Source of the DNA: Gemmatimonadota bacterium
GTDB taxonomy: Bacteria > Gemmatimonadota > Gemmatimonadetes > Longimicrobiales > Gaopeijiaceae
DNA length: 64,000 nt
NCBI GenBank assembly: GCA_022826005.1
Contig: JAJDVT010000094.1
Location: 1-64,000, forward strand
Reading direction: 5' to 3'
Position numbers and translations under genes: made by a program. This document shows positions 1 to 64,000 of this stretch, in pieces. The notes under the pieces were generated by a model. It was not told where the DNA came from. It was given only the letters and a program-made list of their open reading frames with translations, and did no database searches. The stretch's first letter is position 1. Each line of letters starts with the position of its first letter.

Positions 1-108
1 TCTCCGGACTTCTCGTCCTCGCTCGCTTCTCCAGAGTCGCTCGCTGCCCCTCTCCACCGTTGGAAGGGCGAAAGCACAAACCAAATCACACACTATCAAC
101 CCCAAGAA

Positions 109-705
109 CTAATCGTCCGTGAAAGCGGGGCAGGTCCAGAACAACACGAGACCCTCGGTGCTGCCATTCGAATCGAGGCCGAGCGTCACGCGATAGGTGC
201 CGTCAATGTCGAGCAGGCCGTACCCCATCCGCTCGAATCCCTCGGCGTCATTGATCACCATTCCCGTGCTTGGCCCGATGCGCATACCGACGCTCGGATC
301 GGGCTTCGGGTCGCCGAGGGCAATCCGGTCGAAGCCGTCCTCGCTCAGGATGAGGATACCGTTGGTTGAGTGGTTGAAGTCCTGATAGTAGCTCATATAC
401 TCTTCCATATACCCGTCCCGGAACTCGGCAAACCGGGGTCCCCAGGCCTCCCGCAGGCGGGCTGTGTCAGTACGGACGCGGTTCGAGACTTCATGCACGA
501 AGCCGTCATTGGCGTCGTTTTGGTTCACGGCCTCCGCAGGCGCCTCTCGATTTCCTCGGTGGAGGCGGTCTCGGAAGAAGAGGGCCAAGGCTTCTGGCCG
601 CCCCCATTCAATGCCGTGAGCGACCACTACACCTACCGCATTACATGGTCGACCGAGGACGGGGAACATGTGGGCCTCTGCGCCGAATTCGCTCTCCTCG
701 GTCAA
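109..705 (-). CDS. Small protein of unknown function, copy A (C-terminally truncated paralog)
   Basis: I do not recognise the family. The second half (from about residue 96, M-E-E-Y-M) is nearly identical to the gene at 2168-2602, sharing HSTNGILILSEDGFDRIALG and the segments GPSTGMVINDAEGFERMGYG and LLDIDGTYRVTLGLDS. After GLVLF the two diverge: this copy stops ten residues later, whereas the other runs on for about 50 more, so this one has lost its C-terminus. The only long start is TTG at 705, without a clear ribosome site. ATG at 418 begins the conserved part, and the first 80 residues are doubtful. No signal peptide or membrane segment is visible. It is probably a decaying duplicate. Confidence 0.45.
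   Translation of the reverse strand: MTEESEFGAEAHMFPVLGRPCNAVGVVVAHGIEWGRPEALALFFRDRLHRGNREAPAEAVNQNDANDGFVHEVSNRVRTDTARLREAWGPRFAEFRDGYMEEYMSYYQDFNHSTNGILILSEDGFDRIALGDPKPDPSVGMRIGPSTGMVINDAEGFERMGYGLLDIDGTYRVTLGLDSNGSTEGLVLFWTCPAFTDD
131..412. repeat. Direct repeat, copy 1 of 2 (partner at 2340-2613)
   Basis: About 280 bp are strongly similar in the same orientation to 2340-2613, including identical stretches such as tcgggtcgccgagggcaat and the segment ending at the shared atatactcttcc. The copies carry the conserved part of two paralogous small genes and bracket a broken regulator gene. Confidence 0.8.
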
Positions 706-751
706 CCGTCCCGACAGGTATTAGCGCGAGGCCAGCGTTCGCCGACGGCGC

Positions 752-1861
752 TCATGGGGAGCTCGGGGGATTGCGCTCGGGGGTCAGGTCGGGCTCGGCG
801 TCGGATTGGCCCAGGACCTTCCAGTAACCCCCCTTGTCGGGACCGATGCGCTCGATCTTCCCGGCCGCGCGCAACTTGTCCAGCCGGTACCGGACGACGG
901 ATTGCGTGGTGCCCAGTGCGTCGGCGACTTCGCGGCGGCCCGCGGAGGGGTTCTGGCGGAGAAGGGCGAGGATGCGGTGGGAGAGGGATGGCGTTTCTGG
1001 CGATTGGCCCTCGCTTCCGTCGGTTTTCTGGCTGTTTTCTGGTCGTTTTCTGGCTGTTGGCCTTGGCTTCCGGTTGTTTTCTGGCTGTTTTCCGGTTGTT
1101 TTCTGGCTGTTCCGGTTGCCTGCCGGGTCTCGCGGTCTCCGGACCGCCAGATCCTGATCAGAAACCCCGCGCCGACCTCGAACTCCGGCTCCGGCAGGCC
1201 CGCCTCCGCGCAGCGCCGTATCATGTCAACGGTCCCGGTTCCCATCCTCTCGATGTACTGCAGCAGGTACATCGACTCTGCCAGCAACGGATTGCCCGGG
1301 AGCGACTGGTGCGGCTGGCGCAGCTTGTCCACGGTCAGGGGCGGCGGCAACCGGCCCGAGTTCATGACCTCGAGCCGGTCCGCGAACAGCATCACCTGAA
1401 CGCTGCTGTTGTCCGTATAGTCCCGGTGGGCGACCGCGTTCACGATCGCCTCGGTCACGACCTCGGGGGCGTCTCGGGCGGCAACGGGAACTGCCTCGCC
1501 CGGCGTGCGATGCGAATGAAGCGGTACATGTCCTCGACATCCAGATCATCCAGCGTGGCCCCGGAGCAGGGTGCGGCGTCGAACGGCCCGAAACGCAGGA
1601 GTTCCCTGGTTTCGAGGTACTGCACGAGCGCGGCGTAGAGTCCGGCCACCAACTCGACCGATGTCGCGAACCGCCGCCTCACCAAACCGGTCTGCGACCG
1701 TGCGATGAGGGCGCCCATGCGCGGGTGCCGGTCCGCGTCCTCTGCTCCCTTCACGAAGACCGCCGCATCAGCGGGTCGCCGCGCAGATAGTCGCGCAGTT
1801 GTTCCCTCTCCCGCGCGAACTCGTGTTGCACGCTGCTGATGAAGATGCGGATCGGCGTCAT
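752..1861 (-). pseudogene. Decayed DUF4062 / HATPase_c_4 / winged-helix regulator
   Basis: The pieces of one gene lie in order in different frames. ATG at 1861 begins a DUF4062-type N-terminus (MTPIRIFISSVQHEFARERE) that hits a stop at 1751. A second piece (1754-1455) starts F-V-K-G-A-E-D and ends RRARQFPLPPETP. A third (1458 down to about 1020) has the RecG-like HATPase_c_4 motif TEAIVNAVAHRDY and IERMGTGT. After a Pro/Gln/Lys linker encoded by 11-bp repeats, a third frame encodes a winged helix (SLSHRILALLRQNPSAGRRE, ending SSP and stop at 752). Compared with intact relatives as I remember them, roughly 65 codons are missing at the first junction and about 100 at the second. Family members are thought to regulate transcription; this copy cannot be translated intact. 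Confidence 0.8.
1024..1109. repeat. 11-bp tandem repeat in the linker of the broken regulator
   Basis: Six near-perfect copies of ttttctggctg occur at 1024, 1035, 1046, 1077, 1088 and 1099, split into two groups of three by a 20-bp variant. On the coding strand they give Pro-Glu-Asn-Ser-Gln-Lys-Thr-like peptides. Eleven is not a multiple of three, so gain or loss of a unit changes the frame joining the ATPase-like domain to the winged helix. Confidence 0.85.
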
Positions 1862-2167
1862 GGGTCGGGTGGGCATACGGATGGAACCTGTGAGGAGCTG
1901 CTGAATTATACTCTGCCTGATCGCGCGGGGCTTGTCGAGGCTGCGGTCCAGCGCAGCCGCAGGGTGAGGCCGCCGAAAGTGGCGCTGCCGTCAGCCGTCA
2001 GATCCGCCGCCACGACCGAGAACGGGCCGAACTGCGCCGGCAGGGTTGCCTGCGGTCGAAAGCCGCCGTCCCCCTCAGGCGACAAGGACCGCCACATGGT
2101 CGGGATTCGGCGTGATCAAGGAGATCGAGGCCGGCCGGTATTCGCGAGGCGATCCAGCGGGAACGAA
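1862..2167. other. Gene-free stretch, possible minus-strand remnant
   Basis: No convincing gene. The minus strand has a 63-codon open stretch (2097-1906, ending before a stop) with alternating small and hydrophobic residues (LPAQFGPFSVVAADLTADG) that could be the tail of a lost secreted protein. It has no ribosome site and no recognisable motif. Confidence 0.4.
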
Positions 2168-2602
2168 TCACTCGTCCTTTGCGACATTGTTCTGGTACAC
2201 GATCTCGCCGTCTCGCCTGAACAGCAGCCCTTGAAACGGATCCGGAAGGCTTGACAGACCGTGTCCGGCGGACGCCTTGCCCAGAAAGATCCGGTCGCCG
2301 CCATCGCCCACGGAAATGCCCACCTCACCCGTCAGGTCGTCCAGGAACAACACGAGCCCCTCGGTGATGCGATCCGAATCTAGGCCGAGCGTCACGCGAT
2401 ACGTGCCGTCTATGTCGAGCAGGCCATAGCCCATCCGCTCGAATCCCTCGGCGTCGTTGATCACCATGCCCGTGCTCGGACCGATTCGCTTGCCGATGTT
2501 GGGATCGGGTTTCGGGTCGCCGAGGGCAATCCGGTCGAAGCCATCCTCGCTCAGGATGAGAATGCCGTTGGTTGAGTGATTGTAGTCCTGGTACCAATCC
2601 AT
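2168..2602 (-). CDS. Small protein of unknown function, copy B
   Basis: 144 residues from ATG at 2602. Residues 6-97 match the copy at 109-705. The C-terminus here is intact, with alternating Gly/Asp and hydrophobic residues (GEVGISVGDGGDRIFLGK, then GLLFRRDGEIVYQNN), which suggests small beta-hairpins. Upstream in frame, P-E-E-Y precedes the ATG, but a stop lies eight codons back (TGA, in RC of about 2626). The original N-terminus, if longer, has been lost by frameshift. No function is inferred. Confidence 0.5.
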   Translation of the reverse strand: MDWYQDYNHSTNGILILSEDGFDRIALGDPKPDPNIGKRIGPSTGMVINDAEGFERMGYGLLDIDGTYRVTLGLDSDRITEGLVLFLDDLTGEVGISVGDGGDRIFLGKASAGHGLSSLPDPFQGLLFRRDGEIVYQNNVAKDE

Positions 2603-2613
2603 ATACTCTTCCG
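2340..2613. repeat. Direct repeat, copy 2 of 2 (partner at 131-412)
   Basis: Same orientation as 131-412; differences are scattered and mostly synonymous in the encoded protein. The similarity ends just after the shared atatactcttcc. Confidence 0.8.
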
Positions 2614-2846
2614 GCGTCGTCCTCGATGATCAGCCCGCGCGCGAGCCGAGAAGATTCGACCCCGGTCTGCTCTCATCGCGCCCGATGAGCCCGTGACGGG
2701 GAAGCCCCGTCAGGACAACTGAGGGTTTCTCCCCCCTTGGATTCCGGGGTTTTCCTCTGACGGCCCGTGTGTGCAACACGCCATACTGTCGCGGTGTGGC
2801 CACGAGCAGCGCGGCGGCACGTCCAAGCCGCGGCGGAAAGGAAGGA

Positions 2847-3689
2847 ATGGCAGCCATGCAACAGCACATCCCGAGCTATGCAGCGATCCTGGATACCCTG
2901 CGGCGGGCCGAGCAAGGCTATGTGACCGGTCCCGATGGGGCGCTACGTCCCATGCCATGGCGCCGGATTCTTGATCATCTGTCAGTGCTGGGACCGGGCG
3001 AGCTGCTGCACATCGCTTCCAACCCCAACGGCGTCGGGAACGGTGTCGCGGTCAGGCATATCGCCGTGAACGGACGGGCGGGCTCGATGCCGTCCGAGGG
3101 GGGCATTCCCGAACAGACGATTTGCACCGTGGACATCCGCAGGGGATTGCGGGCCAGGGCTCGGTTCGCCCAGCGCGTCGAGATGGCCGTTCGGAGCGGC
3201 GAATGCGACGACGTGACATGTCTGCGCAGGGGGTCCAGGGCGATCGCACTGACAACCGGCGCGAGAGCGGTCGCACCATCGAATGGACGCTGGCCGCGGT
3301 CAGCCGTCGTCGCGGCATCGCTGCTGCTATCCATCGTGGCACTGGCGTCGGCCGTGACCGGGCTCAACAGGGAATCTCCGTTTCCGCCGTCCACCAGCGC
3401 CATCGTGGGGCAGGTGTTGATTGAGGGCCGGGGAGCCAGCGGAGTGACCATCGTTCTGGACGGCCGGGCGGCGACCGCAACGACAGGTGCAGGGGCGTTC
3501 CGGATCGACGCCGTGGAAGCCGGTGCCCATACGATCACCATCAGCAACTATCCGGCCAATGCGCGGTTCACCCGCACGTCGGCGACCGCAACCATCGACG
3601 GCGGCGGCGGGACGGCCACCGTCAACTTTTCCGGCTCCTACATCCGCATGTCTCCCGTCAGGGGGACGTTGCAGGTCAGGGCGCTTTGA
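2847..3689 (+). CDS. Single-pass membrane protein with C-terminal carboxypeptidase-regulatory-like domain
   Basis: Start chosen at ATG 2847, or 2856 nine bases on, because a purine-rich site (ggaaaggaagga, 2835-2846) lies just upstream. An upstream in-frame ATG at 2769 has none. Counting from 2847, about 150 cytoplasmic residues are followed by one hydrophobic helix (SAVVAASLLLSIVALASAVT, near residue 158). A roughly 85-residue beta-rich domain follows, with the carboxypeptidase-regulatory / SdrD-B-like pattern GQVLIEGRGASGVTIVLDG, then TTTGAGAF-like and G-A-H-T-I-T-I-S strands. The C-terminal part probably sits outside the membrane. The cytoplasmic part has no motif I know. Confidence 0.65.
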   Translation: MAAMQQHIPSYAAILDTLRRAEQGYVTGPDGALRPMPWRRILDHLSVLGPGELLHIASNPNGVGNGVAVRHIAVNGRAGSMPSEGGIPEQTICTVDIRRGLRARARFAQRVEMAVRSGECDDVTCLRRGSRAIALTTGARAVAPSNGRWPRSAVVAASLLLSIVALASAVTGLNRESPFPPSTSAIVGQVLIEGRGASGVTIVLDGRAATATTGAGAFRIDAVEAGAHTITISNYPANARFTRTSATATIDGGGGTATVNFSGSYIRMSPVRGTLQVRAL

Positions 3690-3752
3690 GCTCGCGAGGG
3701 GAGAGCACACCTCGGGCCCGGCCTGGGGCTCGGGGTGGACCGGGCTTGCGGC

Positions 3753-4823
3753 TCAGGGTTCGCCGCCCGGACCCACCATCGGCACAACGGCCCGAACCGT
3801 GGTTCCCTTGCCCGGCGCGGTCCGTACGGTGAAGCTGCCCCCTACCAACTCCGCCCTCTCACGCATCCCGGTTAGGCCGATGTTGTCCTCGTCGGGTGCC
3901 GCTACGGAATCGGTCGACTCGAATCCGCATCCTTCGTCCCGGACCTCCGCGATGATCACCCCGTCCTCCGATCTGAGCTTCACGGCAGCCTCGCTCACCC
4001 CTGCGTGCGTCGCTGCGTTGGTCACGGCCTCCTGCACGATCCGGTAAAGCGCCAGGATGGTCGCCGGATCCAGTTCGTCGGCCACCCAGTCGAGGTTGAC
4101 GCTGGCGCGGATCTTGACTCCGTGCACCTTGCGGGTATCGCGAAAAAGGGTGGCGAGCGCGGAAACAAGCCCCTGGCGTTCGAGTTTCGGAGACCGCAGG
4201 CCCCGAATCATCTGCTTCACCCCCTGCATCGCGCCAAGGATCTGGTCGGCGATCACCGCCCACGCCCGTTCTCTCTCCTTCCGGTCCAGCTCGTCCACCA
4301 GGAGCTTCCCTCTGATCTTGAGCGCCACGAGGAACTGGAGGAACTCGTCGTGCAACTCGCGGGAGAGGTGCTTTCGCTCATTCTCGGCCGCCATCACCTT
4401 CATTCTCGACAGCCGCCGCATCCGCTCCCAGCCCGTGAGGTCGCGGATCGTGCAGATCACGTGTTCCGGCCCGGATGCCAGCTTGCCGGGGCTCAGACTG
4501 ATCTCCACCGGGAAGGTTCTGCCGTCCTTGCGCACCGCCCGCAGCTCGAGTCCCTGCCCCATCGGACGCGGACTCGGCGCCTCGACGTAGCGCATGCGGT
4601 GCTGCTCGTGCCGGCCGCGGCTGGACGCGGGGACCAGCATCTCGACGTGGGAGCCCTCCATCTCTTCGCGGCTCCATCCGAACATCGAAAGGGCCGACGG
4701 GTTGAGATCCCGGATCACTCCCTCCGCGTCCACGACGAGCGTCGCATCCGGCGACGCTTCGAACACGGCTCTGTAGTCCCTGTCGCTGAACACCGGCAAC
4801 TCCATTCCGTCGCTGAAACGCAT
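3753..4823 (-). CDS. PAS-domain sensor histidine kinase, HisKA_3 (NarL) type
   Basis: 356 residues. Residues 15-130 form a PAS domain (YRAVFEASPDATLVVD, FGWSREEM, KDGRTFPVEISL). The dimerisation/phosphoacceptor helix carries the HisKA_3 signature ENERKHLSRELHDE with the phospho-accepting His158. The ATPase domain shows an N box (QEAVTNAATHA, 264-274), DEGCGF (296-301) and GLTGMRERA (316-324). No transmembrane helix is present, so it senses a cytoplasmic or diffusible signal through PAS. No response regulator lies beside it, although NarL/FixJ-type partners are usual for this class, so it is an orphan kinase here. Confidence 0.93.
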   Translation of the reverse strand: MRFSDGMELPVFSDRDYRAVFEASPDATLVVDAEGVIRDLNPSALSMFGWSREEMEGSHVEMLVPASSRGRHEQHRMRYVEAPSPRPMGQGLELRAVRKDGRTFPVEISLSPGKLASGPEHVICTIRDLTGWERMRRLSRMKVMAAENERKHLSRELHDEFLQFLVALKIRGKLLVDELDRKERERAWAVIADQILGAMQGVKQMIRGLRSPKLERQGLVSALATLFRDTRKVHGVKIRASVNLDWVADELDPATILALYRIVQEAVTNAATHAGVSEAAVKLRSEDGVIIAEVRDEGCGFESTDSVAAPDEDNIGLTGMRERAELVGGSFTVRTAPGKGTTVRAVVPMVGPGGEP

Positions 4824-4953
4824 CCAGATCGCGTGGTCGCCGAGCCCTTGCTTGCCGGGCGACCATCACCCACGAGAAGCGCTGGGCCGAACAATGTCAA
4901 CGAGCACTCGAGTCGGTCCAGCCGTTGGGGGAACCCGGCCGCCCGGCAAGCCG

Positions 4954-5736
4954 TCAACCGCCCGGAGTTCGCTCCAGCGTTTCCAGCCAGCGGTAGCCGT
5001 AGGCCGGAACGTAGGGGGCGCGGGTGACGCCTTCGGGAAACATGGCGAACCGCTCGACGCGCAGGCGGTAGCTGTCTTCGTGCCTGGGGTGGAAGCCGAC
5101 GATCTCGCCGCGGAAGGGCGCGCCGTTGACCACCTTGCAGTGCCCGGGATGGCCGTCGCCGCACGGTACCCGGTGGCGATCGATGGTGATCTCCTCTTCC
5201 GGGCCTGCTGCCCTGCTTCTCGAAGAGACTCCACTCAGCACATACCGCCCATCGCGGTACCGGTCGACGTCGAGGACGTAGTGATCGCCGGCCTCGAATT
5301 CGAAGCTGGTGATCATGTCGTCGTACAGCCTTCCGTCCACCACCAGACAGAAGTCGTCACCGCGCACGCATGTCACCCGGGTTGGCGCCAGCGACAGGGT
5401 TGCGGGCGAGGACGGTGCGGGGGTCTTGTCCAGCAACTCCAGAAGGCGGTACGCGTACCGGCCGGCATCCTGGGGCGGTTCCTTGCCACCCCAGGGGTCG
5501 TGTTTGCCGATCCTGAGGCGATAGTCGTAGCCGGCCTCCCAGGTGAATCCCTCGATTCCGTCGTAGAACAGGTTGCCGTCGACGACCATGCATGACTGCG
5601 GGCCGACGCCTTGGCACCTGGCCAGCGTGGGGCCGACGGACACCTCGCGTATTTCGAGGTATTCGGGCCCGAAGAGGCCGCAGCCGACAAGGCCCAGGGT
5701 CAGCGGGAAGAGGAGAGCCGAGCTTCGGATGCGCAT
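4954..5736 (-). CDS. Lipoprotein with three DUF4377 domains
   Basis: Starts MRIRSSALLFPLTLGLVGCG, a lipoprotein signal with lipobox LVGC (Cys19). The mature part contains three copies of the DUF4377 pattern: CMVVDGNLFYDGIEGF, CLVVDGRLYDDMITSFEF and CKVVNGAPFRGEIVGF. Each is followed by a Y-x-L-R/D-V strand and, in the first and third, an R-Y-x-x-L-E-L-L/T tail. Each unit has a Cys before the V-V-D/N-G turn, preceded by another Cys nine to fourteen residues back, which suggests disulfides. DUF4377 proteins are usually single-domain and of unknown function. Location is the outer membrane or periplasm. Confidence 0.8.
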   Translation of the reverse strand: MRIRSSALLFPLTLGLVGCGLFGPEYLEIREVSVGPTLARCQGVGPQSCMVVDGNLFYDGIEGFTWEAGYDYRLRIGKHDPWGGKEPPQDAGRYAYRLLELLDKTPAPSSPATLSLAPTRVTCVRGDDFCLVVDGRLYDDMITSFEFEAGDHYVLDVDRYRDGRYVLSGVSSRSRAAGPEEEITIDRHRVPCGDGHPGHCKVVNGAPFRGEIVGFHPRHEDSYRLRVERFAMFPEGVTRAPYVPAYGYRWLETLERTPGG

Positions 5737-5784
5737 TGGAATCCTCCTTCCCGTCCAGCGTCGGCGCGCTAGGTCCCGCGTTGT

Positions 5785-5845
5785 GCTCCGGCGATTCTGG
5801 TGGGACGCCGACCGGTGTGGCTCCGGCGATTCGGGTGGGACGCCG
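5785..5845. repeat. Tandem 26-bp repeat, two copies
   Basis: gctccggcgattctggtggg plus acgccg at 5785-5810 and again at 5820-5845 with one mismatch, 35 bp apart. They lie in the 425-bp gap between the divergent lipoprotein and Fic genes. Confidence 0.75.
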
Positions 5846-5974
5846 GGTATGAAGAATAGGAAGATCCGGGCGTGGGTGCCAAGGAGGACCGCCCGCCCCG
5901 ATCCCGTGAGCGCCGCGCCGGCGATTTGGCGCCCGATCCCGCCGGTAGCGGGACAGCGACCAGCCCCTTCTCGT

Positions 5975-6139
5975 CCAGTTGGACACTATGCGGGTCATTA
6001 CATATACCATAATTGGCGGTACCGTGACCGAACGGATTCCATAACATGAATATGGATAACCTCTTATTCACATCAATTCGTATTGTAGAAGCGCAATTCT
6101 TCCTGGACATTTGACTGGACATTCTGTACCATCATAACC
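5975..6139 (+). promoter_or_regulatory. AT-rich promoter region of the Fic gene
   Basis: The gap 5737-6161 turns AT-rich from about 5990. Two sigma-70-like pairs can be read: TTGGAC followed by ATATAC after 17 bases (about 5978-6006), and TTGACT (6111-6116) with ATAACC (6134-6139), also 17 apart, ending 22 bases before the Fic start. The motifs are imperfect. Confidence 0.35.
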
Positions 6140-6161
6140 CGAACCCCACAGGATCCCGCCC

Positions 6162-7355
6162 ATGACGAATGACCGTGAGTACCGCCGCACCCACCCCTGG
6201 ATCAGTTTTCGCCACCATCTGGAGCGAGCCGACCCTCTCCACTGGTCGTTGCTGGGCGAGGCGGCCACGCGGTGCGATCATGTCGCTCAGGCGGTCCTCC
6301 CTCCCGCCGGTGCCCGCGAGTTGCACCGACTCTACCTGATCAAGGGCGTCCGGGCCACGACGGCGATCGAGGGGAACACGCTCAGCGAGGAGCAGATCGC
6401 GGCCCAGCTGGAAGGGCAGCTGGAGCTCCCGCTGTCTCGGGAATACCTGAAGCAGGAGGTCGACAACGTCCTGAGGGCCGTCGATGAGATCTTTCGCGGC
6501 ATCATGGGTGGAGAGCCGCCGGCTCTGACGCCGGACTGGATTGCCGGAGCGAATCGGCGGCTGCTTGCGGGCCTGGAGGAGCACCTCGAGGACGACGTGG
6601 TTCCCGGAGAGATACCGGCCCATCCCGTCGAAGTCGTGCGGTACCGGGGTGCCCCCGGAGAGGATTGCGCCTTCCTGCTCGACCGGCTCTGCAGGTGGCT
6701 CGAGGGAGACGACTGGCCGGTGCGCCCGGACCGGCGCGAAGACCGCATCGCGTCCGCGATTCTCCGTGCCGTCTTCGTTCACCTGTATCTCGCGTGGATC
6801 CACCCCTGCGGGGACGGCAACGGGCGGACCGCGCGATTGGCCGAGTTCATGATCCTTGCGCGGGAAGGTGTGCCGTCACCCTGCGCCCATCTTCTCAGCA
6901 ACCACTACAACCTCACCCGGGCCGAGTACTACCGGCAGCTCAACCGCTCCAGCCGGGCGAACTCCGGCCGCGGGGACCCGCTCGGGTTTCTGCTCTACTC
7001 GCTGCAGGGGTTCGTTGACGGCCTGCGGGAGCAAGGCCGATTCATTGCGGGAATCCAGTTGAAGCTGGCCTGGGAGCACTTCGTCTACGGTGAATTCCAG
7101 CGGATCCCGGCGTCAGCGGCCATGCGCCGGCGCCGTGAGGTGACGCTGGCGCTCGGCCGCATGAGCGAGCCGGTCCGCAAGCAGTCGATCCCGGATCTGA
7201 GTCCCGACCTGGCCAGGCTGTACGCGGAAAAGACCCGTAAGACGCTGACCCGGGACATGAACTGGCTGGTGCAGCGGAACTTCCTTGAGAGAGGAAAGGC
7301 CGGCTACCGGGCGAGGGTGGAGTCGATGCGCGCCTTCCGGCCCCCGCGGGCATAG
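6162..7355 (+). CDS. Fic family protein (AMPylator/deAMPylator type)
   Basis: 397 residues. The Fic core has the catalytic motif HPCGDGNGRTAR (214-225), with catalytic His214 and the Gly-Asn-Gly-Arg loop that binds nucleotide phosphates. An N-terminal autoinhibitory helix carries TTAIEGN (66-72), matching the (S/T)xxxE(G/N) motif of class II Fic proteins, so activity is probably held off by Glu70. The C-terminal 100 residues are charged and probably helical, resembling a winged-helix end. It has its own promoter region and no antitoxin gene beside it, as expected for a self-inhibited enzyme. Such proteins transfer AMP, or remove it, on hydroxyl groups of target proteins; the target here is unknown. 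Confidence 0.92.
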   Translation: MTNDREYRRTHPWISFRHHLERADPLHWSLLGEAATRCDHVAQAVLPPAGARELHRLYLIKGVRATTAIEGNTLSEEQIAAQLEGQLELPLSREYLKQEVDNVLRAVDEIFRGIMGGEPPALTPDWIAGANRRLLAGLEEHLEDDVVPGEIPAHPVEVVRYRGAPGEDCAFLLDRLCRWLEGDDWPVRPDRREDRIASAILRAVFVHLYLAWIHPCGDGNGRTARLAEFMILAREGVPSPCAHLLSNHYNLTRAEYYRQLNRSSRANSGRGDPLGFLLYSLQGFVDGLREQGRFIAGIQLKLAWEHFVYGEFQRIPASAAMRRRREVTLALGRMSEPVRKQSIPDLSPDLARLYAEKTRKTLTRDMNWLVQRNFLERGKAGYRARVESMRAFRPPRA

Positions 7356-7384
7356 GGGCCCGTCCACGCTGGTAGATTCCACAC

Positions 7385-10300
7385 ATGCAACTTCGACTCC
7401 TGCGACGCCGGCGCTGCGGCCTGCTGCTCGTCGTGCCCGTGGCGATCGCCTTGTTCCCGCCCCCGGCCGCGGGGCAAACAATCACCTACCAGGTGAAGTT
7501 CGAAGGCAACTGGACGCTGGCGAGCACACCCGGGGGAGTGGTGGGCGGAGCGCACTTCACAACGTTGATCGGCGGCGTGCACGGGAGCGGCGTCACCTTC
7601 TGGGCGGTTGGCGAGCAAGCCAGTGCGGGTGTCGAGTTGGTGGCGGAACTGGGCTCCACCCCGACGTTCCGGAGCGAGGTCGAGGCCAGTTCGCACACGC
7701 TGTCCGTCATTCAGGAAGGTGTCGCCGGGGGCGGCACCGGCACTGCGACGTTCAATATCGACGTCACGCGGACGCATCCCCAGGTAACGCTCCTGTCCAT
7801 GATCGGCCCCAGTCCCGACTGGTTCGTCGGTGTGTCGGGAGTGTCCCTGCTCGACGGCTCGAATCAGTGGCGGGAATCGCATGTGGTGGACCTCTTTCCG
7901 TACGATGCCGGCACCGAGGACGGGACGGAGTTCACGCTGACCAATGACGCGACGGTCCCGCAGGGCGTCATCACGCGCATCGCGGGTACGGGCAAGTTCT
8001 CCAACGTGCGCATGGCGAGGCTGACCTTCACCCGAACGACACCGCCACCGCCACCGACGCCGCCGTCCGTGAGCCTGTCGGTGTCTCCGAACCCGGTGGA
8101 CGAGGGGCAGCCGGTGACGGTGACGGCGGAGCTGTCGGCGGCGCTGTCGAACAGCGTGACGATCCCGCTGGAGCTGACGGCTGGAAGCGCCGAGTCGGGG
8201 GACTTCGGGGCGCTGGCGAGCATCACGGTCAGCGGTGGCCGGACGACCGGCACGGGCACGATCTCGACGACGGACGACGCGGACAGCGACGACGAAACGT
8301 TCACGGTGGCGCTGGGCAGACTGGCGACGGAGGTGACTGCGGGCGACCCGTCATCCGTCGAAGTGACGATCCTCGATGGCGACTCTCCGCCGCCGCCTCA
8401 GTTGAACAATCCGCCCACTGTACAGGCGAACTGCCAGCCCTGCACCGTTCCGCGCGGGGGCGAGGTGCAGCTGAGCGCTGACGCTTCGGACCCGGACGGC
8501 GATCCGGTTTCCTATGGCTGGGGCGCCACGGAGGGGACGTTCACGGGAGCGACCGACGGGCAGGATGCGCGGTGGACGGCACCGGGCCTCATCGGCACCT
8601 TCGTCATCGGGGTTGAAGTCGCCGACGACCGGGGCGGGACGGCGGCTGCGGAGGTGGCGGTCGAGGTCGTGAACCGCCCTCCGGTGTTCGGATCGCCGCT
8701 TCGTTTCGAGATTGCGGAGAACCGCGACGGCCGCGGGACAGCGGTAGCGCTCGGCAGCGTTCGCGTGACTGATCCCGATGGAGACGGTTTCGAGCTTCGG
8801 CTGGTGTCGGGCAGCGACCGTTTCGTCATCAGTGCGGCAACGGGGACCCTGAGGTACATCGGCCCCGGAGAGGACTTCGAAGTCGCTCCGAACCGCTACG
8901 CGTTGACCGTGATGGCGACCGACACGCTGGGCGGCGAAGCACGGGCGGAGGTCGTGGTGCAAGTGGTCGATGGCAACGAATACCCGGTGGCCATGGACGA
9001 CGCGTTGAGCGTGGCCGAGGACCGGGAGGCAAGGGTGGACGTTCTGGCCAACGATGACGATCCGGATCGCGGAGACCGGATTCGGGTGATTTCGGTGGGC
9101 GCGCCCGGACACGGACAGGCGCAGGTTGTCGACGCCGGGGTGGCCGTGCAGTATGCGCCGGACCCGAACTACCATGGCCCCGACCGCTTCACCTATGTCG
9201 TCGCCGACGTGGGCGGCCTTGCCGACACCGCGACGGTCGAGGTGACCGTGACTCCGGTCGAGGACGCGCCCGAGGCCGCCGGCGACCAGGCCACCACCGC
9301 GGAGGACGAGGCGGTTGAGATCCCCGTGCTCGACAACGACGCGGATCCCGACGGCGACCGGTTGCGCGTCCGGAGCGTTTCGTCCGCCCGGTACGGCACC
9401 GCGGCGGTCGCGGCGGATGGAACGAGCGTCTCCTACGTTCCGGACCGGAACTACCACGGCTCCGACCGCTTCACCTATGTCGTCGCCGACCCGGGCGGCC
9501 TCGCCGATACCGCGACAGTCGAGGTGACCGTGACCCCGGTCAACGACGCGCCCGAAGCCGCTGGCGACCAGGCCACCACCCCCGAGGACCAGGCAGTCGA
9601 GATCCCGGTGCTCGACAACGACGCGGATCTCGATGGCGACCTGCTGCGCGTCCGGAGCGTGTCGCCCGGCGGCCACGGGACGGCGGCGGTGGCAGCGGAC
9701 GGAACGAATGTCACGTATGTCCCGGACCCGAACTACCACGGCCCCGACCGCTTCACCTACGTAGTCGTCGACCCGGGCGGCCTCGCCGACACCGCGACCG
9801 TCGAGATCACCGTGACCCCGGTCAACGACGCGCCCGAAGCCGCCGATGACCAGGCTGCCACCCCCGAGGACGAACCGGTCGAGATTCCGGTGCTCGACAA
9901 CGACGCGGATCTCGACGGCGACCTGCTGCGCGTCCAGAGCGTTTCGCGCGCCGGGCACGGCACGGCCGAGGTCGCGGCCGCCGGAACGAACATCACCTAC
10001 GTCCCGGACGCGAACTACCACGGCCCCGACCGCTTCACCTACGTGGTCGCCGACCCGGACGGCCTCGCCGACACCGCGACGGTCGAGATCACCGTGACTC
10101 CGGTCAACGACGCGCCCGAGGCCGCCGACGATCTGGCTACCACCCCCGAGGACGAGGCGGTCGACATCCCCGTGCTCGACAACGACGCCGATCTCGACGG
10201 TGACCGGCTGCGCGTCCGGAGCGTTTCGCCCGCCCGGCATGGCGCCCCCGAGGTCGCGGCGGACGGGACGCACGTCTCCTACACGCCGGACCCGAACTAC

Positions 10301-12100
10301 CACGGCCCCGACCGCTTCACCTACGTCGTCGCCGACCCGGACGGCCTCGCCGACACCGCGACGGTCGAGGTGACGGTGATTCCGGTCAACGACGGGCCGA
10401 CGGCGGTCGGGGCGATCCCCGACCAGCTGCTGGACGAGGGCGGAGGCGGCGTGACCGTGGACCTCACGCAGTTCTTCACCGACATCGACGGCGATCCGCT
10501 GGTCTTCAGTGCCGAAACTTCCAACGCGGACGTCGTCACCGCCACCGTGCAGGGGGCGGCGCTCGTCCTGCTGCCGGTGGTTCACGGGGACGCCACGGTC
10601 ACAGTCACGGCCGCGGACCCGGGTGGACTGGCCGCGACCCAGCACGTCACCGTCGGCGTGAGCGACCGGGCGGCACGAGCGGTGCTGAACGACGCATTCG
10701 CCGCCATGGCGCGGTCCTATCTGTCGAGCGCGCGCATGACGCTCGAACGACGCGTCGCTCCCGGCCCTCATCCTGGAAGGACCGACGCGGGCCGGCAGTC
10801 GGGGCTGCGCGTTGGAGGCAGATCGGTGGCCCTCCCGGATGGGCACACCCTCTGGGATGCGGCGAAGCGGATCGTGACGGGATGGCTGCCCGACCCGGAA
10901 GGGATGTGGACCCGGTCACCGCCCGCTCCGGGTGCGGAGCTCTCGCTGACGGACCTCGCCCTACCGGCTGTTGCGAACCCGCTCGCCCATCTCCGGCCCC
11001 CGACCGGTATCTCCGGCACCGACTTCAACCTTGGCTGGGGAGGCCAGTCCACCGGCTCGGCACGCGCGGGAATTGCGTGGTCGCTGTGGGGACAGACGGA
11101 CGTGCAGCGCTACAACGGTGGTGCCGCCGAACTCGGGTCGGGGCTGCCCGGCATTGACGGCGACTACGACGGAGACCTGCGCGCCAGCTACCTGGGGCTC
11201 GACGCAGAGCTTCAGAGCTGGCTTTTCGGCGTCGCAATGGGCAGCAGCCGGGGCGCCGGCAACTGGAACGCCGGGACGGCGAGCGGCCGGCTGAGCACCT
11301 CAATGACATCGGTGCACCCGTACCTGCGCTGGTCAGGAGGGGCCACCTCGGTCTGGACGACATTCGGTACGGGATGGGGAGAGGCCCGGAATGAGCGGAC
11401 CGCGACGGGCCGCGTTGGCGAGAGTCCGCTGGACCTCGCCATGGGGCTCGTCGAGTTCGAACGGCGGCTGGGACCGGCGGGCGGACCGGTCGCCCTCGGA
11501 CTGAGGGCCGACGCGGGGTGGGCCCGCCTGTCGACCGGCGAGGGGACGGAGACGATCGACGACCTGCGCGCGCTCGTGCACCAGGCCCGCCTCGGCCTCG
11601 ATGTGCGAAGCGAGATTGGGCTCGGCGGCTCGGCCCTCGTCCCGTTCGGCGCCGTGCACCTGCGCAGTGACGGCGGCGACGGCCGGACCGGCAGCGGCGT
11701 GGAGCTCTCCGGCGGACTGCGCACACAGATCGGCTTCGTCGGCCTTGACGCGCAGGGGCGATGGCTCGCCTACCATTCAGCCACCGGCTACGGCGAGAGC
11801 GGCGCCGCCCTGAGCCTTACGGTCGGCGGGCGTTCGGAGGAGGGATTCTCGCTGTCCGCGTCACCCCACTGGGGCGGCGAGACCAGGGGCGGCCAGGCGC
11901 TCTGGCACGACCGCGCGCCAGGCATGACGCCGGGACCGGACGCCCCCCCCGCAGGCTGGACGATGGACGTGCGCGGCGCGTACCGCGCCCGGCTGGGAGG
12001 CCGGCCGCTCGAAGTCGCCACCGTGTACGATCGCCGCTCGGGTGGCCAGCGCCTGCAGCTGACGGGACGGATCGGCCTCGGATTCGCCGACTACCGGTGA
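7385..12100 (+). CDS. Giant secreted repeat protein with autotransporter-like C-terminal domain
   Basis: 1571 residues. A basic signal peptide (LLLVVPVAIALF, cut near AAAGQ about residue 30) is followed by a beta-rich head. A Pro-rich hinge (about 220) precedes a Calx-beta-like unit (VSPNPVDEGQPVTVTAELS), a PKD-like unit (LSADASDPDGDPVSYGW) and a cadherin-like unit. Five tandem-95/Big_9 repeats of 93 residues cover about 530-1000. An Ig-like unit follows, then a linker with ARSYLSSARMTLERRV. The last 350 residues alternate Gly/aromatic strands typical of an outer-membrane barrel and end GRIGLGFADYR. The final residue is not the usual Phe, so barrel assignment is by pattern only. Likely a surface adhesin. 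Confidence 0.8.
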   Translation: MQLRLLRRRRCGLLLVVPVAIALFPPPAAGQTITYQVKFEGNWTLASTPGGVVGGAHFTTLIGGVHGSGVTFWAVGEQASAGVELVAELGSTPTFRSEVEASSHTLSVIQEGVAGGGTGTATFNIDVTRTHPQVTLLSMIGPSPDWFVGVSGVSLLDGSNQWRESHVVDLFPYDAGTEDGTEFTLTNDATVPQGVITRIAGTGKFSNVRMARLTFTRTTPPPPPTPPSVSLSVSPNPVDEGQPVTVTAELSAALSNSVTIPLELTAGSAESGDFGALASITVSGGRTTGTGTISTTDDADSDDETFTVALGRLATEVTAGDPSSVEVTILDGDSPPPPQLNNPPTVQANCQPCTVPRGGEVQLSADASDPDGDPVSYGWGATEGTFTGATDGQDARWTAPGLIGTFVIGVEVADDRGGTAAAEVAVEVVNRPPVFGSPLRFEIAENRDGRGTAVALGSVRVTDPDGDGFELRLVSGSDRFVISAATGTLRYIGPGEDFEVAPNRYALTVMATDTLGGEARAEVVVQVVDGNEYPVAMDDALSVAEDREARVDVLANDDDPDRGDRIRVISVGAPGHGQAQVVDAGVAVQYAPDPNYHGPDRFTYVVADVGGLADTATVEVTVTPVEDAPEAAGDQATTAEDEAVEIPVLDNDADPDGDRLRVRSVSSARYGTAAVAADGTSVSYVPDRNYHGSDRFTYVVADPGGLADTATVEVTVTPVNDAPEAAGDQATTPEDQAVEIPVLDNDADLDGDLLRVRSVSPGGHGTAAVAADGTNVTYVPDPNYHGPDRFTYVVVDPGGLADTATVEITVTPVNDAPEAADDQAATPEDEPVEIPVLDNDADLDGDLLRVQSVSRAGHGTAEVAAAGTNITYVPDANYHGPDRFTYVVADPDGLADTATVEITVTPVNDAPEAADDLATTPEDEAVDIPVLDNDADLDGDRLRVRSVSPARHGAPEVAADGTHVSYTPDPNYHGPDRFTYVVADPDGLADTATVEVTVIPVNDGPTAVGAIPDQLLDEGGGGVTVDLTQFFTDIDGDPLVFSAETSNADVVTATVQGAALVLLPVVHGDATVTVTAADPGGLAATQHVTVGVSDRAARAVLNDAFAAMARSYLSSARMTLERRVAPGPHPGRTDAGRQSGLRVGGRSVALPDGHTLWDAAKRIVTGWLPDPEGMWTRSPPAPGAELSLTDLALPAVANPLAHLRPPTGISGTDFNLGWGGQSTGSARAGIAWSLWGQTDVQRYNGGAAELGSGLPGIDGDYDGDLRASYLGLDAELQSWLFGVAMGSSRGAGNWNAGTASGRLSTSMTSVHPYLRWSGGATSVWTTFGTGWGEARNERTATGRVGESPLDLAMGLVEFERRLGPAGGPVALGLRADAGWARLSTGEGTETIDDLRALVHQARLGLDVRSEIGLGGSALVPFGAVHLRSDGGDGRTGSGVELSGGLRTQIGFVGLDAQGRWLAYHSATGYGESGAALSLTVGGRSEEGFSLSASPHWGGETRGGQALWHDRAPGMTPGPDAPPAGWTMDVRGAYRARLGGRPLEVATVYDRRSGGQRLQLTGRIGLGFADYR
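8971..10390. repeat. Five in-frame tandem repeats, 279-bp period
   Basis: Units begin near 8971, 9261, 9540, 9819 and 10098. Units 2-5 are nearly identical at the DNA level; unit 1 is more divergent. Each encodes VNDAPEAA..D, then E-I-P-V-L-D-N-D-A-D, then NYHGPDRFTYVVADP and LADTATVEVTVTP. The period is a multiple of three, so copy number can change without breaking the frame. Confidence 0.92.
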
Positions 12101-12103
12101 GCT

Positions 12104-12118
12104 CGCCTTCGAGGCGAT
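12104..12118. terminator. Small hairpin after the giant gene
   Basis: TCGCCTTCGAGGCGA forms a six-pair stem with a three-base loop, four bases after the stop codon at 12100. There is no T-run, so it is only a weak terminator candidate. Confidence 0.3.
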
Positions 12119-12243
12119 ACGGACCGGCGTAAGCACGCGCGGGTACCCGCCGTCGCCCGCATCACATGGAACGTGAGCCACTTCGCGGCGGTGACACCCG
12201 GGATCGGCGTCGCGGCGCCAACCTGACCGGCGGACTGGATGCC

Positions 12244-13452
12244 CTACCGCTCCAGCGACCACATGTGCACCGTCGGCACGTCCATTTCATCCCGTGTCAC
12301 GCCCAGGATGTAGTCCTCGCCGATCTCGGAGACCCCCATCCCCTCCGGCGTTTCGAAGTACCCCAGTATCCGGCCGTCGGGATCGAAGATCGTCCAGAGC
12401 CTCCCGGGCGCGTCCTCTCCCGGGGCTTCGTATTCCCATACCCAGAGGTTGTCCAGAGCATCGGTCATGATGTGGTAGAAGGCGGGAAGGTACTCGGCGA
12501 CCTCGGCCTCGCGGAACCTCCTTCGCCGTCTCACGGCGGATTCGCTCTCTCCCGGGCCCACGCGCCGGTCGATCTCCGCGTCAACGTGGGCTCTGGTCGG
12601 TGCTCGCAATTCGTGGTCGAGGCGGACGATCCGGGCGAGCGAGCCGTCCAGCGCGAACACCCGGAACTCGTACCGTTGGTTCGTGCCGACGATGAAGTGA
12701 TCTCCCCAGGGCCGTCGTATCACGCTGTAGCCGAGGATCACGGTCCCGGGATCGTTCTCATCCCGTTCACGGTCCAACTCCCTGCCGGGATGCATCCCGA
12801 GCGAACTCCGAAGCCCTCCCGCTGCATCCCAGACTTCCACCACTCCGGGATCGAAGTAGACATCGTCCTGGCCGGCCAGAACCAGGCCATCGCGTGACAC
12901 CGCGAGCGGCCACAGGTGACTGCGTCGATCCCAGGTGTCCCACATCGCCCTTTCCGGTATGAAGCGGCGCAGGGCCTCTCCGTCCGGGCCAAAGGCGTGC
13001 ATCTCCGGATACCAGAAGTGCCAAACGATGATGGAATCGCCCGGCAGCCTGGCCAGCCCCCAGAGCTGGCTGCCCCCGAATTCACCCGGCCCCTCCCCGT
13101 GTCCTCCCCAGGTCTGCAGATGGTTTCCCTGCTGATCGAAGACCCGCAACTCCTCGGCGCCTTCGTCTCCGATCACGATCCGCCCGTCGGAGAGCCTCGT
13201 GATCCCGAAGACCCGGGTAAAGAGGTAGGGGTCCTCGTCCCCCATTGTGCTGCCTATGGAGACGAGGGGCCCGGCGCCGATCCGCCAACCCAGCCGCGAG
13301 TCCTCTGGAGGCCTGGTGTTCTCGACGATCCGGATGCCGGCGCTGTCGCGGAAGGCGGTTTGCTGCGGCCAGGTCGAGGCGTCGATCTCAGGTGTTCCTG
13401 CGAAGGTCATCGCCGCTATCGCGACGAGAGCGAGGGTAGTGCGGGCTGTCAT
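12244..13452 (-). CDS. Secreted six-bladed beta-propeller protein
   Basis: 402 residues starting with a signal peptide (TTLALVAIAAMTFAGTP). The mature protein has the repeated propeller pattern: D-G-R-I-V-I-G-D-E-G, LRVFDQQGNHLQTWGGHGEG followed by PGEF, and later LYFDPG-like and D-x-x-G-R-I-L-G-Y-F strands. G-x-G-E-G-P-G-E-F is the hallmark of the 6-bladed propeller (NHL/TolB-like) lipoproteins and exported proteins abundant in Gemmatimonadota. The ligand is unknown. It is convergent with the giant gene and divergent from the small protein at 13770; a second family of such propellers lies at 42.8 and 50.8-55.2 kb. Confidence 0.85.
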   Translation of the reverse strand: MTARTTLALVAIAAMTFAGTPEIDASTWPQQTAFRDSAGIRIVENTRPPEDSRLGWRIGAGPLVSIGSTMGDEDPYLFTRVFGITRLSDGRIVIGDEGAEELRVFDQQGNHLQTWGGHGEGPGEFGGSQLWGLARLPGDSIIVWHFWYPEMHAFGPDGEALRRFIPERAMWDTWDRRSHLWPLAVSRDGLVLAGQDDVYFDPGVVEVWDAAGGLRSSLGMHPGRELDRERDENDPGTVILGYSVIRRPWGDHFIVGTNQRYEFRVFALDGSLARIVRLDHELRAPTRAHVDAEIDRRVGPGESESAVRRRRRFREAEVAEYLPAFYHIMTDALDNLWVWEYEAPGEDAPGRLWTIFDPDGRILGYFETPEGMGVSEIGEDYILGVTRDEMDVPTVHMWSLER

Positions 13453-13769
13453 TTCTCAGGGTCCCCGTCGGCGGAAGTTGGCTGGCCAGGAGCTGCGATC
13501 TGCCGATACGACGGAAGAGCCTGCGGGACGGTTGCCCCCCGGTTGATCCGGGCGGACGCACTTGTCACCTTCAACCGGCGGAACCCCGCGACATGCCGGC
13601 AGCTTTGCAGACCACAGGAGAAGATGGAGAAAATGTCGAAGCTCGCGAGGGTCAACATCACGATCTGGCAACCCGTGGAATAAGTCCCGCTGCATTGGGG
13701 AGGCGATGCATTCGGGCTGGTCCGCAGTGCTCGCGCACTCGTAATGTCAAGAAAACCTTACGAATTGTC
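13453..13769. other. Divergent intergenic region
   Basis: 317 bp between divergent genes. The right 40 bp are AT-rich (aatgtcaagaaaaccttacg then aattgtc) and probably hold the promoter of the small protein. No further gene or repeat is supported. Confidence 0.4.
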
Positions 13770-14288
13770 ATGTTTACTTCACTTTCCGGGTTCCTGAAGC
13801 AGCGCTCTGCGTTGCTCCTCGGGCGAATAGCTCCGCTATCCGCCCTTCGTCGCCCCTTGCCGGCCCGGTGCCTCGCCGTTCTCGGTGCGACGCGATTGTC
13901 CACGGGCTGCCGGACTCTTGTCACCCTCCTCATTCTCGCCCCGGCCATGGGGGGCTGTGCGACCAGCGGTGCCGGCGCGCCGCGAGAGACGATCGACCTG
14001 TGCTCCGAGCAGGCCGACGTCCTCACGTTCGTGCGGATGATGACCGGCTACGCCGACTGGTACGTGCGCGGACCGGGCAACCGCCGCGCCCCGATCATCC
14101 ACTGGTACACGCGCAACGGCAAGACTGAACAGGAGGCGCGTGCCATGGTCGTGCAGCTGGAGGACGCACGCGTCAGCGGACAGATCCAGACGCTGCTGGG
14201 CCCACGCGTCTTCAAGATCGGCAACGAGGTCGGCGTGCGCGAGATGTTCATGGCGCTCGAAGCCTGCAGCGGGCCGAAGCCGCGGTAG
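13770..14288 (+). CDS. Small exported or lipid-anchored protein of unknown function
   Basis: Start at ATG 13770 (MFTSLSGFLKQRSALLL) inside an AT-rich promoter-like patch; an upstream in-frame start lacks a signal. A hydrophobic stretch LVTLLILAPAMGGC resembles a lipobox (Cys about residue 69), and a TTG start near 13892 would give a conventional short lipoprotein signal. The mature part is about 100 residues (DLCSEQADVLTFVRMMTGYA, WYVRGPGNRR, EQEARAMVVQLEDARVSGQI) with two Cys, one at each end of the domain (L-C-S-E-Q and E-A-C-S-G). No family is recognised. Confidence 0.55.
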   Translation: MFTSLSGFLKQRSALLLGRIAPLSALRRPLPARCLAVLGATRLSTGCRTLVTLLILAPAMGGCATSGAGAPRETIDLCSEQADVLTFVRMMTGYADWYVRGPGNRRAPIIHWYTRNGKTEQEARAMVVQLEDARVSGQIQTLLGPRVFKIGNEVGVREMFMALEACSGPKPR

Positions 14289-14438
14289 GACACCGCTCGC
14301 ACTCCCTCGGTCCTCAGGCGCGTGGCGGGGCCCGCGACGACGTTGCCGCTCTTCCTCCGGATCCCTCCGCCCTTCCTGTTCGCTCAAAGTGCGCGCGACC
14401 GGTTGCCATTCGCCACGTCGAAGACTAATTCTTCCGTC

Positions 14439-15323
14439 ATGAGAATGACCACCAGGCATCCATGGCTCGCGCTCGCCGTTCCGTTGCTCTGCCTTGCAAC
14501 TCCGGTCGGCGCCTGGGCTCAGAACATCTTCGCCTCCACCCAGTCGGCGACGTTGCCGACCGCGGCCCCGTCCAGCGCGGGCGACTTCCAGTTCGAGATC
14601 TCCCACAGGTTCGGCTACCTGTCCGGTGGCGCGAGCGACCTGTGGGGACTCGATGGATTCGTGCTGAATCGCCTTGGTCTGGCATACTCGCCCCACGACC
14701 AATTCAGCCTCGGGGTTCTTCGTTCCAACAGCATGGACAACCTGGAGTTCAACGCGCGCTTCGCCGGACTGGCCCTCGATGCCGCGACGGGCCCCCTTGA
14801 GTTCGCAGCGCAGGCCGGGGTGGCGTGGAACCTGCAAGTCGAAGTGGACGATCACGGGGGTCATCAGCATGCGATCCTGCTTGACGGCAACGGGGGCGAC
14901 GCCACTCGCGACGACGGCGCGGCCAGGGAAAACGAGATGCAGGCCTACGCACAGGTGATCGCCAACGCGATGGTCGGCGACCGAGTCGCGCTCGGTGTCG
15001 TGCCCACTCTCCTCTGGAATCCCCGGATTCTGGATCACGACCCGGCGACCACCGTCTCACTCGGCGTCAACGGCCAGCTGTACCTGGACGGAATGTGGAG
15101 CCTCTTCGGCGAGTGGATCTTCAGCCAGGCCCGGGAGGATCAGGAGTACGACTCCGGGTCCTTCGGCGCCGAAATCCGCACGCGCGGGCACTTCTTCAAG
15201 CTCCTGGTCACCAATCAGCACCAGATGAACCCTGCGCAGACGCTCGCCGGCGCAGCCGAAGATTTCCTTGACACGGGCTCATGGCGCCTTGGCTTCAACA
15301 TCCAGCGGCGGCTCCGGTTCTGA
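14439..15323 (+). CDS. DUF5777-family beta-barrel protein
   Basis: 294 residues from ATG 14439 (MRMTTRHPWLALAVPLL), with a signal peptide cut after GAWAQ. The mature start NIFASTQSATLPTA and the following FQFEISHRFGYLSGG match DUF5777 outer-membrane barrel proteins. The chain continues with alternating amphipathic strands (LNRLGLAYSPHDQFSLGVLR, YLDGMWSLFGEWIFS) and ends WRLGFNIQRRLRF, with a C-terminal Phe usual for barrel insertion. Relatives often sit beside cytochrome or electron-transfer genes and are annotated as transporters of unknown substrate; no such context exists here. Transcribed in the same direction as the 13770 gene, 150 bp downstream. Confidence 0.8.
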   Translation: MRMTTRHPWLALAVPLLCLATPVGAWAQNIFASTQSATLPTAAPSSAGDFQFEISHRFGYLSGGASDLWGLDGFVLNRLGLAYSPHDQFSLGVLRSNSMDNLEFNARFAGLALDAATGPLEFAAQAGVAWNLQVEVDDHGGHQHAILLDGNGGDATRDDGAARENEMQAYAQVIANAMVGDRVALGVVPTLLWNPRILDHDPATTVSLGVNGQLYLDGMWSLFGEWIFSQAREDQEYDSGSFGAEIRTRGHFFKLLVTNQHQMNPAQTLAGAAEDFLDTGSWRLGFNIQRRLRF

Positions 15324-15499
15324 CGTCCACACGACTTCAGCTCGGAGGGGGGGGAGCCGCGAGCCCTCCGGCGGGCCGGTGTTCTCGACGATGCGGACGT
15401 CGCCGTGGGCGGGGTTTGACACCCTGTGAACCTCTCCCTACGATCCCGGAGTAGCCCGCCCTCGTTGTCTCCCCCGGTCGTTTCCGGAAGGAAATCCCC

Positions 15500-16363
15500 T
15501 TGCGCATCTGGGCCCTCTCCGACCTGCACCTGTCCCATCCCGACAACCGCGGGGTGCTGGACAGCCTTCCGGCCTTTCCGGACGACTGGCTTCTCCTGGC
15601 CGGCGACGTCACCCACGGCGCGGAGCGGCTCGACCGGTGCCTTCTCGAGTTGACCGGCAGGTTCCGCCAGGTCGTATGGGTGCCCGGGAACCACGAACTG
15701 TGGACGGTCCCAAGGGCAGCTCCCCGTCTGGGCGGCGTCGCGCTCTATGAGCGGCTAGTCGGGATCGCCCGCTCGCACGGCGTCCTCACGCCGGAGGACC
15801 CGTACCCGGTGGCCGAGCATCCGGACGGGCCCGTTCTGATTGCGCCGCTCTTCCTGCTCTACGACTACAGCTTTCGGCCCCGGCACGTCGGTCGCCATGA
15901 AGTGGTTGAGTGGGCGCGGGAGGATGGTTCGGTCTGCGGCGACGAACTGTTGCTGCACCCCGATCCGTTTCCCGACCGGGATTCGTGGTGCGCGGCGCGC
16001 TGCGAGGACGCGGAGGCCCGGCTCGCGTCGTACCCGGCGGATCTGCCGAAGATCCTGATAAATCACTATCCGCTCGAGGAACAGCACGCCGTGCTGCCGC
16101 GGATTCCCCGGTTCACGCCCTGGTGCGGGACCCGCCGGACCCGGGGTTGGCACCGCCGCTTCAACGCGTGCGCGGTGGTGTACGGGCATCTCCACATCCG
16201 GGGGACCCAGTGGCTTGACGGCGTGCCCTTCCATGAGGTTTCGCTAGGGTACCCGAAGCAGTGGGACCGCCGGCGAGGGGTGGGTGCGTACCTGCTGGAA
16301 GTGACGCCGGGGCGACGACAGGCGGGCATGCGGCGCGGGGCTGCCCGGAGTGCCGTCGGATGA
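15500..16363 (+). CDS. Metallophosphoesterase
   Basis: 287 residues from a TTG start with a good ribosome site (ggaaggaaa, 15486-15494). The calcineurin-like metal site is complete: SDLHLSH (Asp8, His10), AGDVTHG, PGNHE, NHYP near residue 190 and YGHLH near 231. Substrate unknown. Its stop overlaps the next start (ATGA at 16360-16363), so it is translationally coupled to the phosphopantetheinyl transferase. The same pairing is known from actinomycetes, where the phosphoesterase has been guessed to act on phosphopantetheine or nucleotide by-products. Confidence 0.9.
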   Translation: MRIWALSDLHLSHPDNRGVLDSLPAFPDDWLLLAGDVTHGAERLDRCLLELTGRFRQVVWVPGNHELWTVPRAAPRLGGVALYERLVGIARSHGVLTPEDPYPVAEHPDGPVLIAPLFLLYDYSFRPRHVGRHEVVEWAREDGSVCGDELLLHPDPFPDRDSWCAARCEDAEARLASYPADLPKILINHYPLEEQHAVLPRIPRFTPWCGTRRTRGWHRRFNACAVVYGHLHIRGTQWLDGVPFHEVSLGYPKQWDRRRGVGAYLLEVTPGRRQAGMRRGAARSAVG

Positions 16364-17100
16364 CCGCCGGCGACGCCTGGTGGAGTCCGTGGCGCACGGC
16401 CGAGGGCTCGCTCATCCTCCACGTTGACCTGCGCGCCGACCGCGAGCACGAAGAGCGGGCCTTCGAACTGCTCGACGAGGTCGAACGCGCGCGTTGGAAC
16501 CGTTTCGTGGTCGAGGGCGCCCGGCGGCGATTTGCGCTCTGCCGCGCGGCGCTCAGGGTCAACCTCTGCGAGCGGCTGGGGTGCTCCAACGAGGAGCTGT
16601 CCTTCGGCTATCTCGAACATGGCAAGCCGTTCGCGATTGTCGACGGCGTTCCGTCGGACGCGGGCTTCAACGTGAGCCACAGTGGCCGGCACGGGCTGAT
16701 CGGGTTCGCCAGGCAGGATGGGCTCGGGGTGGACCTGGAGGTGCGTGATCCGCTCAGGGACTTCGACGGCATTGGGGGCAGGGTGTACGGTCCGCTGGAA
16801 CGCCGCGCCCTGTCCTCGGCCACAGGGGGCGAAAAGGCAGCTCTGTTCTACCGGCTATGGAGCCTGAAGGAGGCGCTCATCAAGGCCCTGGGCACCGGCT
16901 TCTCGCTGAATCCGGCCCGCTTCGAGGTGCCGCTTGCGATGCTGGAAGGGGAGCAGTCCGCGATGTTCCGCTTCCCGCATCTGCCTTCCGATCAGTTCTG
17001 GCTGGAGGACCTGGGCGAGACCCGGTTCGCTGCTGCGCGTGCCTGCCGGCTGGGGGAGGAAATCGAGCAGGTTGCTCCGCTCGGCGCACTCCGTGGATAG
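16360..17100 (+). CDS. 4'-phosphopantetheinyl transferase, Sfp type
   Basis: 246 residues from ATG 16360, inside the stop of the previous gene. Motifs in order: GKPFAI (88-93), FNVSHS (103-108), GVDLE (123-127, magnesium ligands) and WSLKEALIKA (167-176). It moves phosphopantetheine from CoA to a Ser on carrier proteins. The length (about 230-250) and W-x-x-K-E-A place it with the broad-range Sfp group rather than AcpS, so it would serve secondary-metabolite or special fatty-acid carriers. No carrier protein or synthase gene is in the window. It converges with the lipid-like operon, 45 bp away. Confidence 0.92.
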   Translation: MTAGDAWWSPWRTAEGSLILHVDLRADREHEERAFELLDEVERARWNRFVVEGARRRFALCRAALRVNLCERLGCSNEELSFGYLEHGKPFAIVDGVPSDAGFNVSHSGRHGLIGFARQDGLGVDLEVRDPLRDFDGIGGRVYGPLERRALSSATGGEKAALFYRLWSLKEALIKALGTGFSLNPARFEVPLAMLEGEQSAMFRFPHLPSDQFWLEDLGETRFAAARACRLGEEIEQVAPLGALRG

Positions 17101-17145
17101 TAGCGACCGCCGCATGCAGAAGAGACCGGATTCCGATTCCACGGG

Positions 17146-18528
17146 CTACCGGGACCAAGTCAGCCACTGCAGCCCGGCGACGAGCGACGCCAGGGCGCCC
17201 AGGGCGGCGAAGGTGGGGTTGATCGCGGCCGCCCGCAGGGGTGGGCCGTAGATGCGGGGCATCAGCAGGTACAGGGCTACCGCCGCCAGGCTGACGGCCA
17301 GAAGCCCGAGTCCGAGGTCGGTTGCGATGCCCTGGACGCCGGGTGGTGAGGCGCCTGAATCCCCGGCCGGCTGACCGCCCGCATACGCGATGAGCAGGGT
17401 CGTGCAGTGGATCAGGACCCAGCCCCTTCCGATGGCACCGAGCAGCCGCACCGGCCGTGGTCCGAGGTCGGGCTGCAGGCCGATCTTCGAGACCGCGTAC
17501 ATGGTGAACTGGGCGGCGAAGGAGGCTGTGAAGGGGATGAGGAGCCAGCCGTACCCGGTGATGGCGTGGACGAAAAGCCAGAACAACCCGGTGCCCGCGG
17601 CCCAGAGCGCCGAATACACCGTGTGTGGACGGCGCTCGGTGGCGCGCGTCCGGAACATGGTCTGGGAGATGAAGAACACCGCCGGCCCGAGGAGCCACAG
17701 CCAGCCGCCGAGCAGGACGGTGGTGTAGCCGAAGAGACCGCATCCGATCAGCGCGCTGTCGTCGAGCTTGCTGCGGCCTCGCCAGGCCACCGCGAATGCA
17801 ATCAGGACTACGGCGACCAGCAGACGAATGGCCAGAGTCTCGGCGTCTTCGCCCAGGTAGATGCGGAGAAAGGCGTGGGCGCCCAGGGGGATGAAGAGAT
17901 TGTCGAGCCCGCGCCACGCGACGCTCTCGAGCAGCATGACGAGGAGCGCGAGGATCGTCGCGATGAGCACGGCCTCGGCGCGTCCCGTGCCGGTGAGGAG
18001 GAGGAGAGGAAGGTGGGCGCTGAAGAAGGCGACCAGGAAGAAGGCGAGCGATCCCTCGAGGCTCTTGATGCCGTCCGAAGTCTGATACTGGAGTTGCCCG
18101 TAGCGAATCCCCACCAGCGCCGCGACGGCGTCTGCCAGCGTCAGCATGAGGATCGGGACTACGTAAAGCAGCCAGTCGCCGCGACTGAGGATGAAGAGGA
18201 TGGTGACGGCCACGGGGAAGTAGATCTCACCCAGGCTTTGGCGCCCGACGCCGTCCATTACGGTTCCGACCCCGCGGCGCAGCCACCGGATCGAGCGCGT
18301 CGCCACCATGACGCCGCACGCCAGGATCGCCAGCACGACCACCGGCCAGACGCGGTCGAAGACCCAGGGGAAGGGCAGTACGACCAGTCCCATCCCGACG
18401 TGGACCCCCTTGCGCAGCACCTCCGGGTGGAACCGGCCCCGCCCGTCGGCCACCTTGAGGCCCGCAAGCAGGAGCCCCAGCGCGGCCAGGACGGCCACCA
18501 TGGCCAGGAAGGTCGCGGCGAGCGTCAT
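17146..18528 (-). CDS. Polytopic membrane protein, dolichol/phytol-kinase (CTP-dependent) superfamily
   Basis: 460 residues from ATG 18528; this start overlaps the stop of the preceding gene (ATGA). The first half shows the dolichol kinase / phytol kinase / CDP-DAG-synthase-like pattern: HPEVLRKGVHVGMGL near residue 35, FPVAVTIL, then LTLADAVAALVGIRYG and KSLEGSLAFF (Asp and Lys-Ser-x-Glu-Gly conserved in SEC59/VTE5). The second half adds several more helices, making it longer than a phytol kinase (about 300). It would phosphorylate a polyprenyl or similar lipid alcohol, or transfer a nucleotide to its phosphate. It is the last gene of the coupled operon. Confidence 0.78.
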   Translation of the reverse strand: MTLAATFLAMVAVLAALGLLLAGLKVADGRGRFHPEVLRKGVHVGMGLVVLPFPWVFDRVWPVVVLAILACGVMVATRSIRWLRRGVGTVMDGVGRQSLGEIYFPVAVTILFILSRGDWLLYVVPILMLTLADAVAALVGIRYGQLQYQTSDGIKSLEGSLAFFLVAFFSAHLPLLLLTGTGRAEAVLIATILALLVMLLESVAWRGLDNLFIPLGAHAFLRIYLGEDAETLAIRLLVAVVLIAFAVAWRGRSKLDDSALIGCGLFGYTTVLLGGWLWLLGPAVFFISQTMFRTRATERRPHTVYSALWAAGTGLFWLFVHAITGYGWLLIPFTASFAAQFTMYAVSKIGLQPDLGPRPVRLLGAIGRGWVLIHCTTLLIAYAGGQPAGDSGASPPGVQGIATDLGLGLLAVSLAAVALYLLMPRIYGPPLRAAAINPTFAALGALASLVAGLQWLTWSR

Positions 18529-19736
18529 GTCACCCTCTCGACGACGAACCGGCTGTAGAAGAAGGCCTTGTCCCGGAGGTGGAGGCGCCCGGCGAGATCG
18601 GTGTCCGGGACGAGGACGTGGGCCAGCTCCGGCGGCCGGCTGCGCGGAACCAGCATGTTCCAGTAGGCGAATCGGGCTCCGTTGCGGGAGCGCGCGGCCA
18701 GGGTCGACAGCAGGTCGAGAAAGCTCTCGTCGGACATGTATTCGAAGATGTCGCTCAGATTGAGGCAATCGAAGCGAAGACCGGGGTCGGACGCGAGAAG
18801 CTGTTCGATCGACAGGCAGTGCCATTCGAGCTGGTCGAGGTTCTCACGGATCGGGTCGAAGTTCTCCCTGCGCAGGGCGTGGGGAAGGGCGGTGGTGTGG
18901 CGGCCGGTGAGGATCCACTGGAGGTAGGGGTTGGCCGCCGGGTCGAGTTCGGTGAGGGCGTGCCGTGCGCGTGACAGGATGCGCTCCGCCACCGAGCCCT
19001 CGACGTAGCGGAAGAAAGCCGGATCGCGCCCCATCCTGCCCATCACGAAACGGGAGAAGAAGAGGCGGAAGAGGAATTCCCAGCGGCGGTTGGCCCAGTG
19101 CCTGGCGTAGAAGCGGCGGCGTCCCTCCAGCGTGCCGCCCTTCAGGAGCCGGTCGATTCGGTTGCGGGAATGGATCCATGGGAGCACGCGGGAGCGAAAT
19201 GTCGCGAAGTAGCGCTCGAACTTGCCGGCGGCCCCTATGCCGGCCCGGACGAGTTCGGGACGGGCATCCCAGAAGTCACGTGCCTCGGCCTCGAGGGCGC
19301 CGCGGCAACGACGGTAGAGCGTCTCCCGGTCGGCACATTCCCGGGAGCCCATGAGTTGCAGCAGCTCCCCGTGTTCTAGCACCCGGTACGCCGCGACGCG
19401 CAGCGCCAGGCAGGCGAGCTGGGCCGGGTTCATGTCGACGGCGATCACGCGGGCCGGGCCCCGCGACAGGAGCGAGAGCGAGTTGTCTCCGGCCGAAGCG
19501 ATCGACAGGCAGACATCCCCTTCACCGATGTCGAGCGCGTCGAGGAGGATGTCGGCGTCCTCCCAGCACTGTGCATAGCGGACGAAGGAGAAGTCGGCGC
19601 GGTCCGCGGCTTCGGTGCTCACGATCTGCGCCCTGGTTCCGGGACCTCCCGACGGGCTTCCGTGCTCATGGCCCGGCCTGTTGCTCCGGCTGCGCGCGCG
19701 GTTCCTCGAGGTCGGGGCCGGTCCGCGGCTCGACAT
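18525..19736 (-). CDS. DUF3419 protein, BtaA-like aminocarboxypropyl transferase
   Basis: 403 residues from ATG 19736, but GTG 19622 (365 residues) is more likely because similarity begins at ADFSFVRYAQCWEDADILL. The SAM-binding region reads CLSIASAGDNSLSLL and V-I-A-V-D-M-N-P-A-Q; later FDCLNLSDIFEYMSDESF and a C-terminal FFYSRFVVER are typical of DUF3419. The characterised relative BtaA moves the 3-amino-3-carboxypropyl group of S-adenosylmethionine to diacylglycerol, the first step of betaine lipids. No BtaB-type N-methyltransferase is nearby, so either the product stays a homoserine ether or the acceptor differs. Its stop overlaps the next start. Confidence 0.85.
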   Translation of the reverse strand: MSSRGPAPTSRNRARSRSNRPGHEHGSPSGGPGTRAQIVSTEAADRADFSFVRYAQCWEDADILLDALDIGEGDVCLSIASAGDNSLSLLSRGPARVIAVDMNPAQLACLALRVAAYRVLEHGELLQLMGSRECADRETLYRRCRGALEAEARDFWDARPELVRAGIGAAGKFERYFATFRSRVLPWIHSRNRIDRLLKGGTLEGRRRFYARHWANRRWEFLFRLFFSRFVMGRMGRDPAFFRYVEGSVAERILSRARHALTELDPAANPYLQWILTGRHTTALPHALRRENFDPIRENLDQLEWHCLSIEQLLASDPGLRFDCLNLSDIFEYMSDESFLDLLSTLAARSRNGARFAYWNMLVPRSRPPELAHVLVPDTDLAGRLHLRDKAFFYSRFVVERVT

Positions 19737-22398
19737 CCAGCCTCACGGTCCCGCGCGCGCCGTCCATCTCGACCCAGCTGCCGCTCTCGATCCGGGCGGT
19801 GACGCCGGCGATCGAGACGATGGCCGGGATCCCCATCTCGCGGGCCACGATCGCCGAGTGGGAGAGCAGGCTGCCGCGCTCGACCAGGATTCCGGCGGCG
19901 GCCGGGAAGAGCATGATCCATCCGGGGTCGGTGCGCTCCGCCACCAGGATTTCGCCCTGCTGCAGCTCGGCTCCGCGCGGATCGCGGATCACTCGCGCGC
20001 GGCCCCGGACGACGCCCGGGCAGCATCCGATGCCGCGGAGGCCGTCCCCGTCTTCGGCTTCCCCCCCGTTGGCCGGACCCGTGGCGCTCCCCGCGTAGCT
20101 GTTGGCGATGTAGGGGGCGCCGAAGGTCTCGAAGCGGTCGGCTGGAGCTTCGAGTTCGGCGTAGCGTTCGAAGGCGCGGCGGCGGACGGTGGCGAGACCT
20201 CGCAGATCGTCGCACGCTGCCGCTCCTTCGGTGTAGGCAACGATTTCGTCGAGCTCCAGGTAGAAGACGTCGCGCGGATCGTCGAGTACCCCCTCGGCAA
20301 AGAGCCTTCGTCCGGCCTCGAGGAAGATCCTGCGGACGCGGCCGAAGAGGCGGGTGCGCTCGAACCGCAGATTCTCGCGGTCGCGGACCCGCCCGCGGGC
20401 GTTGCGGAGCACCCATGCGAAGATGACGCGCCGCAGGGGGCGTCGCGCGAGGGCCCGTCGAACCCTCTCTTCGGCCTGTTCGCGCACCGCCGACTGTATG
20501 CCGGTAGCGAATGCCTGGCCGCGTGCGAGCCGGGCGGCGGCGTGGCCGATCGAGCGCAGCAGCGGCTCCGGATCCTCGAAGAGCGTGGTCGACTCCAGCT
20601 TGAGCTCGTCCAGGCAGCGGTCGCCGAAGGTTGCGAGATAGTCGTTGTAGAGGCGAGCCAGGTCATCGCGGCTGTTCAGTGCCTTCACCGCTGCCGGCGT
20701 CGTCCCGTTGCAGAGGATATCCGTCAGCTCTGGGTGGCGCGCCGCAACGGTGGCCATCTCGACGATCCGCTTTGCAGGCTCGGCGCTGATCATGCCTCCC
20801 TGGTCGCACACCAGGTCATTGTGCAGCGCCCCCGGTTCGTCTTCGTCGCTGGTGCACCACTTCGCCGTCAGGCGGCCCAGCACGCCGAAGAAGATCATCG
20901 CGAAGAAGTCGTTGATCAGCGGCGCATCCCACCGCGTCAGCAGGCTGGACTCGAGCGCGCGATAGTCGGCCGCCAGCTGGTCGAGGCGCCTGGCTTCGAG
21001 GGGTGGATCCGGAGGGGCGAGCGTGCGGTCGAGGCGGGCCTGGAACCGGTCGATCATCCGGGGGAGCCGCACCTGGTTGGCGAGCATGCCTCCCATGGTG
21101 CGGAACAGCCGAAGAAGATCGGCGAGGCGCGCGGATCGGGAAGCGCTGGAAGCGGCGGCGGTGATATCTGCGGGAAGGCTCTCCCGCACCCCCATCATCT
21201 GTTCCATGAAGCGGCGGTTGAAGGTGTAGCCCGGGAGCAGCGCGATGACGCGGTACCAGTTAAGGAGGTTGTAGTAGACTCGCCCGCGCACCAGCCCGAG
21301 CATGCGGCGGAAGGTCAGGTCGTTGGCGGCGATCTTTTCCCCGGTCACGCCGAGGAGGCGGCAGAACTCGCGGTAGACGCCCTCGTAGGCGTGCAGCGCG
21401 AAGCTGAATGTCAGCGGGGTGGTGATCCCGCTGTAGCTCTCGACGATGTTCGAGTTGTCCCATATCGCGCGGACGCCGTCCGGATCGGGCATGGTGGCCA
21501 GGGAGGTGATCGGGCGCGACTGGAGCAGGTAGAGCTCGCCGCCGCGCATCGCCCATTCGATGTCCTGCGGCCGGCCAAAGTGCCGCTCCGCGCGGCGGGC
21601 GAGTGCCGCGACGCGCGCCGCCTGCTCGTCGGTGAGCGCCGGCGCGGAGGCCGCGGGCTCCGCGATCGCCTGGGCCGCGAAGCCTTCCGGACTGTCCGGC
21701 GCCGGCCGGTGCGCCAGATGCTTCGCCACGATGTCCCGTTCGAGGATCGTTCCGTCGAAGTGAACACGCCAGGTATCGGCGTCGGCGTCCCCTCCCACCA
21801 GCGCCGTGCCCAGGCCACGGAGCGCCGAAACCACGGGCACCGAGCGGCGCCCGGTCACCGGATCCGCGCTGAAGGCGACCCCGGAGACCTCGCTGTCGAC
21901 CATCTCCTGCACCAGAACAGCCGGAGCCTGCGGCAGACCTTCGAGGCGGTTCTCCCGCCGGTAGGCCAGGACGCGTTCGCTGAAGCCGGACTTCCACACG
22001 TCGATGATCCGGGCCGGCAGCCGCTCCCGCGTCACGGCAAGGAAGCTGTCGAACTGGCCGGCGAAGGAGTGTTCGACGCCGTCCTCCTGCACGCCGGAGG
22101 AGCGCACCGCAACGAACCGGGTGTCGAGTTCCAACGCCGTGAAGCGCTCCTCGACTTCCGCCATGACCCGGGGTGCCGGCGAGACCCGGTCGAAGAACGT
22201 CCGCAACCCTTCCTGGTCCTCCGCCTGGAGGAGGGCGCGGCGCTGGTCTGGCGACAACCCCGCTTCGAAGGCTTCCGGCGCGATCACAAACCAGGCCGGG
22301 ATCTTCAGTCCCGTACCGGAGAGCGAGGAGAGCGCCGCCGCCTTGCCTCCCATCCGGCCGAGATCGACGCCGTCCGAGACCGAGAGCACGAAAGTCAT
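19666..22398 (-). CDS. Dikinase with PEP-synthase-type ATP-grasp and swivelling His domains (rifampin-phosphotransferase-like)
   Basis: 910 residues from ATG 22398, overlapping the UbiA stop by four bases. An N-terminal ATP-grasp domain (about 10-310) has GGKAAALSSL, VRSSGVQEDG and QEMVDSEVSGVAFS, ending YLLQSRPIT. The middle (about 330-790) starts WDNSNIVESYSGITTPLTFS, as in rifampin phosphotransferase and related enzymes, and is helical. The C-terminal swivelling domain has RGSLLSHSAIVAREMGIPAI with phosphohistidine His847. No PEP-synthase barrel is present, so the enzyme should phosphorylate a hydroxyl of an organic acceptor held by the middle domain, releasing AMP and phosphate. In this operon the acceptor is probably an isoprenoid or aromatic alcohol. 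Confidence 0.85.
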   Translation of the reverse strand: MTFVLSVSDGVDLGRMGGKAAALSSLSGTGLKIPAWFVIAPEAFEAGLSPDQRRALLQAEDQEGLRTFFDRVSPAPRVMAEVEERFTALELDTRFVAVRSSGVQEDGVEHSFAGQFDSFLAVTRERLPARIIDVWKSGFSERVLAYRRENRLEGLPQAPAVLVQEMVDSEVSGVAFSADPVTGRRSVPVVSALRGLGTALVGGDADADTWRVHFDGTILERDIVAKHLAHRPAPDSPEGFAAQAIAEPAASAPALTDEQAARVAALARRAERHFGRPQDIEWAMRGGELYLLQSRPITSLATMPDPDGVRAIWDNSNIVESYSGITTPLTFSFALHAYEGVYREFCRLLGVTGEKIAANDLTFRRMLGLVRGRVYYNLLNWYRVIALLPGYTFNRRFMEQMMGVRESLPADITAAASSASRSARLADLLRLFRTMGGMLANQVRLPRMIDRFQARLDRTLAPPDPPLEARRLDQLAADYRALESSLLTRWDAPLINDFFAMIFFGVLGRLTAKWCTSDEDEPGALHNDLVCDQGGMISAEPAKRIVEMATVAARHPELTDILCNGTTPAAVKALNSRDDLARLYNDYLATFGDRCLDELKLESTTLFEDPEPLLRSIGHAAARLARGQAFATGIQSAVREQAEERVRRALARRPLRRVIFAWVLRNARGRVRDRENLRFERTRLFGRVRRIFLEAGRRLFAEGVLDDPRDVFYLELDEIVAYTEGAAACDDLRGLATVRRRAFERYAELEAPADRFETFGAPYIANSYAGSATGPANGGEAEDGDGLRGIGCCPGVVRGRARVIRDPRGAELQQGEILVAERTDPGWIMLFPAAAGILVERGSLLSHSAIVAREMGIPAIVSIAGVTARIESGSWVEMDGARGTVRLDVEPRTGPDLEEPRAQPEQQAGP

Positions 22399-23327
22399 CC
22401 GAGCTCCCTCCACAGGAGCGGCGCCGGCCCCAGGCTCAGATACAGCACCAGCGTCCAGACACCGGACCAGTTCTCGATCCAGCCGCCCGCGCCCGGCGTC
22501 TGGCGGCGCAGGAAGCGAACCCCGACCAGCACCGCTGCGCCGAAGGCCAGGCCCAGGACAATGGTCAGGGGCAGGGCAAACCCGATCCGCCGCGAGGCCT
22601 GCAAGGCACAGACAAAGGTGAGCGCCAGCACCATCCACCACATGCACACCGCCCGCGGCCGTCCCCACACCACGGAGTAGTTGGCCACCCCCTCCTCTTC
22701 ATCCGCCGGACTGCGGATCTTGCGGCCGATCTCGATCACCATGCCGTTGAAGAGGCTGGCGAGCAGAAACCAGAACAGCCCGGGCGGAGCATGGCCCTGG
22801 AAGACCAGCCAGTCCGTGCTGGTGGCGTAGAGGTCGATGAGCGGCATGATGGCCATGTGGGTGACCATGTAGAGGAGGTGCTTCCCGCGCAGCCAGTCCC
22901 CGACGAAGAACTCCTTGCTCATCAGCGCCAGGTAGGTCCAGGTGACGAGCAGCAGGATGAGAAGCCGCGCGTCCAGCCAGAGGGCCAGCCCCAGCTGGAG
23001 CGCTCCGGCGAGCACGAAGAGGGCACCGAGTTCCCGCAGGGTGACGAGGCCTCGCGGCACCGGGCGGTAGGGCCGGTAGCGCGCGTCCTCCTCGTCGTCC
23101 TTGAACTCGTCCGCGATGCGCAGCTGGAGGAAGAAGATCAGGCAGGAAGCGAAGGCGACGACCGCCGACACCGGGTTGGGCCATCCCGAGGGTGACCGCA
23201 GCATCCAGGAGAAGGAGACCGCGCTGAAGCTGAAAGCGAGGATCAGCGGTCCGTGCCGTGCGAGGGGGAATCGCTCCCGCTGGTAGACCCACCAGCGCCA
23301 GAGGCCGCGTTCCCCGGCTTCCCTCAC
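22395..23327 (-). CDS. UbiA-family membrane prenyltransferase
   Basis: 310 residues from GTG 23327, inside the stop of the HMG-CoA reductase gene (GTGA). About nine hydrophobic helices. The first Asp-rich motif is LRIADEFKDDEEDARYRPYR followed by P-V-P-R-G, and the second is GRKIRSPADEEEGVANYS; both bind the Mg-diphosphate of the prenyl donor. Such enzymes attach a prenyl chain to an aromatic ring, a glycerol-type hydroxyl or haem. The acceptor cannot be told from sequence. Position between a mevalonate-forming enzyme and a dikinase supports an isoprenoid product. Confidence 0.9.
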   Translation of the reverse strand: MREAGERGLWRWWVYQRERFPLARHGPLILAFSFSAVSFSWMLRSPSGWPNPVSAVVAFASCLIFFLQLRIADEFKDDEEDARYRPYRPVPRGLVTLRELGALFVLAGALQLGLALWLDARLLILLLVTWTYLALMSKEFFVGDWLRGKHLLYMVTHMAIMPLIDLYATSTDWLVFQGHAPPGLFWFLLASLFNGMVIEIGRKIRSPADEEEGVANYSVVWGRPRAVCMWWMVLALTFVCALQASRRIGFALPLTIVLGLAFGAAVLVGVRFLRRQTPGAGGWIENWSGVWTLVLYLSLGPAPLLWRELG

Positions 23328-24628
23328 CTGGCCCCCGCGTCCGTGCCCCCGGCGGGCCCCCGTGCCAGCGACTGGTGCGCGTGAGTGAAGTGACCGGCTG
23401 ACAATGCGGCGATGATCGACAGCTCGCCGGCAAGCACCAGGGCAGCGCACACCTCGGCGAAGGCAGCCGCCTTGCCCGGCCCCGCAAGGTTCATCATCTC
23501 CAGGCAGGCATTCTGGCTCGGGAGACCCGTCCCGCCCCCCACCGTCCCCACGATGACGTTTGGCAGGGTGACCGCCGCGTACAGACCGCCGTCTCCCGCC
23601 GGCTCGAAGCGGGTCACGCCGACGGCGGACTCGGCCACGCAGGCGGCGTCCTGGCCGCAGGCGATGTAGAGCGCCGCCATCCCGTTGGAATAGTGTCCCT
23701 GGATCCCGATGTTGCCGCTCATCACCCCGCCGATCGACGATACCCGGTAGAAGTCCAGCATGCGCCTCGCGCTCGACTTCAGGTGTCCCTTGAGGATGTC
23801 GTGCTCGAGTGTCACCTCGGCGGTCGCCTTCCTGCCGCGCACGTTCTGAAAGGAGAGATGCGAGGCCTTCTTGTCTCCCGACAGGTTTGCCTCGACGAAC
23901 CAGTAGGCGGGCCGCACCGGCGTGTGTTCGAGAATGAAGCGGCAGATGGCCTCGGTTGCGATCGTGACCATGTTCTGCCCGGCCGCGTCACCGGTGCTGT
24001 ATTCGAAGATCAGGTAGACGTGATTGCCCTCCAGGTTGAAACGGGTGCGGATGAGCTCGCCGTGGCGGGTCGTCGAGGCGGCGATGTTGCGGAAGGTCTC
24101 TTCGTGACCGCCGGCCCAAAGCAGGAACTTGCCGACGTCGATCAGGGTGTCGAACGCGAAGACCGGCGCCCGCGTCACGCCCTCCCAGAACATCGCCGTC
24201 GTACAGCCGCCGGCCAGCGTGATGGCCTGCGCCCCGCGCGTGTAGGACGCCACCAGCGCGGCTTCGGTCGTCGCCAGCGGCGCGTAATAGTCGCCCTGCG
24301 CGTAAAGCCCCCGCACCCGCAGCGGCCCGGCCAGCCCGATCGGGAGCTTCACCGTGCCGATGAAGTTCTCGATGTTCTTGCTGTACACGCCCATCTGCTC
24401 GCGCGTCATGGCGTCGAGGAGGGATTCCCTGGAGCGCGCCTCAACGTCGAGCAGCTCCCAGCGCTGGTCCACCGCCTCCGGGGAGATCTGCGACATCGCA
24501 TCGCCGCGGGGGACATGGGGCGAGATGTCCTCCCGGGAAGGCGTCAGCGCCTGCTCGATTTCCTCCTCGGTGCGGTCGGCGAGGAGCCGCCCGAAGTAGT
24601 TGCGGACGCTGCGGAGATCAATGGCCAT
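23324..24628 (-). CDS. Hydroxymethylglutaryl-CoA reductase, catalytic domain only
   Basis: 434 residues from ATG 24628, overlapping the previous gene by 11 bases. The class I-like fold is shown by ENFIGTVKLPIGLAGPL and the four catalytic residues: Glu122 (TTEAALVAS), Lys253 (DKKAS), Asp327 (GQDAA) and His418 (GHFTHAH). The NADPH loop DAAGQNM is at 214-220. There is no membrane anchor. It reduces HMG-CoA to mevalonate. No other mevalonate-pathway gene is in the window, and many bacteria of this kind are expected to use the MEP route. It may therefore feed a dedicated pathway or act on a related acyl-CoA. Confidence 0.93.
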   Translation of the reverse strand: MAIDLRSVRNYFGRLLADRTEEEIEQALTPSREDISPHVPRGDAMSQISPEAVDQRWELLDVEARSRESLLDAMTREQMGVYSKNIENFIGTVKLPIGLAGPLRVRGLYAQGDYYAPLATTEAALVASYTRGAQAITLAGGCTTAMFWEGVTRAPVFAFDTLIDVGKFLLWAGGHEETFRNIAASTTRHGELIRTRFNLEGNHVYLIFEYSTGDAAGQNMVTIATEAICRFILEHTPVRPAYWFVEANLSGDKKASHLSFQNVRGRKATAEVTLEHDILKGHLKSSARRMLDFYRVSSIGGVMSGNIGIQGHYSNGMAALYIACGQDAACVAESAVGVTRFEPAGDGGLYAAVTLPNVIVGTVGGGTGLPSQNACLEMMNLAGPGKAAAFAEVCAALVLAGELSIIAALSAGHFTHAHQSLARGPAGGTDAGAR

Positions 24629-26216
24629 GTCGGTCCAGTTCCTTCTCCAGTTGAGGGTAGTCGACTTTCGCGTTGTGGCGGCGGTCGACCGGGATTCGGG
24701 GCAGTTGCACGATACTGTCCAGTTGTGCCCAAGATAGCGTTCCTTGTACGCGTCGCGCCGCATCCGCGGGCGCTTCGGGCCCCAGCTGCACGGCCAGCAG
24801 GCGCTTGCCGCCGCGGCTGGCCAGCGCGCTACGCTCCACCCACGGCAGCCGGCTTGCCGCGCATTCGGCGGCGAAGGGATGGATCGTGCCGCGCTCGTCG
24901 CGGATGACGGCGCCGGCGCGTCCGAGGAGCCAGAGCCGGCCTTCGTGGTCGAGGTAGCCGGCGTCGCCGGTGCGGTGCCAGACTGCGCCGTCGACCCGGA
25001 ATTTGGTCTCATGGTCGCCGATGCCGCTCAGGTAGCCGGCGAGCACGTGGGGGCCGCTTACCACGATTTCGCCGCGGCGCTCCGGTGGGAGCGCGAGGCC
25101 GGCGAACCCCGCTGCCGTCAGCGGCTGAAGGGGCTCGCCCCAGCGGTTGGGCAGGATGCGCAATTCGATCTGCCGGACCGGCCTTCCGACCAGCAGGCCC
25201 TTCCCGCCAAACATGGCGTCCAGGTCGGCGGGTTCGACCTCATTCCAGTCGACATGGGAGATGGGCTCCGCCTCGGTTGAACCGTAGACGACGATTACCC
25301 GGCCCCGCGGCAACACGGATTGGAGCTCCTGCAGAAGGGGCGGGAAGACGGGGGCGCCGCCGGTGTAGAGCTTCGTGAGGGTGCCGAGGCCGGTTTCGGC
25401 CGTGCGAGCCCCGCGAAGCAGCCGCGCGTACAGGGCCGGGGAGCCCACGGTGCGGGTGACGCGATGACGCTCGATCTGTTCGAGCACCGGGCCGGGCTCG
25501 ATGAACCCGGGACGCCGGAGATCGCCCTGCGGAATGACCGACGTCACGCCAGACGCCAGGTTGGCGAGCACGAAGATCGGCAGGGTGGGGAGGTCCACCT
25601 CGCCGGGCTCAAGCTCGATCGACCTGGCCAGGGCGGCGTGTTGCGCCAGCAGGAAACCGTGGGTGCGGACGGCGGCTTTGGGGACCCCGGTGCTGCCGCT
25701 GGTGAAGGTGAGGAGGGCGTCGTGGGATGCATCGCAAGGGGTGATCGGGTTCAGCGGTTCGAGGCGATCGAGGGTGGACCAGCGGGTCGCCCCGGGAGCC
25801 CGGCCCGCGGTGACGAAGTGGTGCTCGATTCGACGGAGTCCCCGGCAGAGGAGCCTCAGAAGGTGTGCCCGCGCCGGGCCGATGAACGCCCTGGGCCGCG
25901 CAATGCCGCAGCACTGTTCGATGTGCCGGCGTCCCGCCGAAGGGTCGAGCACGGTCGCCACCAGCCCGAGCCGGAAGATCGCCAGAAGCGCGACGTAGAG
26001 TTCGATCGACATGGGCTGGAAGACGAGTATTCGATCGCCCGCGCGCAGCCCCGAGGCGCCCAGCAACGCGGCGGCGCGCGCCGAGCGTTCCACGAGCTGG
26101 GCGAAGCTGATTGTGTGTTTGCCCCCTCCCGCCGCCTCGACGATGGCGGGCGCCTCGGGCCGCTGCATGGCCTGTTCGATCAGGATCCGGGTGATGTTCA
26201 CGTCGCCAAGTCGCAT
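24618..26216 (-). CDS. AMP-dependent acyl-adenylate synthetase, OleC-like
   Basis: 532 residues from ATG 26216. Adenylation motifs: LLTFTSGSTGVPKAAVRTHG (P-loop A3), YGSTEAEPIS (A5), HRTGDAGYLD (A7) and a C-terminal RIPVDRRHNAKVDYPQLEKE with the A10 lysine. The segment LPIFVLANLASGVTSVIP, followed by VGSPALYARLL, resembles OleC, the ligase that makes beta-lactones from long beta-hydroxy acids; this resemblance is from memory of the family. It would activate a carboxylic acid as AMP ester for transfer to CoA, a carrier or an internal hydroxyl. First gene of the coupled operon, right behind the paired palindromes. Confidence 0.88.
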   Translation of the reverse strand: MRLGDVNITRILIEQAMQRPEAPAIVEAAGGGKHTISFAQLVERSARAAALLGASGLRAGDRILVFQPMSIELYVALLAIFRLGLVATVLDPSAGRRHIEQCCGIARPRAFIGPARAHLLRLLCRGLRRIEHHFVTAGRAPGATRWSTLDRLEPLNPITPCDASHDALLTFTSGSTGVPKAAVRTHGFLLAQHAALARSIELEPGEVDLPTLPIFVLANLASGVTSVIPQGDLRRPGFIEPGPVLEQIERHRVTRTVGSPALYARLLRGARTAETGLGTLTKLYTGGAPVFPPLLQELQSVLPRGRVIVVYGSTEAEPISHVDWNEVEPADLDAMFGGKGLLVGRPVRQIELRILPNRWGEPLQPLTAAGFAGLALPPERRGEIVVSGPHVLAGYLSGIGDHETKFRVDGAVWHRTGDAGYLDHEGRLWLLGRAGAVIRDERGTIHPFAAECAASRLPWVERSALASRGGKRLLAVQLGPEAPADAARRVQGTLSWAQLDSIVQLPRIPVDRRHNAKVDYPQLEKELDRHGH

Positions 26217-26232
26217 GAGTGTATAGATAACA

Positions 26233-26265
26233 TTACATTATGTAAAGTCTTCTTTACATTCGTAA
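26233..26265. promoter_or_regulatory. Paired operator-like palindromes upstream of the isoprenoid-type operon
   Basis: TTACATTATGTAA at 26233-26245 is a perfect dyad around one base. TTACATTCGTAA at 26254-26265 is a near copy starting 21 bp away, two helical turns. They lie 17-49 bp upstream of the AMP-ligase start, where its promoter must be, in a strikingly AT-rich 80-bp gap. On the minus strand TTTACA can serve as a -35 element. A dimeric regulator binding twice on one DNA face is the simplest reading. Confidence 0.6.
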
Positions 26266-26298
26266 GACTCAGAACACCCCCTTCGTCTCCCGGACTCC

Positions 26299-27291
26299 TC
26301 ATGTCAACGCCTTCTCATAGAGCGTATAACGCCTGATCGTGGCGCCGTAGCGGGCCGAGATGCTCCGCGACCGGTTGGTCTCGTGCATCAGGGCGTGAAT
26401 GGCGCGCTCGAACCCGAGCTTCCTTGCAGCCTGCTGGCAGTCATCCATCAGCAGGCCCCCCAGCCCGTTTCCACCGCACGCCGGATGTACCGCCATCGAC
26501 TTCACGATCGCCGTGCGCTGCGGCTCGCCCCGGGCCGGCTCCAGGAGATCGGGGATGGCGAAGATGAAGCCGACCAGCTGCCCGCCCCGTTCCGCGAGCA
26601 GGACCAGCTCGGGCACCAGATGAGGACGGATCGGAGTGTAGGAGGCGAGGAAACCATCGAGCCCGATGGGGCTATAGAGAGGATTGCGGGCGAACGCCAC
26701 CAGCGACAGTTCGTGAATGGCCGCCAGTTCAGCCTCGAAGCGCTCGACATCGATCCTCCGCAGGATGATGCCGTCGCGCTCGAGCTCGGCCCGGCGCTGG
26801 TCGGAGCGCGGGTCGCAGCGGGTGAGGTCCGGGTTGAGCGCCGAGAAGTAGGTAGCGAGGGGCACGAATCCAGCGTCGGTGAAATGCTCGGGCCAGTCGT
26901 CGGGATTGTCGGGCTCCAGGAAGAACGGCGGTTCGGTGCCGCGCTCGGTCAGCAACCGGTATCGGTGCCATGTGGAACCGTCCATGGGACCGATGACGCG
27001 GTCGCAACCATTGGCGTGGTGCCAGGTCGTGGCGTGTTCGAGCAGTTCGCTGCCCGCGGCGGCGTCGGCGGCGGCGTAGTGACCGATCAGGCCGATAGTG
27101 GTCGGCGCGCCGTGATGGTCGTGGGCTCGCCATAGCGAACAGCGGCCGATCAGGCGGCCCTCCGCGTCCTGCAGCGCGAGGTGGCGGGCGGGGGTGGTGA
27201 GGTGGAAGGCCGCGGGGGCCAGGGGTTCGACTGGGCCGGCCGGCAGGGACACAAGATCTTCGGCGCGGTCGATGATGGTGAAGGGGTTCAT
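26299..27291 (-). CDS. Tandem GNAT-fold acyltransferase
   Basis: 330 residues from ATG 27291 (MNPFTIIDRA); upstream in-frame codons are poorly conserved in style. Two GNAT-like halves are visible. Residues 30-160 (GRCSLWRAHDH, TIGLIGHYAAADA, RVIGPMDGST) look like a degenerate domain. Residues 240-325 have the CoA-binding pattern VKSMAVHPACGGNGLGGLLM and end SARYGATIRRYTLYEK. It transfers an acyl or aminoacyl group to an amine; substrate unknown. It lies on the same strand 82 bp ahead of the AMP-ligase operon, with the palindromes in between, and may belong to the same pathway. Confidence 0.78.
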   Translation of the reverse strand: MNPFTIIDRAEDLVSLPAGPVEPLAPAAFHLTTPARHLALQDAEGRLIGRCSLWRAHDHHGAPTTIGLIGHYAAADAAAGSELLEHATTWHHANGCDRVIGPMDGSTWHRYRLLTERGTEPPFFLEPDNPDDWPEHFTDAGFVPLATYFSALNPDLTRCDPRSDQRRAELERDGIILRRIDVERFEAELAAIHELSLVAFARNPLYSPIGLDGFLASYTPIRPHLVPELVLLAERGGQLVGFIFAIPDLLEPARGEPQRTAIVKSMAVHPACGGNGLGGLLMDDCQQAARKLGFERAIHALMHETNRSRSISARYGATIRRYTLYEKALT

Positions 27292-28117
27292 GCGTCCTCG
27301 GTTCTCAGCACGAATCCTCACCTTGTGCGTCGGGGCGTCATTTGGGCAGGATCTGCATCCGCTCACCTGCCTGTTCGGTTGCTCCAGCTTGGCCACTCAA
27401 GTGGTTGGTGGCACAGCCAAGCCGGCTTGTTCAGTGACCTCATGGTGTTACCTCTACTTGTGTGTGGGGCGTGTTGCGGTCAAGGTGCGGTTCACCGAGA
27501 CCTTCCAGGCGCGAACGAAATCCCCGGAGTCCAGATGGACGGTACCGTCCTCATCGTCATGCAGCTTCACTGAGAGCCCGCCGCCGGCGGACTGCCCGAC
27601 TGGGAGATGGGCGTTCCGGTTTGATGAGAAAGTCGAGCCGGATCCATGGAGCGGTCTGCCCGTGGGGTGGCCCTTGTCTTCCGTGAAAGACCCGCACCAC
27701 CACCACGGGACGACTCCGCTCGTTCAGCATAATGAGAATTGTGTGTACAATCTGTGAGTAAGAAGGCATTATATCGTGATGTCTGCGTGTACACAGTACA
27801 TTTTGGCGAACTTGCATACGCAATCCGGCCGGCCGGGCGAACCGTCCCCGACGCCTTGACCTCGATCCCTGCGACCTCTGCCGCACCCCACTCGATGACG
27901 ATATCGACCTCCACTCCGTCCTGGTCACGAAAATGGTGGAAGGACAGTCGGTAGTCCTGCCAGCCGGCTTGCCGTCGAAGTTCCTGAAGGACGAATGTTT
28001 CGAGGAACTGGCCGAACAGGGTGCGGTCGCAGGCCAGTGCAGGACCGTCCACGCCGAGAAGCGCCGAAGCGACGCCGGTGTCGCAGAAGATGGAGCTTCG
28101 GCCTCTGGGGCACCCTC
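27292..28117. other. 826-bp region without an intact gene
   Basis: It holds a DUF4143 remnant at its right end (27830-28113) and an AT-rich patch at 27720-27800. That patch contains the imperfect dyad ttgtgtgtacaa (27739-27750) and the palindrome gtgtacac (27787-27794). A 38-codon minus-strand reading from GTG about 27571 (VKLHDDEDGTVHLDSGDFVR) looks protein-like but lacks a ribosome site. Other open stretches are arginine- or proline-rich frame shadows. Confidence 0.5.
27830..28113 (-). pseudogene. C-terminal remnant of a DUF4143 ATPase
   Basis: RPKLHL, then in another frame CDTGVASALLGVDGPALACD, TLFGQFLETFVLQELRRQAG, FHHFRDQDGVEVDIVIEWGA and E-V/I-K-A-S-G-T-V. All match the C-terminal DUF4143 part of the intact gene at 33244-34515 nearly residue for residue. 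The N-terminal ATPase is missing, there is one frameshift, and similarity ends after S-G-T-V-R, before the true C-terminus. Confidence 0.88.
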
Positions 28118-30265
28118 CTACGTCACCGGCTTCGCCCTGTACCTGTCGAACCACGCCTTCAGATAAAGCTGCGTCATGATCCGGTGGGACACCCGGCGCG
28201 AACCGTGGTACTCGTCGGGGATCTTGACGTGCATCGTCTCCTGCCCGAGCACCTTCAGCGCGCGGTAGAACTCCTCGGCCTGCGGCATCGGGGTGCGCAG
28301 GTCTTCCACGCCTGAGAGCAGCATGGTCGGCGTGGTCACATTGCCGACGTAGTGCAGCGGCGAGCGCTCGGCGTACTCCATCGGGTCCTCCCAGGGGTAG
28401 GAGCGGAAGCGGCGGTACCAGCCGGAGCCGTCGGTGGTGCCGACGAAGGAGTGCCAGTTGACGACGGGGCGCTGCGACACGGCGGCGCGGAAGCGGTCGG
28501 TGTGGCCGACGATCCACGCGGTGAGCACGCCGCCGCCGCTGCTGCCGGTGACGAACATGTTGTCCTCGTCGATGAAGCCGCGCTCGATGGCGGCGTCCAC
28601 GCTGGCCATGAGGTCGTGGAAGTCGTTGCCGGGGTAGAGGTAGTTGATGCCGTTGACGAAGTCCTGGCCGTATCCGGTGTTGCCGCGCGGGTTCATCCAC
28701 AGGACCGCGTAGCCGTCAGCGGCGAAGTTCTGCCAGTTCCAGTTCCAGCGCACGGTGTACATCGACACCGGCCCGCCGTGGATCCACAGCAGCAGCGGGT
28801 ACTTCCGGCCGGGCTCGAAGTTGGCCGGCTTCATGAGCCAGCCCTGCACCGGCCAGCCGTCGAAGGACTCGGTCCAGATCTCCTCGACCTCGCCGAGCGT
28901 GATGTTGCCGAGCACGTCCTCGTTGTAGTCGACCAGCGTTTCGAGCTCGTCCGCGTTGTCGAGGTCGAAGGTGACGAGGTAGCTCGGCCGGTAGAAGTTC
29001 GAGTTGGTGGCGGCCACGCGGCCGTTGTCGGCGATCGAGACGCCGGAGATGTAGTGGACGCCGTCCGTCACCTTGCGCATGTCGCCGCCGGTGGAGACGA
29101 AGTGCAGGTTCGACGAGCCCTCTTCGCCGAGCGTGAAGTAGAGGCCGGAGCCGTCGGGGGCCCAGGTGACGCCGCTGGGCGAGTTCTTGAGGTTGCCCGC
29201 GATCATCCGCGGGTTGGAGCCGTCGGCGTTCATCAGGTACAGGTTCGACAGGTTGCTGTAGTTCTCGTTCTGGTCGTAGCCGGTGTAGGCGATCATGCTG
29301 CCGTCGGGGGACGGGTTGGGGCTGCCGTCGGGGCCGAGGCGGTCGGTGAGGGTGGTGATTTCGAGGGTCGCGAGGTCGATGGCGTGGACCTCGGAGTTGC
29401 CGCGCTCGTAGCCCTCTTCGGGGATGAGATCGCCGCTGAAGTACAGCTTCGTGCCGTCGGGCGACCAGCGCGGATTGCCGTGCGAGTTGTCGCCGAAGGT
29501 GATCTGGCGCGGGGTGCCGCCCAGGTCGGCGTCGACGATGAAGATCTGCGTGTTGCCCTTGCGCGAGTACCCGCTGCCGTCGCGCTGCCAGGCGATCCGG
29601 TCCTCCACCACGGCAGGCGCGGCCACGTTCGCGCCCCTTGGGAAGGCGGGCATCTTGATCGGCAGCGGCGATCCCGTCTCCGGGATGAAGGTCGTGAACG
29701 AGATCCGCGTCCCGTCGGGCGACCACCGGATCCCGCCCGGCGACCGGTCGAGGTTCGTGAGCTGCTTGGTCTCGCGCGTGTCGAGCCACATCACGTGTAT
29801 CTGGTTCGTCCCGCTCTTGTCGGACAGGAAGGCGATCTTCGTCCCGTCGGGCGACCAGATCGGCGACGACACCTCGAAGCTCCCGGTCTCCAGCTCGCTG
29901 ATCCGCCGCGTCGACAGGTCCATGATCATCAGCTCGCTCTTGCCGCGGTCGTTCATCTTGTCCACGCCGCCGCGCGTGAAGAGGACGTAGGCACCGTCCG
30001 GCGAGATGCGCGGGCTGCCGACCGACTCCATCTCCATGTACGTGTCCATGTCGAGGAGGCCGCTGGGCTGCTGGGCGGTGGTGGGAGTGGGGAGGGCGAG
30101 GGCGGCCGCGATGGCGAGGGTGGTCGCGAGGGTGGGGGTGGCCGCCTGGGCGAGCGTGGCCGTGCGGGGGAGCCTGGCCGTGGCGGCGAGGGTAGCCGTG
30201 CGGGCGAGGGTGGCCCCGCGCGCTGGCAGGGAGGGGGCGGTGGGGAGGGGGGAGCGGGCGGTCAT
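28118..30265 (-). CDS. Secreted S9 family prolyl oligopeptidase / dipeptidyl-peptidase-like enzyme
   Basis: 715 residues. Start ATG 30265 has a strong AGGAGG site seven bases upstream. The first 60 residues are an Ala/Thr/Leu low-complexity run (TATLA repeated) that merges into a signal peptide ending TPTTAQ. Residues 65-430 form a TolB/WD40-like propeller with repeated W-S-P-D-G-T (IRWSPDGTRISFTT, PRWSPDGTKLYFSG). The alpha/beta-hydrolase domain has nucleophile Ser576 in GSSGGG, Asp in SGVEDLRTPMP and His in DEYHGSRR. It cleaves short peptides in the periplasm, probably removing N-terminal dipeptides or cutting after Pro. Confidence 0.92.
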   Translation of the reverse strand: MTARSPLPTAPSLPARGATLARTATLAATARLPRTATLAQAATPTLATTLAIAAALALPTPTTAQQPSGLLDMDTYMEMESVGSPRISPDGAYVLFTRGGVDKMNDRGKSELMIMDLSTRRISELETGSFEVSSPIWSPDGTKIAFLSDKSGTNQIHVMWLDTRETKQLTNLDRSPGGIRWSPDGTRISFTTFIPETGSPLPIKMPAFPRGANVAAPAVVEDRIAWQRDGSGYSRKGNTQIFIVDADLGGTPRQITFGDNSHGNPRWSPDGTKLYFSGDLIPEEGYERGNSEVHAIDLATLEITTLTDRLGPDGSPNPSPDGSMIAYTGYDQNENYSNLSNLYLMNADGSNPRMIAGNLKNSPSGVTWAPDGSGLYFTLGEEGSSNLHFVSTGGDMRKVTDGVHYISGVSIADNGRVAATNSNFYRPSYLVTFDLDNADELETLVDYNEDVLGNITLGEVEEIWTESFDGWPVQGWLMKPANFEPGRKYPLLLWIHGGPVSMYTVRWNWNWQNFAADGYAVLWMNPRGNTGYGQDFVNGINYLYPGNDFHDLMASVDAAIERGFIDEDNMFVTGSSGGGVLTAWIVGHTDRFRAAVSQRPVVNWHSFVGTTDGSGWYRRFRSYPWEDPMEYAERSPLHYVGNVTTPTMLLSGVEDLRTPMPQAEEFYRALKVLGQETMHVKIPDEYHGSRRVSHRIMTQLYLKAWFDRYRAKPVT

Positions 30266-30486
30266 CGGGGCCTCCTGGTGTGCTGCGGGTCGGGCGTGGC
30301 CTGTGCGTCGTGTTTGGTCCGCGGGGCGCGCGGGGCAGGAACTCCCCATGCGCGGCGTGGGACCATGGGGGCAATCTTGGGGGACGAGGCGCCGGAAATC
30401 AAACGCCGAACTGACCGGCACGTGTGCTGTGGGACCGCCGGGCTCCAGCGAAAAACGGGGGACGGGTGGGTTCCCCCGTCGTCGGC

Positions 30487-31065
30487 CTACCTGTCGGGAC
30501 GGGTCTCCCCTTCGTCCACTCGCGCCAGCGACCCCGCGACCACGCGGTAGCGCCGCGTCTGCGTCACCGTGGGTTCGCCCGCCATCGCCACCCCTTCCGC
30601 CCGGGTCCGGAACGTCACCGCAATCTCCCTGTCATCGCTTTCGATCGAGAGCGAGTCGATGCGGACTCGGTCGCCGAGGAAGACGGCGGTCGGACTCTCC
30701 CACCCCTCTCCTCTCCGCATCAGCGCGGCGAGGTAGTAGAAGGTCCCGCTGCCGCCGGGCTGGTCGACGAGGATCACCGCCGCGTCTTCCCCGGCCCTGC
30801 CGTCGAGTTCTCCGTCCGCGACGAAGTCGGAGAGGAAGACGCGGCGGACGGTCGCCGAGGATTCGTCGTACCGGCGCGTGTACTCGCCTGCGACGAGCCG
30901 AACGGTGTCCTGCTCTCCCGTCGAGAGAGGGGGCAGGGTGTACAGCGCGTCGCCCGGGCTGGCGTTCGGGGCTTCCAGACCGCTGTCACCCGCCGGGGGC
31001 CGATCCCCCGCGCAAGCCGCGGCCTGAGCCAGCAGGATCACCGCGGCTGCAATGCGGCCGAGCAT
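30487..31065 (-). CDS. Putative lipoprotein of unknown function
   Basis: 192 residues from ATG 31065 with an aaaggtgag ribosome site. Lipoprotein signal MLGRIAAAVILLAQAAAC (Cys18). The mature chain is short and acidic, with YTLPPLSTGEQDTVRLVAGE, a helix-strand stretch VRRVFLSDFVADGELDGR and paired strands ending TQTRRYRVVAGSLARVDEGE. It fits a small periplasmic ligand-binding or accessory lipoprotein. It faces the gene at 31208 across a 142-bp divergent gap. Confidence 0.65.
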   Translation of the reverse strand: MLGRIAAAVILLAQAAACAGDRPPAGDSGLEAPNASPGDALYTLPPLSTGEQDTVRLVAGEYTRRYDESSATVRRVFLSDFVADGELDGRAGEDAAVILVDQPGGSGTFYYLAALMRRGEGWESPTAVFLGDRVRIDSLSIESDDREIAVTFRTRAEGVAMAGEPTVTQTRRYRVVAGSLARVDEGETRPDR

Positions 31066-31207
31066 GTTCTCACCTTTGTTGGATGGTCGGTTGAACCATA
31101 ACTTCCGTGCAATGGTCTGCAACGTTGGGGAGGGCGGCACGCGCTCTGGTTCCCATGCGCCCCCGCCGACTGAAGGGCTTGTCCTCCGGCTGAAGGGAAG
31201 GTTCTGG

Positions 31208-31858
31208 ATGCGTGTTCTGTTAGTCGCCGCCCTGGCGTTCGTGGTGGTGCCGCCGCCTGACCGGCCGGGTGCTCCAACCTTGCCGGCCGATGTGCCGGGG
31301 ATGGGGCTGGCAGCGGTTGCGGCTCGCGGTGCGGGCGAGGGGGCGGCAGTGTGCAGTGTTCAGACCCTCAGGGAGCAGGCCGGTCCGTACACTGCCGCAC
31401 AAATCCGGGAAATGGTGGAGAACGCCCGCGTGATTGTGCGGGCCGTGGCCGTGGACTCGGCACGCGCGGAAGTGCCGGAGTTGCCGCCGGGTCAGTTCTT
31501 GCGGCCGAGTCATGAGTACCGGATAGACTTCACGACGACGGAAGTGCTCCGCGGCCCCTGGCCTGACTCTGTCTTCACGCTGCCCGGGGAGGTTGGCGAC
31601 CGGGACGACTTCAACACAAAGGCAGTCCCCTACGGTATGGTGAGGCCGGCCGGCCAGCGCGGCAACTGCTTTGCGACGGAGTATCGAATCGGTGGCGAAT
31701 ACCTGTTGTTGCTCAGGCCTGCCGCACCGGATTCGCCCGTCCGTGACTACTTTTCAATGACTGTCTGGTGGATGCCGCTGGGTCCCACCAACGAGCAGAT
31801 TCGCGGCGCCGACGATCCCTGGGTCCGATGGGTCCGGGACCGGTTGTCGGCTCCTTGA
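31208..31858 (+). CDS. Exported protein of unknown function, possibly NTR/TIMP-like
   Basis: 216 residues from ATG 31208, with aagggaagg upstream. The signal peptide MRVLLVAALAFVVVPPP is followed by a Pro/Ala linker. The mature part starts AAVCSVQTLREQ and has NARVIVRAVAVDSARAEVP, YRIDFTTTEVLRGPW, GNCFATEYRIGGEYLLLLRP. An N-terminal Cys, a strand-rich middle where a charge is 'carried' by V-L-R-G, and a C-F-A..Y..G.EYLL segment recall TIMP/netrin-like (NTR) domains; this is a pattern guess. It lies 20 bp before the asparaginase-like gene in the same direction, so the two are probably co-transcribed. Confidence 0.6.
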   Translation: MRVLLVAALAFVVVPPPDRPGAPTLPADVPGMGLAAVAARGAGEGAAVCSVQTLREQAGPYTAAQIREMVENARVIVRAVAVDSARAEVPELPPGQFLRPSHEYRIDFTTTEVLRGPWPDSVFTLPGEVGDRDDFNTKAVPYGMVRPAGQRGNCFATEYRIGGEYLLLLRPAAPDSPVRDYFSMTVWWMPLGPTNEQIRGADDPWVRWVRDRLSAP

Positions 31859-31878
31859 AGACAACCGAGGGCACAACA

Positions 31879-33168
31879 ATGGACAGACGAGACTTCGTGA
31901 GGGCTGCGGCCGCCGGTGCGGCGGTGGGCGCGGTGCCCGGCCTGGCCGGGGCGCCCGGGGCGCAGGCTGCGGAAGGTGCCGCTGCCGCCCTGCCGGACGC
32001 TGGCTCCGCCGGGACAGCTTCGCCTGCCGTGCATACCCGCGCGACCCGCCCCGTCCTGGTCGCCGACGTGTCCTCGATTCGGTACCGGAACGGCGGTCCC
32101 GAGAGCGCGATCGAGCGCGCATTCCGCGGGATCGCCGGGGGGGAGGATATCCTCGACGCGTGCGTGGCGGGGGTGAACATCCCCGAACTCGACCCGGAGG
32201 AGCGCGGGATCGGGTACGGCGGCCTTCCCAACGCGGACGGCGTGGTCCAGCTCGATTCGTGCCTGATGCACGGGCCGCGCAGGTGGGCGGGGGGGGTGGC
32301 GGGCCTCGAAGGCGTGAAGACCCCGTCGCTCGTGGCCAAGGCGGTCGCGGAGCTGACCGACCATCACCTCGTCGTGGGGGAGGGTGCGCGGGAGTTCGCG
32401 CGATCGCTCGGATTCGAGATCCACGACGACCTGAATACCGACACCTCCCGCCAACTCTGGCTGGAATGGCGCCGCCGCGTGGACCCGTCGCACTGGCTCG
32501 ACCCGGAGGAGAGGTTGCGGGGCATCGGCCGCACCGGCGGGGACACCGATCCCGATGCGATCCGGCGGGGCCGTCCCAGGCCGGTTCCGCACCCCGATCC
32601 CGCGCGCGCTGCCCGTCTTCGCGACTTCCACGACGCCTCCCTCACCGCCGGCCTGTCCATGGTCGACGACGGCCTCATCGACCCGGATTCCTTCTGGGGC
32701 ACGACCAGCCTCGAAGCCGTGTCGGCGGACGGCGACATCTGCGGGGTGACGACGACCAGCGGCCTCTCCTGGAAGATCCCGGGCAGGGCGGGGGACTCGC
32801 CGATCCTCGGCGCCGGCCAGTACGTCGACAACGCCGTCGGCGCGGCGGGCTCGACGGGTCGCGGCGAGGCGAACCTCTACAACCTGAGCTGCTTCATGAT
32901 CGTCGAGTTCATGCGCCAGGGGATGGCTCCGAAGGACGCGGGCATGGCGGTGCTGGAGCGGGTCCGCGACAACACCGTCGAGCCGCGCCTCCAGAACTCG
33001 CGCGGCCTGCCGGGCTTCGATCTGAGGTTCTTCATCGTGAACAAGGCGGGCGACTACGCGGGCGTCGCCATGTACGGATCGGCCGAGTCGGCGTTCGCGG
33101 TGTGCGACGAAAACGGCGCGCGCGAAGAGCCGCTGGAGGGGCTGCTGGAGGGGTCGCCGCGGGATTGA
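31879..33168 (+). CDS. Tat-exported N4-(beta-N-acetylglucosaminyl)-L-asparaginase family Ntn-hydrolase
   Basis: 429 residues from ATG 31879. Starts MDRRDFVRAAAAGAAVGAV, a Tat signal. The precursor is expected to self-cleave before Thr275 (FWGT-T-S), making the N-terminal nucleophile. After it, CGVTTTSGLSWKIPGRAGDS and GAGQYVDNAVGAAGSTGRGE are the substrate-pocket segments of the glycosylasparaginase/isoaspartyl-peptidase family. The insert before the cut is rich in Arg/Pro/Asp. It would release aspartate from glycosyl-asparagine or isoaspartyl peptides in the periplasm, scavenging glycoproteins together with the nearby S9 peptidase. Confidence 0.9.
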   Translation: MDRRDFVRAAAAGAAVGAVPGLAGAPGAQAAEGAAAALPDAGSAGTASPAVHTRATRPVLVADVSSIRYRNGGPESAIERAFRGIAGGEDILDACVAGVNIPELDPEERGIGYGGLPNADGVVQLDSCLMHGPRRWAGGVAGLEGVKTPSLVAKAVAELTDHHLVVGEGAREFARSLGFEIHDDLNTDTSRQLWLEWRRRVDPSHWLDPEERLRGIGRTGGDTDPDAIRRGRPRPVPHPDPARAARLRDFHDASLTAGLSMVDDGLIDPDSFWGTTSLEAVSADGDICGVTTTSGLSWKIPGRAGDSPILGAGQYVDNAVGAAGSTGRGEANLYNLSCFMIVEFMRQGMAPKDAGMAVLERVRDNTVEPRLQNSRGLPGFDLRFFIVNKAGDYAGVAMYGSAESAFAVCDENGAREEPLEGLLEGSPRD

Positions 33169-33195
33169 TCAGACCCTGACCGGGTGAAGACAGCG

Positions 33196-33235
33196 TATCG
33201 GCCAAATGAAAGGTGATAGTACGGCCAAACGAAAA
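33196..33235. repeat. 17-bp direct repeat, left copies
   Basis: TATCGGCCAAATGAAAG at 33196-33212 is identical to 34535-34551. A degenerate copy, TACGGCCAAACGAAAA, follows at 33220-33235. They sit between the stop of the hydrolase gene and the end of the DUF4143 ATPase gene. Confidence 0.85.
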
Positions 33236-33243
33236 TAGACCGA

Positions 33244-34515
33244 TTACGCGGAGCAGATGTCGACGTCTTCCGGTCCCTCCAGGGCCTGCCGGACCGGCAC
33301 TGCGTGCAGCCGGTCGCCGAACGGGACGGTGGCTTCCCCGTCGTACAGCACCACACCGCCGGCGAACCGATCCCGAAGTGCTCCCCTGAGTCTGCGGAGA
33401 CCGCGAAAGTCGCCCGCACGGACCGTCCCGGACGCCTTGACCTCGACGCCGGCGACCCCCGTGGCGCCGCGCTCGATGACGATATCGACCTCCGCCCCGT
33501 CCTTGTCGCGGAAATGGTGGAAGGTCATGCGCACATCGTTCCAGCTGGCCTGGCGCCGAAGTTCCTGGAAGACGAATGTCTCGAGAAGCTGTCCGAACAG
33601 CGTGCGGTCGTACGCAAGGGCCGGACCGTCCAGGCCGAGAAGCGCCGAAGCGATTCCCGTATCGCAGATGTGCAGCTTCGGCCGCTTCACCAGTCGGCTC
33701 AAACGTTTGCTGTGCCAGGCCGGCAGACGTTCAAGCAGGAAGACCCGCTCGAGCAGCGTGGCGTAGTCGCGGATTGTGGGCCGGCTCACCTCGAACGGTG
33801 CAGCCAGGTCGCTCGCGTTGAACATTCTCGCGGTCTGGCTGGCGGCGGCGGCGAGCAGCCTGGGCAGGATTTCGAGCCTGCGGACGCTTGCCAGGTCGCG
33901 GACATCGCGCTGAACCAGTGCATCGACGTGACTATTATACCAGTTGGCACGCCGGCGTCCCGGGGGACGGTCAAGCGCGGCCGGATAACCGCCGGCGACG
34001 ATCCTCTCCGGCAACTCCCCGCCCAGACGCTCCGTGTGTTCGATGGGAAATCCACCCGCAAACAGCGCATCGAGAAAGCCGGAGCTGCGCTGTTTCATCT
34101 CGCACTGCGCGAGCGGATGGAGCCGCAGCGTCTCCAGTCGGCCGGCCAGCGAATCCGAGAGATTCGGCACCAGAAGCACATGAGTGGATCCGGTCAGAAG
34201 GAACCGCCCCGGGACGCGGCGGCGGTCGATTTCCAGCTTCAGTGCCGTGAACAGCGAAGGTGCCCTCTGCACCTCGTCCAGAATGACGCGATCGGGGAGA
34301 CCGGCGGCGAAACCGGCCGGGTCGTCCTCGGCGGCGTTGCGGACCGCGTCGTCGTCGAAGGTGACGTACCTGTATCCGCGCGACGATCCCACCATGAGGG
34401 CGAGCGTGGTCTTGCCGCACTGGCGCGGTCCATGGATCAGGACGGCTGGCGAGTCGGCCAGCGCTTCAACCAGGTGAGGCTCGATGAGGCGGGGATAGAC
34501 GGTCGTGTCGATCAT
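33244..34515 (-). CDS. DUF4143 ATPase (AAA_14 domain)
   Basis: 423 residues from ATG 34515. The N-terminal AAA_14 domain has Walker A GPRQCGKTTLAL (about 31-42), a Walker B-like VILDEVQRAPSLF and sensor FLLTGSTHVLLV. The C-terminal DUF4143 domain (about 200-330) includes ASQTARMFNASDLA (winged helix) and FHHFRDKDGAEVDIVIERG, whose E-V-D-I-V-I..K resembles a nuclease-like core. These proteins are widespread, often horizontally moved, and linked by some to antitoxin or defence roles; true function unknown. A 17-bp direct repeat brackets the gene. A decayed relative sits at 27830-28113. Confidence 0.9.
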   Translation of the reverse strand: MIDTTVYPRLIEPHLVEALADSPAVLIHGPRQCGKTTLALMVGSSRGYRYVTFDDDAVRNAAEDDPAGFAAGLPDRVILDEVQRAPSLFTALKLEIDRRRVPGRFLLTGSTHVLLVPNLSDSLAGRLETLRLHPLAQCEMKQRSSGFLDALFAGGFPIEHTERLGGELPERIVAGGYPAALDRPPGRRRANWYNSHVDALVQRDVRDLASVRRLEILPRLLAAAASQTARMFNASDLAAPFEVSRPTIRDYATLLERVFLLERLPAWHSKRLSRLVKRPKLHICDTGIASALLGLDGPALAYDRTLFGQLLETFVFQELRRQASWNDVRMTFHHFRDKDGAEVDIVIERGATGVAGVEVKASGTVRAGDFRGLRRLRGALRDRFAGGVVLYDGEATVPFGDRLHAVPVRQALEGPEDVDICSA

Positions 34516-34534
34516 CGGCTAAGTGTAACATGGA

Positions 34535-34551
34535 TATCGGCCAAATGAAAG
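34535..34551. repeat. 17-bp direct repeat, right copy
   Basis: TATCGGCCAAATGAAAG, identical and in the same orientation as 33196-33212. It lies 20 bp upstream of the ATPase start, where it would overlap the promoter. Confidence 0.85.
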
Positions 34552-34575
34552 TTAATCGCCCGTGTGGCGATCAAA

Positions 34576-37029
34576 TCACGGCGTTCCCTTCGCCAGCACC
34601 TCGAACCTCCGGCGGGCCCGGTTGCCGACGTCGTCCACCACCGTGAGGGTGTGCAGCCCCTGCGCGATGTCGAGCGCCTGTTCGTGGAAGACGCGGGTGG
34701 AGCCGACGTAGCGGTCGTCGAGGTGCCAGTGGAGCGTCGCCTCCGGATCGCGGTGCGCCGCCGAGAATACGGTGCGCCCCTTGCGGCCGCCCAGCTCCAC
34801 GGGGATGTAGATGCGGGCCCCGGGATGGGGATAGACGAAGTCGACCGGGCTGTCCGCCGCGGTAACGGTCGCCGCACAGTCCGCGCGGTATGCGGGAAGC
34901 GGACGGTATGCCGGGTTGCGGGCCCGGTAGTAGGCCTCCTGACCGGGTGGCAGCACGAACCAGCTCTCGTGCGACATGGTCCGGACCGATTCGCACCTGC
35001 CGTGAACGCGCTGACCGCTGACCGGGTCGAGGTGGACGGTGCGGTGGTGCGGGCTCGGGCGCGTGAAGTGGCTGTTCCGCGGGGCCCACGTGCGGGTGGT
35101 TTCGCAGCCGCCGGCCGCCAGGTAGCCGTCCGACTCGCAGATCCTCAGCTGCTTGAGGTGCAACTCGGGCATCGGGAACCACGCGTCGCCCTCCAGCCGG
35201 CCGATGATGTCGAAGAGGACGGGCGCTGCGGCCCCGATCCCCGTCAGTTCGGGCCGTCCCTCGCCGTTGGCGTTGCCTGCCCAGACCCCGACCGTGTAGC
35301 GCGGCGTGACACCGACCGCCCACGCGTCCCGGTGACCGTAGCTGGTGCCGGTCTTCCACGCGACGCGGTGCCCGTCGCCCAGGACGCGCCACTGCGAATC
35401 GGTCCCGGGACGGACCACCTCGACCAGCGCGTCGAGGGTGAGCCACGCGGCTCCGACGCTGAGTCCGGCGGGGCCGGCGGTCGGGTGCGGTTCCCCGGAG
35501 AGCAGGCGGGGGCGGAGATAGTGGCCGTTCGGGGGCCCGCCGTCACGCCGTCCGGTCGCCTTCGCGGCGGTTTGGCCGCGCGCAGGCACGTGCGGAGAGC
35601 CGTTCGGCGCCAATACGCCTGCCCCGCCGATCCGCGCCAGGTTCGCGTACATCGAGGTGATGTCCCAGAGCGTCCCCTCCGCGCCGCCGAGCACCAGCGT
35701 CAGCCCGTAGTGGCCGGGAGGACCGTGCAGCGTCTCCATCCCCATGTCGCGCAGGAAGTCGTAGAATCTGTCCACCCCGTGCCGCTTCAGCATCCGGACG
35801 GCAGGCACGTTGAGCGACCGCGCCAGAGCGTCCCTGGCGGGGACGGCGCCCCGGAACTCGAGGTCGTAGTTCTCGGGCATGTAGCCGGCGAACTGGGACG
35901 GAATGTCGGGGACGAGGGTTTCCGGCAGGATCTCGCCCGCGTCCAGCATCCGCGCGTAGAGGAACGGTTTTAGGATGCTGCCCGTGCTGCGCGGCCGCTG
36001 CACCAGGTCGATCGCGTGGCCCGAGCCCTGCGACACGCCCCACCTGCTGTTGCCGACGTAGGCGACCACCTCGAAGGTGCGGTTGTCGATCACGAGGGCG
36101 GCCGCGTGGCGGATTCCCAGAGACGCCAGCGATTGCGACTGGCGTGCCACCACATCGCCCGCCAGCCGCTGGAGCGGCGCGTCGAGGGTGCTCGAATACC
36201 GCCGCCCGGCGCTGCCCGCCTCGGCCGCGAGCCGCTGCAGCAGGTGCGGCGCCCACTCCGGCAGCGGGCCCGGCGCATCGGGCAGGGGCTCCAGCAGGGC
36301 GAGTTCCAGCGCCTCCGCGTCGATCGTGCCGTTTTCCCGCAGGCGGTGCAGGAGGCGGTCGCGCTTGGCCATCAGCCCGGCGCGGCTTCTGCCCGGATGC
36401 ATGGATCCCGGATTGTTCGGCAGGACCGCGAGCGTGGCGGCTTCCGCCCACGAGAGGTCGCCGGGACCCCGTCCGAAGTACCGCCAGGCCGCCGCCTCGA
36501 GCCCGACCACGTTGCCGCCGAAGGGGGCGTGAGCGGCGTAGAGCGCGAGCACTTCGTCCTTGGTGGTGCCGAGTTCGAGCCGGACCGCGAGCGCGGCCTC
36601 GACGAGCTTCTCCCGGTAGGTGCGGGGGCGCTGGCCGCGCGACATGCGGATCACCTGCATCGTGATCGTGCTGCCGCCGCTGACCACTTCTCCGGCGCGC
36701 AGGTTGTTGCGGACTGCGCGGGCCAGCGCCACGGGATCGACCCCGGGATGCCACCTGAACCGCTTGTCCTCGAAGGCGATCACGGCGGCGGCGTACTTCG
36801 CGGGCACCTCTTCGCGCGCCGGGAAGCGCCACTGCCCGTCCCGCGCGATCTTCGCGCCGAGCAGGGTGCCGTCGCGGGCCTCCAGAACGGAGGAGAGCGG
36901 CGTGTCGAAGAGGGGGGTGGGGAGGCGGGTGGCCAGGTCGGCCGCGATGAGGAGGACGAGGGCGGCACAGGCCCAGACGGCGCGGCGCCCCGGGCGCGTG
37001 GCTGTCCGGCCCTTCGCTGCGCCCCTCAT
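34576..37029 (-). CDS. pbpC: Penicillin-binding protein 1C
   Basis: 817 residues from ATG 37029, whose ATGA overlaps the stop of the upstream gene. One N-terminal membrane helix (VWACAALVLLIAADLA) is followed by a GT51 glycosyltransferase domain: FEDKRFRWHPGVDP with catalytic Glu, GGSTITMQ and R-x-K-L-x-E-x. The transpeptidase domain has SxxK in STGSILKPFLYARML, SLN in ARSLNVPAVR and KTGTSYGHRDAW. The C-terminal BiPBP_C domain (about 720-815) is present. It polymerises and may cross-link peptidoglycan. Pairing with the alpha-2-macroglobulin gene is conserved in many bacteria and suggests repair after attack by host or rival proteases. Confidence 0.96.
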   Translation of the reverse strand: MRGAAKGRTATRPGRRAVWACAALVLLIAADLATRLPTPLFDTPLSSVLEARDGTLLGAKIARDGQWRFPAREEVPAKYAAAVIAFEDKRFRWHPGVDPVALARAVRNNLRAGEVVSGGSTITMQVIRMSRGQRPRTYREKLVEAALAVRLELGTTKDEVLALYAAHAPFGGNVVGLEAAAWRYFGRGPGDLSWAEAATLAVLPNNPGSMHPGRSRAGLMAKRDRLLHRLRENGTIDAEALELALLEPLPDAPGPLPEWAPHLLQRLAAEAGSAGRRYSSTLDAPLQRLAGDVVARQSQSLASLGIRHAAALVIDNRTFEVVAYVGNSRWGVSQGSGHAIDLVQRPRSTGSILKPFLYARMLDAGEILPETLVPDIPSQFAGYMPENYDLEFRGAVPARDALARSLNVPAVRMLKRHGVDRFYDFLRDMGMETLHGPPGHYGLTLVLGGAEGTLWDITSMYANLARIGGAGVLAPNGSPHVPARGQTAAKATGRRDGGPPNGHYLRPRLLSGEPHPTAGPAGLSVGAAWLTLDALVEVVRPGTDSQWRVLGDGHRVAWKTGTSYGHRDAWAVGVTPRYTVGVWAGNANGEGRPELTGIGAAAPVLFDIIGRLEGDAWFPMPELHLKQLRICESDGYLAAGGCETTRTWAPRNSHFTRPSPHHRTVHLDPVSGQRVHGRCESVRTMSHESWFVLPPGQEAYYRARNPAYRPLPAYRADCAATVTAADSPVDFVYPHPGARIYIPVELGGRKGRTVFSAAHRDPEATLHWHLDDRYVGSTRVFHEQALDIAQGLHTLTVVDDVGNRARRRFEVLAKGTP

Positions 37030-40000
37030 CGTTCCTCCACCACGCGCACGGTCATCCCCTCGGTGCGTCCGTAGACCGACGCGTCGTACATCGCTTCTCC
37101 CGCCACCGCCGGCAGGTAGTACTCGCCCAGATAGGCGGCGTTGAACCACATCGAGATGGTGAGCGAATCGTCTTCGCCCAGGGAGAAATAGGTGAGGACG
37201 CGGTCGTCGCGCACGTCCTGGTAGTCGATCCGGCCGTCGGCCTGGCCCTCGCCGCGGTCCAGTCTGGCGTTGTGGATCTCCCACCCCGACGGCGCGCGGT
37301 ACTCCAGCGCCACATCGCGCGCGTCGCGGCCGGATGTGTTGCGCACGGTCACGTTGGCCACCAGGTCGGTGCCCTGCGCCAACTCGGCCGGATCTACGGG
37401 ATCGCCGTCCGGGTCGGTGTAGCGCACCTGGATCGCCAGCCCGGAAGAGGCCGCGACCTCGTCCCCCGCGGCGGGCGCGCCCCGCGTCACCAGACTCACG
37501 AAGAGCGGCGCGTCCGACGTGTTCGTCACCGCCACCGGTCCCCCGCGCTCCGCGAGCCCGGTGAGTTCCTCCGTATGGATCGGGGAGGAGGCCGTCCACG
37601 CCGTCTCGGCATCGCCCGTGCGGACCTCGAAGGTGAACTCCCCGGCCGCGTCGCCGACTCCGTAGAAGCGCGTCATTGCGAAGAGCGCATACGCGACGGA
37701 GTGGGTGCCGTGCCAGCGGTCCGAATAGAGGTCGTTCGAGATCTCCTCGGCGACCCGCGCCGCCTGCGCTCCACGGTCCAGGGCCACCAGCGCATCCAGC
37801 AGAATGGCCCGGTCGCGCAGCCGCGACCCCATGCTCCAGCCGGCCTCGATGTACTCCGGCACCTCGTCGTCGGCGCGTACGAGCCGCGCCGCGACGTCAT
37901 CGATCCCCGCGAGCCGGTAGGCCGCCGCGAGGTGCCAGCGGGCGGCCGGGTCCAGATCGCCCGATTCGCGCAGCCGGTTCATCGCGCCGATCTCGGACGC
38001 GCCGGCCAGAGCCAGCGTGTACAGCCGGTAGGCCTGGTCCATCGGCGGGGTGTCGCCCCGCGCTCTCCACGTCCGGGCCCGGCGGCGCTGGAAGTCCCGC
38101 CACCCCGCCAGCATCCCCGGATCGACGTAGTAGCCGAGCCGCTCCGCCTCGATCAGGAAGTGGCCGACGTAGTTGGTGACCCATCCGTTGCGGCCGTCGG
38201 CGGAGGCATGCCCGCCGGGCCAGTACGCGAAGCCGCCGGAAGAGACCTGAAACCCCCGCAAGCGGTCGAGGCCGGCCTGGACGTTATTCTCGGCGCGTGC
38301 GCGCGCGATGTCATCGAGGTTCACCAGCTGCGGAAGGTAGAGCTGCGCCAGGACGGCGGAGACGACTTGCTCCAGGCAGCCGTGAGGGTAGCGGACGAGG
38401 TATCCCAGACGGGCATCGAGGTTCAGGGGCGGCAGCCTCGTCACCTCCAGGGTCGCCGAGTTCGTTCCCGGAATCCCGTGGGGCTCCACCTCCCCCCCCC
38501 ACACCTCACCCGGGGCGATCTCCGCGCGCACCAGGTTGGCCGTCACGGGATTGGGGCTCCTCACCCGCAACGCGATCTCGGTCCGAGCCGTGTGCTCACC
38601 CGCCACGGCCGCGAACCGCAGCAGACCCTGGCCCGGCGCGTCCCCCGCGCGGAGCTGCAGCCGCGCCATGCGCTCGCCCACCCCGTCGAAGGCGACCGTC
38701 TCGCTCGACGTACCCACCACCTGGAAGCGCTCGCCCGGGTCCGCCGTGACCGTCGCCTCGCCGATCCCTTCCTGCATCGCGAAGAGCGTCACGGGGACGG
38801 CGATCTCCTCGCCGGGACCCACCACGCGCGGCAGCGTCGCCAGGATCGACAGCGGCTGCCGCACGAACACCGACTCGGATGCCGAGCCGTAGGCGCCGTC
38901 ACGGCCCGCGACGACCATCACGCGCACCTGCCCGAGGTACTCCGGGATGTCGACGGAGTGCGTCGCCGTCGCGCCGCGGCCGAGCCGGAACGGCCCCATG
39001 AAGCGCACGACCGGCGGGAACCGGCTCCGCTCCTCGTCGGGTTCGAGTTCGGCGTCGTCCCCGCCCAGCGCGAGCAGCCGCTCCAGTTCGCCGCCGTACG
39101 CCCCGGCCACCTCGTCGAAGATGTCCCAGGTCGAGACCCCGAGCGCCTCCCGCGCGAAGAAGTGGTCGTGCAGATCGGGCGTCTGGAAGCTCGTGAGGCC
39201 GAGCAGGCCTTCGTCCACGACCGCGAGGGTGTAGGTCATCGGCCTCCCGGACGCCTCGGAGACCTGAACCGTGACGGTCGTGTCCGGCCGCCACTCCGCG
39301 GGGACGCCGATCTCGGGGCGCAGCACCGTCGCCGGGTCCTCCACCTCGAGCGGGATCACCCCGTAGAGCCGGATCGGCCGGTCGTTCGCGCGGCCGGCGT
39401 GGGGCTGGATCAGGTGGACGCCCACGTACACGTTGGGACTCATCTCGGCAGTGAGCGGCACCTCGAAACGCTGGCGGCCGCCGCCGAGTTCCATCCACCG
39501 CTGGTCAAGGATCCGGCTTCCGGTCTCCAGCGTGACGAGCGCGCGGCCTGAATTTGCCTCGGGCAGCTGGATTTCGGCCACTTCGCCCACGGCGTAGCTG
39601 GTCTTGTCGGTGAGCAGCGTGAGCACGCTTGCCCCGGTGCCGGACTCCGTCCGGGGCCGGCCCGCCCATCCCGGCCAGTCCAGGTAGATGACCTTGCCGG
39701 TACAGTGGCCGCCGGCCGTGTCGCACGCTCGCAGGAGATAGCGGCCCCATTCGGGTGAGTTGACCCGGAAGTCCCAGCTCCCGCGCCCCTCCGCCGTCGC
39801 GATGGTGCCCTCCGCGACCACCTGGCTGTACCGGGACTCGGTGTAGCGTGCCAGCGACTCCGCCGAGCGGTCCCACCACCAGCGCCAGTCGATCTTGTAG
39901 AGGGTGAGGTCGACCGATTCGGCCGCGACCGGATCGCCGCCCGGCGACAGGGTCGCGATCTGGACGGTGTGCGTCGTATCGGTGAGGAGCATGCCCCGGG

Positions 40001-42674
40001 CCGCGTCGCCCGGCGGCGTCCGCACCCCGACGTAGGTCTCGTACGGCGAGAAGCGCGCGCTCCTGCGGTTGGTGCTGAAGGCGCCGCCGTCCTCGAAGAT
40101 GCGCGTGGTGAAGGTCGCCGCGAGCATCCCGGGGGCCTGGCCGCCGGGGGCAAGCTCCGGGGTGAAGGATGCGTAGCCTTCGTCGTCGAGCGCGCCCTCG
40201 AAGATCGTGGTCGGCTCCCCGGCATACTGGCGCGCGGGATCGTCGAAGACGTGGTCGCCGTACTGGGTGAAGGCGGTGCGCACCGGCCGGAATGCGACCC
40301 GCACGTCGGCGTCGAGGCTGCGCGCGACCGCGCCGCTCAGCCACTGCCCGAAGAGGGTGGCTTCGCGGGGATCGCCCGCCTGCAGGAGCTCGCCCGTGCC
40401 CGAATCGGCCGGATCCGCGCCACCTGCCCCCAGGTCGAGATCGACCCTGAGGCGGTTCGGCATCACCGTCTCGACGCGGACGGGCGCCGAGAAACGCGCC
40501 CCGCCGACCTCGACGGCCGCGTTCCAGTTCCCGGTGGGCGCGTCCGGGGCCGTCCCGAGGGTGAAGGCGTAAAAGCCGTCGAGGGGATCGGCGTTCGTGA
40601 CCGTGTGAACGACCTGGCCGAACGGGTTGAGGAGTTGCAGGGTGGCCGGGTGGTCGTCGGGGAGGGGGTTCTCCGCGTCGTCGAGCACGAACGTCAGGTG
40701 GATGTCGTCGCCGGGGCGCCAGACGCCGCGTTCGCCGTAGATCTTCCCCTTGAGCCCGTCGGTTACCACCGCACCGCCCACGTCGAAGTGGCTGGTGGGC
40801 AGCGCGGGCCCGAAGTTCATCTTGAGATAACCTTTGTCGCCTCCGGGCCGGCTGCGGCCGCCGATGCCCATGCCCGCGCCGGCGCCTGGCCGGCCTGCCG
40901 TCCGCCGTCCGCCACCCCCCTCCGCCACCGCGTAGTAGGGAATCCCCTCCAGGGTGGTGCGCGCCATCCCGTCCGACCCCGTCACCACGGTCGCCAGCGG
41001 CTGGTTCTGATAGTTCATGAAGGTCACCGATACGCCCCTCATCGGATCGGAGGTGCGCAGGTCGGTGGTGGCCACCAGGACGTCGCCCCGCGGGTCCCGC
41101 TTCGCCGTGATCCCGATGTTCGACGCCAGGAAGTTGCGGGAGTTGGTCGCCCTCCCGGACCACCGGTAGTAGGAATCCGTGCACGGGTCGTCGCGGTCGG
41201 CCCACTCGAAGGGGGCCTCGTTTCCCCGGATTCCGTCCCAGCCCGTGACGAACCGGTCGTACTGGTCGTTCAGGTTGGCTGGTTCGGGCTCGATCGCCAC
41301 CGGCACCTGGCTGCGCGCGCCGGAGCACGTGAAGGTGGAGTTGCCGCGGTTGATCGACAGGGTCAGCCGGATGAGGCTCCCCGCGTGGGCGCGCACTACA
41401 TCGCTGACGTCGAGCGTATAACGGTTCCACCCGCTGTCCTCCGCCTCGGGGAGCGATATGGTGCGCCGCCAGAGGGTGCGTCCTGCCCGCCCGAGTTCGC
41501 GGCCGCCGGAGAGATCGTTGTTCTGGAGGAACTGTCCGATGTTGGCCTCGTACACCTCGAAGGCCGTGACCTGGACCGAATGCACGTTGGCCGCCTCGAT
41601 CGGAACGGTCAGCATTTCGGCCTCGGGGAGCACCACCCCGCGCCCCGCGAAGCGCACTCCCGGCTTCACGTCGACGAATTGCACCACGTGCTCGCTTCGC
41701 TCCTCGAGCCTATTGCCGCCGGCGCCCCGGATCCCGGCTTCGAGCATGACCGTTGCGGGCCCGATGACGCGCTCCGCCGGGAAGATCCGGAGCGTGTTGC
41801 CGGATACCTCCAGGGTGAAGCGCCCGTCGCCCAGGCTCACCAGGCCGGCGAGATCCTGGCTACGGTCAAGCGGGTCCGAGAAGCGAATCTGCGCGTACTG
41901 GCGGTCGTCGGACTCGGCGCGGGCCCCGGTGACGCGGAAGATGTTCTGCCCCGGGACCGTCACGTCCCGCCTGCCGCGCGAGGGCACCCCGATGGAACTA
42001 CCGTCCCAGCGCAGCCGCAACTCGCCGTCGCGCTCCCCACGCGTCACACCCTGAATGGCAAAGCTGTGATCGATGCCACTTTCGCCGTGCATCCACCGCA
42101 TCCCGAGGCGCCTTCCGCCCTGCTGGGCGGTCAGCACCTGCTCCACCGCCCCGCCCTCCGCGAAGTCGGCGGTCACGACCGTCCCGGTCAGCACGAGGCC
42201 GTCCTCCCCCCCGGCCTGCGCCTCCAGTCCGTGCACCCGAATCTCGAAGTCCTGCTCGATGACCTCGAAGGCGAACCAGTAGTCGCCCAGATCCTCCGGC
42301 AGGCCGAGCAGTCCCTCCCGCGCCAGCGTGACCCGGAAGAAGCCGCCCGAGGGCAGTTCGGCCTCGGGTGTGAAGACGAGCTGGCGGGCACTGGTGAAGA
42401 CGGCGGTGCCGTCGATCGCCGGCTCGAGCTGCAGCACCCCGGCCGCCGGCTGGCCGAGAAGGTGCTCGCCCGTTACATCGCGGGTGAACTCGATCGTGAC
42501 GCGGTCGCGACTCGACACGGTCCCGTGGGTGCGGGCGCTGATCAGCGATCCCCACCTGGGATCGACCGGCGGGCCGGCCGAATCGGGACCTTCGACGGCG
42601 CTGCAAGCGGCCAGGGCCGTCAGGGTCGCCAGGGGGAGCGGGACGAAGCGGGGCGGCAGGATGGACATGACCAT
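37026..42674 (-). CDS. Bacterial alpha-2-macroglobulin lipoprotein
   Basis: 1882 residues from ATG 42674 (or ATG 42668). A lipobox LTALAACS anchors it to a membrane. Large MG-like beta domains follow: YLKMNFGPALPTSHFDVGGA and the macroglobulin MG domains; VTLETGSRILDQRW; MTYTLAVVDEGLLGLTSF; and the PxYLGQVRVMVVAG segment before the thioester domain. The thioester motif is intact: HGCLEQ with Cys1433 and Gln1436. After bait cleavage by a protease, the exposed thioester traps the enzyme. The Gly/Arg-rich stretch at about 585-600 may be part of the bait region. The gene ends inside the pbpC start. Confidence 0.95.
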   Translation of the reverse strand: MVMSILPPRFVPLPLATLTALAACSAVEGPDSAGPPVDPRWGSLISARTHGTVSSRDRVTIEFTRDVTGEHLLGQPAAGVLQLEPAIDGTAVFTSARQLVFTPEAELPSGGFFRVTLAREGLLGLPEDLGDYWFAFEVIEQDFEIRVHGLEAQAGGEDGLVLTGTVVTADFAEGGAVEQVLTAQQGGRRLGMRWMHGESGIDHSFAIQGVTRGERDGELRLRWDGSSIGVPSRGRRDVTVPGQNIFRVTGARAESDDRQYAQIRFSDPLDRSQDLAGLVSLGDGRFTLEVSGNTLRIFPAERVIGPATVMLEAGIRGAGGNRLEERSEHVVQFVDVKPGVRFAGRGVVLPEAEMLTVPIEAANVHSVQVTAFEVYEANIGQFLQNNDLSGGRELGRAGRTLWRRTISLPEAEDSGWNRYTLDVSDVVRAHAGSLIRLTLSINRGNSTFTCSGARSQVPVAIEPEPANLNDQYDRFVTGWDGIRGNEAPFEWADRDDPCTDSYYRWSGRATNSRNFLASNIGITAKRDPRGDVLVATTDLRTSDPMRGVSVTFMNYQNQPLATVVTGSDGMARTTLEGIPYYAVAEGGGGRRTAGRPGAGAGMGIGGRSRPGGDKGYLKMNFGPALPTSHFDVGGAVVTDGLKGKIYGERGVWRPGDDIHLTFVLDDAENPLPDDHPATLQLLNPFGQVVHTVTNADPLDGFYAFTLGTAPDAPTGNWNAAVEVGGARFSAPVRVETVMPNRLRVDLDLGAGGADPADSGTGELLQAGDPREATLFGQWLSGAVARSLDADVRVAFRPVRTAFTQYGDHVFDDPARQYAGEPTTIFEGALDDEGYASFTPELAPGGQAPGMLAATFTTRIFEDGGAFSTNRRSARFSPYETYVGVRTPPGDAARGMLLTDTTHTVQIATLSPGGDPVAAESVDLTLYKIDWRWWWDRSAESLARYTESRYSQVVAEGTIATAEGRGSWDFRVNSPEWGRYLLRACDTAGGHCTGKVIYLDWPGWAGRPRTESGTGASVLTLLTDKTSYAVGEVAEIQLPEANSGRALVTLETGSRILDQRWMELGGGRQRFEVPLTAEMSPNVYVGVHLIQPHAGRANDRPIRLYGVIPLEVEDPATVLRPEIGVPAEWRPDTTVTVQVSEASGRPMTYTLAVVDEGLLGLTSFQTPDLHDHFFAREALGVSTWDIFDEVAGAYGGELERLLALGGDDAELEPDEERSRFPPVVRFMGPFRLGRGATATHSVDIPEYLGQVRVMVVAGRDGAYGSASESVFVRQPLSILATLPRVVGPGEEIAVPVTLFAMQEGIGEATVTADPGERFQVVGTSSETVAFDGVGERMARLQLRAGDAPGQGLLRFAAVAGEHTARTEIALRVRSPNPVTANLVRAEIAPGEVWGGEVEPHGIPGTNSATLEVTRLPPLNLDARLGYLVRYPHGCLEQVVSAVLAQLYLPQLVNLDDIARARAENNVQAGLDRLRGFQVSSGGFAYWPGGHASADGRNGWVTNYVGHFLIEAERLGYYVDPGMLAGWRDFQRRRARTWRARGDTPPMDQAYRLYTLALAGASEIGAMNRLRESGDLDPAARWHLAAAYRLAGIDDVAARLVRADDEVPEYIEAGWSMGSRLRDRAILLDALVALDRGAQAARVAEEISNDLYSDRWHGTHSVAYALFAMTRFYGVGDAAGEFTFEVRTGDAETAWTASSPIHTEELTGLAERGGPVAVTNTSDAPLFVSLVTRGAPAAGDEVAASSGLAIQVRYTDPDGDPVDPAELAQGTDLVANVTVRNTSGRDARDVALEYRAPSGWEIHNARLDRGEGQADGRIDYQDVRDDRVLTYFSLGEDDSLTISMWFNAAYLGEYYLPAVAGEAMYDASVYGRTEGMTVRVVEER

Positions 42675-42813
42675 GCTCCAGGCGGAAAGTTGGGCTGCGC
42701 CTCAATGCGAACTTCGGCTATGGCCATTGGGAGGGCAAGGAACGTACCAGGACCAGGGCGCCCGTTTGGCCGGCAGTGAGGTGGATCTCGTGTCTATCGA
42801 GTCACGGCTGCCG

Positions 42814-43974
42814 CTACGGCAGTGTCGGCGGGGACACAATCCGGAGAACCACCAGGTGCTCCACGTCCATCGAGTCGCGGCCCACGCTGAGAACCTCCCT
42901 GTTTCGGAGCGAGAAGAGCCGGATGCCCTCTTCGAGCGTGAAGGTGCCGACCGTCCCGTTCCGGTCCAGGAGAGACCACTCCACGATGTCGGCCCACCTG
43001 TGCACGTAGTGACCGACGAGGGTCTCGGATCCGTCGCTGATCACCGCGGCGGAGAAGGGTCGCGGCACCGTCCCGTCCCAGACTTCGACCGATTGCCGCG
43101 CACGGGACATGTAGTCCTCGCCGGGGTCCCGGCTTACCCTGGCTTCGACACGCTCCCAGAGAGCGTCCATCTCCGCCTCCGACACGGGGGGCGGCGGAGA
43201 GGCCGGCCGCAGGGTCCGTGCCGTCCGTCCGTCCCAGTCAAATGACACCACGCGGCCGTCCCTTGCATCCGCGGCGACGACACCGGTGGGGACCAGATCG
43301 TATTGTGCATGCGCTGCAAATGCCGGCATTCCGTCCCGAATATCCCCGCTCGGGCTTCTGAGGACGAAACTCTCGCCGCCCGGGACCTTGATCGGAGTTT
43401 CGAGCGGAGTCCCCGGGTCGTCCACCCGATAGAACTCGATCGTGTCTCTCAGGATTTGCATGACGTTCCGCAAACCCGTGCCCGAATCTCTCGCTACGGA
43501 CACCACCGGGGCTCCGCCGGCGCCGAAAGCAATCTTCAGAGGTGTCTCGGGGAGGTCGCGCAGCGACCAGGTAGCGACCGGGGACTCACGATGGAACAGC
43601 AGCACCCGGCGCATGGCTCCATCGAGGAGGAGAATCGAGTCACCCTTGGTGTCCAGGTCCAGCAGGCTCTGAAACTCCCCGGGGCCCTCGCCTGGCCGGC
43701 CGACCGTCCCCACCAGGTCTCCCGCCTCGTTCAGCAGCAGCACTTCCGTGGGTTCGAGCTTCATGACGACGAAGAGGCCGTCGGGCCCCCGTTTCACGTC
43801 TTGGACGAAGTACAGGAGATCGCTGTGGACGACTACGACGGTGTCTAGGGTGAGCCTTGCCGGTGGCTCGGCGGGGGCCGCGGGTTGCCGGCCGCCCGGC
43901 TCGCACCCGGCCGCTGTCGTCAGGACGCAAAGCGTGGCAAGGAGGCCCAGCCGCGGGGGGAGCGGAGCGCTCAC
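42814..43974 (-). CDS. Six-bladed beta-propeller lipoprotein
   Basis: 386 residues from GTG 43974, inside the stop of the DUF1080 gene (GTGA). Signal LGLLATLCVLTTAAGC gives a lipoprotein (Cys about 24). Propeller strands include KRGPDGLFVVMKL, LLLNEAGDLVGTVGRPGEGP followed by GEF, SILLLDGAMRRVLLF and GVVAADARDGRVVSFDWDG. The ligand is unknown. As the last gene of the four-gene coupled operon, it may bind a sugar-derived compound handled by the oxidoreductase and DUF1080 protein. This link is by position only. Confidence 0.85.
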   Translation of the reverse strand: MSAPLPPRLGLLATLCVLTTAAGCEPGGRQPAAPAEPPARLTLDTVVVVHSDLLYFVQDVKRGPDGLFVVMKLEPTEVLLLNEAGDLVGTVGRPGEGPGEFQSLLDLDTKGDSILLLDGAMRRVLLFHRESPVATWSLRDLPETPLKIAFGAGGAPVVSVARDSGTGLRNVMQILRDTIEFYRVDDPGTPLETPIKVPGGESFVLRSPSGDIRDGMPAFAAHAQYDLVPTGVVAADARDGRVVSFDWDGRTARTLRPASPPPPVSEAEMDALWERVEARVSRDPGEDYMSRARQSVEVWDGTVPRPFSAAVISDGSETLVGHYVHRWADIVEWSLLDRNGTVGTFTLEEGIRLFSLRNREVLSVGRDSMDVEHLVVLRIVSPPTLP

Positions 43975-45353
43975 CCCCCCAGATCCACCACCTCGAGATT
44001 CCGCCACCTGACTTTGATCCCGCCGCCGTCGTGGATCTGGAGCGCGATCGACCCCTCGGCTGCGCCGATAGCCTCGTCGGTGAAATCGACCATCCGCGTC
44101 CCGTTCAGCCATGTCGTGACCCGGTCGCCCACGGCGCGCACCCGCATCGTGTTCCAGTCGCCCATCTTGAGAGCCGCGTCCAGCTCCGGATCCGGCTGCA
44201 CCAGCCATCCCCGCCCGTACGACTCGTAGATCCCGCCGCTGAAGAGCCCCGGCGGCGCCACCTCCGCCTGCCACCCGCTCACCGTCGTGCCCTCCACGCT
44301 GGAGCGGAAGAAGACGCCACTGTTTCCGTCGGATTCCTGCATGAAATCGACGCTCAGATCGAAGTCGCGGAAACGTCGTTCGGTCTTCAGGTACCCGTAC
44401 TGGGCGTCCGGGCCGCTTTCGCAGACCAGCTCGCCGTTCTCGACGTACCAGCGCTCGGTCCCGTGCACCTGCCAGCCGTCCAGGTTCTCGCCGTTGAAGA
44501 GCGATACCGGTCCCAGCGGCAGGATCTTGATGTTGCGGTAGAAGACGTTGCGGCCGTGGTCCTGCAGCCCGATCGGGCCCGACGCCGCGCGGCCGTACTG
44601 CGGGAACGGCTCGAACTTGCTCGCCGCGACGAGCGCCTCCCACTCCGGCGAGCCGAGCACGTATTCCACCGTCCTGACGCCGTTGAGCCAGTGCTCGACG
44701 TGGTTGTTGGCGACGCGGATGCGGGCGCTGTTCCACTCACCCGGCCCGTGCAGGGTCTTGTCGCCGGCGGAGTGCAGGTCGTAGTTGTCGCCGGTGAGGT
44801 GGGTGTTCATGTCCATCGTGCCCATCTCGATGTAGGCGGGGTCGTCGAGCACCTGGTACTCGGGCGCGTTGTTCCAGATCGCGAAGCCGTCGGCCTCGAT
44901 CACCCGGTAGAGGACGCCGCTGTTCGCCACCTCCGACAGCATGAAGTCGAACTTCAGGTCGAAGTCGGAGAACGACTCGGTGGTGACGATGTCCCCGCCG
45001 ATGGCCACGTCCGGATCGCCGGCGGTCGCGCCTACGACCAGCGTGCCGTCGACAACAGCCCACCCGGTGTCGGGGAAGGCCTCGCGGTTGTAGCCCCGCC
45101 AGCCGTCGGTGGTCTCGCCGTCGAAGAGGAGGCGCCAGCCGGCCTCGCGTTCGGCGTCGGTGAGGGTGTTGGGGGATGGGTCGGTGTTGGCGGACGCATC
45201 GCCGGACCCGTCGCCGGTGTCCCCATAGCATGCGCCGGCGAGCACCACGACCGCGAGCGCGAACGCAATCGGCGGAGATCGGCGCGAGCGGCGGAAGGCG
45301 GCCGGCCGAAGCGTCTGCGAACGGCCGGTGTGTATCGTGTGTATGGTGCGCAT
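43971..45353 (-). CDS. Double DUF1080 (3-keto-glycoside hydrolase-like) lipoprotein
   Basis: 460 residues from ATG 45353, overlapping the amine-oxidase stop by one base. A lipobox ending L-A-G-A-C-Y-G follows a hydrophobic segment. Two DUF1080 (concanavalin-like) domains: first WRLLFDGETTDGWRGYN ... GVLYRVIEADGFAIWNNAPE; second VSLFNGENLDGWQVHGTER ... GNSGVFFRSSVEGTTVSGWQ, each ending with a G.I.LQ.HG/DG strand. DUF1080 proteins are now linked to hydrolysis or elimination of 3-keto-glycosides. The oxidoreductase encoded upstream could make the keto sugar, which supports this role. Confidence 0.88.
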   Translation of the reverse strand: MRTIHTIHTGRSQTLRPAAFRRSRRSPPIAFALAVVVLAGACYGDTGDGSGDASANTDPSPNTLTDAEREAGWRLLFDGETTDGWRGYNREAFPDTGWAVVDGTLVVGATAGDPDVAIGGDIVTTESFSDFDLKFDFMLSEVANSGVLYRVIEADGFAIWNNAPEYQVLDDPAYIEMGTMDMNTHLTGDNYDLHSAGDKTLHGPGEWNSARIRVANNHVEHWLNGVRTVEYVLGSPEWEALVAASKFEPFPQYGRAASGPIGLQDHGRNVFYRNIKILPLGPVSLFNGENLDGWQVHGTERWYVENGELVCESGPDAQYGYLKTERRFRDFDLSVDFMQESDGNSGVFFRSSVEGTTVSGWQAEVAPPGLFSGGIYESYGRGWLVQPDPELDAALKMGDWNTMRVRAVGDRVTTWLNGTRMVDFTDEAIGAAEGSIALQIHDGGGIKVRWRNLEVVDLGG

Positions 45354-46903
45354 CAGGCAAACCTCGCTTTGTCGGGATTCCGGCCTGGCAGCCCGCGCCT
45401 CGCCGCCCTGGGTGCGACGCGGGGATTATTCACGGGCTGCTGGGCGGTGGAAGTTGCGGCGATCTGGCGGGCCGCGCGAACGCCCGAGAGAAACGCGCCG
45501 TGTACCGTCGCCGGATAGTCGTCGTTGGTCGCTTCGCCCGCGAAGAAGACCTTGTCGCCGACGGGCTCTCCCAGAACCGCGTGCTCCTCGAAAGAAGATC
45601 CGGCCGGCACATACGAATAGGAACCGTGCGCCCACGGATCCGAGCGCCATCGTGTGATGCGTGTGTCCCTGGGCGGCGGCACGTCCCCGTACATGTTCGT
45701 GAGGGCCGCAACGGCCCGCGCCACGACCTCGCGGTCGGAGAGCCGCTCGAGCTGGGTGCCGTACGTGGCGGAGTTGAGCATCGCGAGGATGGGCTTCCCC
45801 GTGTACGGATACAGGCTGATGGTCTCCGCCCACTGCCCCCTGTCCGCACTGACGTATTGGAGGCGCTCGACGTCCCGGTCCCAGAAGACATCGTCGAACA
45901 ACAGGTACGCCTTGTTGAGCACGCCCATCTCGAGGCTGGCGATCGCGCTCCTCTTACGGACCGGCAGCGACGGACGGAACGCGATGAAGTCCTCCTTCAA
46001 TACCCCAAGCGGAACCGTCACGATGACTCTGTCGGCCTCGATGGTCGCACCGGCGGCCGTCGTCACGCCAATGGTCGACCCCGAATGGTCGATCTCCGTC
46101 ACGGCCTGCCCTCGCCTGACCGCCACACCGCTCGCCAGCACGCCGACGATCTGCCCGTAACCGCCCGGGAAGACGACATCCCCCCCACGAAATGAACTCG
46201 CGCCATCGACGCTCGCGTACGAGAGGTCACTCAGGCCGGCGGCGTATTCATTCTCGACTTCGGTGGTGAGCAGGTAGTCCAGGTAGCTCCTGTCGGCCTC
46301 GCTGAAGGTCATGCTCGTGAGGAGTTCTTCGTAGACCGACTGGAAGTTCCTGCCGGGATTCTCCTCCGCCAGCCTCCAGAAGTCCCGCATCGCCCGCCGT
46401 GCGGAACGCGCCGGCTCGCCCGCGTCGTAATGGAACACCCCGTTGCCCCAGTCGGTCCGGTGCGTCGCGATGTTGTTCTCCCTGGCGATGGCGGTGATGG
46501 GGTTCCCGTCGATCCCGTGAATCCAGGATGCTCCGAGGTCGATCGGAAAACCGTCGCCGATGGTGTCCGTCCAGATGCGCCCGCCGATGCGGTCGCGGGC
46601 CTCGAGCACGACGACATCGTCGAAGCCGTTCGTGTGCAGTTCGGTGGCGGCCGCCAGGCCGGCTACCCCGGCGCCGATGATCACGACCCCTTGATTGCGC
46701 TTTGGGGAAGCGGGTGAGGAGAGTCGCCGGCGTCCCGTCTCGGACACTGCGTTGCGTTCCGGCAAGACGGAAACGGCCGGGACGATCCCCGCCGCGCCGA
46801 GCGCGCCCTTGACGAAGGCGCGGCGGTTCATTCGCGGAGGTGTGGCCCCGACGCGCTGCTCCGGCGGCGTTGCGCGTGACCCACTCCCCTCGGCACGCGT
46901 CAC
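45353..46903 (-). CDS. Tat-exported FAD-dependent amine oxidase
   Basis: 516 residues from GTG 46903, which overlaps the preceding stop (GTGA); ATG 46831 just before the Tat motif NRRAFVKGALGA is the alternative. FAD-binding GxGxxG: VVIIGAGVAGLAAATELHTN and LEARDRIGGRIWT. The C-terminal flavin segment reads VFFAGEATNDDYPATVHGAF followed by SGVRAARQI. This is the monoamine oxidase/polyamine oxidase family; substrate could be an amine, amino acid or amino sugar. Location is the periplasm. Coupled to the GFO/IDH and DUF1080 genes. Confidence 0.9.
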   Translation of the reverse strand: MTRAEGSGSRATPPEQRVGATPPRMNRRAFVKGALGAAGIVPAVSVLPERNAVSETGRRRLSSPASPKRNQGVVIIGAGVAGLAAATELHTNGFDDVVVLEARDRIGGRIWTDTIGDGFPIDLGASWIHGIDGNPITAIARENNIATHRTDWGNGVFHYDAGEPARSARRAMRDFWRLAEENPGRNFQSVYEELLTSMTFSEADRSYLDYLLTTEVENEYAAGLSDLSYASVDGASSFRGGDVVFPGGYGQIVGVLASGVAVRRGQAVTEIDHSGSTIGVTTAAGATIEADRVIVTVPLGVLKEDFIAFRPSLPVRKRSAIASLEMGVLNKAYLLFDDVFWDRDVERLQYVSADRGQWAETISLYPYTGKPILAMLNSATYGTQLERLSDREVVARAVAALTNMYGDVPPPRDTRITRWRSDPWAHGSYSYVPAGSSFEEHAVLGEPVGDKVFFAGEATNDDYPATVHGAFLSGVRAARQIAATSTAQQPVNNPRVAPRAARRGLPGRNPDKARFA

Positions 46904-48387
46904 ACGAGCCTCATCGCATCAGGATCCCACCGCACGATCCGGTCCTCGAAGTAGCTGGTGTTGCAGGCCAGCGCCGGCGCCGCCGCGCGCAACCCGAAGC
47001 TCGCGTCCTCGCGCACCGGCGGACCGCCCCGGATCGCCTCGAAGAAGTTGAAGAAGTGGTCGACGTGGGCGCCCCGGTAGCCCCGCTCGACCTGGTAGCG
47101 GACCTCGGCCGGGGGCAGCATCCGCACCCGCGCGGGCAGTCCCCCCTCGTCCGCCGCCGCCTCGGCCATCTTCTCCTGGCTGAAGGCGTCCATCGGGTCG
47201 ACCGCGACGTTCTTGCGCAGCACGACGTCGGTCCACGTCACATCCATCGCGCCCTCGCTCCCCACCAGGCGCAGGAAGGTGCTGCCCGAGGTCCCGTCCA
47301 CGAAGTTGACCCTGAGCGACAGGTTGAAGCCCGGGTGCGAATTGGTCTCGGGGTAGTCGAAGACGCCGAGGAGCACGTCCGGCACCTCGCGCCCGTCCTT
47401 CCAGTAGCGGAGACCGCCGGCGGCCTGCACCCGCGTCGGCCCGTTCGAGCTGACCACGAAGTGCAGGCTGGAGAAGAGGTGCACGAACAGGTCGCCCGCG
47501 ACGCCGGTCCCGTAGTCGCGGTAGTTGCGCCAGCGGAAGATGCGGAGCGGGTCGTAGGGGCGGTCGGGGGCGGGTCCGAGGAAGCGCTGCCAGTCCACAG
47601 TCTCTGCGGAAGCCTCCGCCGGGATGGGATACTGCCATGCTCCGATGGGATCGTTGCGCGCCCAGAATCCCTCTGCGTAGTTGAGCTGGCCGATCGCGCC
47701 TTCCTCGTACAGCTCCCTGGCCTTCTCGTTGCCGAGCGAGCTCATCCCTTGGCTGCCGACCTGGAAGACCTTGCCCGATTCCTGTTCCGCGCGGATCAGG
47801 TCGCGCCCCTCGGCGATGTCGTGCACCATCGGCTTCTCGCAGTAGACCGACTTGCCGGCTCGCAGTGCGGCGACCGATATGGGCTGGTGCAGGTGGTCGG
47901 GCGTGCCGACGATCACGGCGTCGACATCGTCCCGGGCGAGCACCTCGGCGTAGTCGCGCGTCGTGAAGATCTCCCCGTGGCGCTCCTTTGCGGCGTCGAG
48001 CCGCCCGTCGAAGACATCGCATGCCGCCACCAGCTCCACCCCGGGGATCCGCAGCGCGGTGTTCACGTCGGCCATCCCCATCCCCCCGGCCCCGATCACG
48101 GCCAGGCCGACGCGGTCGGAGGGCGGCACCTGTCTGCTACCGGGCTCGCGGCTCAGCGTGCGGCGGACTGCACCCCGCGCCTCGGCCGACAGCAGGGAAG
48201 GGAACCCCGCGGCAAGCGCCGAGCCGGCCGCGACGGATTTGACGAACTTGCGCCGGCTACTGGCGGCGGGCTCCGGATGGTACGCTTGCCGGTCTCCGGC
48301 GGGGACGGAGGCGGCGTCGGATTGCCTCTGGCTACTGGCGGGGCCGGGCTTCGGACTGGACTTTCTCTTGTCGCTCATGGTGTCCAC
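46900..48387 (-). CDS. Tat-exported GFO/IDH/MocA family oxidoreductase
   Basis: 495 residues from ATG 48387 (or ATG 48378). A hydrophilic leader precedes the Tat motif SRRKFVKSVAAGSALAAGFP. Rossmann fold: VGLAVIGAGGMGMADVN, ELVAACDVFDGR, DAVIVGTPDHLHQPI and the EKP motif V-Y-C-E-K-P-M, with Lys as the conserved catalytic residue. NAD(P) is carried in the folded enzyme through Tat. It probably oxidises a sugar hydroxyl to a keto group. First gene of the four-gene operon, divergent from a symporter. Confidence 0.92.
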   Translation of the reverse strand: MDTMSDKRKSSPKPGPASSQRQSDAASVPAGDRQAYHPEPAASSRRKFVKSVAAGSALAAGFPSLLSAEARGAVRRTLSREPGSRQVPPSDRVGLAVIGAGGMGMADVNTALRIPGVELVAACDVFDGRLDAAKERHGEIFTTRDYAEVLARDDVDAVIVGTPDHLHQPISVAALRAGKSVYCEKPMVHDIAEGRDLIRAEQESGKVFQVGSQGMSSLGNEKARELYEEGAIGQLNYAEGFWARNDPIGAWQYPIPAEASAETVDWQRFLGPAPDRPYDPLRIFRWRNYRDYGTGVAGDLFVHLFSSLHFVVSSNGPTRVQAAGGLRYWKDGREVPDVLLGVFDYPETNSHPGFNLSLRVNFVDGTSGSTFLRLVGSEGAMDVTWTDVVLRKNVAVDPMDAFSQEKMAEAAADEGGLPARVRMLPPAEVRYQVERGYRGAHVDHFFNFFEAIRGGPPVREDASFGLRAAAPALACNTSYFEDRIVRWDPDAMRLV

Positions 48388-48483
48388 GCGTTGGAAGTCG
48401 GTGTGCGGGCGGGTTTCGCCCCGGTCTCACAACGTAAGCGCCCCCCGATCCGGTCAGCAAAGGAGTGAAACGGTGAGCGTAAC

Positions 48484-49695
48484 GTGAACACGCGCGCCAT
48501 ACTCATCGGGCTTGTACTCGGCCTGGGGCTCGGGGTGGCCGCCTCGGCAACCGGATCTCCAATGCTGCTGTGGGCGGCCGAGGCCGTCGAACCGCTCGGC
48601 CAGGTCTTCCTGCGCGCGATCCAGATGGTCGTGATCCCGCTGGTGGCGGCGGTCGTTTTCGTAGGCGTGGGGCGAATCGGGAACCTGCACAAGCTGGGCC
48701 GGCTGGGCGGGCTCTCGGTCGGCTTTTTCTGGGTCACGACGCTGCCGGCAATCCTGATCGGGATGGGCGTGACGAGCCTCGCCCTCTCCTTCACGGCCCC
48801 GGTGCCGCCCCCCACGGACGTAGCGGTACTGGACACCCAGCCGCCCGGCGTGGTCGACTTCCTGGTCAATCTCATCCCGCGCAATCCGGTACAGGCCGCC
48901 GCCGACGGGTCCCTCCTCTCCGTGCTCATCTTCGTCGTCCTGGTCGCCGCCGCAACGACGGCGCTGCCGGCGGAGAAACGGCGGACGCTCACCTCGGTCG
49001 CCGAGACGCTTGGGGACGCCCTCATCAAGCTCATGAACTGGATCCTCTGGACGGCTCCGGTCGGCGTCTTCGGTCTCGCGGCGCCGGTGGTCGCGAAGAC
49101 AGGGATCGCAATGTTGCAGAACCTGGCCGTCTTCATCGTCGCCGTCGTCGCGGGTCTATTCATCCTCAAGGGTCTCGTTCTGCTGCCCCTCGTCTGGATT
49201 CTGGGCAAAGTCCGGCCGGGCCGTTTCATCCGGGGAACGGTGGGCAGCTACACGGTGGGCTTCACCACGACGACATCGGTGGCGACGCTTCCGATGATGC
49301 TCAAGGAGGCGGAGAAGCTCGGAGTGTCGAAGGGGAGCTTTACATTGGTCCTGCCGCTGGCGGCATCGATCAACCGGCCGGGGAGCGCGCTGTTTCAGAG
49401 CGCGTCGCTGGTATTTCTCGCGGCGATGTATGGAGTGCCGCTCGACGCGGGGCTCATCGCGGCGGCGGTGCTGGCGATCTTCCTCGCCTCGATGACGGTC
49501 GCCCCGGTGCCCAGCGCCAGCATCGTGTCGATGGTGCCGGCGCTGGACGTGGTGGGGGTGCCCGTCGCAGGGCTGGGCATACTGCTGGGGGTAGACCGCG
49601 TGCCCGACGTGTTCCGTTCCGCGACCAATGTGATCGGCCACATGTCCGCCGCGACGACGGTCGACACGATGACCCGGAAGGGGAAGGGGTCGTAA
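48484..49695 (+). CDS. Dicarboxylate/amino acid:cation symporter (DAACS family)
   Basis: 403 residues from GTG 48484. Eight main helices plus re-entrant hairpins of the GltPh fold. Signatures are changed: SYTVGFTTTTSVATLPMML (HP1, serine/threonine rich), LPLAASINRPGSALFQSASL (in place of N-M-D-G-T) and DRVPDVFRSATNVIGHMSAA (helix 8, in place of DRxRTxxNVxGD). The Arg that binds acidic side chains appears as R in D-V-F-R-S. It imports aspartate, glutamate or C4-dicarboxylates with sodium or protons; the N-R-P-G-S variation could alter ion coupling. Divergent from the GFO/IDH operon across 96 bp. Confidence 0.92.
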   Translation: MNTRAILIGLVLGLGLGVAASATGSPMLLWAAEAVEPLGQVFLRAIQMVVIPLVAAVVFVGVGRIGNLHKLGRLGGLSVGFFWVTTLPAILIGMGVTSLALSFTAPVPPPTDVAVLDTQPPGVVDFLVNLIPRNPVQAAADGSLLSVLIFVVLVAAATTALPAEKRRTLTSVAETLGDALIKLMNWILWTAPVGVFGLAAPVVAKTGIAMLQNLAVFIVAVVAGLFILKGLVLLPLVWILGKVRPGRFIRGTVGSYTVGFTTTTSVATLPMMLKEAEKLGVSKGSFTLVLPLAASINRPGSALFQSASLVFLAAMYGVPLDAGLIAAAVLAIFLASMTVAPVPSASIVSMVPALDVVGVPVAGLGILLGVDRVPDVFRSATNVIGHMSAATTVDTMTRKGKGS

Positions 49696-49702
49696 CGCCG
49701 GT

Positions 49703-50737
49703 TCAGTCCCCGGAGTCGTCGCTGTCGAGTCGCTCCCCGGCACGGCCCCCGGCCACGAACTCCGCCACCTCCGTCGGCAGCAGCAGGTCGTCCGAGATCC
49801 CGGCGATCTCCTCCGCTTCGCGCCAGGCGCGCTCCAGCCGCCAGAGTTCACCCTCGAGGGCGCGGCGCTCGTCCTCCTCCTGGAGCGCCATTTCGAAGGC
49901 GAGCCGGGTTGAGCCGGGTATCCTGGCGAGGGGAAACGCGTCATGAGCCCAACCGGCGGGTTTCCACCTGGGGAGTTCTTGCAGGAACCGACTCGCGTGC
50001 CCGCGGGATTCGATTTCCGAGACGGCTGACTGCACCTTCCTCCGCCTGCCGCTGAGCGTGTTGATCCAGGGGAGAATCGCGTCCAGTGCGCGCCGCGCGT
50101 CATCCCCCTCATGCCATTCCCCCACGTGCATGTGGATTGGAGTCCAACCCGCCGGTGCGCGTACGCGGAACCCGATTTCGTCGTCGGTGGGATCAATGAA
50201 GGTGAAGAACCGGCTCGTGAGATTGAGTCGCCTCACGCGCCCGTCGGATGGCCTGAACCGGACCACGGGACGATTCTCCAACCAGAGAAGGCTCGCTCCC
50301 GTGACGCCGACAACCCCGAATACGCCTGCCGTCATGCCGCCCAGCGCAATCCCGCCCGCCAGCGCCGCGCCCGCGGCCGTCCCGGTAACGAGGCGCCGCC
50401 GCAACCGCTTCCCGAACCGGTCTCCATACCGCCACGCCGCGAACTCGGGACGGAGCGGCTTGCCGATCCGAACCAACTCGAGTCCCTCGCGGTGCCGGGC
50501 CAACCCGATGTTCTCGGTGGACAAGCGAACCCGGGTTCCACGGAAGAGCTCTTCACACGCCTCAATCGCCTCCCACCGCTCCTCCAGCGGCGTCAGATTC
50601 CAGCGTTGGCAGCTGCGGCAAACGACCCAGAGCCGCCCCTTGGCCGCGTCGAAAGCCAACCTCCGCCCCACCGGGAATTCCTCCACCACCTCGTTCGCCC
50701 CAAGTGGTCTCTTGCAGAACATGCACGCTCTGTACAT
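49703..50737 (-). CDS. Zinc-ribbon membrane-associated protein of unknown function
   Basis: 344 residues from ATG 50737. N-terminal CMFCKRPLG and CRSCQRWNLTPLEERWEAIE make a likely four-Cys zinc ribbon. A Gly/Ala-rich hydrophobic stretch (VTGTAAGAALAGGIALGGMT, then GVFGVVGVTGASLLWLE) gives one or two membrane helices around 115-155. The C-terminal half is soluble, with GWTPIHMHVGEWHEG and a helical tail EEDERRALEGELWRLERAWR. I do not know the family. It is convergent with the symporter, 7 bp apart. Confidence 0.65.
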   Translation of the reverse strand: MYRACMFCKRPLGANEVVEEFPVGRRLAFDAAKGRLWVVCRSCQRWNLTPLEERWEAIEACEELFRGTRVRLSTENIGLARHREGLELVRIGKPLRPEFAAWRYGDRFGKRLRRRLVTGTAAGAALAGGIALGGMTAGVFGVVGVTGASLLWLENRPVVRFRPSDGRVRRLNLTSRFFTFIDPTDDEIGFRVRAPAGWTPIHMHVGEWHEGDDARRALDAILPWINTLSGRRRKVQSAVSEIESRGHASRFLQELPRWKPAGWAHDAFPLARIPGSTRLAFEMALQEEDERRALEGELWRLERAWREAEEIAGISDDLLLPTEVAEFVAGGRAGERLDSDDSGD

Positions 50738-50777
50738 CGTCCCCCCGAACTCCTTGCAATGGCGCCGGCGCGTCCCG

Positions 50778-52025
50778 CTATCTCACCGCGGCAGGCACCC
50801 TCTTCACCACGATGGAAGGAACATCCATCTCGTCTACCTCCCAGAACGCCACCAGGCCGTCCGGGCCGAATGCGCTCGGTATCCGCGCATCGTCAATGGC
50901 GAAGGTGCCCACGTAGTTGCGGTCGGCGTCGAAGACGTCGGTCGGGCCGTACTCCCAGGGCTCCTCGCCGTGCCTGCGGACCCACAGGCGGCCTTCCCAG
51001 GTGGCCCGGAGCCATCGGATGATCGGCACCTCGGGGTAGAATCCCCGCTCTTCCATGACTTCGAGGAGCATCGGCGATGATGGTCGCTTGAACTGGTCGA
51101 GCTCGCGCTCCATCAGGGCCTCATGCATCCGTTCGGTGACGGTCTCCGGGACAAGAGGGCGCCGCAACTCGCCGCGTGGGGCGCCGTCGGCCGCTACGAA
51201 CCGGACCACGTAGGCCGATGAGTCGGAGTAGGCGAGCGTACCGTCCGGCAGGACATCCCAATGGAACTTCGGCTCAAGGATCATGCCGTCAAGGAAGACC
51301 CTCAGTATGTCCCCCGATTCCAGCCCGTCCGGAAGTGGTTCGCGAGGCGATTTGCGGGGCGCGCGCCACCCCTTCAGCGCGGTTTCCGCAACGACCCTGT
51401 CGGCACGAACGTCGAACCGCTCGATCGTGCGGTCGTCGGCTCCCACTGAATCGGGGTGCGTACCCCACGAGGCCATGGCCCGATGCGCGTAGATCGCGCC
51501 CTGCGCGTACAGGGAGACGCCGTCCGGGTGAGGCCTCATTCGGCGTTGCAGCGTGAGTTGCTGGAGTTGAAACGGTCTGAACTCCGTGTTCATCCGGGCA
51601 AAGTGGCCGTGCGAGCCGTCCGCGCCGAACACCTGGATGGCCCAGCGCCTCCCGTCGGCCACCGCGAAGCGCCCGTCGCGCCAGACCACGAGCGCCGTCG
51701 GATCCTGGAAATCTCCGGGTCCCTCGCCCCTTTGGCCCACGGTCCTTACCAACTCGCCGGCCGGGTTGATCACGACCACGCGGAAGCCCTCCGCGTCGAG
51801 GACATGAAGGTTCCCGGAAGCGTCGAAACCCAGGTCGCCGGTTCCGGTGAATTGCGCCCAGTCGGGGGCGGCCAGACCGCCCACGCGGTATACCTCCGGA
51901 AAGTCCGCCGTCAGCGGGCGATCCTGGGCGCCGACGGAGGAGAAAGTCGTGGCCAGGCCGGCCAGAAGGACGGCGGGGATGGTTGCGGCTTTGGGCCGCG
52001 GACTGGACTTTTGTTGTTCGCTCAT
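50778..52025 (-). CDS. Secreted six-bladed beta-propeller protein, copy 1 of 3
   Basis: 415 residues from ATG 52025. A signal peptide AATIPAVLLAGLATTFSSVG ends at A-Q. The mature start [20 protein letters not shown] is shared with the copy at 53816-55168, as are [58 protein letters not shown] and the end [20 protein letters not shown]. The family is the propeller type abundant in this lineage; ligand unknown. Followed (on its upstream side) by a divergent cyclophilin gene and then two more copies. Confidence 0.87.
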   Translation of the reverse strand: MSEQQKSSPRPKAATIPAVLLAGLATTFSSVGAQDRPLTADFPEVYRVGGLAAPDWAQFTGTGDLGFDASGNLHVLDAEGFRVVVINPAGELVRTVGQRGEGPGDFQDPTALVVWRDGRFAVADGRRWAIQVFGADGSHGHFARMNTEFRPFQLQQLTLQRRMRPHPDGVSLYAQGAIYAHRAMASWGTHPDSVGADDRTIERFDVRADRVVAETALKGWRAPRKSPREPLPDGLESGDILRVFLDGMILEPKFHWDVLPDGTLAYSDSSAYVVRFVAADGAPRGELRRPLVPETVTERMHEALMERELDQFKRPSSPMLLEVMEERGFYPEVPIIRWLRATWEGRLWVRRHGEEPWEYGPTDVFDADRNYVGTFAIDDARIPSAFGPDGLVAFWEVDEMDVPSIVVKRVPAAVR

Positions 52026-52139
52026 GGCTCGCAAGGCGTTGGAGGGCCGGCGTGTGGGCGGGCATGCCGCGACAGGACCCGCGTTTCGCCCGGGACGCGT
52101 CCGATAAGGTAACCGGGAGCCGGCACAGTCGGAAAAGAT

Positions 52140-52835
52140 TTGGGGGGTGATGCAGTGCGCCGATCCGAAACGCGGCCGAGTCCGTCGCGCCAACGGGTGC
52201 GAGCCGGGTCGCGCCAGCGGGTGCGCTCCGTCATCCTTGCGGTGCCGATGTCCACCGTTGCCCTTCTGCTCCCCGGTGCTATCCGCTCCCCCGGCGTCCC
52301 GCCCGGCGCGAGCGATCCCGTGCGGGTCGTTGTCGAGACCGGAATGGGCTCCTTCGAGCTGGAAGTCGACGCCGACCGGGCTCCCATCACCGCCGCGAAC
52401 TTCCTCCGCTACGTCGACGGCGGCCACTACGACGGCGGCACATTCCACCGCACCGTCCACGAGGACAACCAGCCCAACGACTCCATCCGCATCGCGGTCA
52501 TCCAGGGATCCCGCAACCGGGAGGCGGGCGCGGCGGCCTTCCCGCCCATCGCCCTGGAACGGACCAGCGAGACCGGCCTCGCCCATCTGGACGGCACGGT
52601 CTCCATGGCGCGGGGCAGACCCGACTCGGCCACGCACAGCTTCTTCATCTGCATCGGCGACCAGCCGTCCCTCGACTTCGGAGGGATGCGCAACCGGGAC
52701 GGGCAGGGGTTTGCCGCGTTCGGCCGGGTGGTGGAGGGGATGGATGTGGTGCGCGCGATTCACCGGGCGCCCCATGAGGGGCAGAGGCTGACTCCGACCG
52801 TACGGATAGTGAGGGCGTACCGCAGGGTGGGGTGA
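52140..52835 (+). CDS. Exported cyclophilin-type peptidyl-prolyl isomerase
   Basis: Up to 231 residues; the start is uncertain. TTG 52140 is the longest, GTG 52155 or GTG 52197 are alternatives, the last giving a conventional signal (RSVILAVPMSTVALLLPGA). The mature domain begins VRVVVETGMGSFELEVDADR and has the cyclophilin core FLRYVDGGHYDGGTFHRTVH, THSFFICIGDQPSLDFGGMR and G-F-A-A-F-G-R-V-V-E-G-M. The catalytic Arg of F-H-R-T is present. It speeds proline isomerisation of exported proteins. It sits head to head with propeller copy 1, 114 bp apart. Confidence 0.9.
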   Translation: MGGDAVRRSETRPSPSRQRVRAGSRQRVRSVILAVPMSTVALLLPGAIRSPGVPPGASDPVRVVVETGMGSFELEVDADRAPITAANFLRYVDGGHYDGGTFHRTVHEDNQPNDSIRIAVIQGSRNREAGAAAFPPIALERTSETGLAHLDGTVSMARGRPDSATHSFFICIGDQPSLDFGGMRNRDGQGFAAFGRVVEGMDVVRAIHRAPHEGQRLTPTVRIVRAYRRVG

Positions 52836-53119
52836 GCGGCGGGCCCTGGAGGGCCTGGTCCGGGGGACCGAGTACCGGCGGGGCTCATTCGAGTACCGCC
52901 TGCTCCAGCCGCCAGAGTTTTGAGCGTGTAGTATCCGGTACCGAGGTTCGCAATGTCCACGGCCAGCGCCATCGGTTCGGCCGCCCTGGTTGCATTCTGC
53001 GTCCATGACACCGCGGGCACCCGAGGGGCTGACCGCAACCGAAGTGCGCGGAGCGTCCGGGTGAGCAATCCCGGTCTATCCCCCTCGACGGAGAGCGAAA
53101 CGCGCAGTGGCCACGCCAC

Positions 53120-53722
53120 GACGGAACCGTAGACCTCCCAGTAGGCGACCAGGCCATCGGGGCCGAAGGCCACCGGTATGCTGGTGATGCCGGCCGCGAA
53201 GGTTCCGACGTACTGCCGGTCCGGGCCGAAGACATCGATCGGGCCCCCTGTGTCCCAGGGCTCCTCTCCGGGCCGCCGAATCCACAGCCCGCCCTCCCAC
53301 GTTGCCCTGAGTTGGCGAACAATCTGGATTTCCGGGTAGAACTCGCGATCCTCGATCTGTTCGCGCACGTCGCGGGGCAGGCCGCCGGAGTCTTCGAACA
53401 GGGATTCGCGGCTGCCGATTTCACGTTCGATAGCAGCGGACCGCAGGCGACGGCTGACGCCTCCGGGCTCGATCGGCCTCTGCACGACGTCGATCACCTG
53501 TCCCCCGGGCCTGACGAACTTGACGGCATAGGCCGAAGAATCGGAATACGCGATGGTGCCGTCCGGCAGGATGTCCCAGCGCAGCGGGGGCTCGAAGAAG
53601 CGTCCCTCGACCCTGCCGAACATCAGTGCATCCCTCTTGGCTTCGTCCAGGAGGTCGTTGAGAGTCAGCTGCTCGAGGGCCTCTTCCGGAACATCGTCAC
53701 GGGGTGCCCGCCACGCTTGCAA
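53120..53722 (-). pseudogene. Truncated beta-propeller gene, copy 2 of 3
   Basis: From AWRAPRDDVPEE to [14 protein letters not shown] it follows the second half of the two intact copies (shared [53 protein letters not shown]-like). The first half with signal peptide is absent, and after Y-W-E-V the chain becomes unrelated (VVAWPLRVSLSVEGD) instead of ending near 'VVKR'. The unrelated reading runs on to about 52760, overlapping the cyclophilin gene on the other strand. It is cut at both ends and most likely inactive. Confidence 0.8.
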
Positions 53723-53815
53723 CAGGGGTTGGACGACGAACTCTCACCTCTGCCGACCACCGCCGTACCACAACGGTTGTCGCGCCTGGCGGCCCGGGCG
53801 ATGCTCAAGCGGGCC

Positions 53816-55168
53816 CTACCTCAGCTCGACCGGCAATCGCTTCACGACGAGGGTCGGCACATCCAGCTCGTCGACCTCCCAGAACGCGACCAGGCCGTCC
53901 GGTCCGAAGGCGAGCGGCATCTTCGTGGCACCCGCCGGGAAGGTGCCAAGATACTGCCGGTCGCGGCCGAACACATCAATCGGCCCCTCGTCGTCCCACG
54001 GCTCTTCGCCGCGCCGTTGCACCCAGAGCACGCCGTCCCAGCCGGCCCGGATGCTCCGGATCACGGGCACTTCACCGAAGAACTCGCGGCTTTCGACCCG
54101 TTCTCGGCGGGACTCGTCCAGGTCTGACATGGCGGCGCGCAGCTCGGGGTCGTCCACGGCAGCGTTCCTCTGTTCGCTGGCGCGCCGGAGCTGGTCAATC
54201 TCCCATTCGATCATCGCGGAGCGGATCCCGTCGTTGACCACTTCGGGCTGGATGGGGCGCCGAATCACGTCCCGCACCTGGCGGTTCCTGGCGATCCAGA
54301 CCAGGTAGGCCGAGGAGTCCGAGTAGGCGATCATGCCGTCCGGCAGGATGTCCCAGTGGAACTCCGGTTCGAAGAACATCAGGGCGCTGGCCGCCCGGGC
54401 CAGCCCGGCGTTGCCCCTGAGGTCGTCGGCTGTGATCCTGTCGACCGGCTGCCGGCGGGGCGCCCGCCACCCCTCTGCGACCGTCTCGGCGGCCACGACA
54501 TCACCGCTGAGATCGATTCGCTCGACACCACGTTCGTCGACTCCCGCCCTCGGTTGCGGCTGCGCCCCGGCCAACTCGTCGAACGCGCCAATGAGATCGC
54601 CCATGGCGGCCCTTGCCCCCTGTGCGTAGATGCCGCTCCCGTTCGGATCCGGCCTCATGACCCGGCCTGTCTGCGCGAACATGGCAAAGGGGTTGCCCGG
54701 CTGGGTGCTCCAGCGAACCATGCGCTGGAACCAGCCGTCGGGGCCGAACAGGTGCATGGCGTTGTGCCCCGCGTCGAGCACGGCAAAGTGCCCGTCGCGC
54801 CATACCACAAGGTTGGAGGGAAGGTCGAACTCCCCGGGTCCTTCGCCCGCGCGTCCGACGACCATCACCGGCTGGCCGTCCGGGCCGATAATCGCAACCT
54901 GGGGCGCATCCGCGTCCAGGACGTACAGGTTCCCCGAGCCATCGAACCCCGCAGGCCCGGGGTTCGTGAACAGCGCCCAGTCGGGGGCATCCGTCCCGCC
55001 GGCCCGGTAGACCTCGGGGAAATCGGCGGCCAGCGGGCGGTCCTGGCCGGCGGCGGTAGAGGCTGCAACCGCGCAAGCGAACAGGGCGATCGCGGCCCGC
55101 AAACGCGGCCGGGTGGGCGACAACCTGGGAACGACGCGTGCCGTCAAGCCCGCTGCCTGCTGGAACAT
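53816..55168 (-). CDS. Secreted six-bladed beta-propeller protein, copy 3 of 3
   Basis: 450 residues from ATG 55168. Signal peptide [20 protein letters not shown], then [20 protein letters not shown] as in copy 1. Shared features: [78 protein letters not shown]. Compared with copy 1 it has an insert ([12 protein letters not shown]) and a charged helix [20 protein letters not shown]. It has its own good promoter (TGG-TATAAT at 55250-55245 with an operator-like dyad). Confidence 0.87.
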
Positions 55169-55244
55169 CTCGATGCCTCGCTATTCGAATCGCTTCGCCA
55201 GCCCGAGTTCCCGCGGGAATCCGGCATTTCCTGCATCCATAGTT

Positions 55245-55272
55245 ATTATACCACGTCCCTGGACACATGTCC
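55245..55272 (-). promoter_or_regulatory. Promoter and dyad of the third propeller gene
   Basis: On the minus strand an extended -10 TGGTATAAT (TATAAT at 55250-55245) lies about 77 bases before the start. Just upstream, GGACACATGTCC at 55261-55272 is an inverted repeat with GGACA/TGTCC arms, where a repressor could cover the -35 position. The -35 itself (near AAGGAC) is weak. Confidence 0.55.
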
Positions 55273-55436
55273 TTGGACACACGGTTGGCCGTCCCGGGTT
55301 GCTCTACGCAGCGAGAATGCCCCCGGCTTCACTCCCGGCCTTGCCGGTGCTTTCGCGCCACCACACCCTCTCTATACCTTTGTCGCTCCGGATTGTTTCC
55401 GTTTTCCGTCCCCCGCGGCAGGAGAATCCCGACCCG

Positions 55437-56408
55437 ATGTCATCGGCGGCCCATTTCGCTTTCGAGCGCGATATCGTCGAGATGGAGAGCCAGATTGTGC
55501 GCCTCCGCGAGATGGCGGCACAGCGCGGCCTCGACGTCAGCGACGAGGTCCGCGTGCTGACGGCCAAGCTGGAAGACCTCCGAGAGGAGACCTATCGCAA
55601 CCTGGACCCCATGGAGCAGGTCCAGGTGGCGCGCCACCCCCGCAGGCCCTACACGCTCGACTACATCGAGACCGTTTTCACCGACTGGTTCGAGCTCAAG
55701 GGCGACCGGTGCTACCGCAACGACGAGGCGATCGTCGGTGGGTGGGCGCGGCTTGGCGAGCGCTCGGTGATGGTGATCGGGCACCAGAAGGGCCGGGACA
55801 TGAAGGAGAACCTGAGGCGCAACTTCGGGATGCCGCACCCCGAGGGCTACCGCAAGGCGCTCCGTCTGATGAAGATGGCCGAGAAATTCGGCCGGGCCGT
55901 CGTCACCCTTATCGACACGCCGGGCGCGTACCCGGGCTTCGGTGCCGAGGAGCGGGGACAGGCCGAGGCGATTGCGACCAACCTGCGTGAGATGGCCCGC
56001 CTGCGCGTCCCGACGGTCTCCGTGGTGATCGGCGAGGGCGGCTCCGGGGGGGCACTGGCGGTGGGCGTCACCGACCGCATTCTCCTGCTGGAGCATTCGA
56101 TCTACTCGGTCATTTCTCCGGAGGGATGCGCGGCGATTCTGTGGCGGTCCGCCGAAAAGCGCGACGAGGCGGCCCGCGCATTGCGGCTCACGTCGTCGGA
56201 CCTGCTGAAGCTGGGCGTAGCCGACGAGGTGATTCCGGAACCGCCCGGCGGGGCGCACGCCGACGGGCCGGTCGCGATGGCGAGCGTCGGCGAGGCCGTG
56301 ACCCGCCACCTGAACGAGCTCGCCGGCAAGGAAACCGACCATCTGGTGCGGGAGCGCTGGGCCAGGTACGAGGCGCTGGGCACCTGGATCGAGCCCGAGG
56401 ACGGATAG
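55437..56408 (+). CDS. accA: Acetyl-CoA carboxylase carboxyltransferase, alpha subunit
   Basis: 323 residues from ATG 55437, the usual AccA length. N-terminal coiled helix (FERDIVEMESQIVRLREMAA), then R-H-P-x-R-P-Y-T-L-D-Y-I and GHQKGRDMKENLRRNFGMPH, LIDTPGAYPGFGAEERGQAE and VVIGEGGSGGALAVGVTDRI, the biotin/malonyl-CoA binding crotonase-like core. It joins AccD (not in this window) to transfer CO2 from carboxybiotin to acetyl-CoA for fatty-acid synthesis. Followed by ricT in the same direction, 83 bp on. Confidence 0.97.
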   Translation: MSSAAHFAFERDIVEMESQIVRLREMAAQRGLDVSDEVRVLTAKLEDLREETYRNLDPMEQVQVARHPRRPYTLDYIETVFTDWFELKGDRCYRNDEAIVGGWARLGERSVMVIGHQKGRDMKENLRRNFGMPHPEGYRKALRLMKMAEKFGRAVVTLIDTPGAYPGFGAEERGQAEAIATNLREMARLRVPTVSVVIGEGGSGGALAVGVTDRILLLEHSIYSVISPEGCAAILWRSAEKRDEAARALRLTSSDLLKLGVADEVIPEPPGGAHADGPVAMASVGEAVTRHLNELAGKETDHLVRERWARYEALGTWIEPEDG

Positions 56409-56491
56409 CGGCCCGTGAACAGGTCTCCTCAGGCACTCGGGCGTTGCTGGCAGTCCGTGGACAATCCCGGCGCGGCCTCGAGGGCGTAGCG

Positions 56492-57328
56492 ATGTCCGGC
56501 TTCGCGGAGGTGAGTTTCAAGGGGACTCGCCGGGATTATTTCCGGTTCGATGCTCTCGATTTGGTCCCCGGTGATTTCGTTATTGTACAGGCCGACCGGG
56601 GCGAGGACCTGGGCGAAGTTACGGCGCTGGGGAACATCGCCGAGCGGAAGTGTTCGTCGTCGGGAGGGTGCGCGACGCCCACGCCGCAGCAGCGCATCCT
56701 GCGCCGGGCCGGGGCCGACGAGGTCCGCCGCGCGCAGCACAAGGAGGATGACGAGCGGCGTGCGCGCCGCGAGACGCGCGAGCACGTGGCGCGCCACGGT
56801 CTCAGGATGAAGGTCACCGAGACGGAATGGCAGTTCGATCGCAAAAAGCTGATCGTGTACTTCACCGCCGAGAAGCGGGTCGACTTTCGCGCGCTGGTGC
56901 GCGACCTCGCGCGGTCATTCCGCACCCGTATCGAGCTCAGGCAGATCGGCGTGCGCGACGAGGCCGCGCTGCTGGGCGGGGTGGGGCGGTGCGGTCGCGA
57001 GCTGTGCTGCTCCACCTGGCTTCCCGAACTCAAGCCCGTCAGCCTGCAGCTCGCCAAGGACCAGAGCCTGTCGCTCAACCCCGCGCAGATCTCGGGGTGC
57101 TGCGGGCGTCTCATGTGCTGCCTGATGTACGAGCACACCAGCTACGTCGAGGCGCGGCGCCGGTTTCCGCGTGAAGGCCGCATGCTGCGGACGGGCCAGG
57201 GCCGCGAGAAGGTGATGAGCGTGAACATATTCAGCGACACGATCGTCCTGAGGAACGCCGAGGGCGAGCACCGCAGCGTCACCGTCGATGAACTCAAGCA
57301 GGAAGTGGCTGCCCGCCGGAGGAACTGA
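56492..57328 (+). CDS. ricT: RicT/YaaT family regulatory iron-sulfur protein (PSP1 domain)
   Basis: 278 residues from ATG 56492. The PSP1 C-terminal domain covers about 50-150 (LVPGDFVIVQADRGEDLGEV, WQFDRKKLIVYFTAEKRVDF). The Cys-rich signature is complete: GRCGRELCCSTWL and GCCGRLMCCLMYE. RicT works with RicA and RicF in Bacillus to steer RNase Y, with Fe-S clusters; the partners are not here. After the TGA at 57326-57328 the same frame stays open for 49 codons and encodes a Pro-rich tail, described separately. Confidence 0.88.
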   Translation: MSGFAEVSFKGTRRDYFRFDALDLVPGDFVIVQADRGEDLGEVTALGNIAERKCSSSGGCATPTPQQRILRRAGADEVRRAQHKEDDERRARRETREHVARHGLRMKVTETEWQFDRKKLIVYFTAEKRVDFRALVRDLARSFRTRIELRQIGVRDEAALLGGVGRCGRELCCSTWLPELKPVSLQLAKDQSLSLNPAQISGCCGRLMCCLMYEHTSYVEARRRFPREGRMLRTGQGREKVMSVNIFSDTIVLRNAEGEHRSVTVDELKQEVAARRRN

Positions 57329-57479
57329 TCCTTGCCGGACTCGATCCTGCCGCCGCAGCCGCCCGAACCGCCGAAGCCGCCGCCGAAGCCGGTGCCCCCT
57401 CGGCCGCCGCCGCCCCCGCGGCCGGTTCCGGGCGGGGTTGTCAGGCGAAGCAACATCATATGGGTCCATCGATATGGGT
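57329..57479 (+). other. In-frame proline-rich open stretch directly after the ricT stop
   Basis: In the ricT frame, codons after the TGA read S-LPDSILPPQPPEPPKPP, PKPVPPRPPPPPRP, then VPGGVVRRSNIIWVHRYG and a stop at 57477-57479. The stop overlaps the ATG of the next gene (57474). TTG 57332 has GGAGGA at 57317-57322 and could start a separate 49-residue peptide. It may be a readthrough tail, a lost C-terminal extension or a small gene. Confidence 0.45.
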
Positions 57480-58616
57480 GATATTGCCGAGATGGTATCG
57501 CAGCCCCGGCAGGAAGCGCCTCCGGAAGTCCACGTCGAATTCGCGGGAGTCAGCAAGAGCTACGACGGGCGCACGCTGGTGGTGAAGGACCTCGATCTGC
57601 GCGTCCGCACCGGGGAATTCGTGACCCTGCTGGGGCCGTCCGGGTCCGGCAAGACCACGATCCTGATGATGCTCGCGGGGTTCCAGACGCCGACCGCCGG
57701 CGAGATCCGCATCGGGGGCCGGCCGATCCAGAACCTGCCGCCCCGCAAGCGCGGGATCGGGATGGTATTTCAGAACTATGCGCTCTTTCCGCACATGACC
57801 GTGGGGGCCAACCTGGCGTTCCCGCTGGAAGTGCGGGGGATGGGAGCGGAGGAGCGGCGGGAGCGGGTGGGGCGGGCGCTGGAGCTGGTGCGCCTGGGGG
57901 AGCTCTCGGACCGGCGGCCCGGGCAGCTTTCCGGGGGACAGCAGCAGCGGGTGGCGATCGCGCGCGCTCTCGTCTTCGAGCCCTCGCTGGTGTTGATGGA
58001 CGAGCCGCTGGGGGCGCTCGACCGGAGCCTGCGCGAGGAGATGCAGTACGAGATCCGCCGCATCCATCGCACCCTGGGGGTGACGATCGTGTACGTTACG
58101 CACGACCAGCAGGAGGCGATGGTGATGTCCGACCGGATCGCGGTGCTGCGGGACGGGGTGGTCGAGCAGATCGCGCCGCCGGAGGGGCTATACGAGGAGC
58201 CGGAGCGGGCGTTCGTCGCCAGCTTCATCGGCGAGAACAACCGGTTGCACGGGCGGGTCACGGGGATGACCGACCGGGACGTGTGCGAGGTGGAGACGGG
58301 CGGGGTGCGGGTGCGCGCACTGAAGGTGGCGCCATGCGAGCCGGGAGACGACGTCACCCTGTCGATCCGGCCCGAGCGGGTCGAGATCAACCCCGAGCCG
58401 GGCCGCTACCGCAACGAACTGGACGCGCGGGTGGAGGATCTGACCTTCCTCGGCGACCATCTGCGCGTGCGCCTGAAGGCGTGCGGGCGCGACGACTTCA
58501 TCGTGAAGATCCCGAATGTACTGGGGCACGGAGGTCTGCTGGAGGGGGACGGGGTGCGGATCGGGTGGACCGCCAGCGACTGCCGCGCGCTCAACCATGA
58601 AGGAGGAGAAGAATGA
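57474..58616 (+). CDS. potA: ABC transporter ATP-binding protein, polyamine type
   Basis: 380 residues from ATG 57474. Walker A GPSGSGKTTILMMLAGF, Q-loop VFQNYALFPHMTV, signature QLSGGQQQRVAIARAL, Walker B VLMDEPLGALD and H-loop VTHDQQEAM. The C-terminal TOBE regulatory domain (about 280-375) reads VTLSIRPERVEINP. This is the PotA/CysA/UgpC class. It powers the two permeases downstream. Its stop (TGA 58614-58616) overlaps the binding-protein start. Confidence 0.93.
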   Translation: MGDIAEMVSQPRQEAPPEVHVEFAGVSKSYDGRTLVVKDLDLRVRTGEFVTLLGPSGSGKTTILMMLAGFQTPTAGEIRIGGRPIQNLPPRKRGIGMVFQNYALFPHMTVGANLAFPLEVRGMGAEERRERVGRALELVRLGELSDRRPGQLSGGQQQRVAIARALVFEPSLVLMDEPLGALDRSLREEMQYEIRRIHRTLGVTIVYVTHDQQEAMVMSDRIAVLRDGVVEQIAPPEGLYEEPERAFVASFIGENNRLHGRVTGMTDRDVCEVETGGVRVRALKVAPCEPGDDVTLSIRPERVEINPEPGRYRNELDARVEDLTFLGDHLRVRLKACGRDDFIVKIPNVLGHGGLLEGDGVRIGWTASDCRALNHEGGEE

Positions 58617-59767
58617 AGATGAACGGATGCCAGAGGGTGAGCGCGGAGACGACAGGGTGCGGGGATTGCGAGCCAGGCCTGAACGCGCGCGTCCCCGTCA
58701 TGCTGGCGGCAGTGCTGGCGGTGGCCGCGTGCGGATCCGGATCCGACGCACCGCAGTCCATCACCACGGTGTCCTGGGGTGGCTCGTACGGTCGGGCCGT
58801 CAACGAGGGCGCGAACATACCGTTCACTGAAGAAACCGGTATCCGCATCGAGGTCGAGGATTACAACGGCGGCCTCGCGCAGATCCGGGCACAGGTGGAC
58901 ATCGGCGAGATTCACTGGGACGTGGTCGACCTGGAGATCGCCGACGCGGTGCGAGGGTGCGACGAGGGGCTGCTGGAGCCGATCGACCTCGCTTCGTTGC
59001 CGCCGGGAGCGGACGGAACGCCCGCCGAAGAGGATTTCGTTGACGATGGGCGAACCGAGTGCGGTGTGGGCAATCTGTACTGGTCCACAGTGTATGCCTA
59101 CAACGCGGACAACATTCCGGGAGAAAAGCCGGCGACGATGGCCGACTTCTTCGACCTCGAAAAGTTCCCCGGCCGCCGGGGGATGCGGCGCGTCCCGAAG
59201 GTGAACCTGGAGTTCGCGCTGATCGCCGATGGCGTTCCGCTCGACCAGGTCTACGCAACCATGGACACTCCCGCGGGGCTCGACCGCGCCTTCGCCAAGC
59301 TGGAGACGATCAAGGACGAGGTGATCTGGTGGGAAGCGGGCGCCCAGCCGCCGCAGATGCTCGCCGACGGGGAAGTGACGATGACCACCGCCTACAACGG
59401 CCGCATCTTCAACGCCCAGGTGCTCGAAGACCAGCCGTTCGTGATCGTCTGGGACGGGCAGTTGCTCGATGTGGGCCAGGTGGGGATCGTCGCGGGGACG
59501 CCGAGGCTGGAGGCGGCGCTGCAGTATCTGGCCTTTGCAACCAGCGCCGAATCGATGGTGCGTATCGCGCGCCGGATCTCGTACTCGCCCATGCGCAAGT
59601 CCGGGATGGGGCTGGTAACGACCCACGTCGTGGCGGGGGTGGAGATGGAGCCGCACATGCCCGCGAGTCCCGCCAATGCGGCAAACGCGCTGCGATACGA
59701 CTGGGCATGGTGGGTTGATCACGCGGACGAGCTCAACGAGCGCTTCAGCGCGTGGCTGGCGCGCTGA
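58613..59767 (+). CDS. potD: Extracellular solute-binding protein, PotD/PotF type
   Basis: 384 residues from ATG 58613, coupled to potA by ATGA. Lipoprotein signal: VPVMLAAVLAVAACGS (Cys about 40). Mature part: TTVSWGGSYGRAVNEGANIP, ETGIRIEVEDYNGGLAQIRA, YWSTVYAYNADNIPGEKPAT and WWEAGAQPPQMLADGEVTMT, as in spermidine/putrescine-binding proteins. Specificity is uncertain, since related proteins in marine bacteria bind other amines. An Asp/Glu-lined site fits a cationic ligand. Confidence 0.9.
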   Translation: MKMNGCQRVSAETTGCGDCEPGLNARVPVMLAAVLAVAACGSGSDAPQSITTVSWGGSYGRAVNEGANIPFTEETGIRIEVEDYNGGLAQIRAQVDIGEIHWDVVDLEIADAVRGCDEGLLEPIDLASLPPGADGTPAEEDFVDDGRTECGVGNLYWSTVYAYNADNIPGEKPATMADFFDLEKFPGRRGMRRVPKVNLEFALIADGVPLDQVYATMDTPAGLDRAFAKLETIKDEVIWWEAGAQPPQMLADGEVTMTTAYNGRIFNAQVLEDQPFVIVWDGQLLDVGQVGIVAGTPRLEAALQYLAFATSAESMVRIARRISYSPMRKSGMGLVTTHVVAGVEMEPHMPASPANAANALRYDWAWWVDHADELNERFSAWLAR

Positions 59768-61062
59768 GAGCGGTGGCCGGAAGGGACCGCGGGCCGAAAG
59801 GCGGCGGTATGGGCGGTGGGCCCGGCCGGCGGGGCCGGCTTCGCGGTGCGATGCGCGTCCCGCGCGAACAGCTTCGGGCGCTGGGACTTGTTGCCCCGCT
59901 CCTGATCTTCATTGGCGTGACCTTCATCGCGGCGCTCGCGACGATGCTCATGCGGAGCGTACACGATCCGGTAGTCGCGGATGCGCTGCCGGAGACGGTG
60001 GCGCTGCTGCGGGGGTGGGATGGGGAGCGGCTCCCGGCCGAGGCCGTGTACGAGACGGCCGCTCGCGAGCTGAGCCGTGCCGGCGAGGAGAGGACGATCG
60101 GCCAGGTCGCGGGCCGCGTGAACCGGGTGCAGGGGGGTCTGCGCAGCGTTTTCACGCGCACGGCCCGGGATCTGGAAGATGAGGCGCCCGACCCGGCGGC
60201 TGCGACGGGGACCCCGTGGCGCGATGCTCTGATCGCCCTCGACACGGCCTGGGCCGACCCCGCCACCTGGCACGCGATCCGCACCACCGGCGAGCGCTTC
60301 ACGTCCCGCAACTACCTGAACGCGGTGGACATGGATCGCCTCCCGGACGGCACGATCGCCAGGCAGCCCGAGGAACGTCGCATCTATCTGCGCCTCTTCT
60401 GGCGCACCCTGCTGGTCAGCGGCGCGATTACCATCCTCTGCCTCCTCCTCGGCTACCCGATCGCGCATCTGATCGCCCGCGCCCCGCCCCGCCGCGCGGC
60501 TCTGCTGCTCGTGCTGGTGCTGGTCCCCTTCTGGACCTCGCTGCTGGTACGGACCACGTCGTGGATCGTGCTGCTGCAGACGCAGGGCGTGATCAACGAC
60601 ATCCTCGTCGCCATCGGGCTCGTAAGCGACGACGGCCGCCTCGCGATGATCTACAGCATGACCGGCACCCTGATCGCCATGACCCATGTGCTGCTGCCGT
60701 TCATGGTTCTGCCGCTGTACTCGGTCATGCGGGGCATTCCGCCCCAGCACATGAGCGCGGCGGCCTCCCTCGGCGCCACGCCGCTGCAGGCCTTCCTGCG
60801 CGTGTACTGGCCGCAGTCGCTGCCCGGGGTCGGAGCCGGGGCGCTTCTCGTCTTCATCCTGTCGATCGGCTTCTACATCACCCCGGCGCTCGTCGGCGGG
60901 AGCGACGGGCAGCTGATCTCCAACATGATCGCCTACCACATGCAGACGTCGCTGAACTGGGGGCTGGCCGGCGCGCTCGGCGGCATCCTGCTGGTGGGCG
61001 TGCTTGCGCTGTACATGGTGTACGACCGGCTCGTGGGCGTCGAGCGGATGGGGCTGCACTGA
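59752..61062 (+). CDS. potB: ABC transporter permease, PotB type
   Basis: Up to 436 residues. The start is uncertain: GTG 59752 overlaps potD by 16 bases; GTG 59773, ATG 59809 and ATG 59851 (MRVPREQLRALG) are alternatives. First helix GLVAPLLIFIGVTFIAAL, then an unusually long periplasmic insert of about 130 residues (RGWDGERLPAEAVYETAARE ... RNYLNAVDMDRL) before the six-helix core. The EAA motif that docks with PotA reads MSAAASLGATPLQAFLRVYW. Partner of PotC. Confidence 0.92.
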   Translation: MAGALRAVAGRDRGPKGGGMGGGPGRRGRLRGAMRVPREQLRALGLVAPLLIFIGVTFIAALATMLMRSVHDPVVADALPETVALLRGWDGERLPAEAVYETAARELSRAGEERTIGQVAGRVNRVQGGLRSVFTRTARDLEDEAPDPAAATGTPWRDALIALDTAWADPATWHAIRTTGERFTSRNYLNAVDMDRLPDGTIARQPEERRIYLRLFWRTLLVSGAITILCLLLGYPIAHLIARAPPRRAALLLVLVLVPFWTSLLVRTTSWIVLLQTQGVINDILVAIGLVSDDGRLAMIYSMTGTLIAMTHVLLPFMVLPLYSVMRGIPPQHMSAAASLGATPLQAFLRVYWPQSLPGVGAGALLVFILSIGFYITPALVGGSDGQLISNMIAYHMQTSLNWGLAGALGGILLVGVLALYMVYDRLVGVERMGLH

Positions 61063-61063
61063 G

Positions 61064-61936
61064 ATGGTGAAGCAGCGCCCGGACGGACGGCGCTCGCCGC
61101 CCGCGCCCGCCGTGGGCACCGCCTCCGTCCTGGCCCCGCGGATGGGCAGCTTCGCCTACCACGCGTTGTGCGCCGCGGTGTTCGTCTTTCTGGTCGCGCC
61201 GATCCTGGTGATCATCCCGCTCAGCTTCAACGCGGAGCCGTACTTCACCTTCACCGAGGGGATGCTGCGGCTCGACCCGGACGCCTACTCGCTGAGATGG
61301 TACCGGGAGATCATCGATAACGAGGCGTGGACGGGGAGCCTGGTGAACAGCCTCGTGATCGGGGTCAGCGCGACGGTGGTCGCAACCGTGCTGGGCACCC
61401 TGGCCGCGCTGGGCCTCGCGAGCCCGGGCGTTCCCGCGCGGCGCGTCATCATGGGGATCCTGATCTCGCCGATGGTGACGCCGGTGATCATCTCGGCGGC
61501 GGGGATGTTCTTCTTCTACTCGAATCTGGGGCTCGGCCAGACCCATCTCGGGATCATCCTGGCGCACGCCACGCTGGGCGTCCCCTTCGTGGTCGTCACC
61601 GTGACCGCCACGCTGGCCGCCTTCGACCGCAACCTGACCCGCGCGGCCGCCAGCCTGGGCGCGGGGCCGTGGACCACCTTCCGGCGCGTCCAGCTCCCCC
61701 TTATCGCGCCGGGGGTGATCTCCGGCGCGCTCTTCGCCTTCGCCGTCTCCTTTGACGAGGTCGTGGTCGTGCTCTTCATGGGCGGCGTCGAGCAGCGCAC
61801 GATCCCGCGCCAGATGTGGTCGGGGATCCGCGAGCAGATCAGTCCCGCAATCCTCGCAGTGGCCACCTTCCTGATCGTATTCGCGGCGCTGCTCCTGGTC
61901 GCGGTGGCGTGGCTGCGGAGGCGGGCGCCGGGCTGA
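61064..61936 (+). CDS. potC: ABC transporter permease, PotC type
   Basis: 290 residues from ATG 61064, two bases after the potB stop. Six helices beginning ALCAAVFVFLVAPILVIIPL; FNAEPYFTFTEGML and the conserved S-L-R-W-Y precede helix 2. EAA motif RAAASLGAGPWTTFRRVQLP. It forms the channel with PotB. Last gene of the four-gene transporter operon; a short GC-rich gap separates it from the convergent cytochrome gene. Confidence 0.94.
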   Translation: MVKQRPDGRRSPPAPAVGTASVLAPRMGSFAYHALCAAVFVFLVAPILVIIPLSFNAEPYFTFTEGMLRLDPDAYSLRWYREIIDNEAWTGSLVNSLVIGVSATVVATVLGTLAALGLASPGVPARRVIMGILISPMVTPVIISAAGMFFFYSNLGLGQTHLGIILAHATLGVPFVVVTVTATLAAFDRNLTRAAASLGAGPWTTFRRVQLPLIAPGVISGALFAFAVSFDEVVVVLFMGGVEQRTIPRQMWSGIREQISPAILAVATFLIVFAALLLVAVAWLRRRAPG

Positions 61937-61995
61937 CCGGGGCGCGTTCGGCCGGACCTCAATCGCGGCCCCGGTCGAGGCGGGGCACCCGGCAG

Positions 61996-62442
61996 TCAGT
62001 TGTTCTTCGCGCCCTCCAGGATCCACTGCCTGATCACCGCGATCTCCTCCTCGGGAACCTTGTCTCCCTCGCCTTCGGGGGGCATGTCGCCCTCGGTGAT
62101 CATCTCCAGCAGCCAGCTGTCCTCCGGGTCCCCCGCGGTAATGACGGGACCGAATTCCGAGCCCATCATCAACCTCTTGTGGTCGATGACGATGAGGCTG
62201 ACCTCGGCGACCACCTCGCCTTCCTCATTCTCTGCGCCGTGGCATTTCGCGCATCGCTTCTGGAAGATCGGCAGCACGTCCTCCTTGTAGCTGACGGTGT
62301 CGGGGCGGAGCGCGTTCCGGTCGAGGGCCGGGACGCCGCCGCCGGAGGCACCCTGGCCGGCCACGCTGGCAGCGACTGCTCCTGCAGCCGCGGTCAGCCA
62401 TACCGCGCGCAACACTCCCCCTGATCGTGGCATCCGCATCAT
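61996..62442 (-). CDS. PSCyt1-type c-type cytochrome domain protein
   Basis: 148 residues from ATG 62442. Signal peptide GVLRAVWLTAAAGAVAASVA. The haem motif is RCAKCHG (Cys-x-x-Cys-His); the distal Met ligand is probably in MPPEGEGD. The pattern ...VLPIFQKRCAKCHGAEN ... DPEDSWLLEMITEGDMPPEG ... IRQWILEGA is that of the planctomycete-type cytochrome domain, common in Gemmatimonadota. It carries electrons in the periplasm; partner unknown. The next gene on the same strand encodes a His-rich exported protein. Confidence 0.9.
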   Translation of the reverse strand: MMRMPRSGGVLRAVWLTAAAGAVAASVAGQGASGGGVPALDRNALRPDTVSYKEDVLPIFQKRCAKCHGAENEEGEVVAEVSLIVIDHKRLMMGSEFGPVITAGDPEDSWLLEMITEGDMPPEGEGDKVPEEEIAVIRQWILEGAKNN

Positions 62443-62488
62443 CTGTTCACCTTGTTCGTTTGCGGGGCGGTGCGTGGTTGCGGGGCGG

Positions 62489-63142
62489 TCAGCCCAGCCC
62501 TTCCGCCTCCTTCATGAGCCTTAGGTGGGTCGCGGCCTGCTCCAGGCCACCCTCGCCCTCCTGCCAGGTGACTCTGCCGTTGCCGTCCGCGTCCATCCCG
62601 GAGAGGATGGCCTGCGTCATGGCAGCGATCTCGTCAGCCGCCGCCTTGGCGGAAGCCATGTCCGTGGCGGAGGCGACCATCGCGGCCTTCTCGACGATGG
62701 CTTCGGCCCAGGTCACCACGTTCCGCGCGCTCGTGCCGACGTGGTTCGAGTGCATCTTGACGGCGTTCGAGGCGTCTTCCGCCTCGGCGGCCAGCCCGAT
62801 GTGCTGGGCAGCGCCGGAGGCGGCCCTGATCAGGCCGTAGCCCTTCCCCGGGCCCCGCTCGGAGGTCGAGGGATCGATCGCGTGCAGAACGTGCGTGATG
62901 TGGCGCTGGATGCCGGCAAGATCCCCGGATCCGGCGGCCAGTCCGGCGTGCTGGGCCGCCACCTCGGCTTCCATCTGGGCTGCGACCAGGAGTCCGACCT
63001 GGTCGGGGGTGTCTCGCCACATGTCGGCCACGTGGCCGATGTGGCGGTGGGCTGCGCTCTGCGCGGAGATCTGCGGCGCGGCGGCTGCCGCTGCCACGAT
63101 GGCTGCCAGCGCGGCCGTGGTCACGAGTCTCGTTTTCGCCAT
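62489..63142 (-). CDS. Exported His/Met-rich protein with one EF-hand loop
   Basis: 217 residues from ATG 63142. Signal peptide VTTAALAAIVAAAAAAPQIS. The helical mature chain has regularly spaced His and Met: HRHIGHVADMW, QMEAEVAAQHAGL, HITHVLHAIDP, HIGLAAEAED, MHSNHVGTSA. Near the end DADGNGRVTWQEGEGGL is a canonical EF-hand calcium loop (Asp-x-Asp-x-Asn-x-Arg-x-x-x-x-Glu). The His spacing of about 35 residues with 'H-x-x-H' pairs suggests metal or haem binding. Transcribed just ahead of the cytochrome, 47 bp apart, so both may act in one redox step. No named family is recognised. Confidence 0.65.
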   Translation of the reverse strand: MAKTRLVTTAALAAIVAAAAAAPQISAQSAAHRHIGHVADMWRDTPDQVGLLVAAQMEAEVAAQHAGLAAGSGDLAGIQRHITHVLHAIDPSTSERGPGKGYGLIRAASGAAQHIGLAAEAEDASNAVKMHSNHVGTSARNVVTWAEAIVEKAAMVASATDMASAKAAADEIAAMTQAILSGMDADGNGRVTWQEGEGGLEQAATHLRLMKEAEGLG

Positions 63143-63357
63143 GGTCCTGACTCTCCGGGTCTTGAAGGTGGGCGATTTCAACGTGTGCAGGGATGTCGCG
63201 ACAAGGTACGCATCTTTGCGGCGCGGAACCAGACTGACGCGCTGATGCGCGGAGGCGTCCCGGCCATTACACTTGCAGCCTGCGGTGCTGGCGCTACCCC
63301 CCCGGACACCCCTGGGGGACCCCGACCGCGTGACCACATCAGCCGAGGTTCGACGCC

Positions 63358-64000
63358 ATGTTGAGATTCTGCGACCACGCCCACTCCACCGCCCTCGTGG
63401 CGGTGCTCGCCGCGGCTCTCGCCTGCGCCGCTCCGGATCAGTCCGGTGATGCAGGCGCCGGGACCGCCGATCCCGCCGCGGAGTCCGAAACGAGTCCGTC
63501 CACCCTCGTCCGGCTTCTCGCCGATGGGCAGGCGGTCTTCGGCGTGTTCCCCGGAGGCAACACCCGTGAGCATGGAGTCCTGAGGGGGCAGAACCGGGAA
63601 CTGGACTTCGTCTTCTACTCCCTGGAGTCAGGTCCATTTGACATAATGTCAACTAAAGTTTACATGGAAGGGATCGCCGAGGGCTCGGGGGAGGACGCGC
63701 CGCACCCGCTGATCCTGAGGATTCCGCCGATCCGCAACGGCGTCGCCGACGCGGAGGCGCACACTGCGGAAGCGCTTGCGGCCGGGGTCGCGGGGATCGT
63801 CTTCCCGCATGCGGAATCGGCCGAGGACGCGGCCGTGGCGGTCTCGGTGATGGGCGATGATCTTTGGCCGGGGAACCCCGCCGGGACGCTCCTCGGCATC
63901 CTGATCGTGGAGGACGCGGAAGCGGTGGACCGGGTCGACGAGATCGTCGCGACGCGGGGGGTGAGCGTGGTCTTCGCCGGGCCGGGCGACCTGCGCCGGG
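63358..64000 (+). CDS. HpcH/HpaI aldolase/citrate-lyase family protein (3' end beyond the window)
   Basis: Starts at ATG 63358 and stays open to the last base (214 codons). Signal MLRFCDHAHSTALVAVLAAA with a lipobox-like L-A-C-A-A suggests export. Then LLADGQAVFGVFPGGNTREH, ELDFVFYSLESGPFDIMSTK, H-P-L-I-L-R-I-P-P, AEALAAGVAGIVFPHAESAE and V-S-V-V-F-A-G-P-G-D-L: the barrel strands of the HpcH/HpaI class II aldolases, which split 2-keto-3-hydroxy acids. The glutamate-rich metal site would be past residues seen here. An exported member is unusual. Incomplete. Confidence 0.8.
   Translation, partial: MLRFCDHAHSTALVAVLAAALACAAPDQSGDAGAGTADPAAESETSPSTLVRLLADGQAVFGVFPGGNTREHGVLRGQNRELDFVFYSLESGPFDIMSTKVYMEGIAEGSGEDAPHPLILRIPPIRNGVADAEAHTAEALAAGVAGIVFPHAESAEDAAVAVSVMGDDLWPGNPAGTLLGILIVEDAEAVDRVDEIVATRGVSVVFAGPGDLRR
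63638..63666. promoter_or_regulatory. Palindrome and promoter-like pair inside the aldolase gene
   Basis: TGACATAATGTCA (63639-63651) is a perfect dyad. TTGACA at 63638-63643 is followed 17 bases later by TACATG (63661-63666). The AT-rich island stands out in a GC-rich gene. The core ACATAATGT is the same as in the palindrome at 26233-26245. It could be chance coding sequence. Confidence 0.3.

Follow-up and report, generated by a model that had tools for sequence, protein, structure and literature searches.

The four minus-strand genes at 42814-48387 of the window (the 64,000-nucleotide stretch of a Gemmatimonadota contig analyzed here) raise the question of whether genes so tightly overlapping encode one pathway or a conserved module with local additions. 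From the upstream end they encode a Gfo/Idh/MocA dehydrogenase (Gfo; 46900-48387; PF01408, 3.5e-21), a flavin amine oxidase (AO; 45353-46903; PF01593, 5.3e-80), a double DUF1080 lipoprotein (43971-45353; PF06439, 1.3e-88, in two stretches) and a DUF5128-like six-bladed beta-propeller lipoprotein (42814-43974; PF17170, 5.2e-05, just at the cut-off). The original prediction, which read these genes as one periplasmic pathway, gave overlaps of 1-4 bases, and the successive overlaps measured are indeed 4, 1 and 4 bases. The propeller start is the GTG at 43974; the mechanical ORF list extends this ORF upstream to 44736. Export of all four products, also part of that prediction, agrees with the signal motifs that we found in each, namely Tat motifs in Gfo (SRRKFVKS) and AO (NRRAFVKG) and lipoboxes in the DUF1080 protein (LAGAC) and the propeller (TAAGC). 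The predicted Tat signals are thus on both cofactor enzymes and the predicted lipoboxes on both proteins without an evident cofactor. About 97 bases upstream of Gfo a dicarboxylate symporter gene begins, in divergent orientation. An assembly artefact is excluded for the first three genes, whose homologues are arranged in this order elsewhere too, including in the single-contig genome G002.

Close orthologues of both Gfo and the DUF1080 protein are present in 21 of 23 genus genomes, with identities of 84-98% for Gfo and 76-92% for DUF1080. The two genes are on different contigs in two of these 21, and the junction between them was readable in 19 genus members. In 8 of the 19, AO separates Gfo from DUF1080; in the other 11 the two genes are joined directly or nearly so and AO is absent. 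When the four-gene order was searched for in other genomes, the first three genes recurred and the set including the propeller was seen in the window genome only, so that the locus is not one conserved four-gene operon. The single pathway originally proposed gives way to a smaller conserved part, the dehydrogenase and two DUF1080 domains. We consider it probable that this part is an ancestral exported glycoside module, that AO was inserted into it later as an independent gene, and that the propeller was added later still. The widely conserved exported module, in which Gfo accompanies two DUF1080 domains of different type whose fusions have one order in some lineages and the reverse in others, can in this way be separated from local additions. 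A scan of the collection gave metagenome genomes of Gemmatimonadota as the closest named relatives, among them Candidatus Palauibacter poriticola (86% identity in Gfo). The window most likely derives from this neighborhood, and from general knowledge of the group we take the lineage to be probably sponge-associated.

The dehydrogenase matches PF01408 over the cut-off and has an N-terminal Rossmann domain and an EKP motif, as expected of the Gfo/Idh/MocA family; E184-K185-P186 and GD299xxxH303 are unchanged across 19 orthologues. Its best NCBIfam model is the glycoside 3-dehydrogenase NF058561, but its score there, 142 bits across residues 85-326, is far short of the 750-bit cut-off, making it a relative and not a member of this BT_2158-type equivalog. 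A score so far below the cut-off does not fix the regiochemistry or the substrate of Gfo. The closest solved structures are 8tdf and 8tdh, and from its sequence Gfo is probably a Tat-exported glycoside 3-dehydrogenase. A GH109-type C-terminal domain was not found in Gfo, where only generic Gfo C-terminal models matched (E up to 0.001); presumably Pfam holds a separate model for the GH109 C-terminal domain.

The DUF1080 protein scores 296 bits against PF06439 as a whole, and its two domains, D1 (about residues 66-281) and D2 (about residues 282-460), score 162 and 140 bits, with a cut-off of 26.8 bits. Its nearest structures are the putative glycosyl hydrolases 4jqt, 3hbk and 3u1x, followed, by structure titles, by a 3-keto-2-hydroxy-glucal hydratase (BT2157) and a 3-keto-glycoside eliminase/hydratase; the putative hydratase/eliminase activity on 3-keto sugars is assigned by homology to 8tda, 8v31, 8rr2 and 9fbe. 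The predicted model of the protein has a mean pLDDT of 65.7. Many relatives encode D1 and D2 in two neighboring genes, some Bacteroidota have D2 ahead of Gfo, and over distances outside the genus D2 is more similar (about 60-77%) than D1 (36-60%). BT3469 (PDB 4jqt) contains one domain of each of the two types but in the opposite order, its N-terminal domain matching D2 and its C-terminal domain matching D1. D1 and D2 are distinct domains that tend to stay together, and their fusion appears to have happened more than once. The pair makes a possible division of labor between eliminase and hydratase directly testable. Within the DUF1080 start, a direct repeat, ATACACACgATACACAC (45328-45344, minus strand), is AT-rich within a GC-rich gene and occurs once in the window (0 expected) and once in the whole genome. 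Part of the genus shares it: several other genomes, some with AO and others without, have it at the corresponding position.

Beyond the genus, Gemmatimonadota, Acidobacteriota and Bacteroidota all have loci with the order Gfo-D1-D2, usually encoded by three individual genes. Salegentibacter has a SusD gene ahead of the core and, further upstream, a large gene whose size and position match SusC, an arrangement consistent with the uptake and breakdown of glycans. The pairing in three phyla and the nearest solved relatives agree with the earlier suggestion that Gfo/Idh and DUF1080 together fit 3-keto-glycoside cleavage, and we infer that the module oxidizes a glycoside at C3 and cleaves the product outside the cytoplasm. 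It is a known kind of pathway in a new architecture. The 3-keto-glycoside pathway of Bacteroides thetaiotaomicron (BT2156-BT2160) likewise has homologous Gfo/Idh (BT2158) and DUF1080 (BT2157) enzymes, but here Gfo belongs to a separate subfamily, two different DUF1080 domains are fused, and AO and the propeller are added. DUF1080 proteins have been described as 3-keto sugar hydrolases in Bacteroides and proposed to be so in Caulobacter, where a periplasmic 3-keto sugar (3'-ketolactose) is likewise made and then split by DUF1080, although the dehydrogenase is the membrane-bound LacABC (encoded by lacABC) and not Gfo/Idh (PMC9007349). The Agrobacterium operon of Gfo, O-glycoside eliminase and hydratase follows the same logic of oxidation, elimination, hydration, and reduction (PMC10628242), but it has a separate eliminase resembling sugar phosphate isomerases/epimerases, and none was seen beside the core here. 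The original operon would then have consisted of a Gfo/Idh 3-dehydrogenase and the DUF1080 domain pair, fused in the window. Crossing the membrane by the Tat route already folded and together with its nicotinamide cofactor, the dehydrogenase would oxidize the glycoside at C3 in the periplasm, and one or both DUF1080 domains would cleave the 3-keto-glycoside by elimination and hydration. The dehydrogenase may also re-reduce the 3-keto sugar, closing the redox balance. The window genome has a second locus of 3-keto type (G000:C86, L093:5431-10077), with a single DUF1080, an AP_endonuc_2 TIM barrel, a Gfo/Idh and an MFS transporter.

The junction between the core genes records how AO came to be there. 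In AO-less genomes a conserved stretch at the Gfo 3' end runs into the DUF1080 start (TGATG). In the window the last 30 nucleotides of the dehydrogenase before the stop (46903-46932, minus strand), the template of the duplicated tail, are in their original place, and a scar, a degraded second copy of this 3' end, lies between AO and DUF1080 (45356-45385, minus strand). The scar now encodes the AO C terminus, which reads NPDKARFA in the window; in G014 AO ends in WNPDNMRFA, beside a Gfo family ending of WDPDAMRL. For scoring we used a fixed tail profile from ten AO-less genomes, chosen after the results of a free alignment were at hand, and ran it with and then without the DUF1080 start. The window scar matches the AO-less consensus tail at 20 of 30 positions, ranks 8 of 127,940 window positions and sits at the exact ancestral offset; with the DUF1080 start included it matches at 27 of 38 (rank 2 of 11,962). 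With that start excluded, the copies rank 2 in G014, 2 in G002, 3 in G077 and 9 in G082. Copies of about 30 bases were seen in five of the eight AO-bearing genomes, these four and the window genome (G000), and were not recognizable in G071, G092 and G051, where matches were weak. By free alignment none of 400 random windows was as good for G002, G082 and G077, and the signal was weak for G000 and G014. Controls with AO copies elsewhere and with the DUF1080 starts of genus g4 gave no comparable match at the anchor position. A second dehydrogenase tail upstream of DUF1080 indicates that AO entered a pre-existing junction. In the history that we favor, an AO gene of LSD1/polyamine oxidase type would have entered the junction in an ancestor of part of the genus; the event would have left a second copy of roughly 30 bases from the 3' end of the dehydrogenase and preserved translational coupling.

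One AO-less genome, G026, retains the trace of a loss. In its 50-base spacer the tail copy is preceded by 24 nucleotides from the 3' end of AO (rank 1 of 29,936), so AO was deleted there and is dispensable. Clean losses elsewhere would be accounted for by recombination between the duplicated tails. AO presence on the core tree needs at least three changes, and in an AO tree built without distant outgroups the in-operon copies group together, with weak support (78/68). Synonymous divergence is lower for AO than for its neighbors between G082 and G077 (0.29 versus 0.56) and between G000 and G071 (0.42 versus 0.61), which suggests transfer as well as loss; between G000 and G014 it is close to that of the neighbors. 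Exchange of AO between lineages or a different codon constraint are possible reasons for the low values. After its insertion AO would thus have been lost, and possibly exchanged, in several lineages, a small-scale case of a gene that enters an operon with a readable scar and is then lost again.

AO scores 270 bits against PF01593 and has the FAD-binding motifs GAGVAGL and RxGGR and the active-site lysine. That lysine, K303, corresponds in the alignment to the VLK lysine of LSD1; it, the flavin motifs and the Tat residues RR27-28 are invariant across 16 AO homologues. Among solved structures AO is closest to LSD1/LSD2 and to spermine/polyamine oxidases, with which it shares the FAD motifs, the lysine at the catalytic position and a C-terminal YPATVHGA motif; unlike that family, AO is bacterial and predicted to be Tat-exported. 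The position aligned with the LSD1 active-site tyrosine, which we take to be Y761, is histidine in the window and four close relatives and tyrosine in the others. The predicted AO structure was set aside because the alignment was too shallow (pLDDT of 38.8). Pairs of in-operon copies have dN/dS of about 0.27-0.39, and AO is under purifying selection. AO is a real operon member, accessory and dispensable but still constrained. Homologues elsewhere adjoin a prolyl-oligopeptidase-type peptidase and a small SnoaL-like protein, or a PLP enzyme, and among the neighborhoods examined no homologue outside the operon was found within a 3-keto module. Two Bacteroidota loci (L147, L187) have AO-like flavoproteins near the core, but these are distant relatives encoded on the opposite strand, and we rejected them as counterparts. 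Judged by its relatives, the substrate of AO is most likely a free amine in the periplasm, a polyamine or similar, oxidized independently of the sugar chemistry.

It is possible, if on balance rather unlikely, that AO is specifically a periplasmic polyamine oxidase working with a potABDC-like ABC transporter 10 kb away. The closeness of AO to LSD1 and the polyamine oxidases is in its favor, as is the transporter region itself (57288-61936), which encodes a PotA-like ATPase over the TIGR01187 cut-off, PotB/PotC-like permeases and a weak PotD-like match. However, AO-less genomes too have the core close to the accA/PSP1 block, which in the window lies ahead of the transporter. The linkage of AO to the transporter therefore looks like old synteny, although the AO-less loci end before the pot genes.

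The original prediction saw in AO a sign of an amino sugar or aminoglycoside substrate and looked to its absence from the cluster in all relatives as the contrary outcome; AO is present in seven other genus members. Beyond co-location we found nothing in support of such a substrate, as AO is related to LSD1 and the polyamine oxidases and has its homologues in unrelated contexts. An integrated pathway in which the action of Gfo and DUF1080 frees an amino sugar or an amine aglycone, which AO then deaminates oxidatively in the periplasm, would account for the tight overlaps, the predicted co-export, the selection on AO and its place within the operons of seven relatives. We nevertheless regard it as improbable, since the core stands without AO in 11 of 19 genus members, the loci sampled beyond the genus all lack AO at the junction, the G026 remnant marks AO as dispensable, homologues elsewhere adjoin a peptidase or PLP enzyme, and polyamines or lysine side chains are the substrates of the closest relatives of known structure. 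The related idea that AO was captured as a true partner for amine-bearing glycosides, adding periplasmic deamination to an oxidative 3-keto pathway, we hold to be equally doubtful. Purifying selection and repeated translational coupling do leave room for a real functional link. That AO was ancestral to the operon and lost many times, with no distinct insertion, would fit its patchy presence and the G026 remnant, but is very unlikely given a duplicated dehydrogenase tail upstream of DUF1080 that polarizes the event as an insertion into an existing junction and the absence of AO from that junction in every sampled outgroup.

Later insertion of AO, the reading that we prefer, has parallels at the same positions. 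In genus g4 (L190-L195) a Big_2/LRR/M66-like protein of ~1,450 residues lies between Gfo and DUF1080 (L194:2431-6828), and in Salegentibacter a PD40 propeller does. At the operon end of G017 an amidohydrolase gene overlaps the DUF1080 end by 4 bases, and its homologue lies just downstream in G020 and G094. With unrelated genes at the same junction or operon end, tight overlap is weak evidence for pathway membership here. The propeller family has 62 matches in the window genome, and the nearest relatives of the operon propeller (69%) are at other loci of other genomes; it would be a still later addition at the operon end. Three consecutive paralogues of another propeller-like family lie at 50778-55168, and none of them is the operon propeller. 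A gene for an Asparaginase_2 (glycosylasparaginase-like) protein is found a few kb from the core in ten genus loci (L034, L035, L036, L079, L083-L085, L088, L089 and L091), two examples having a Tat signal by Pfam; this is probably old synteny. Directly downstream of the operon, at 37026-42674, is a bacterial alpha-2-macroglobulin gene of 1,882 amino acids, and four other genus genomes likewise have such a gene in the vicinity of the core.
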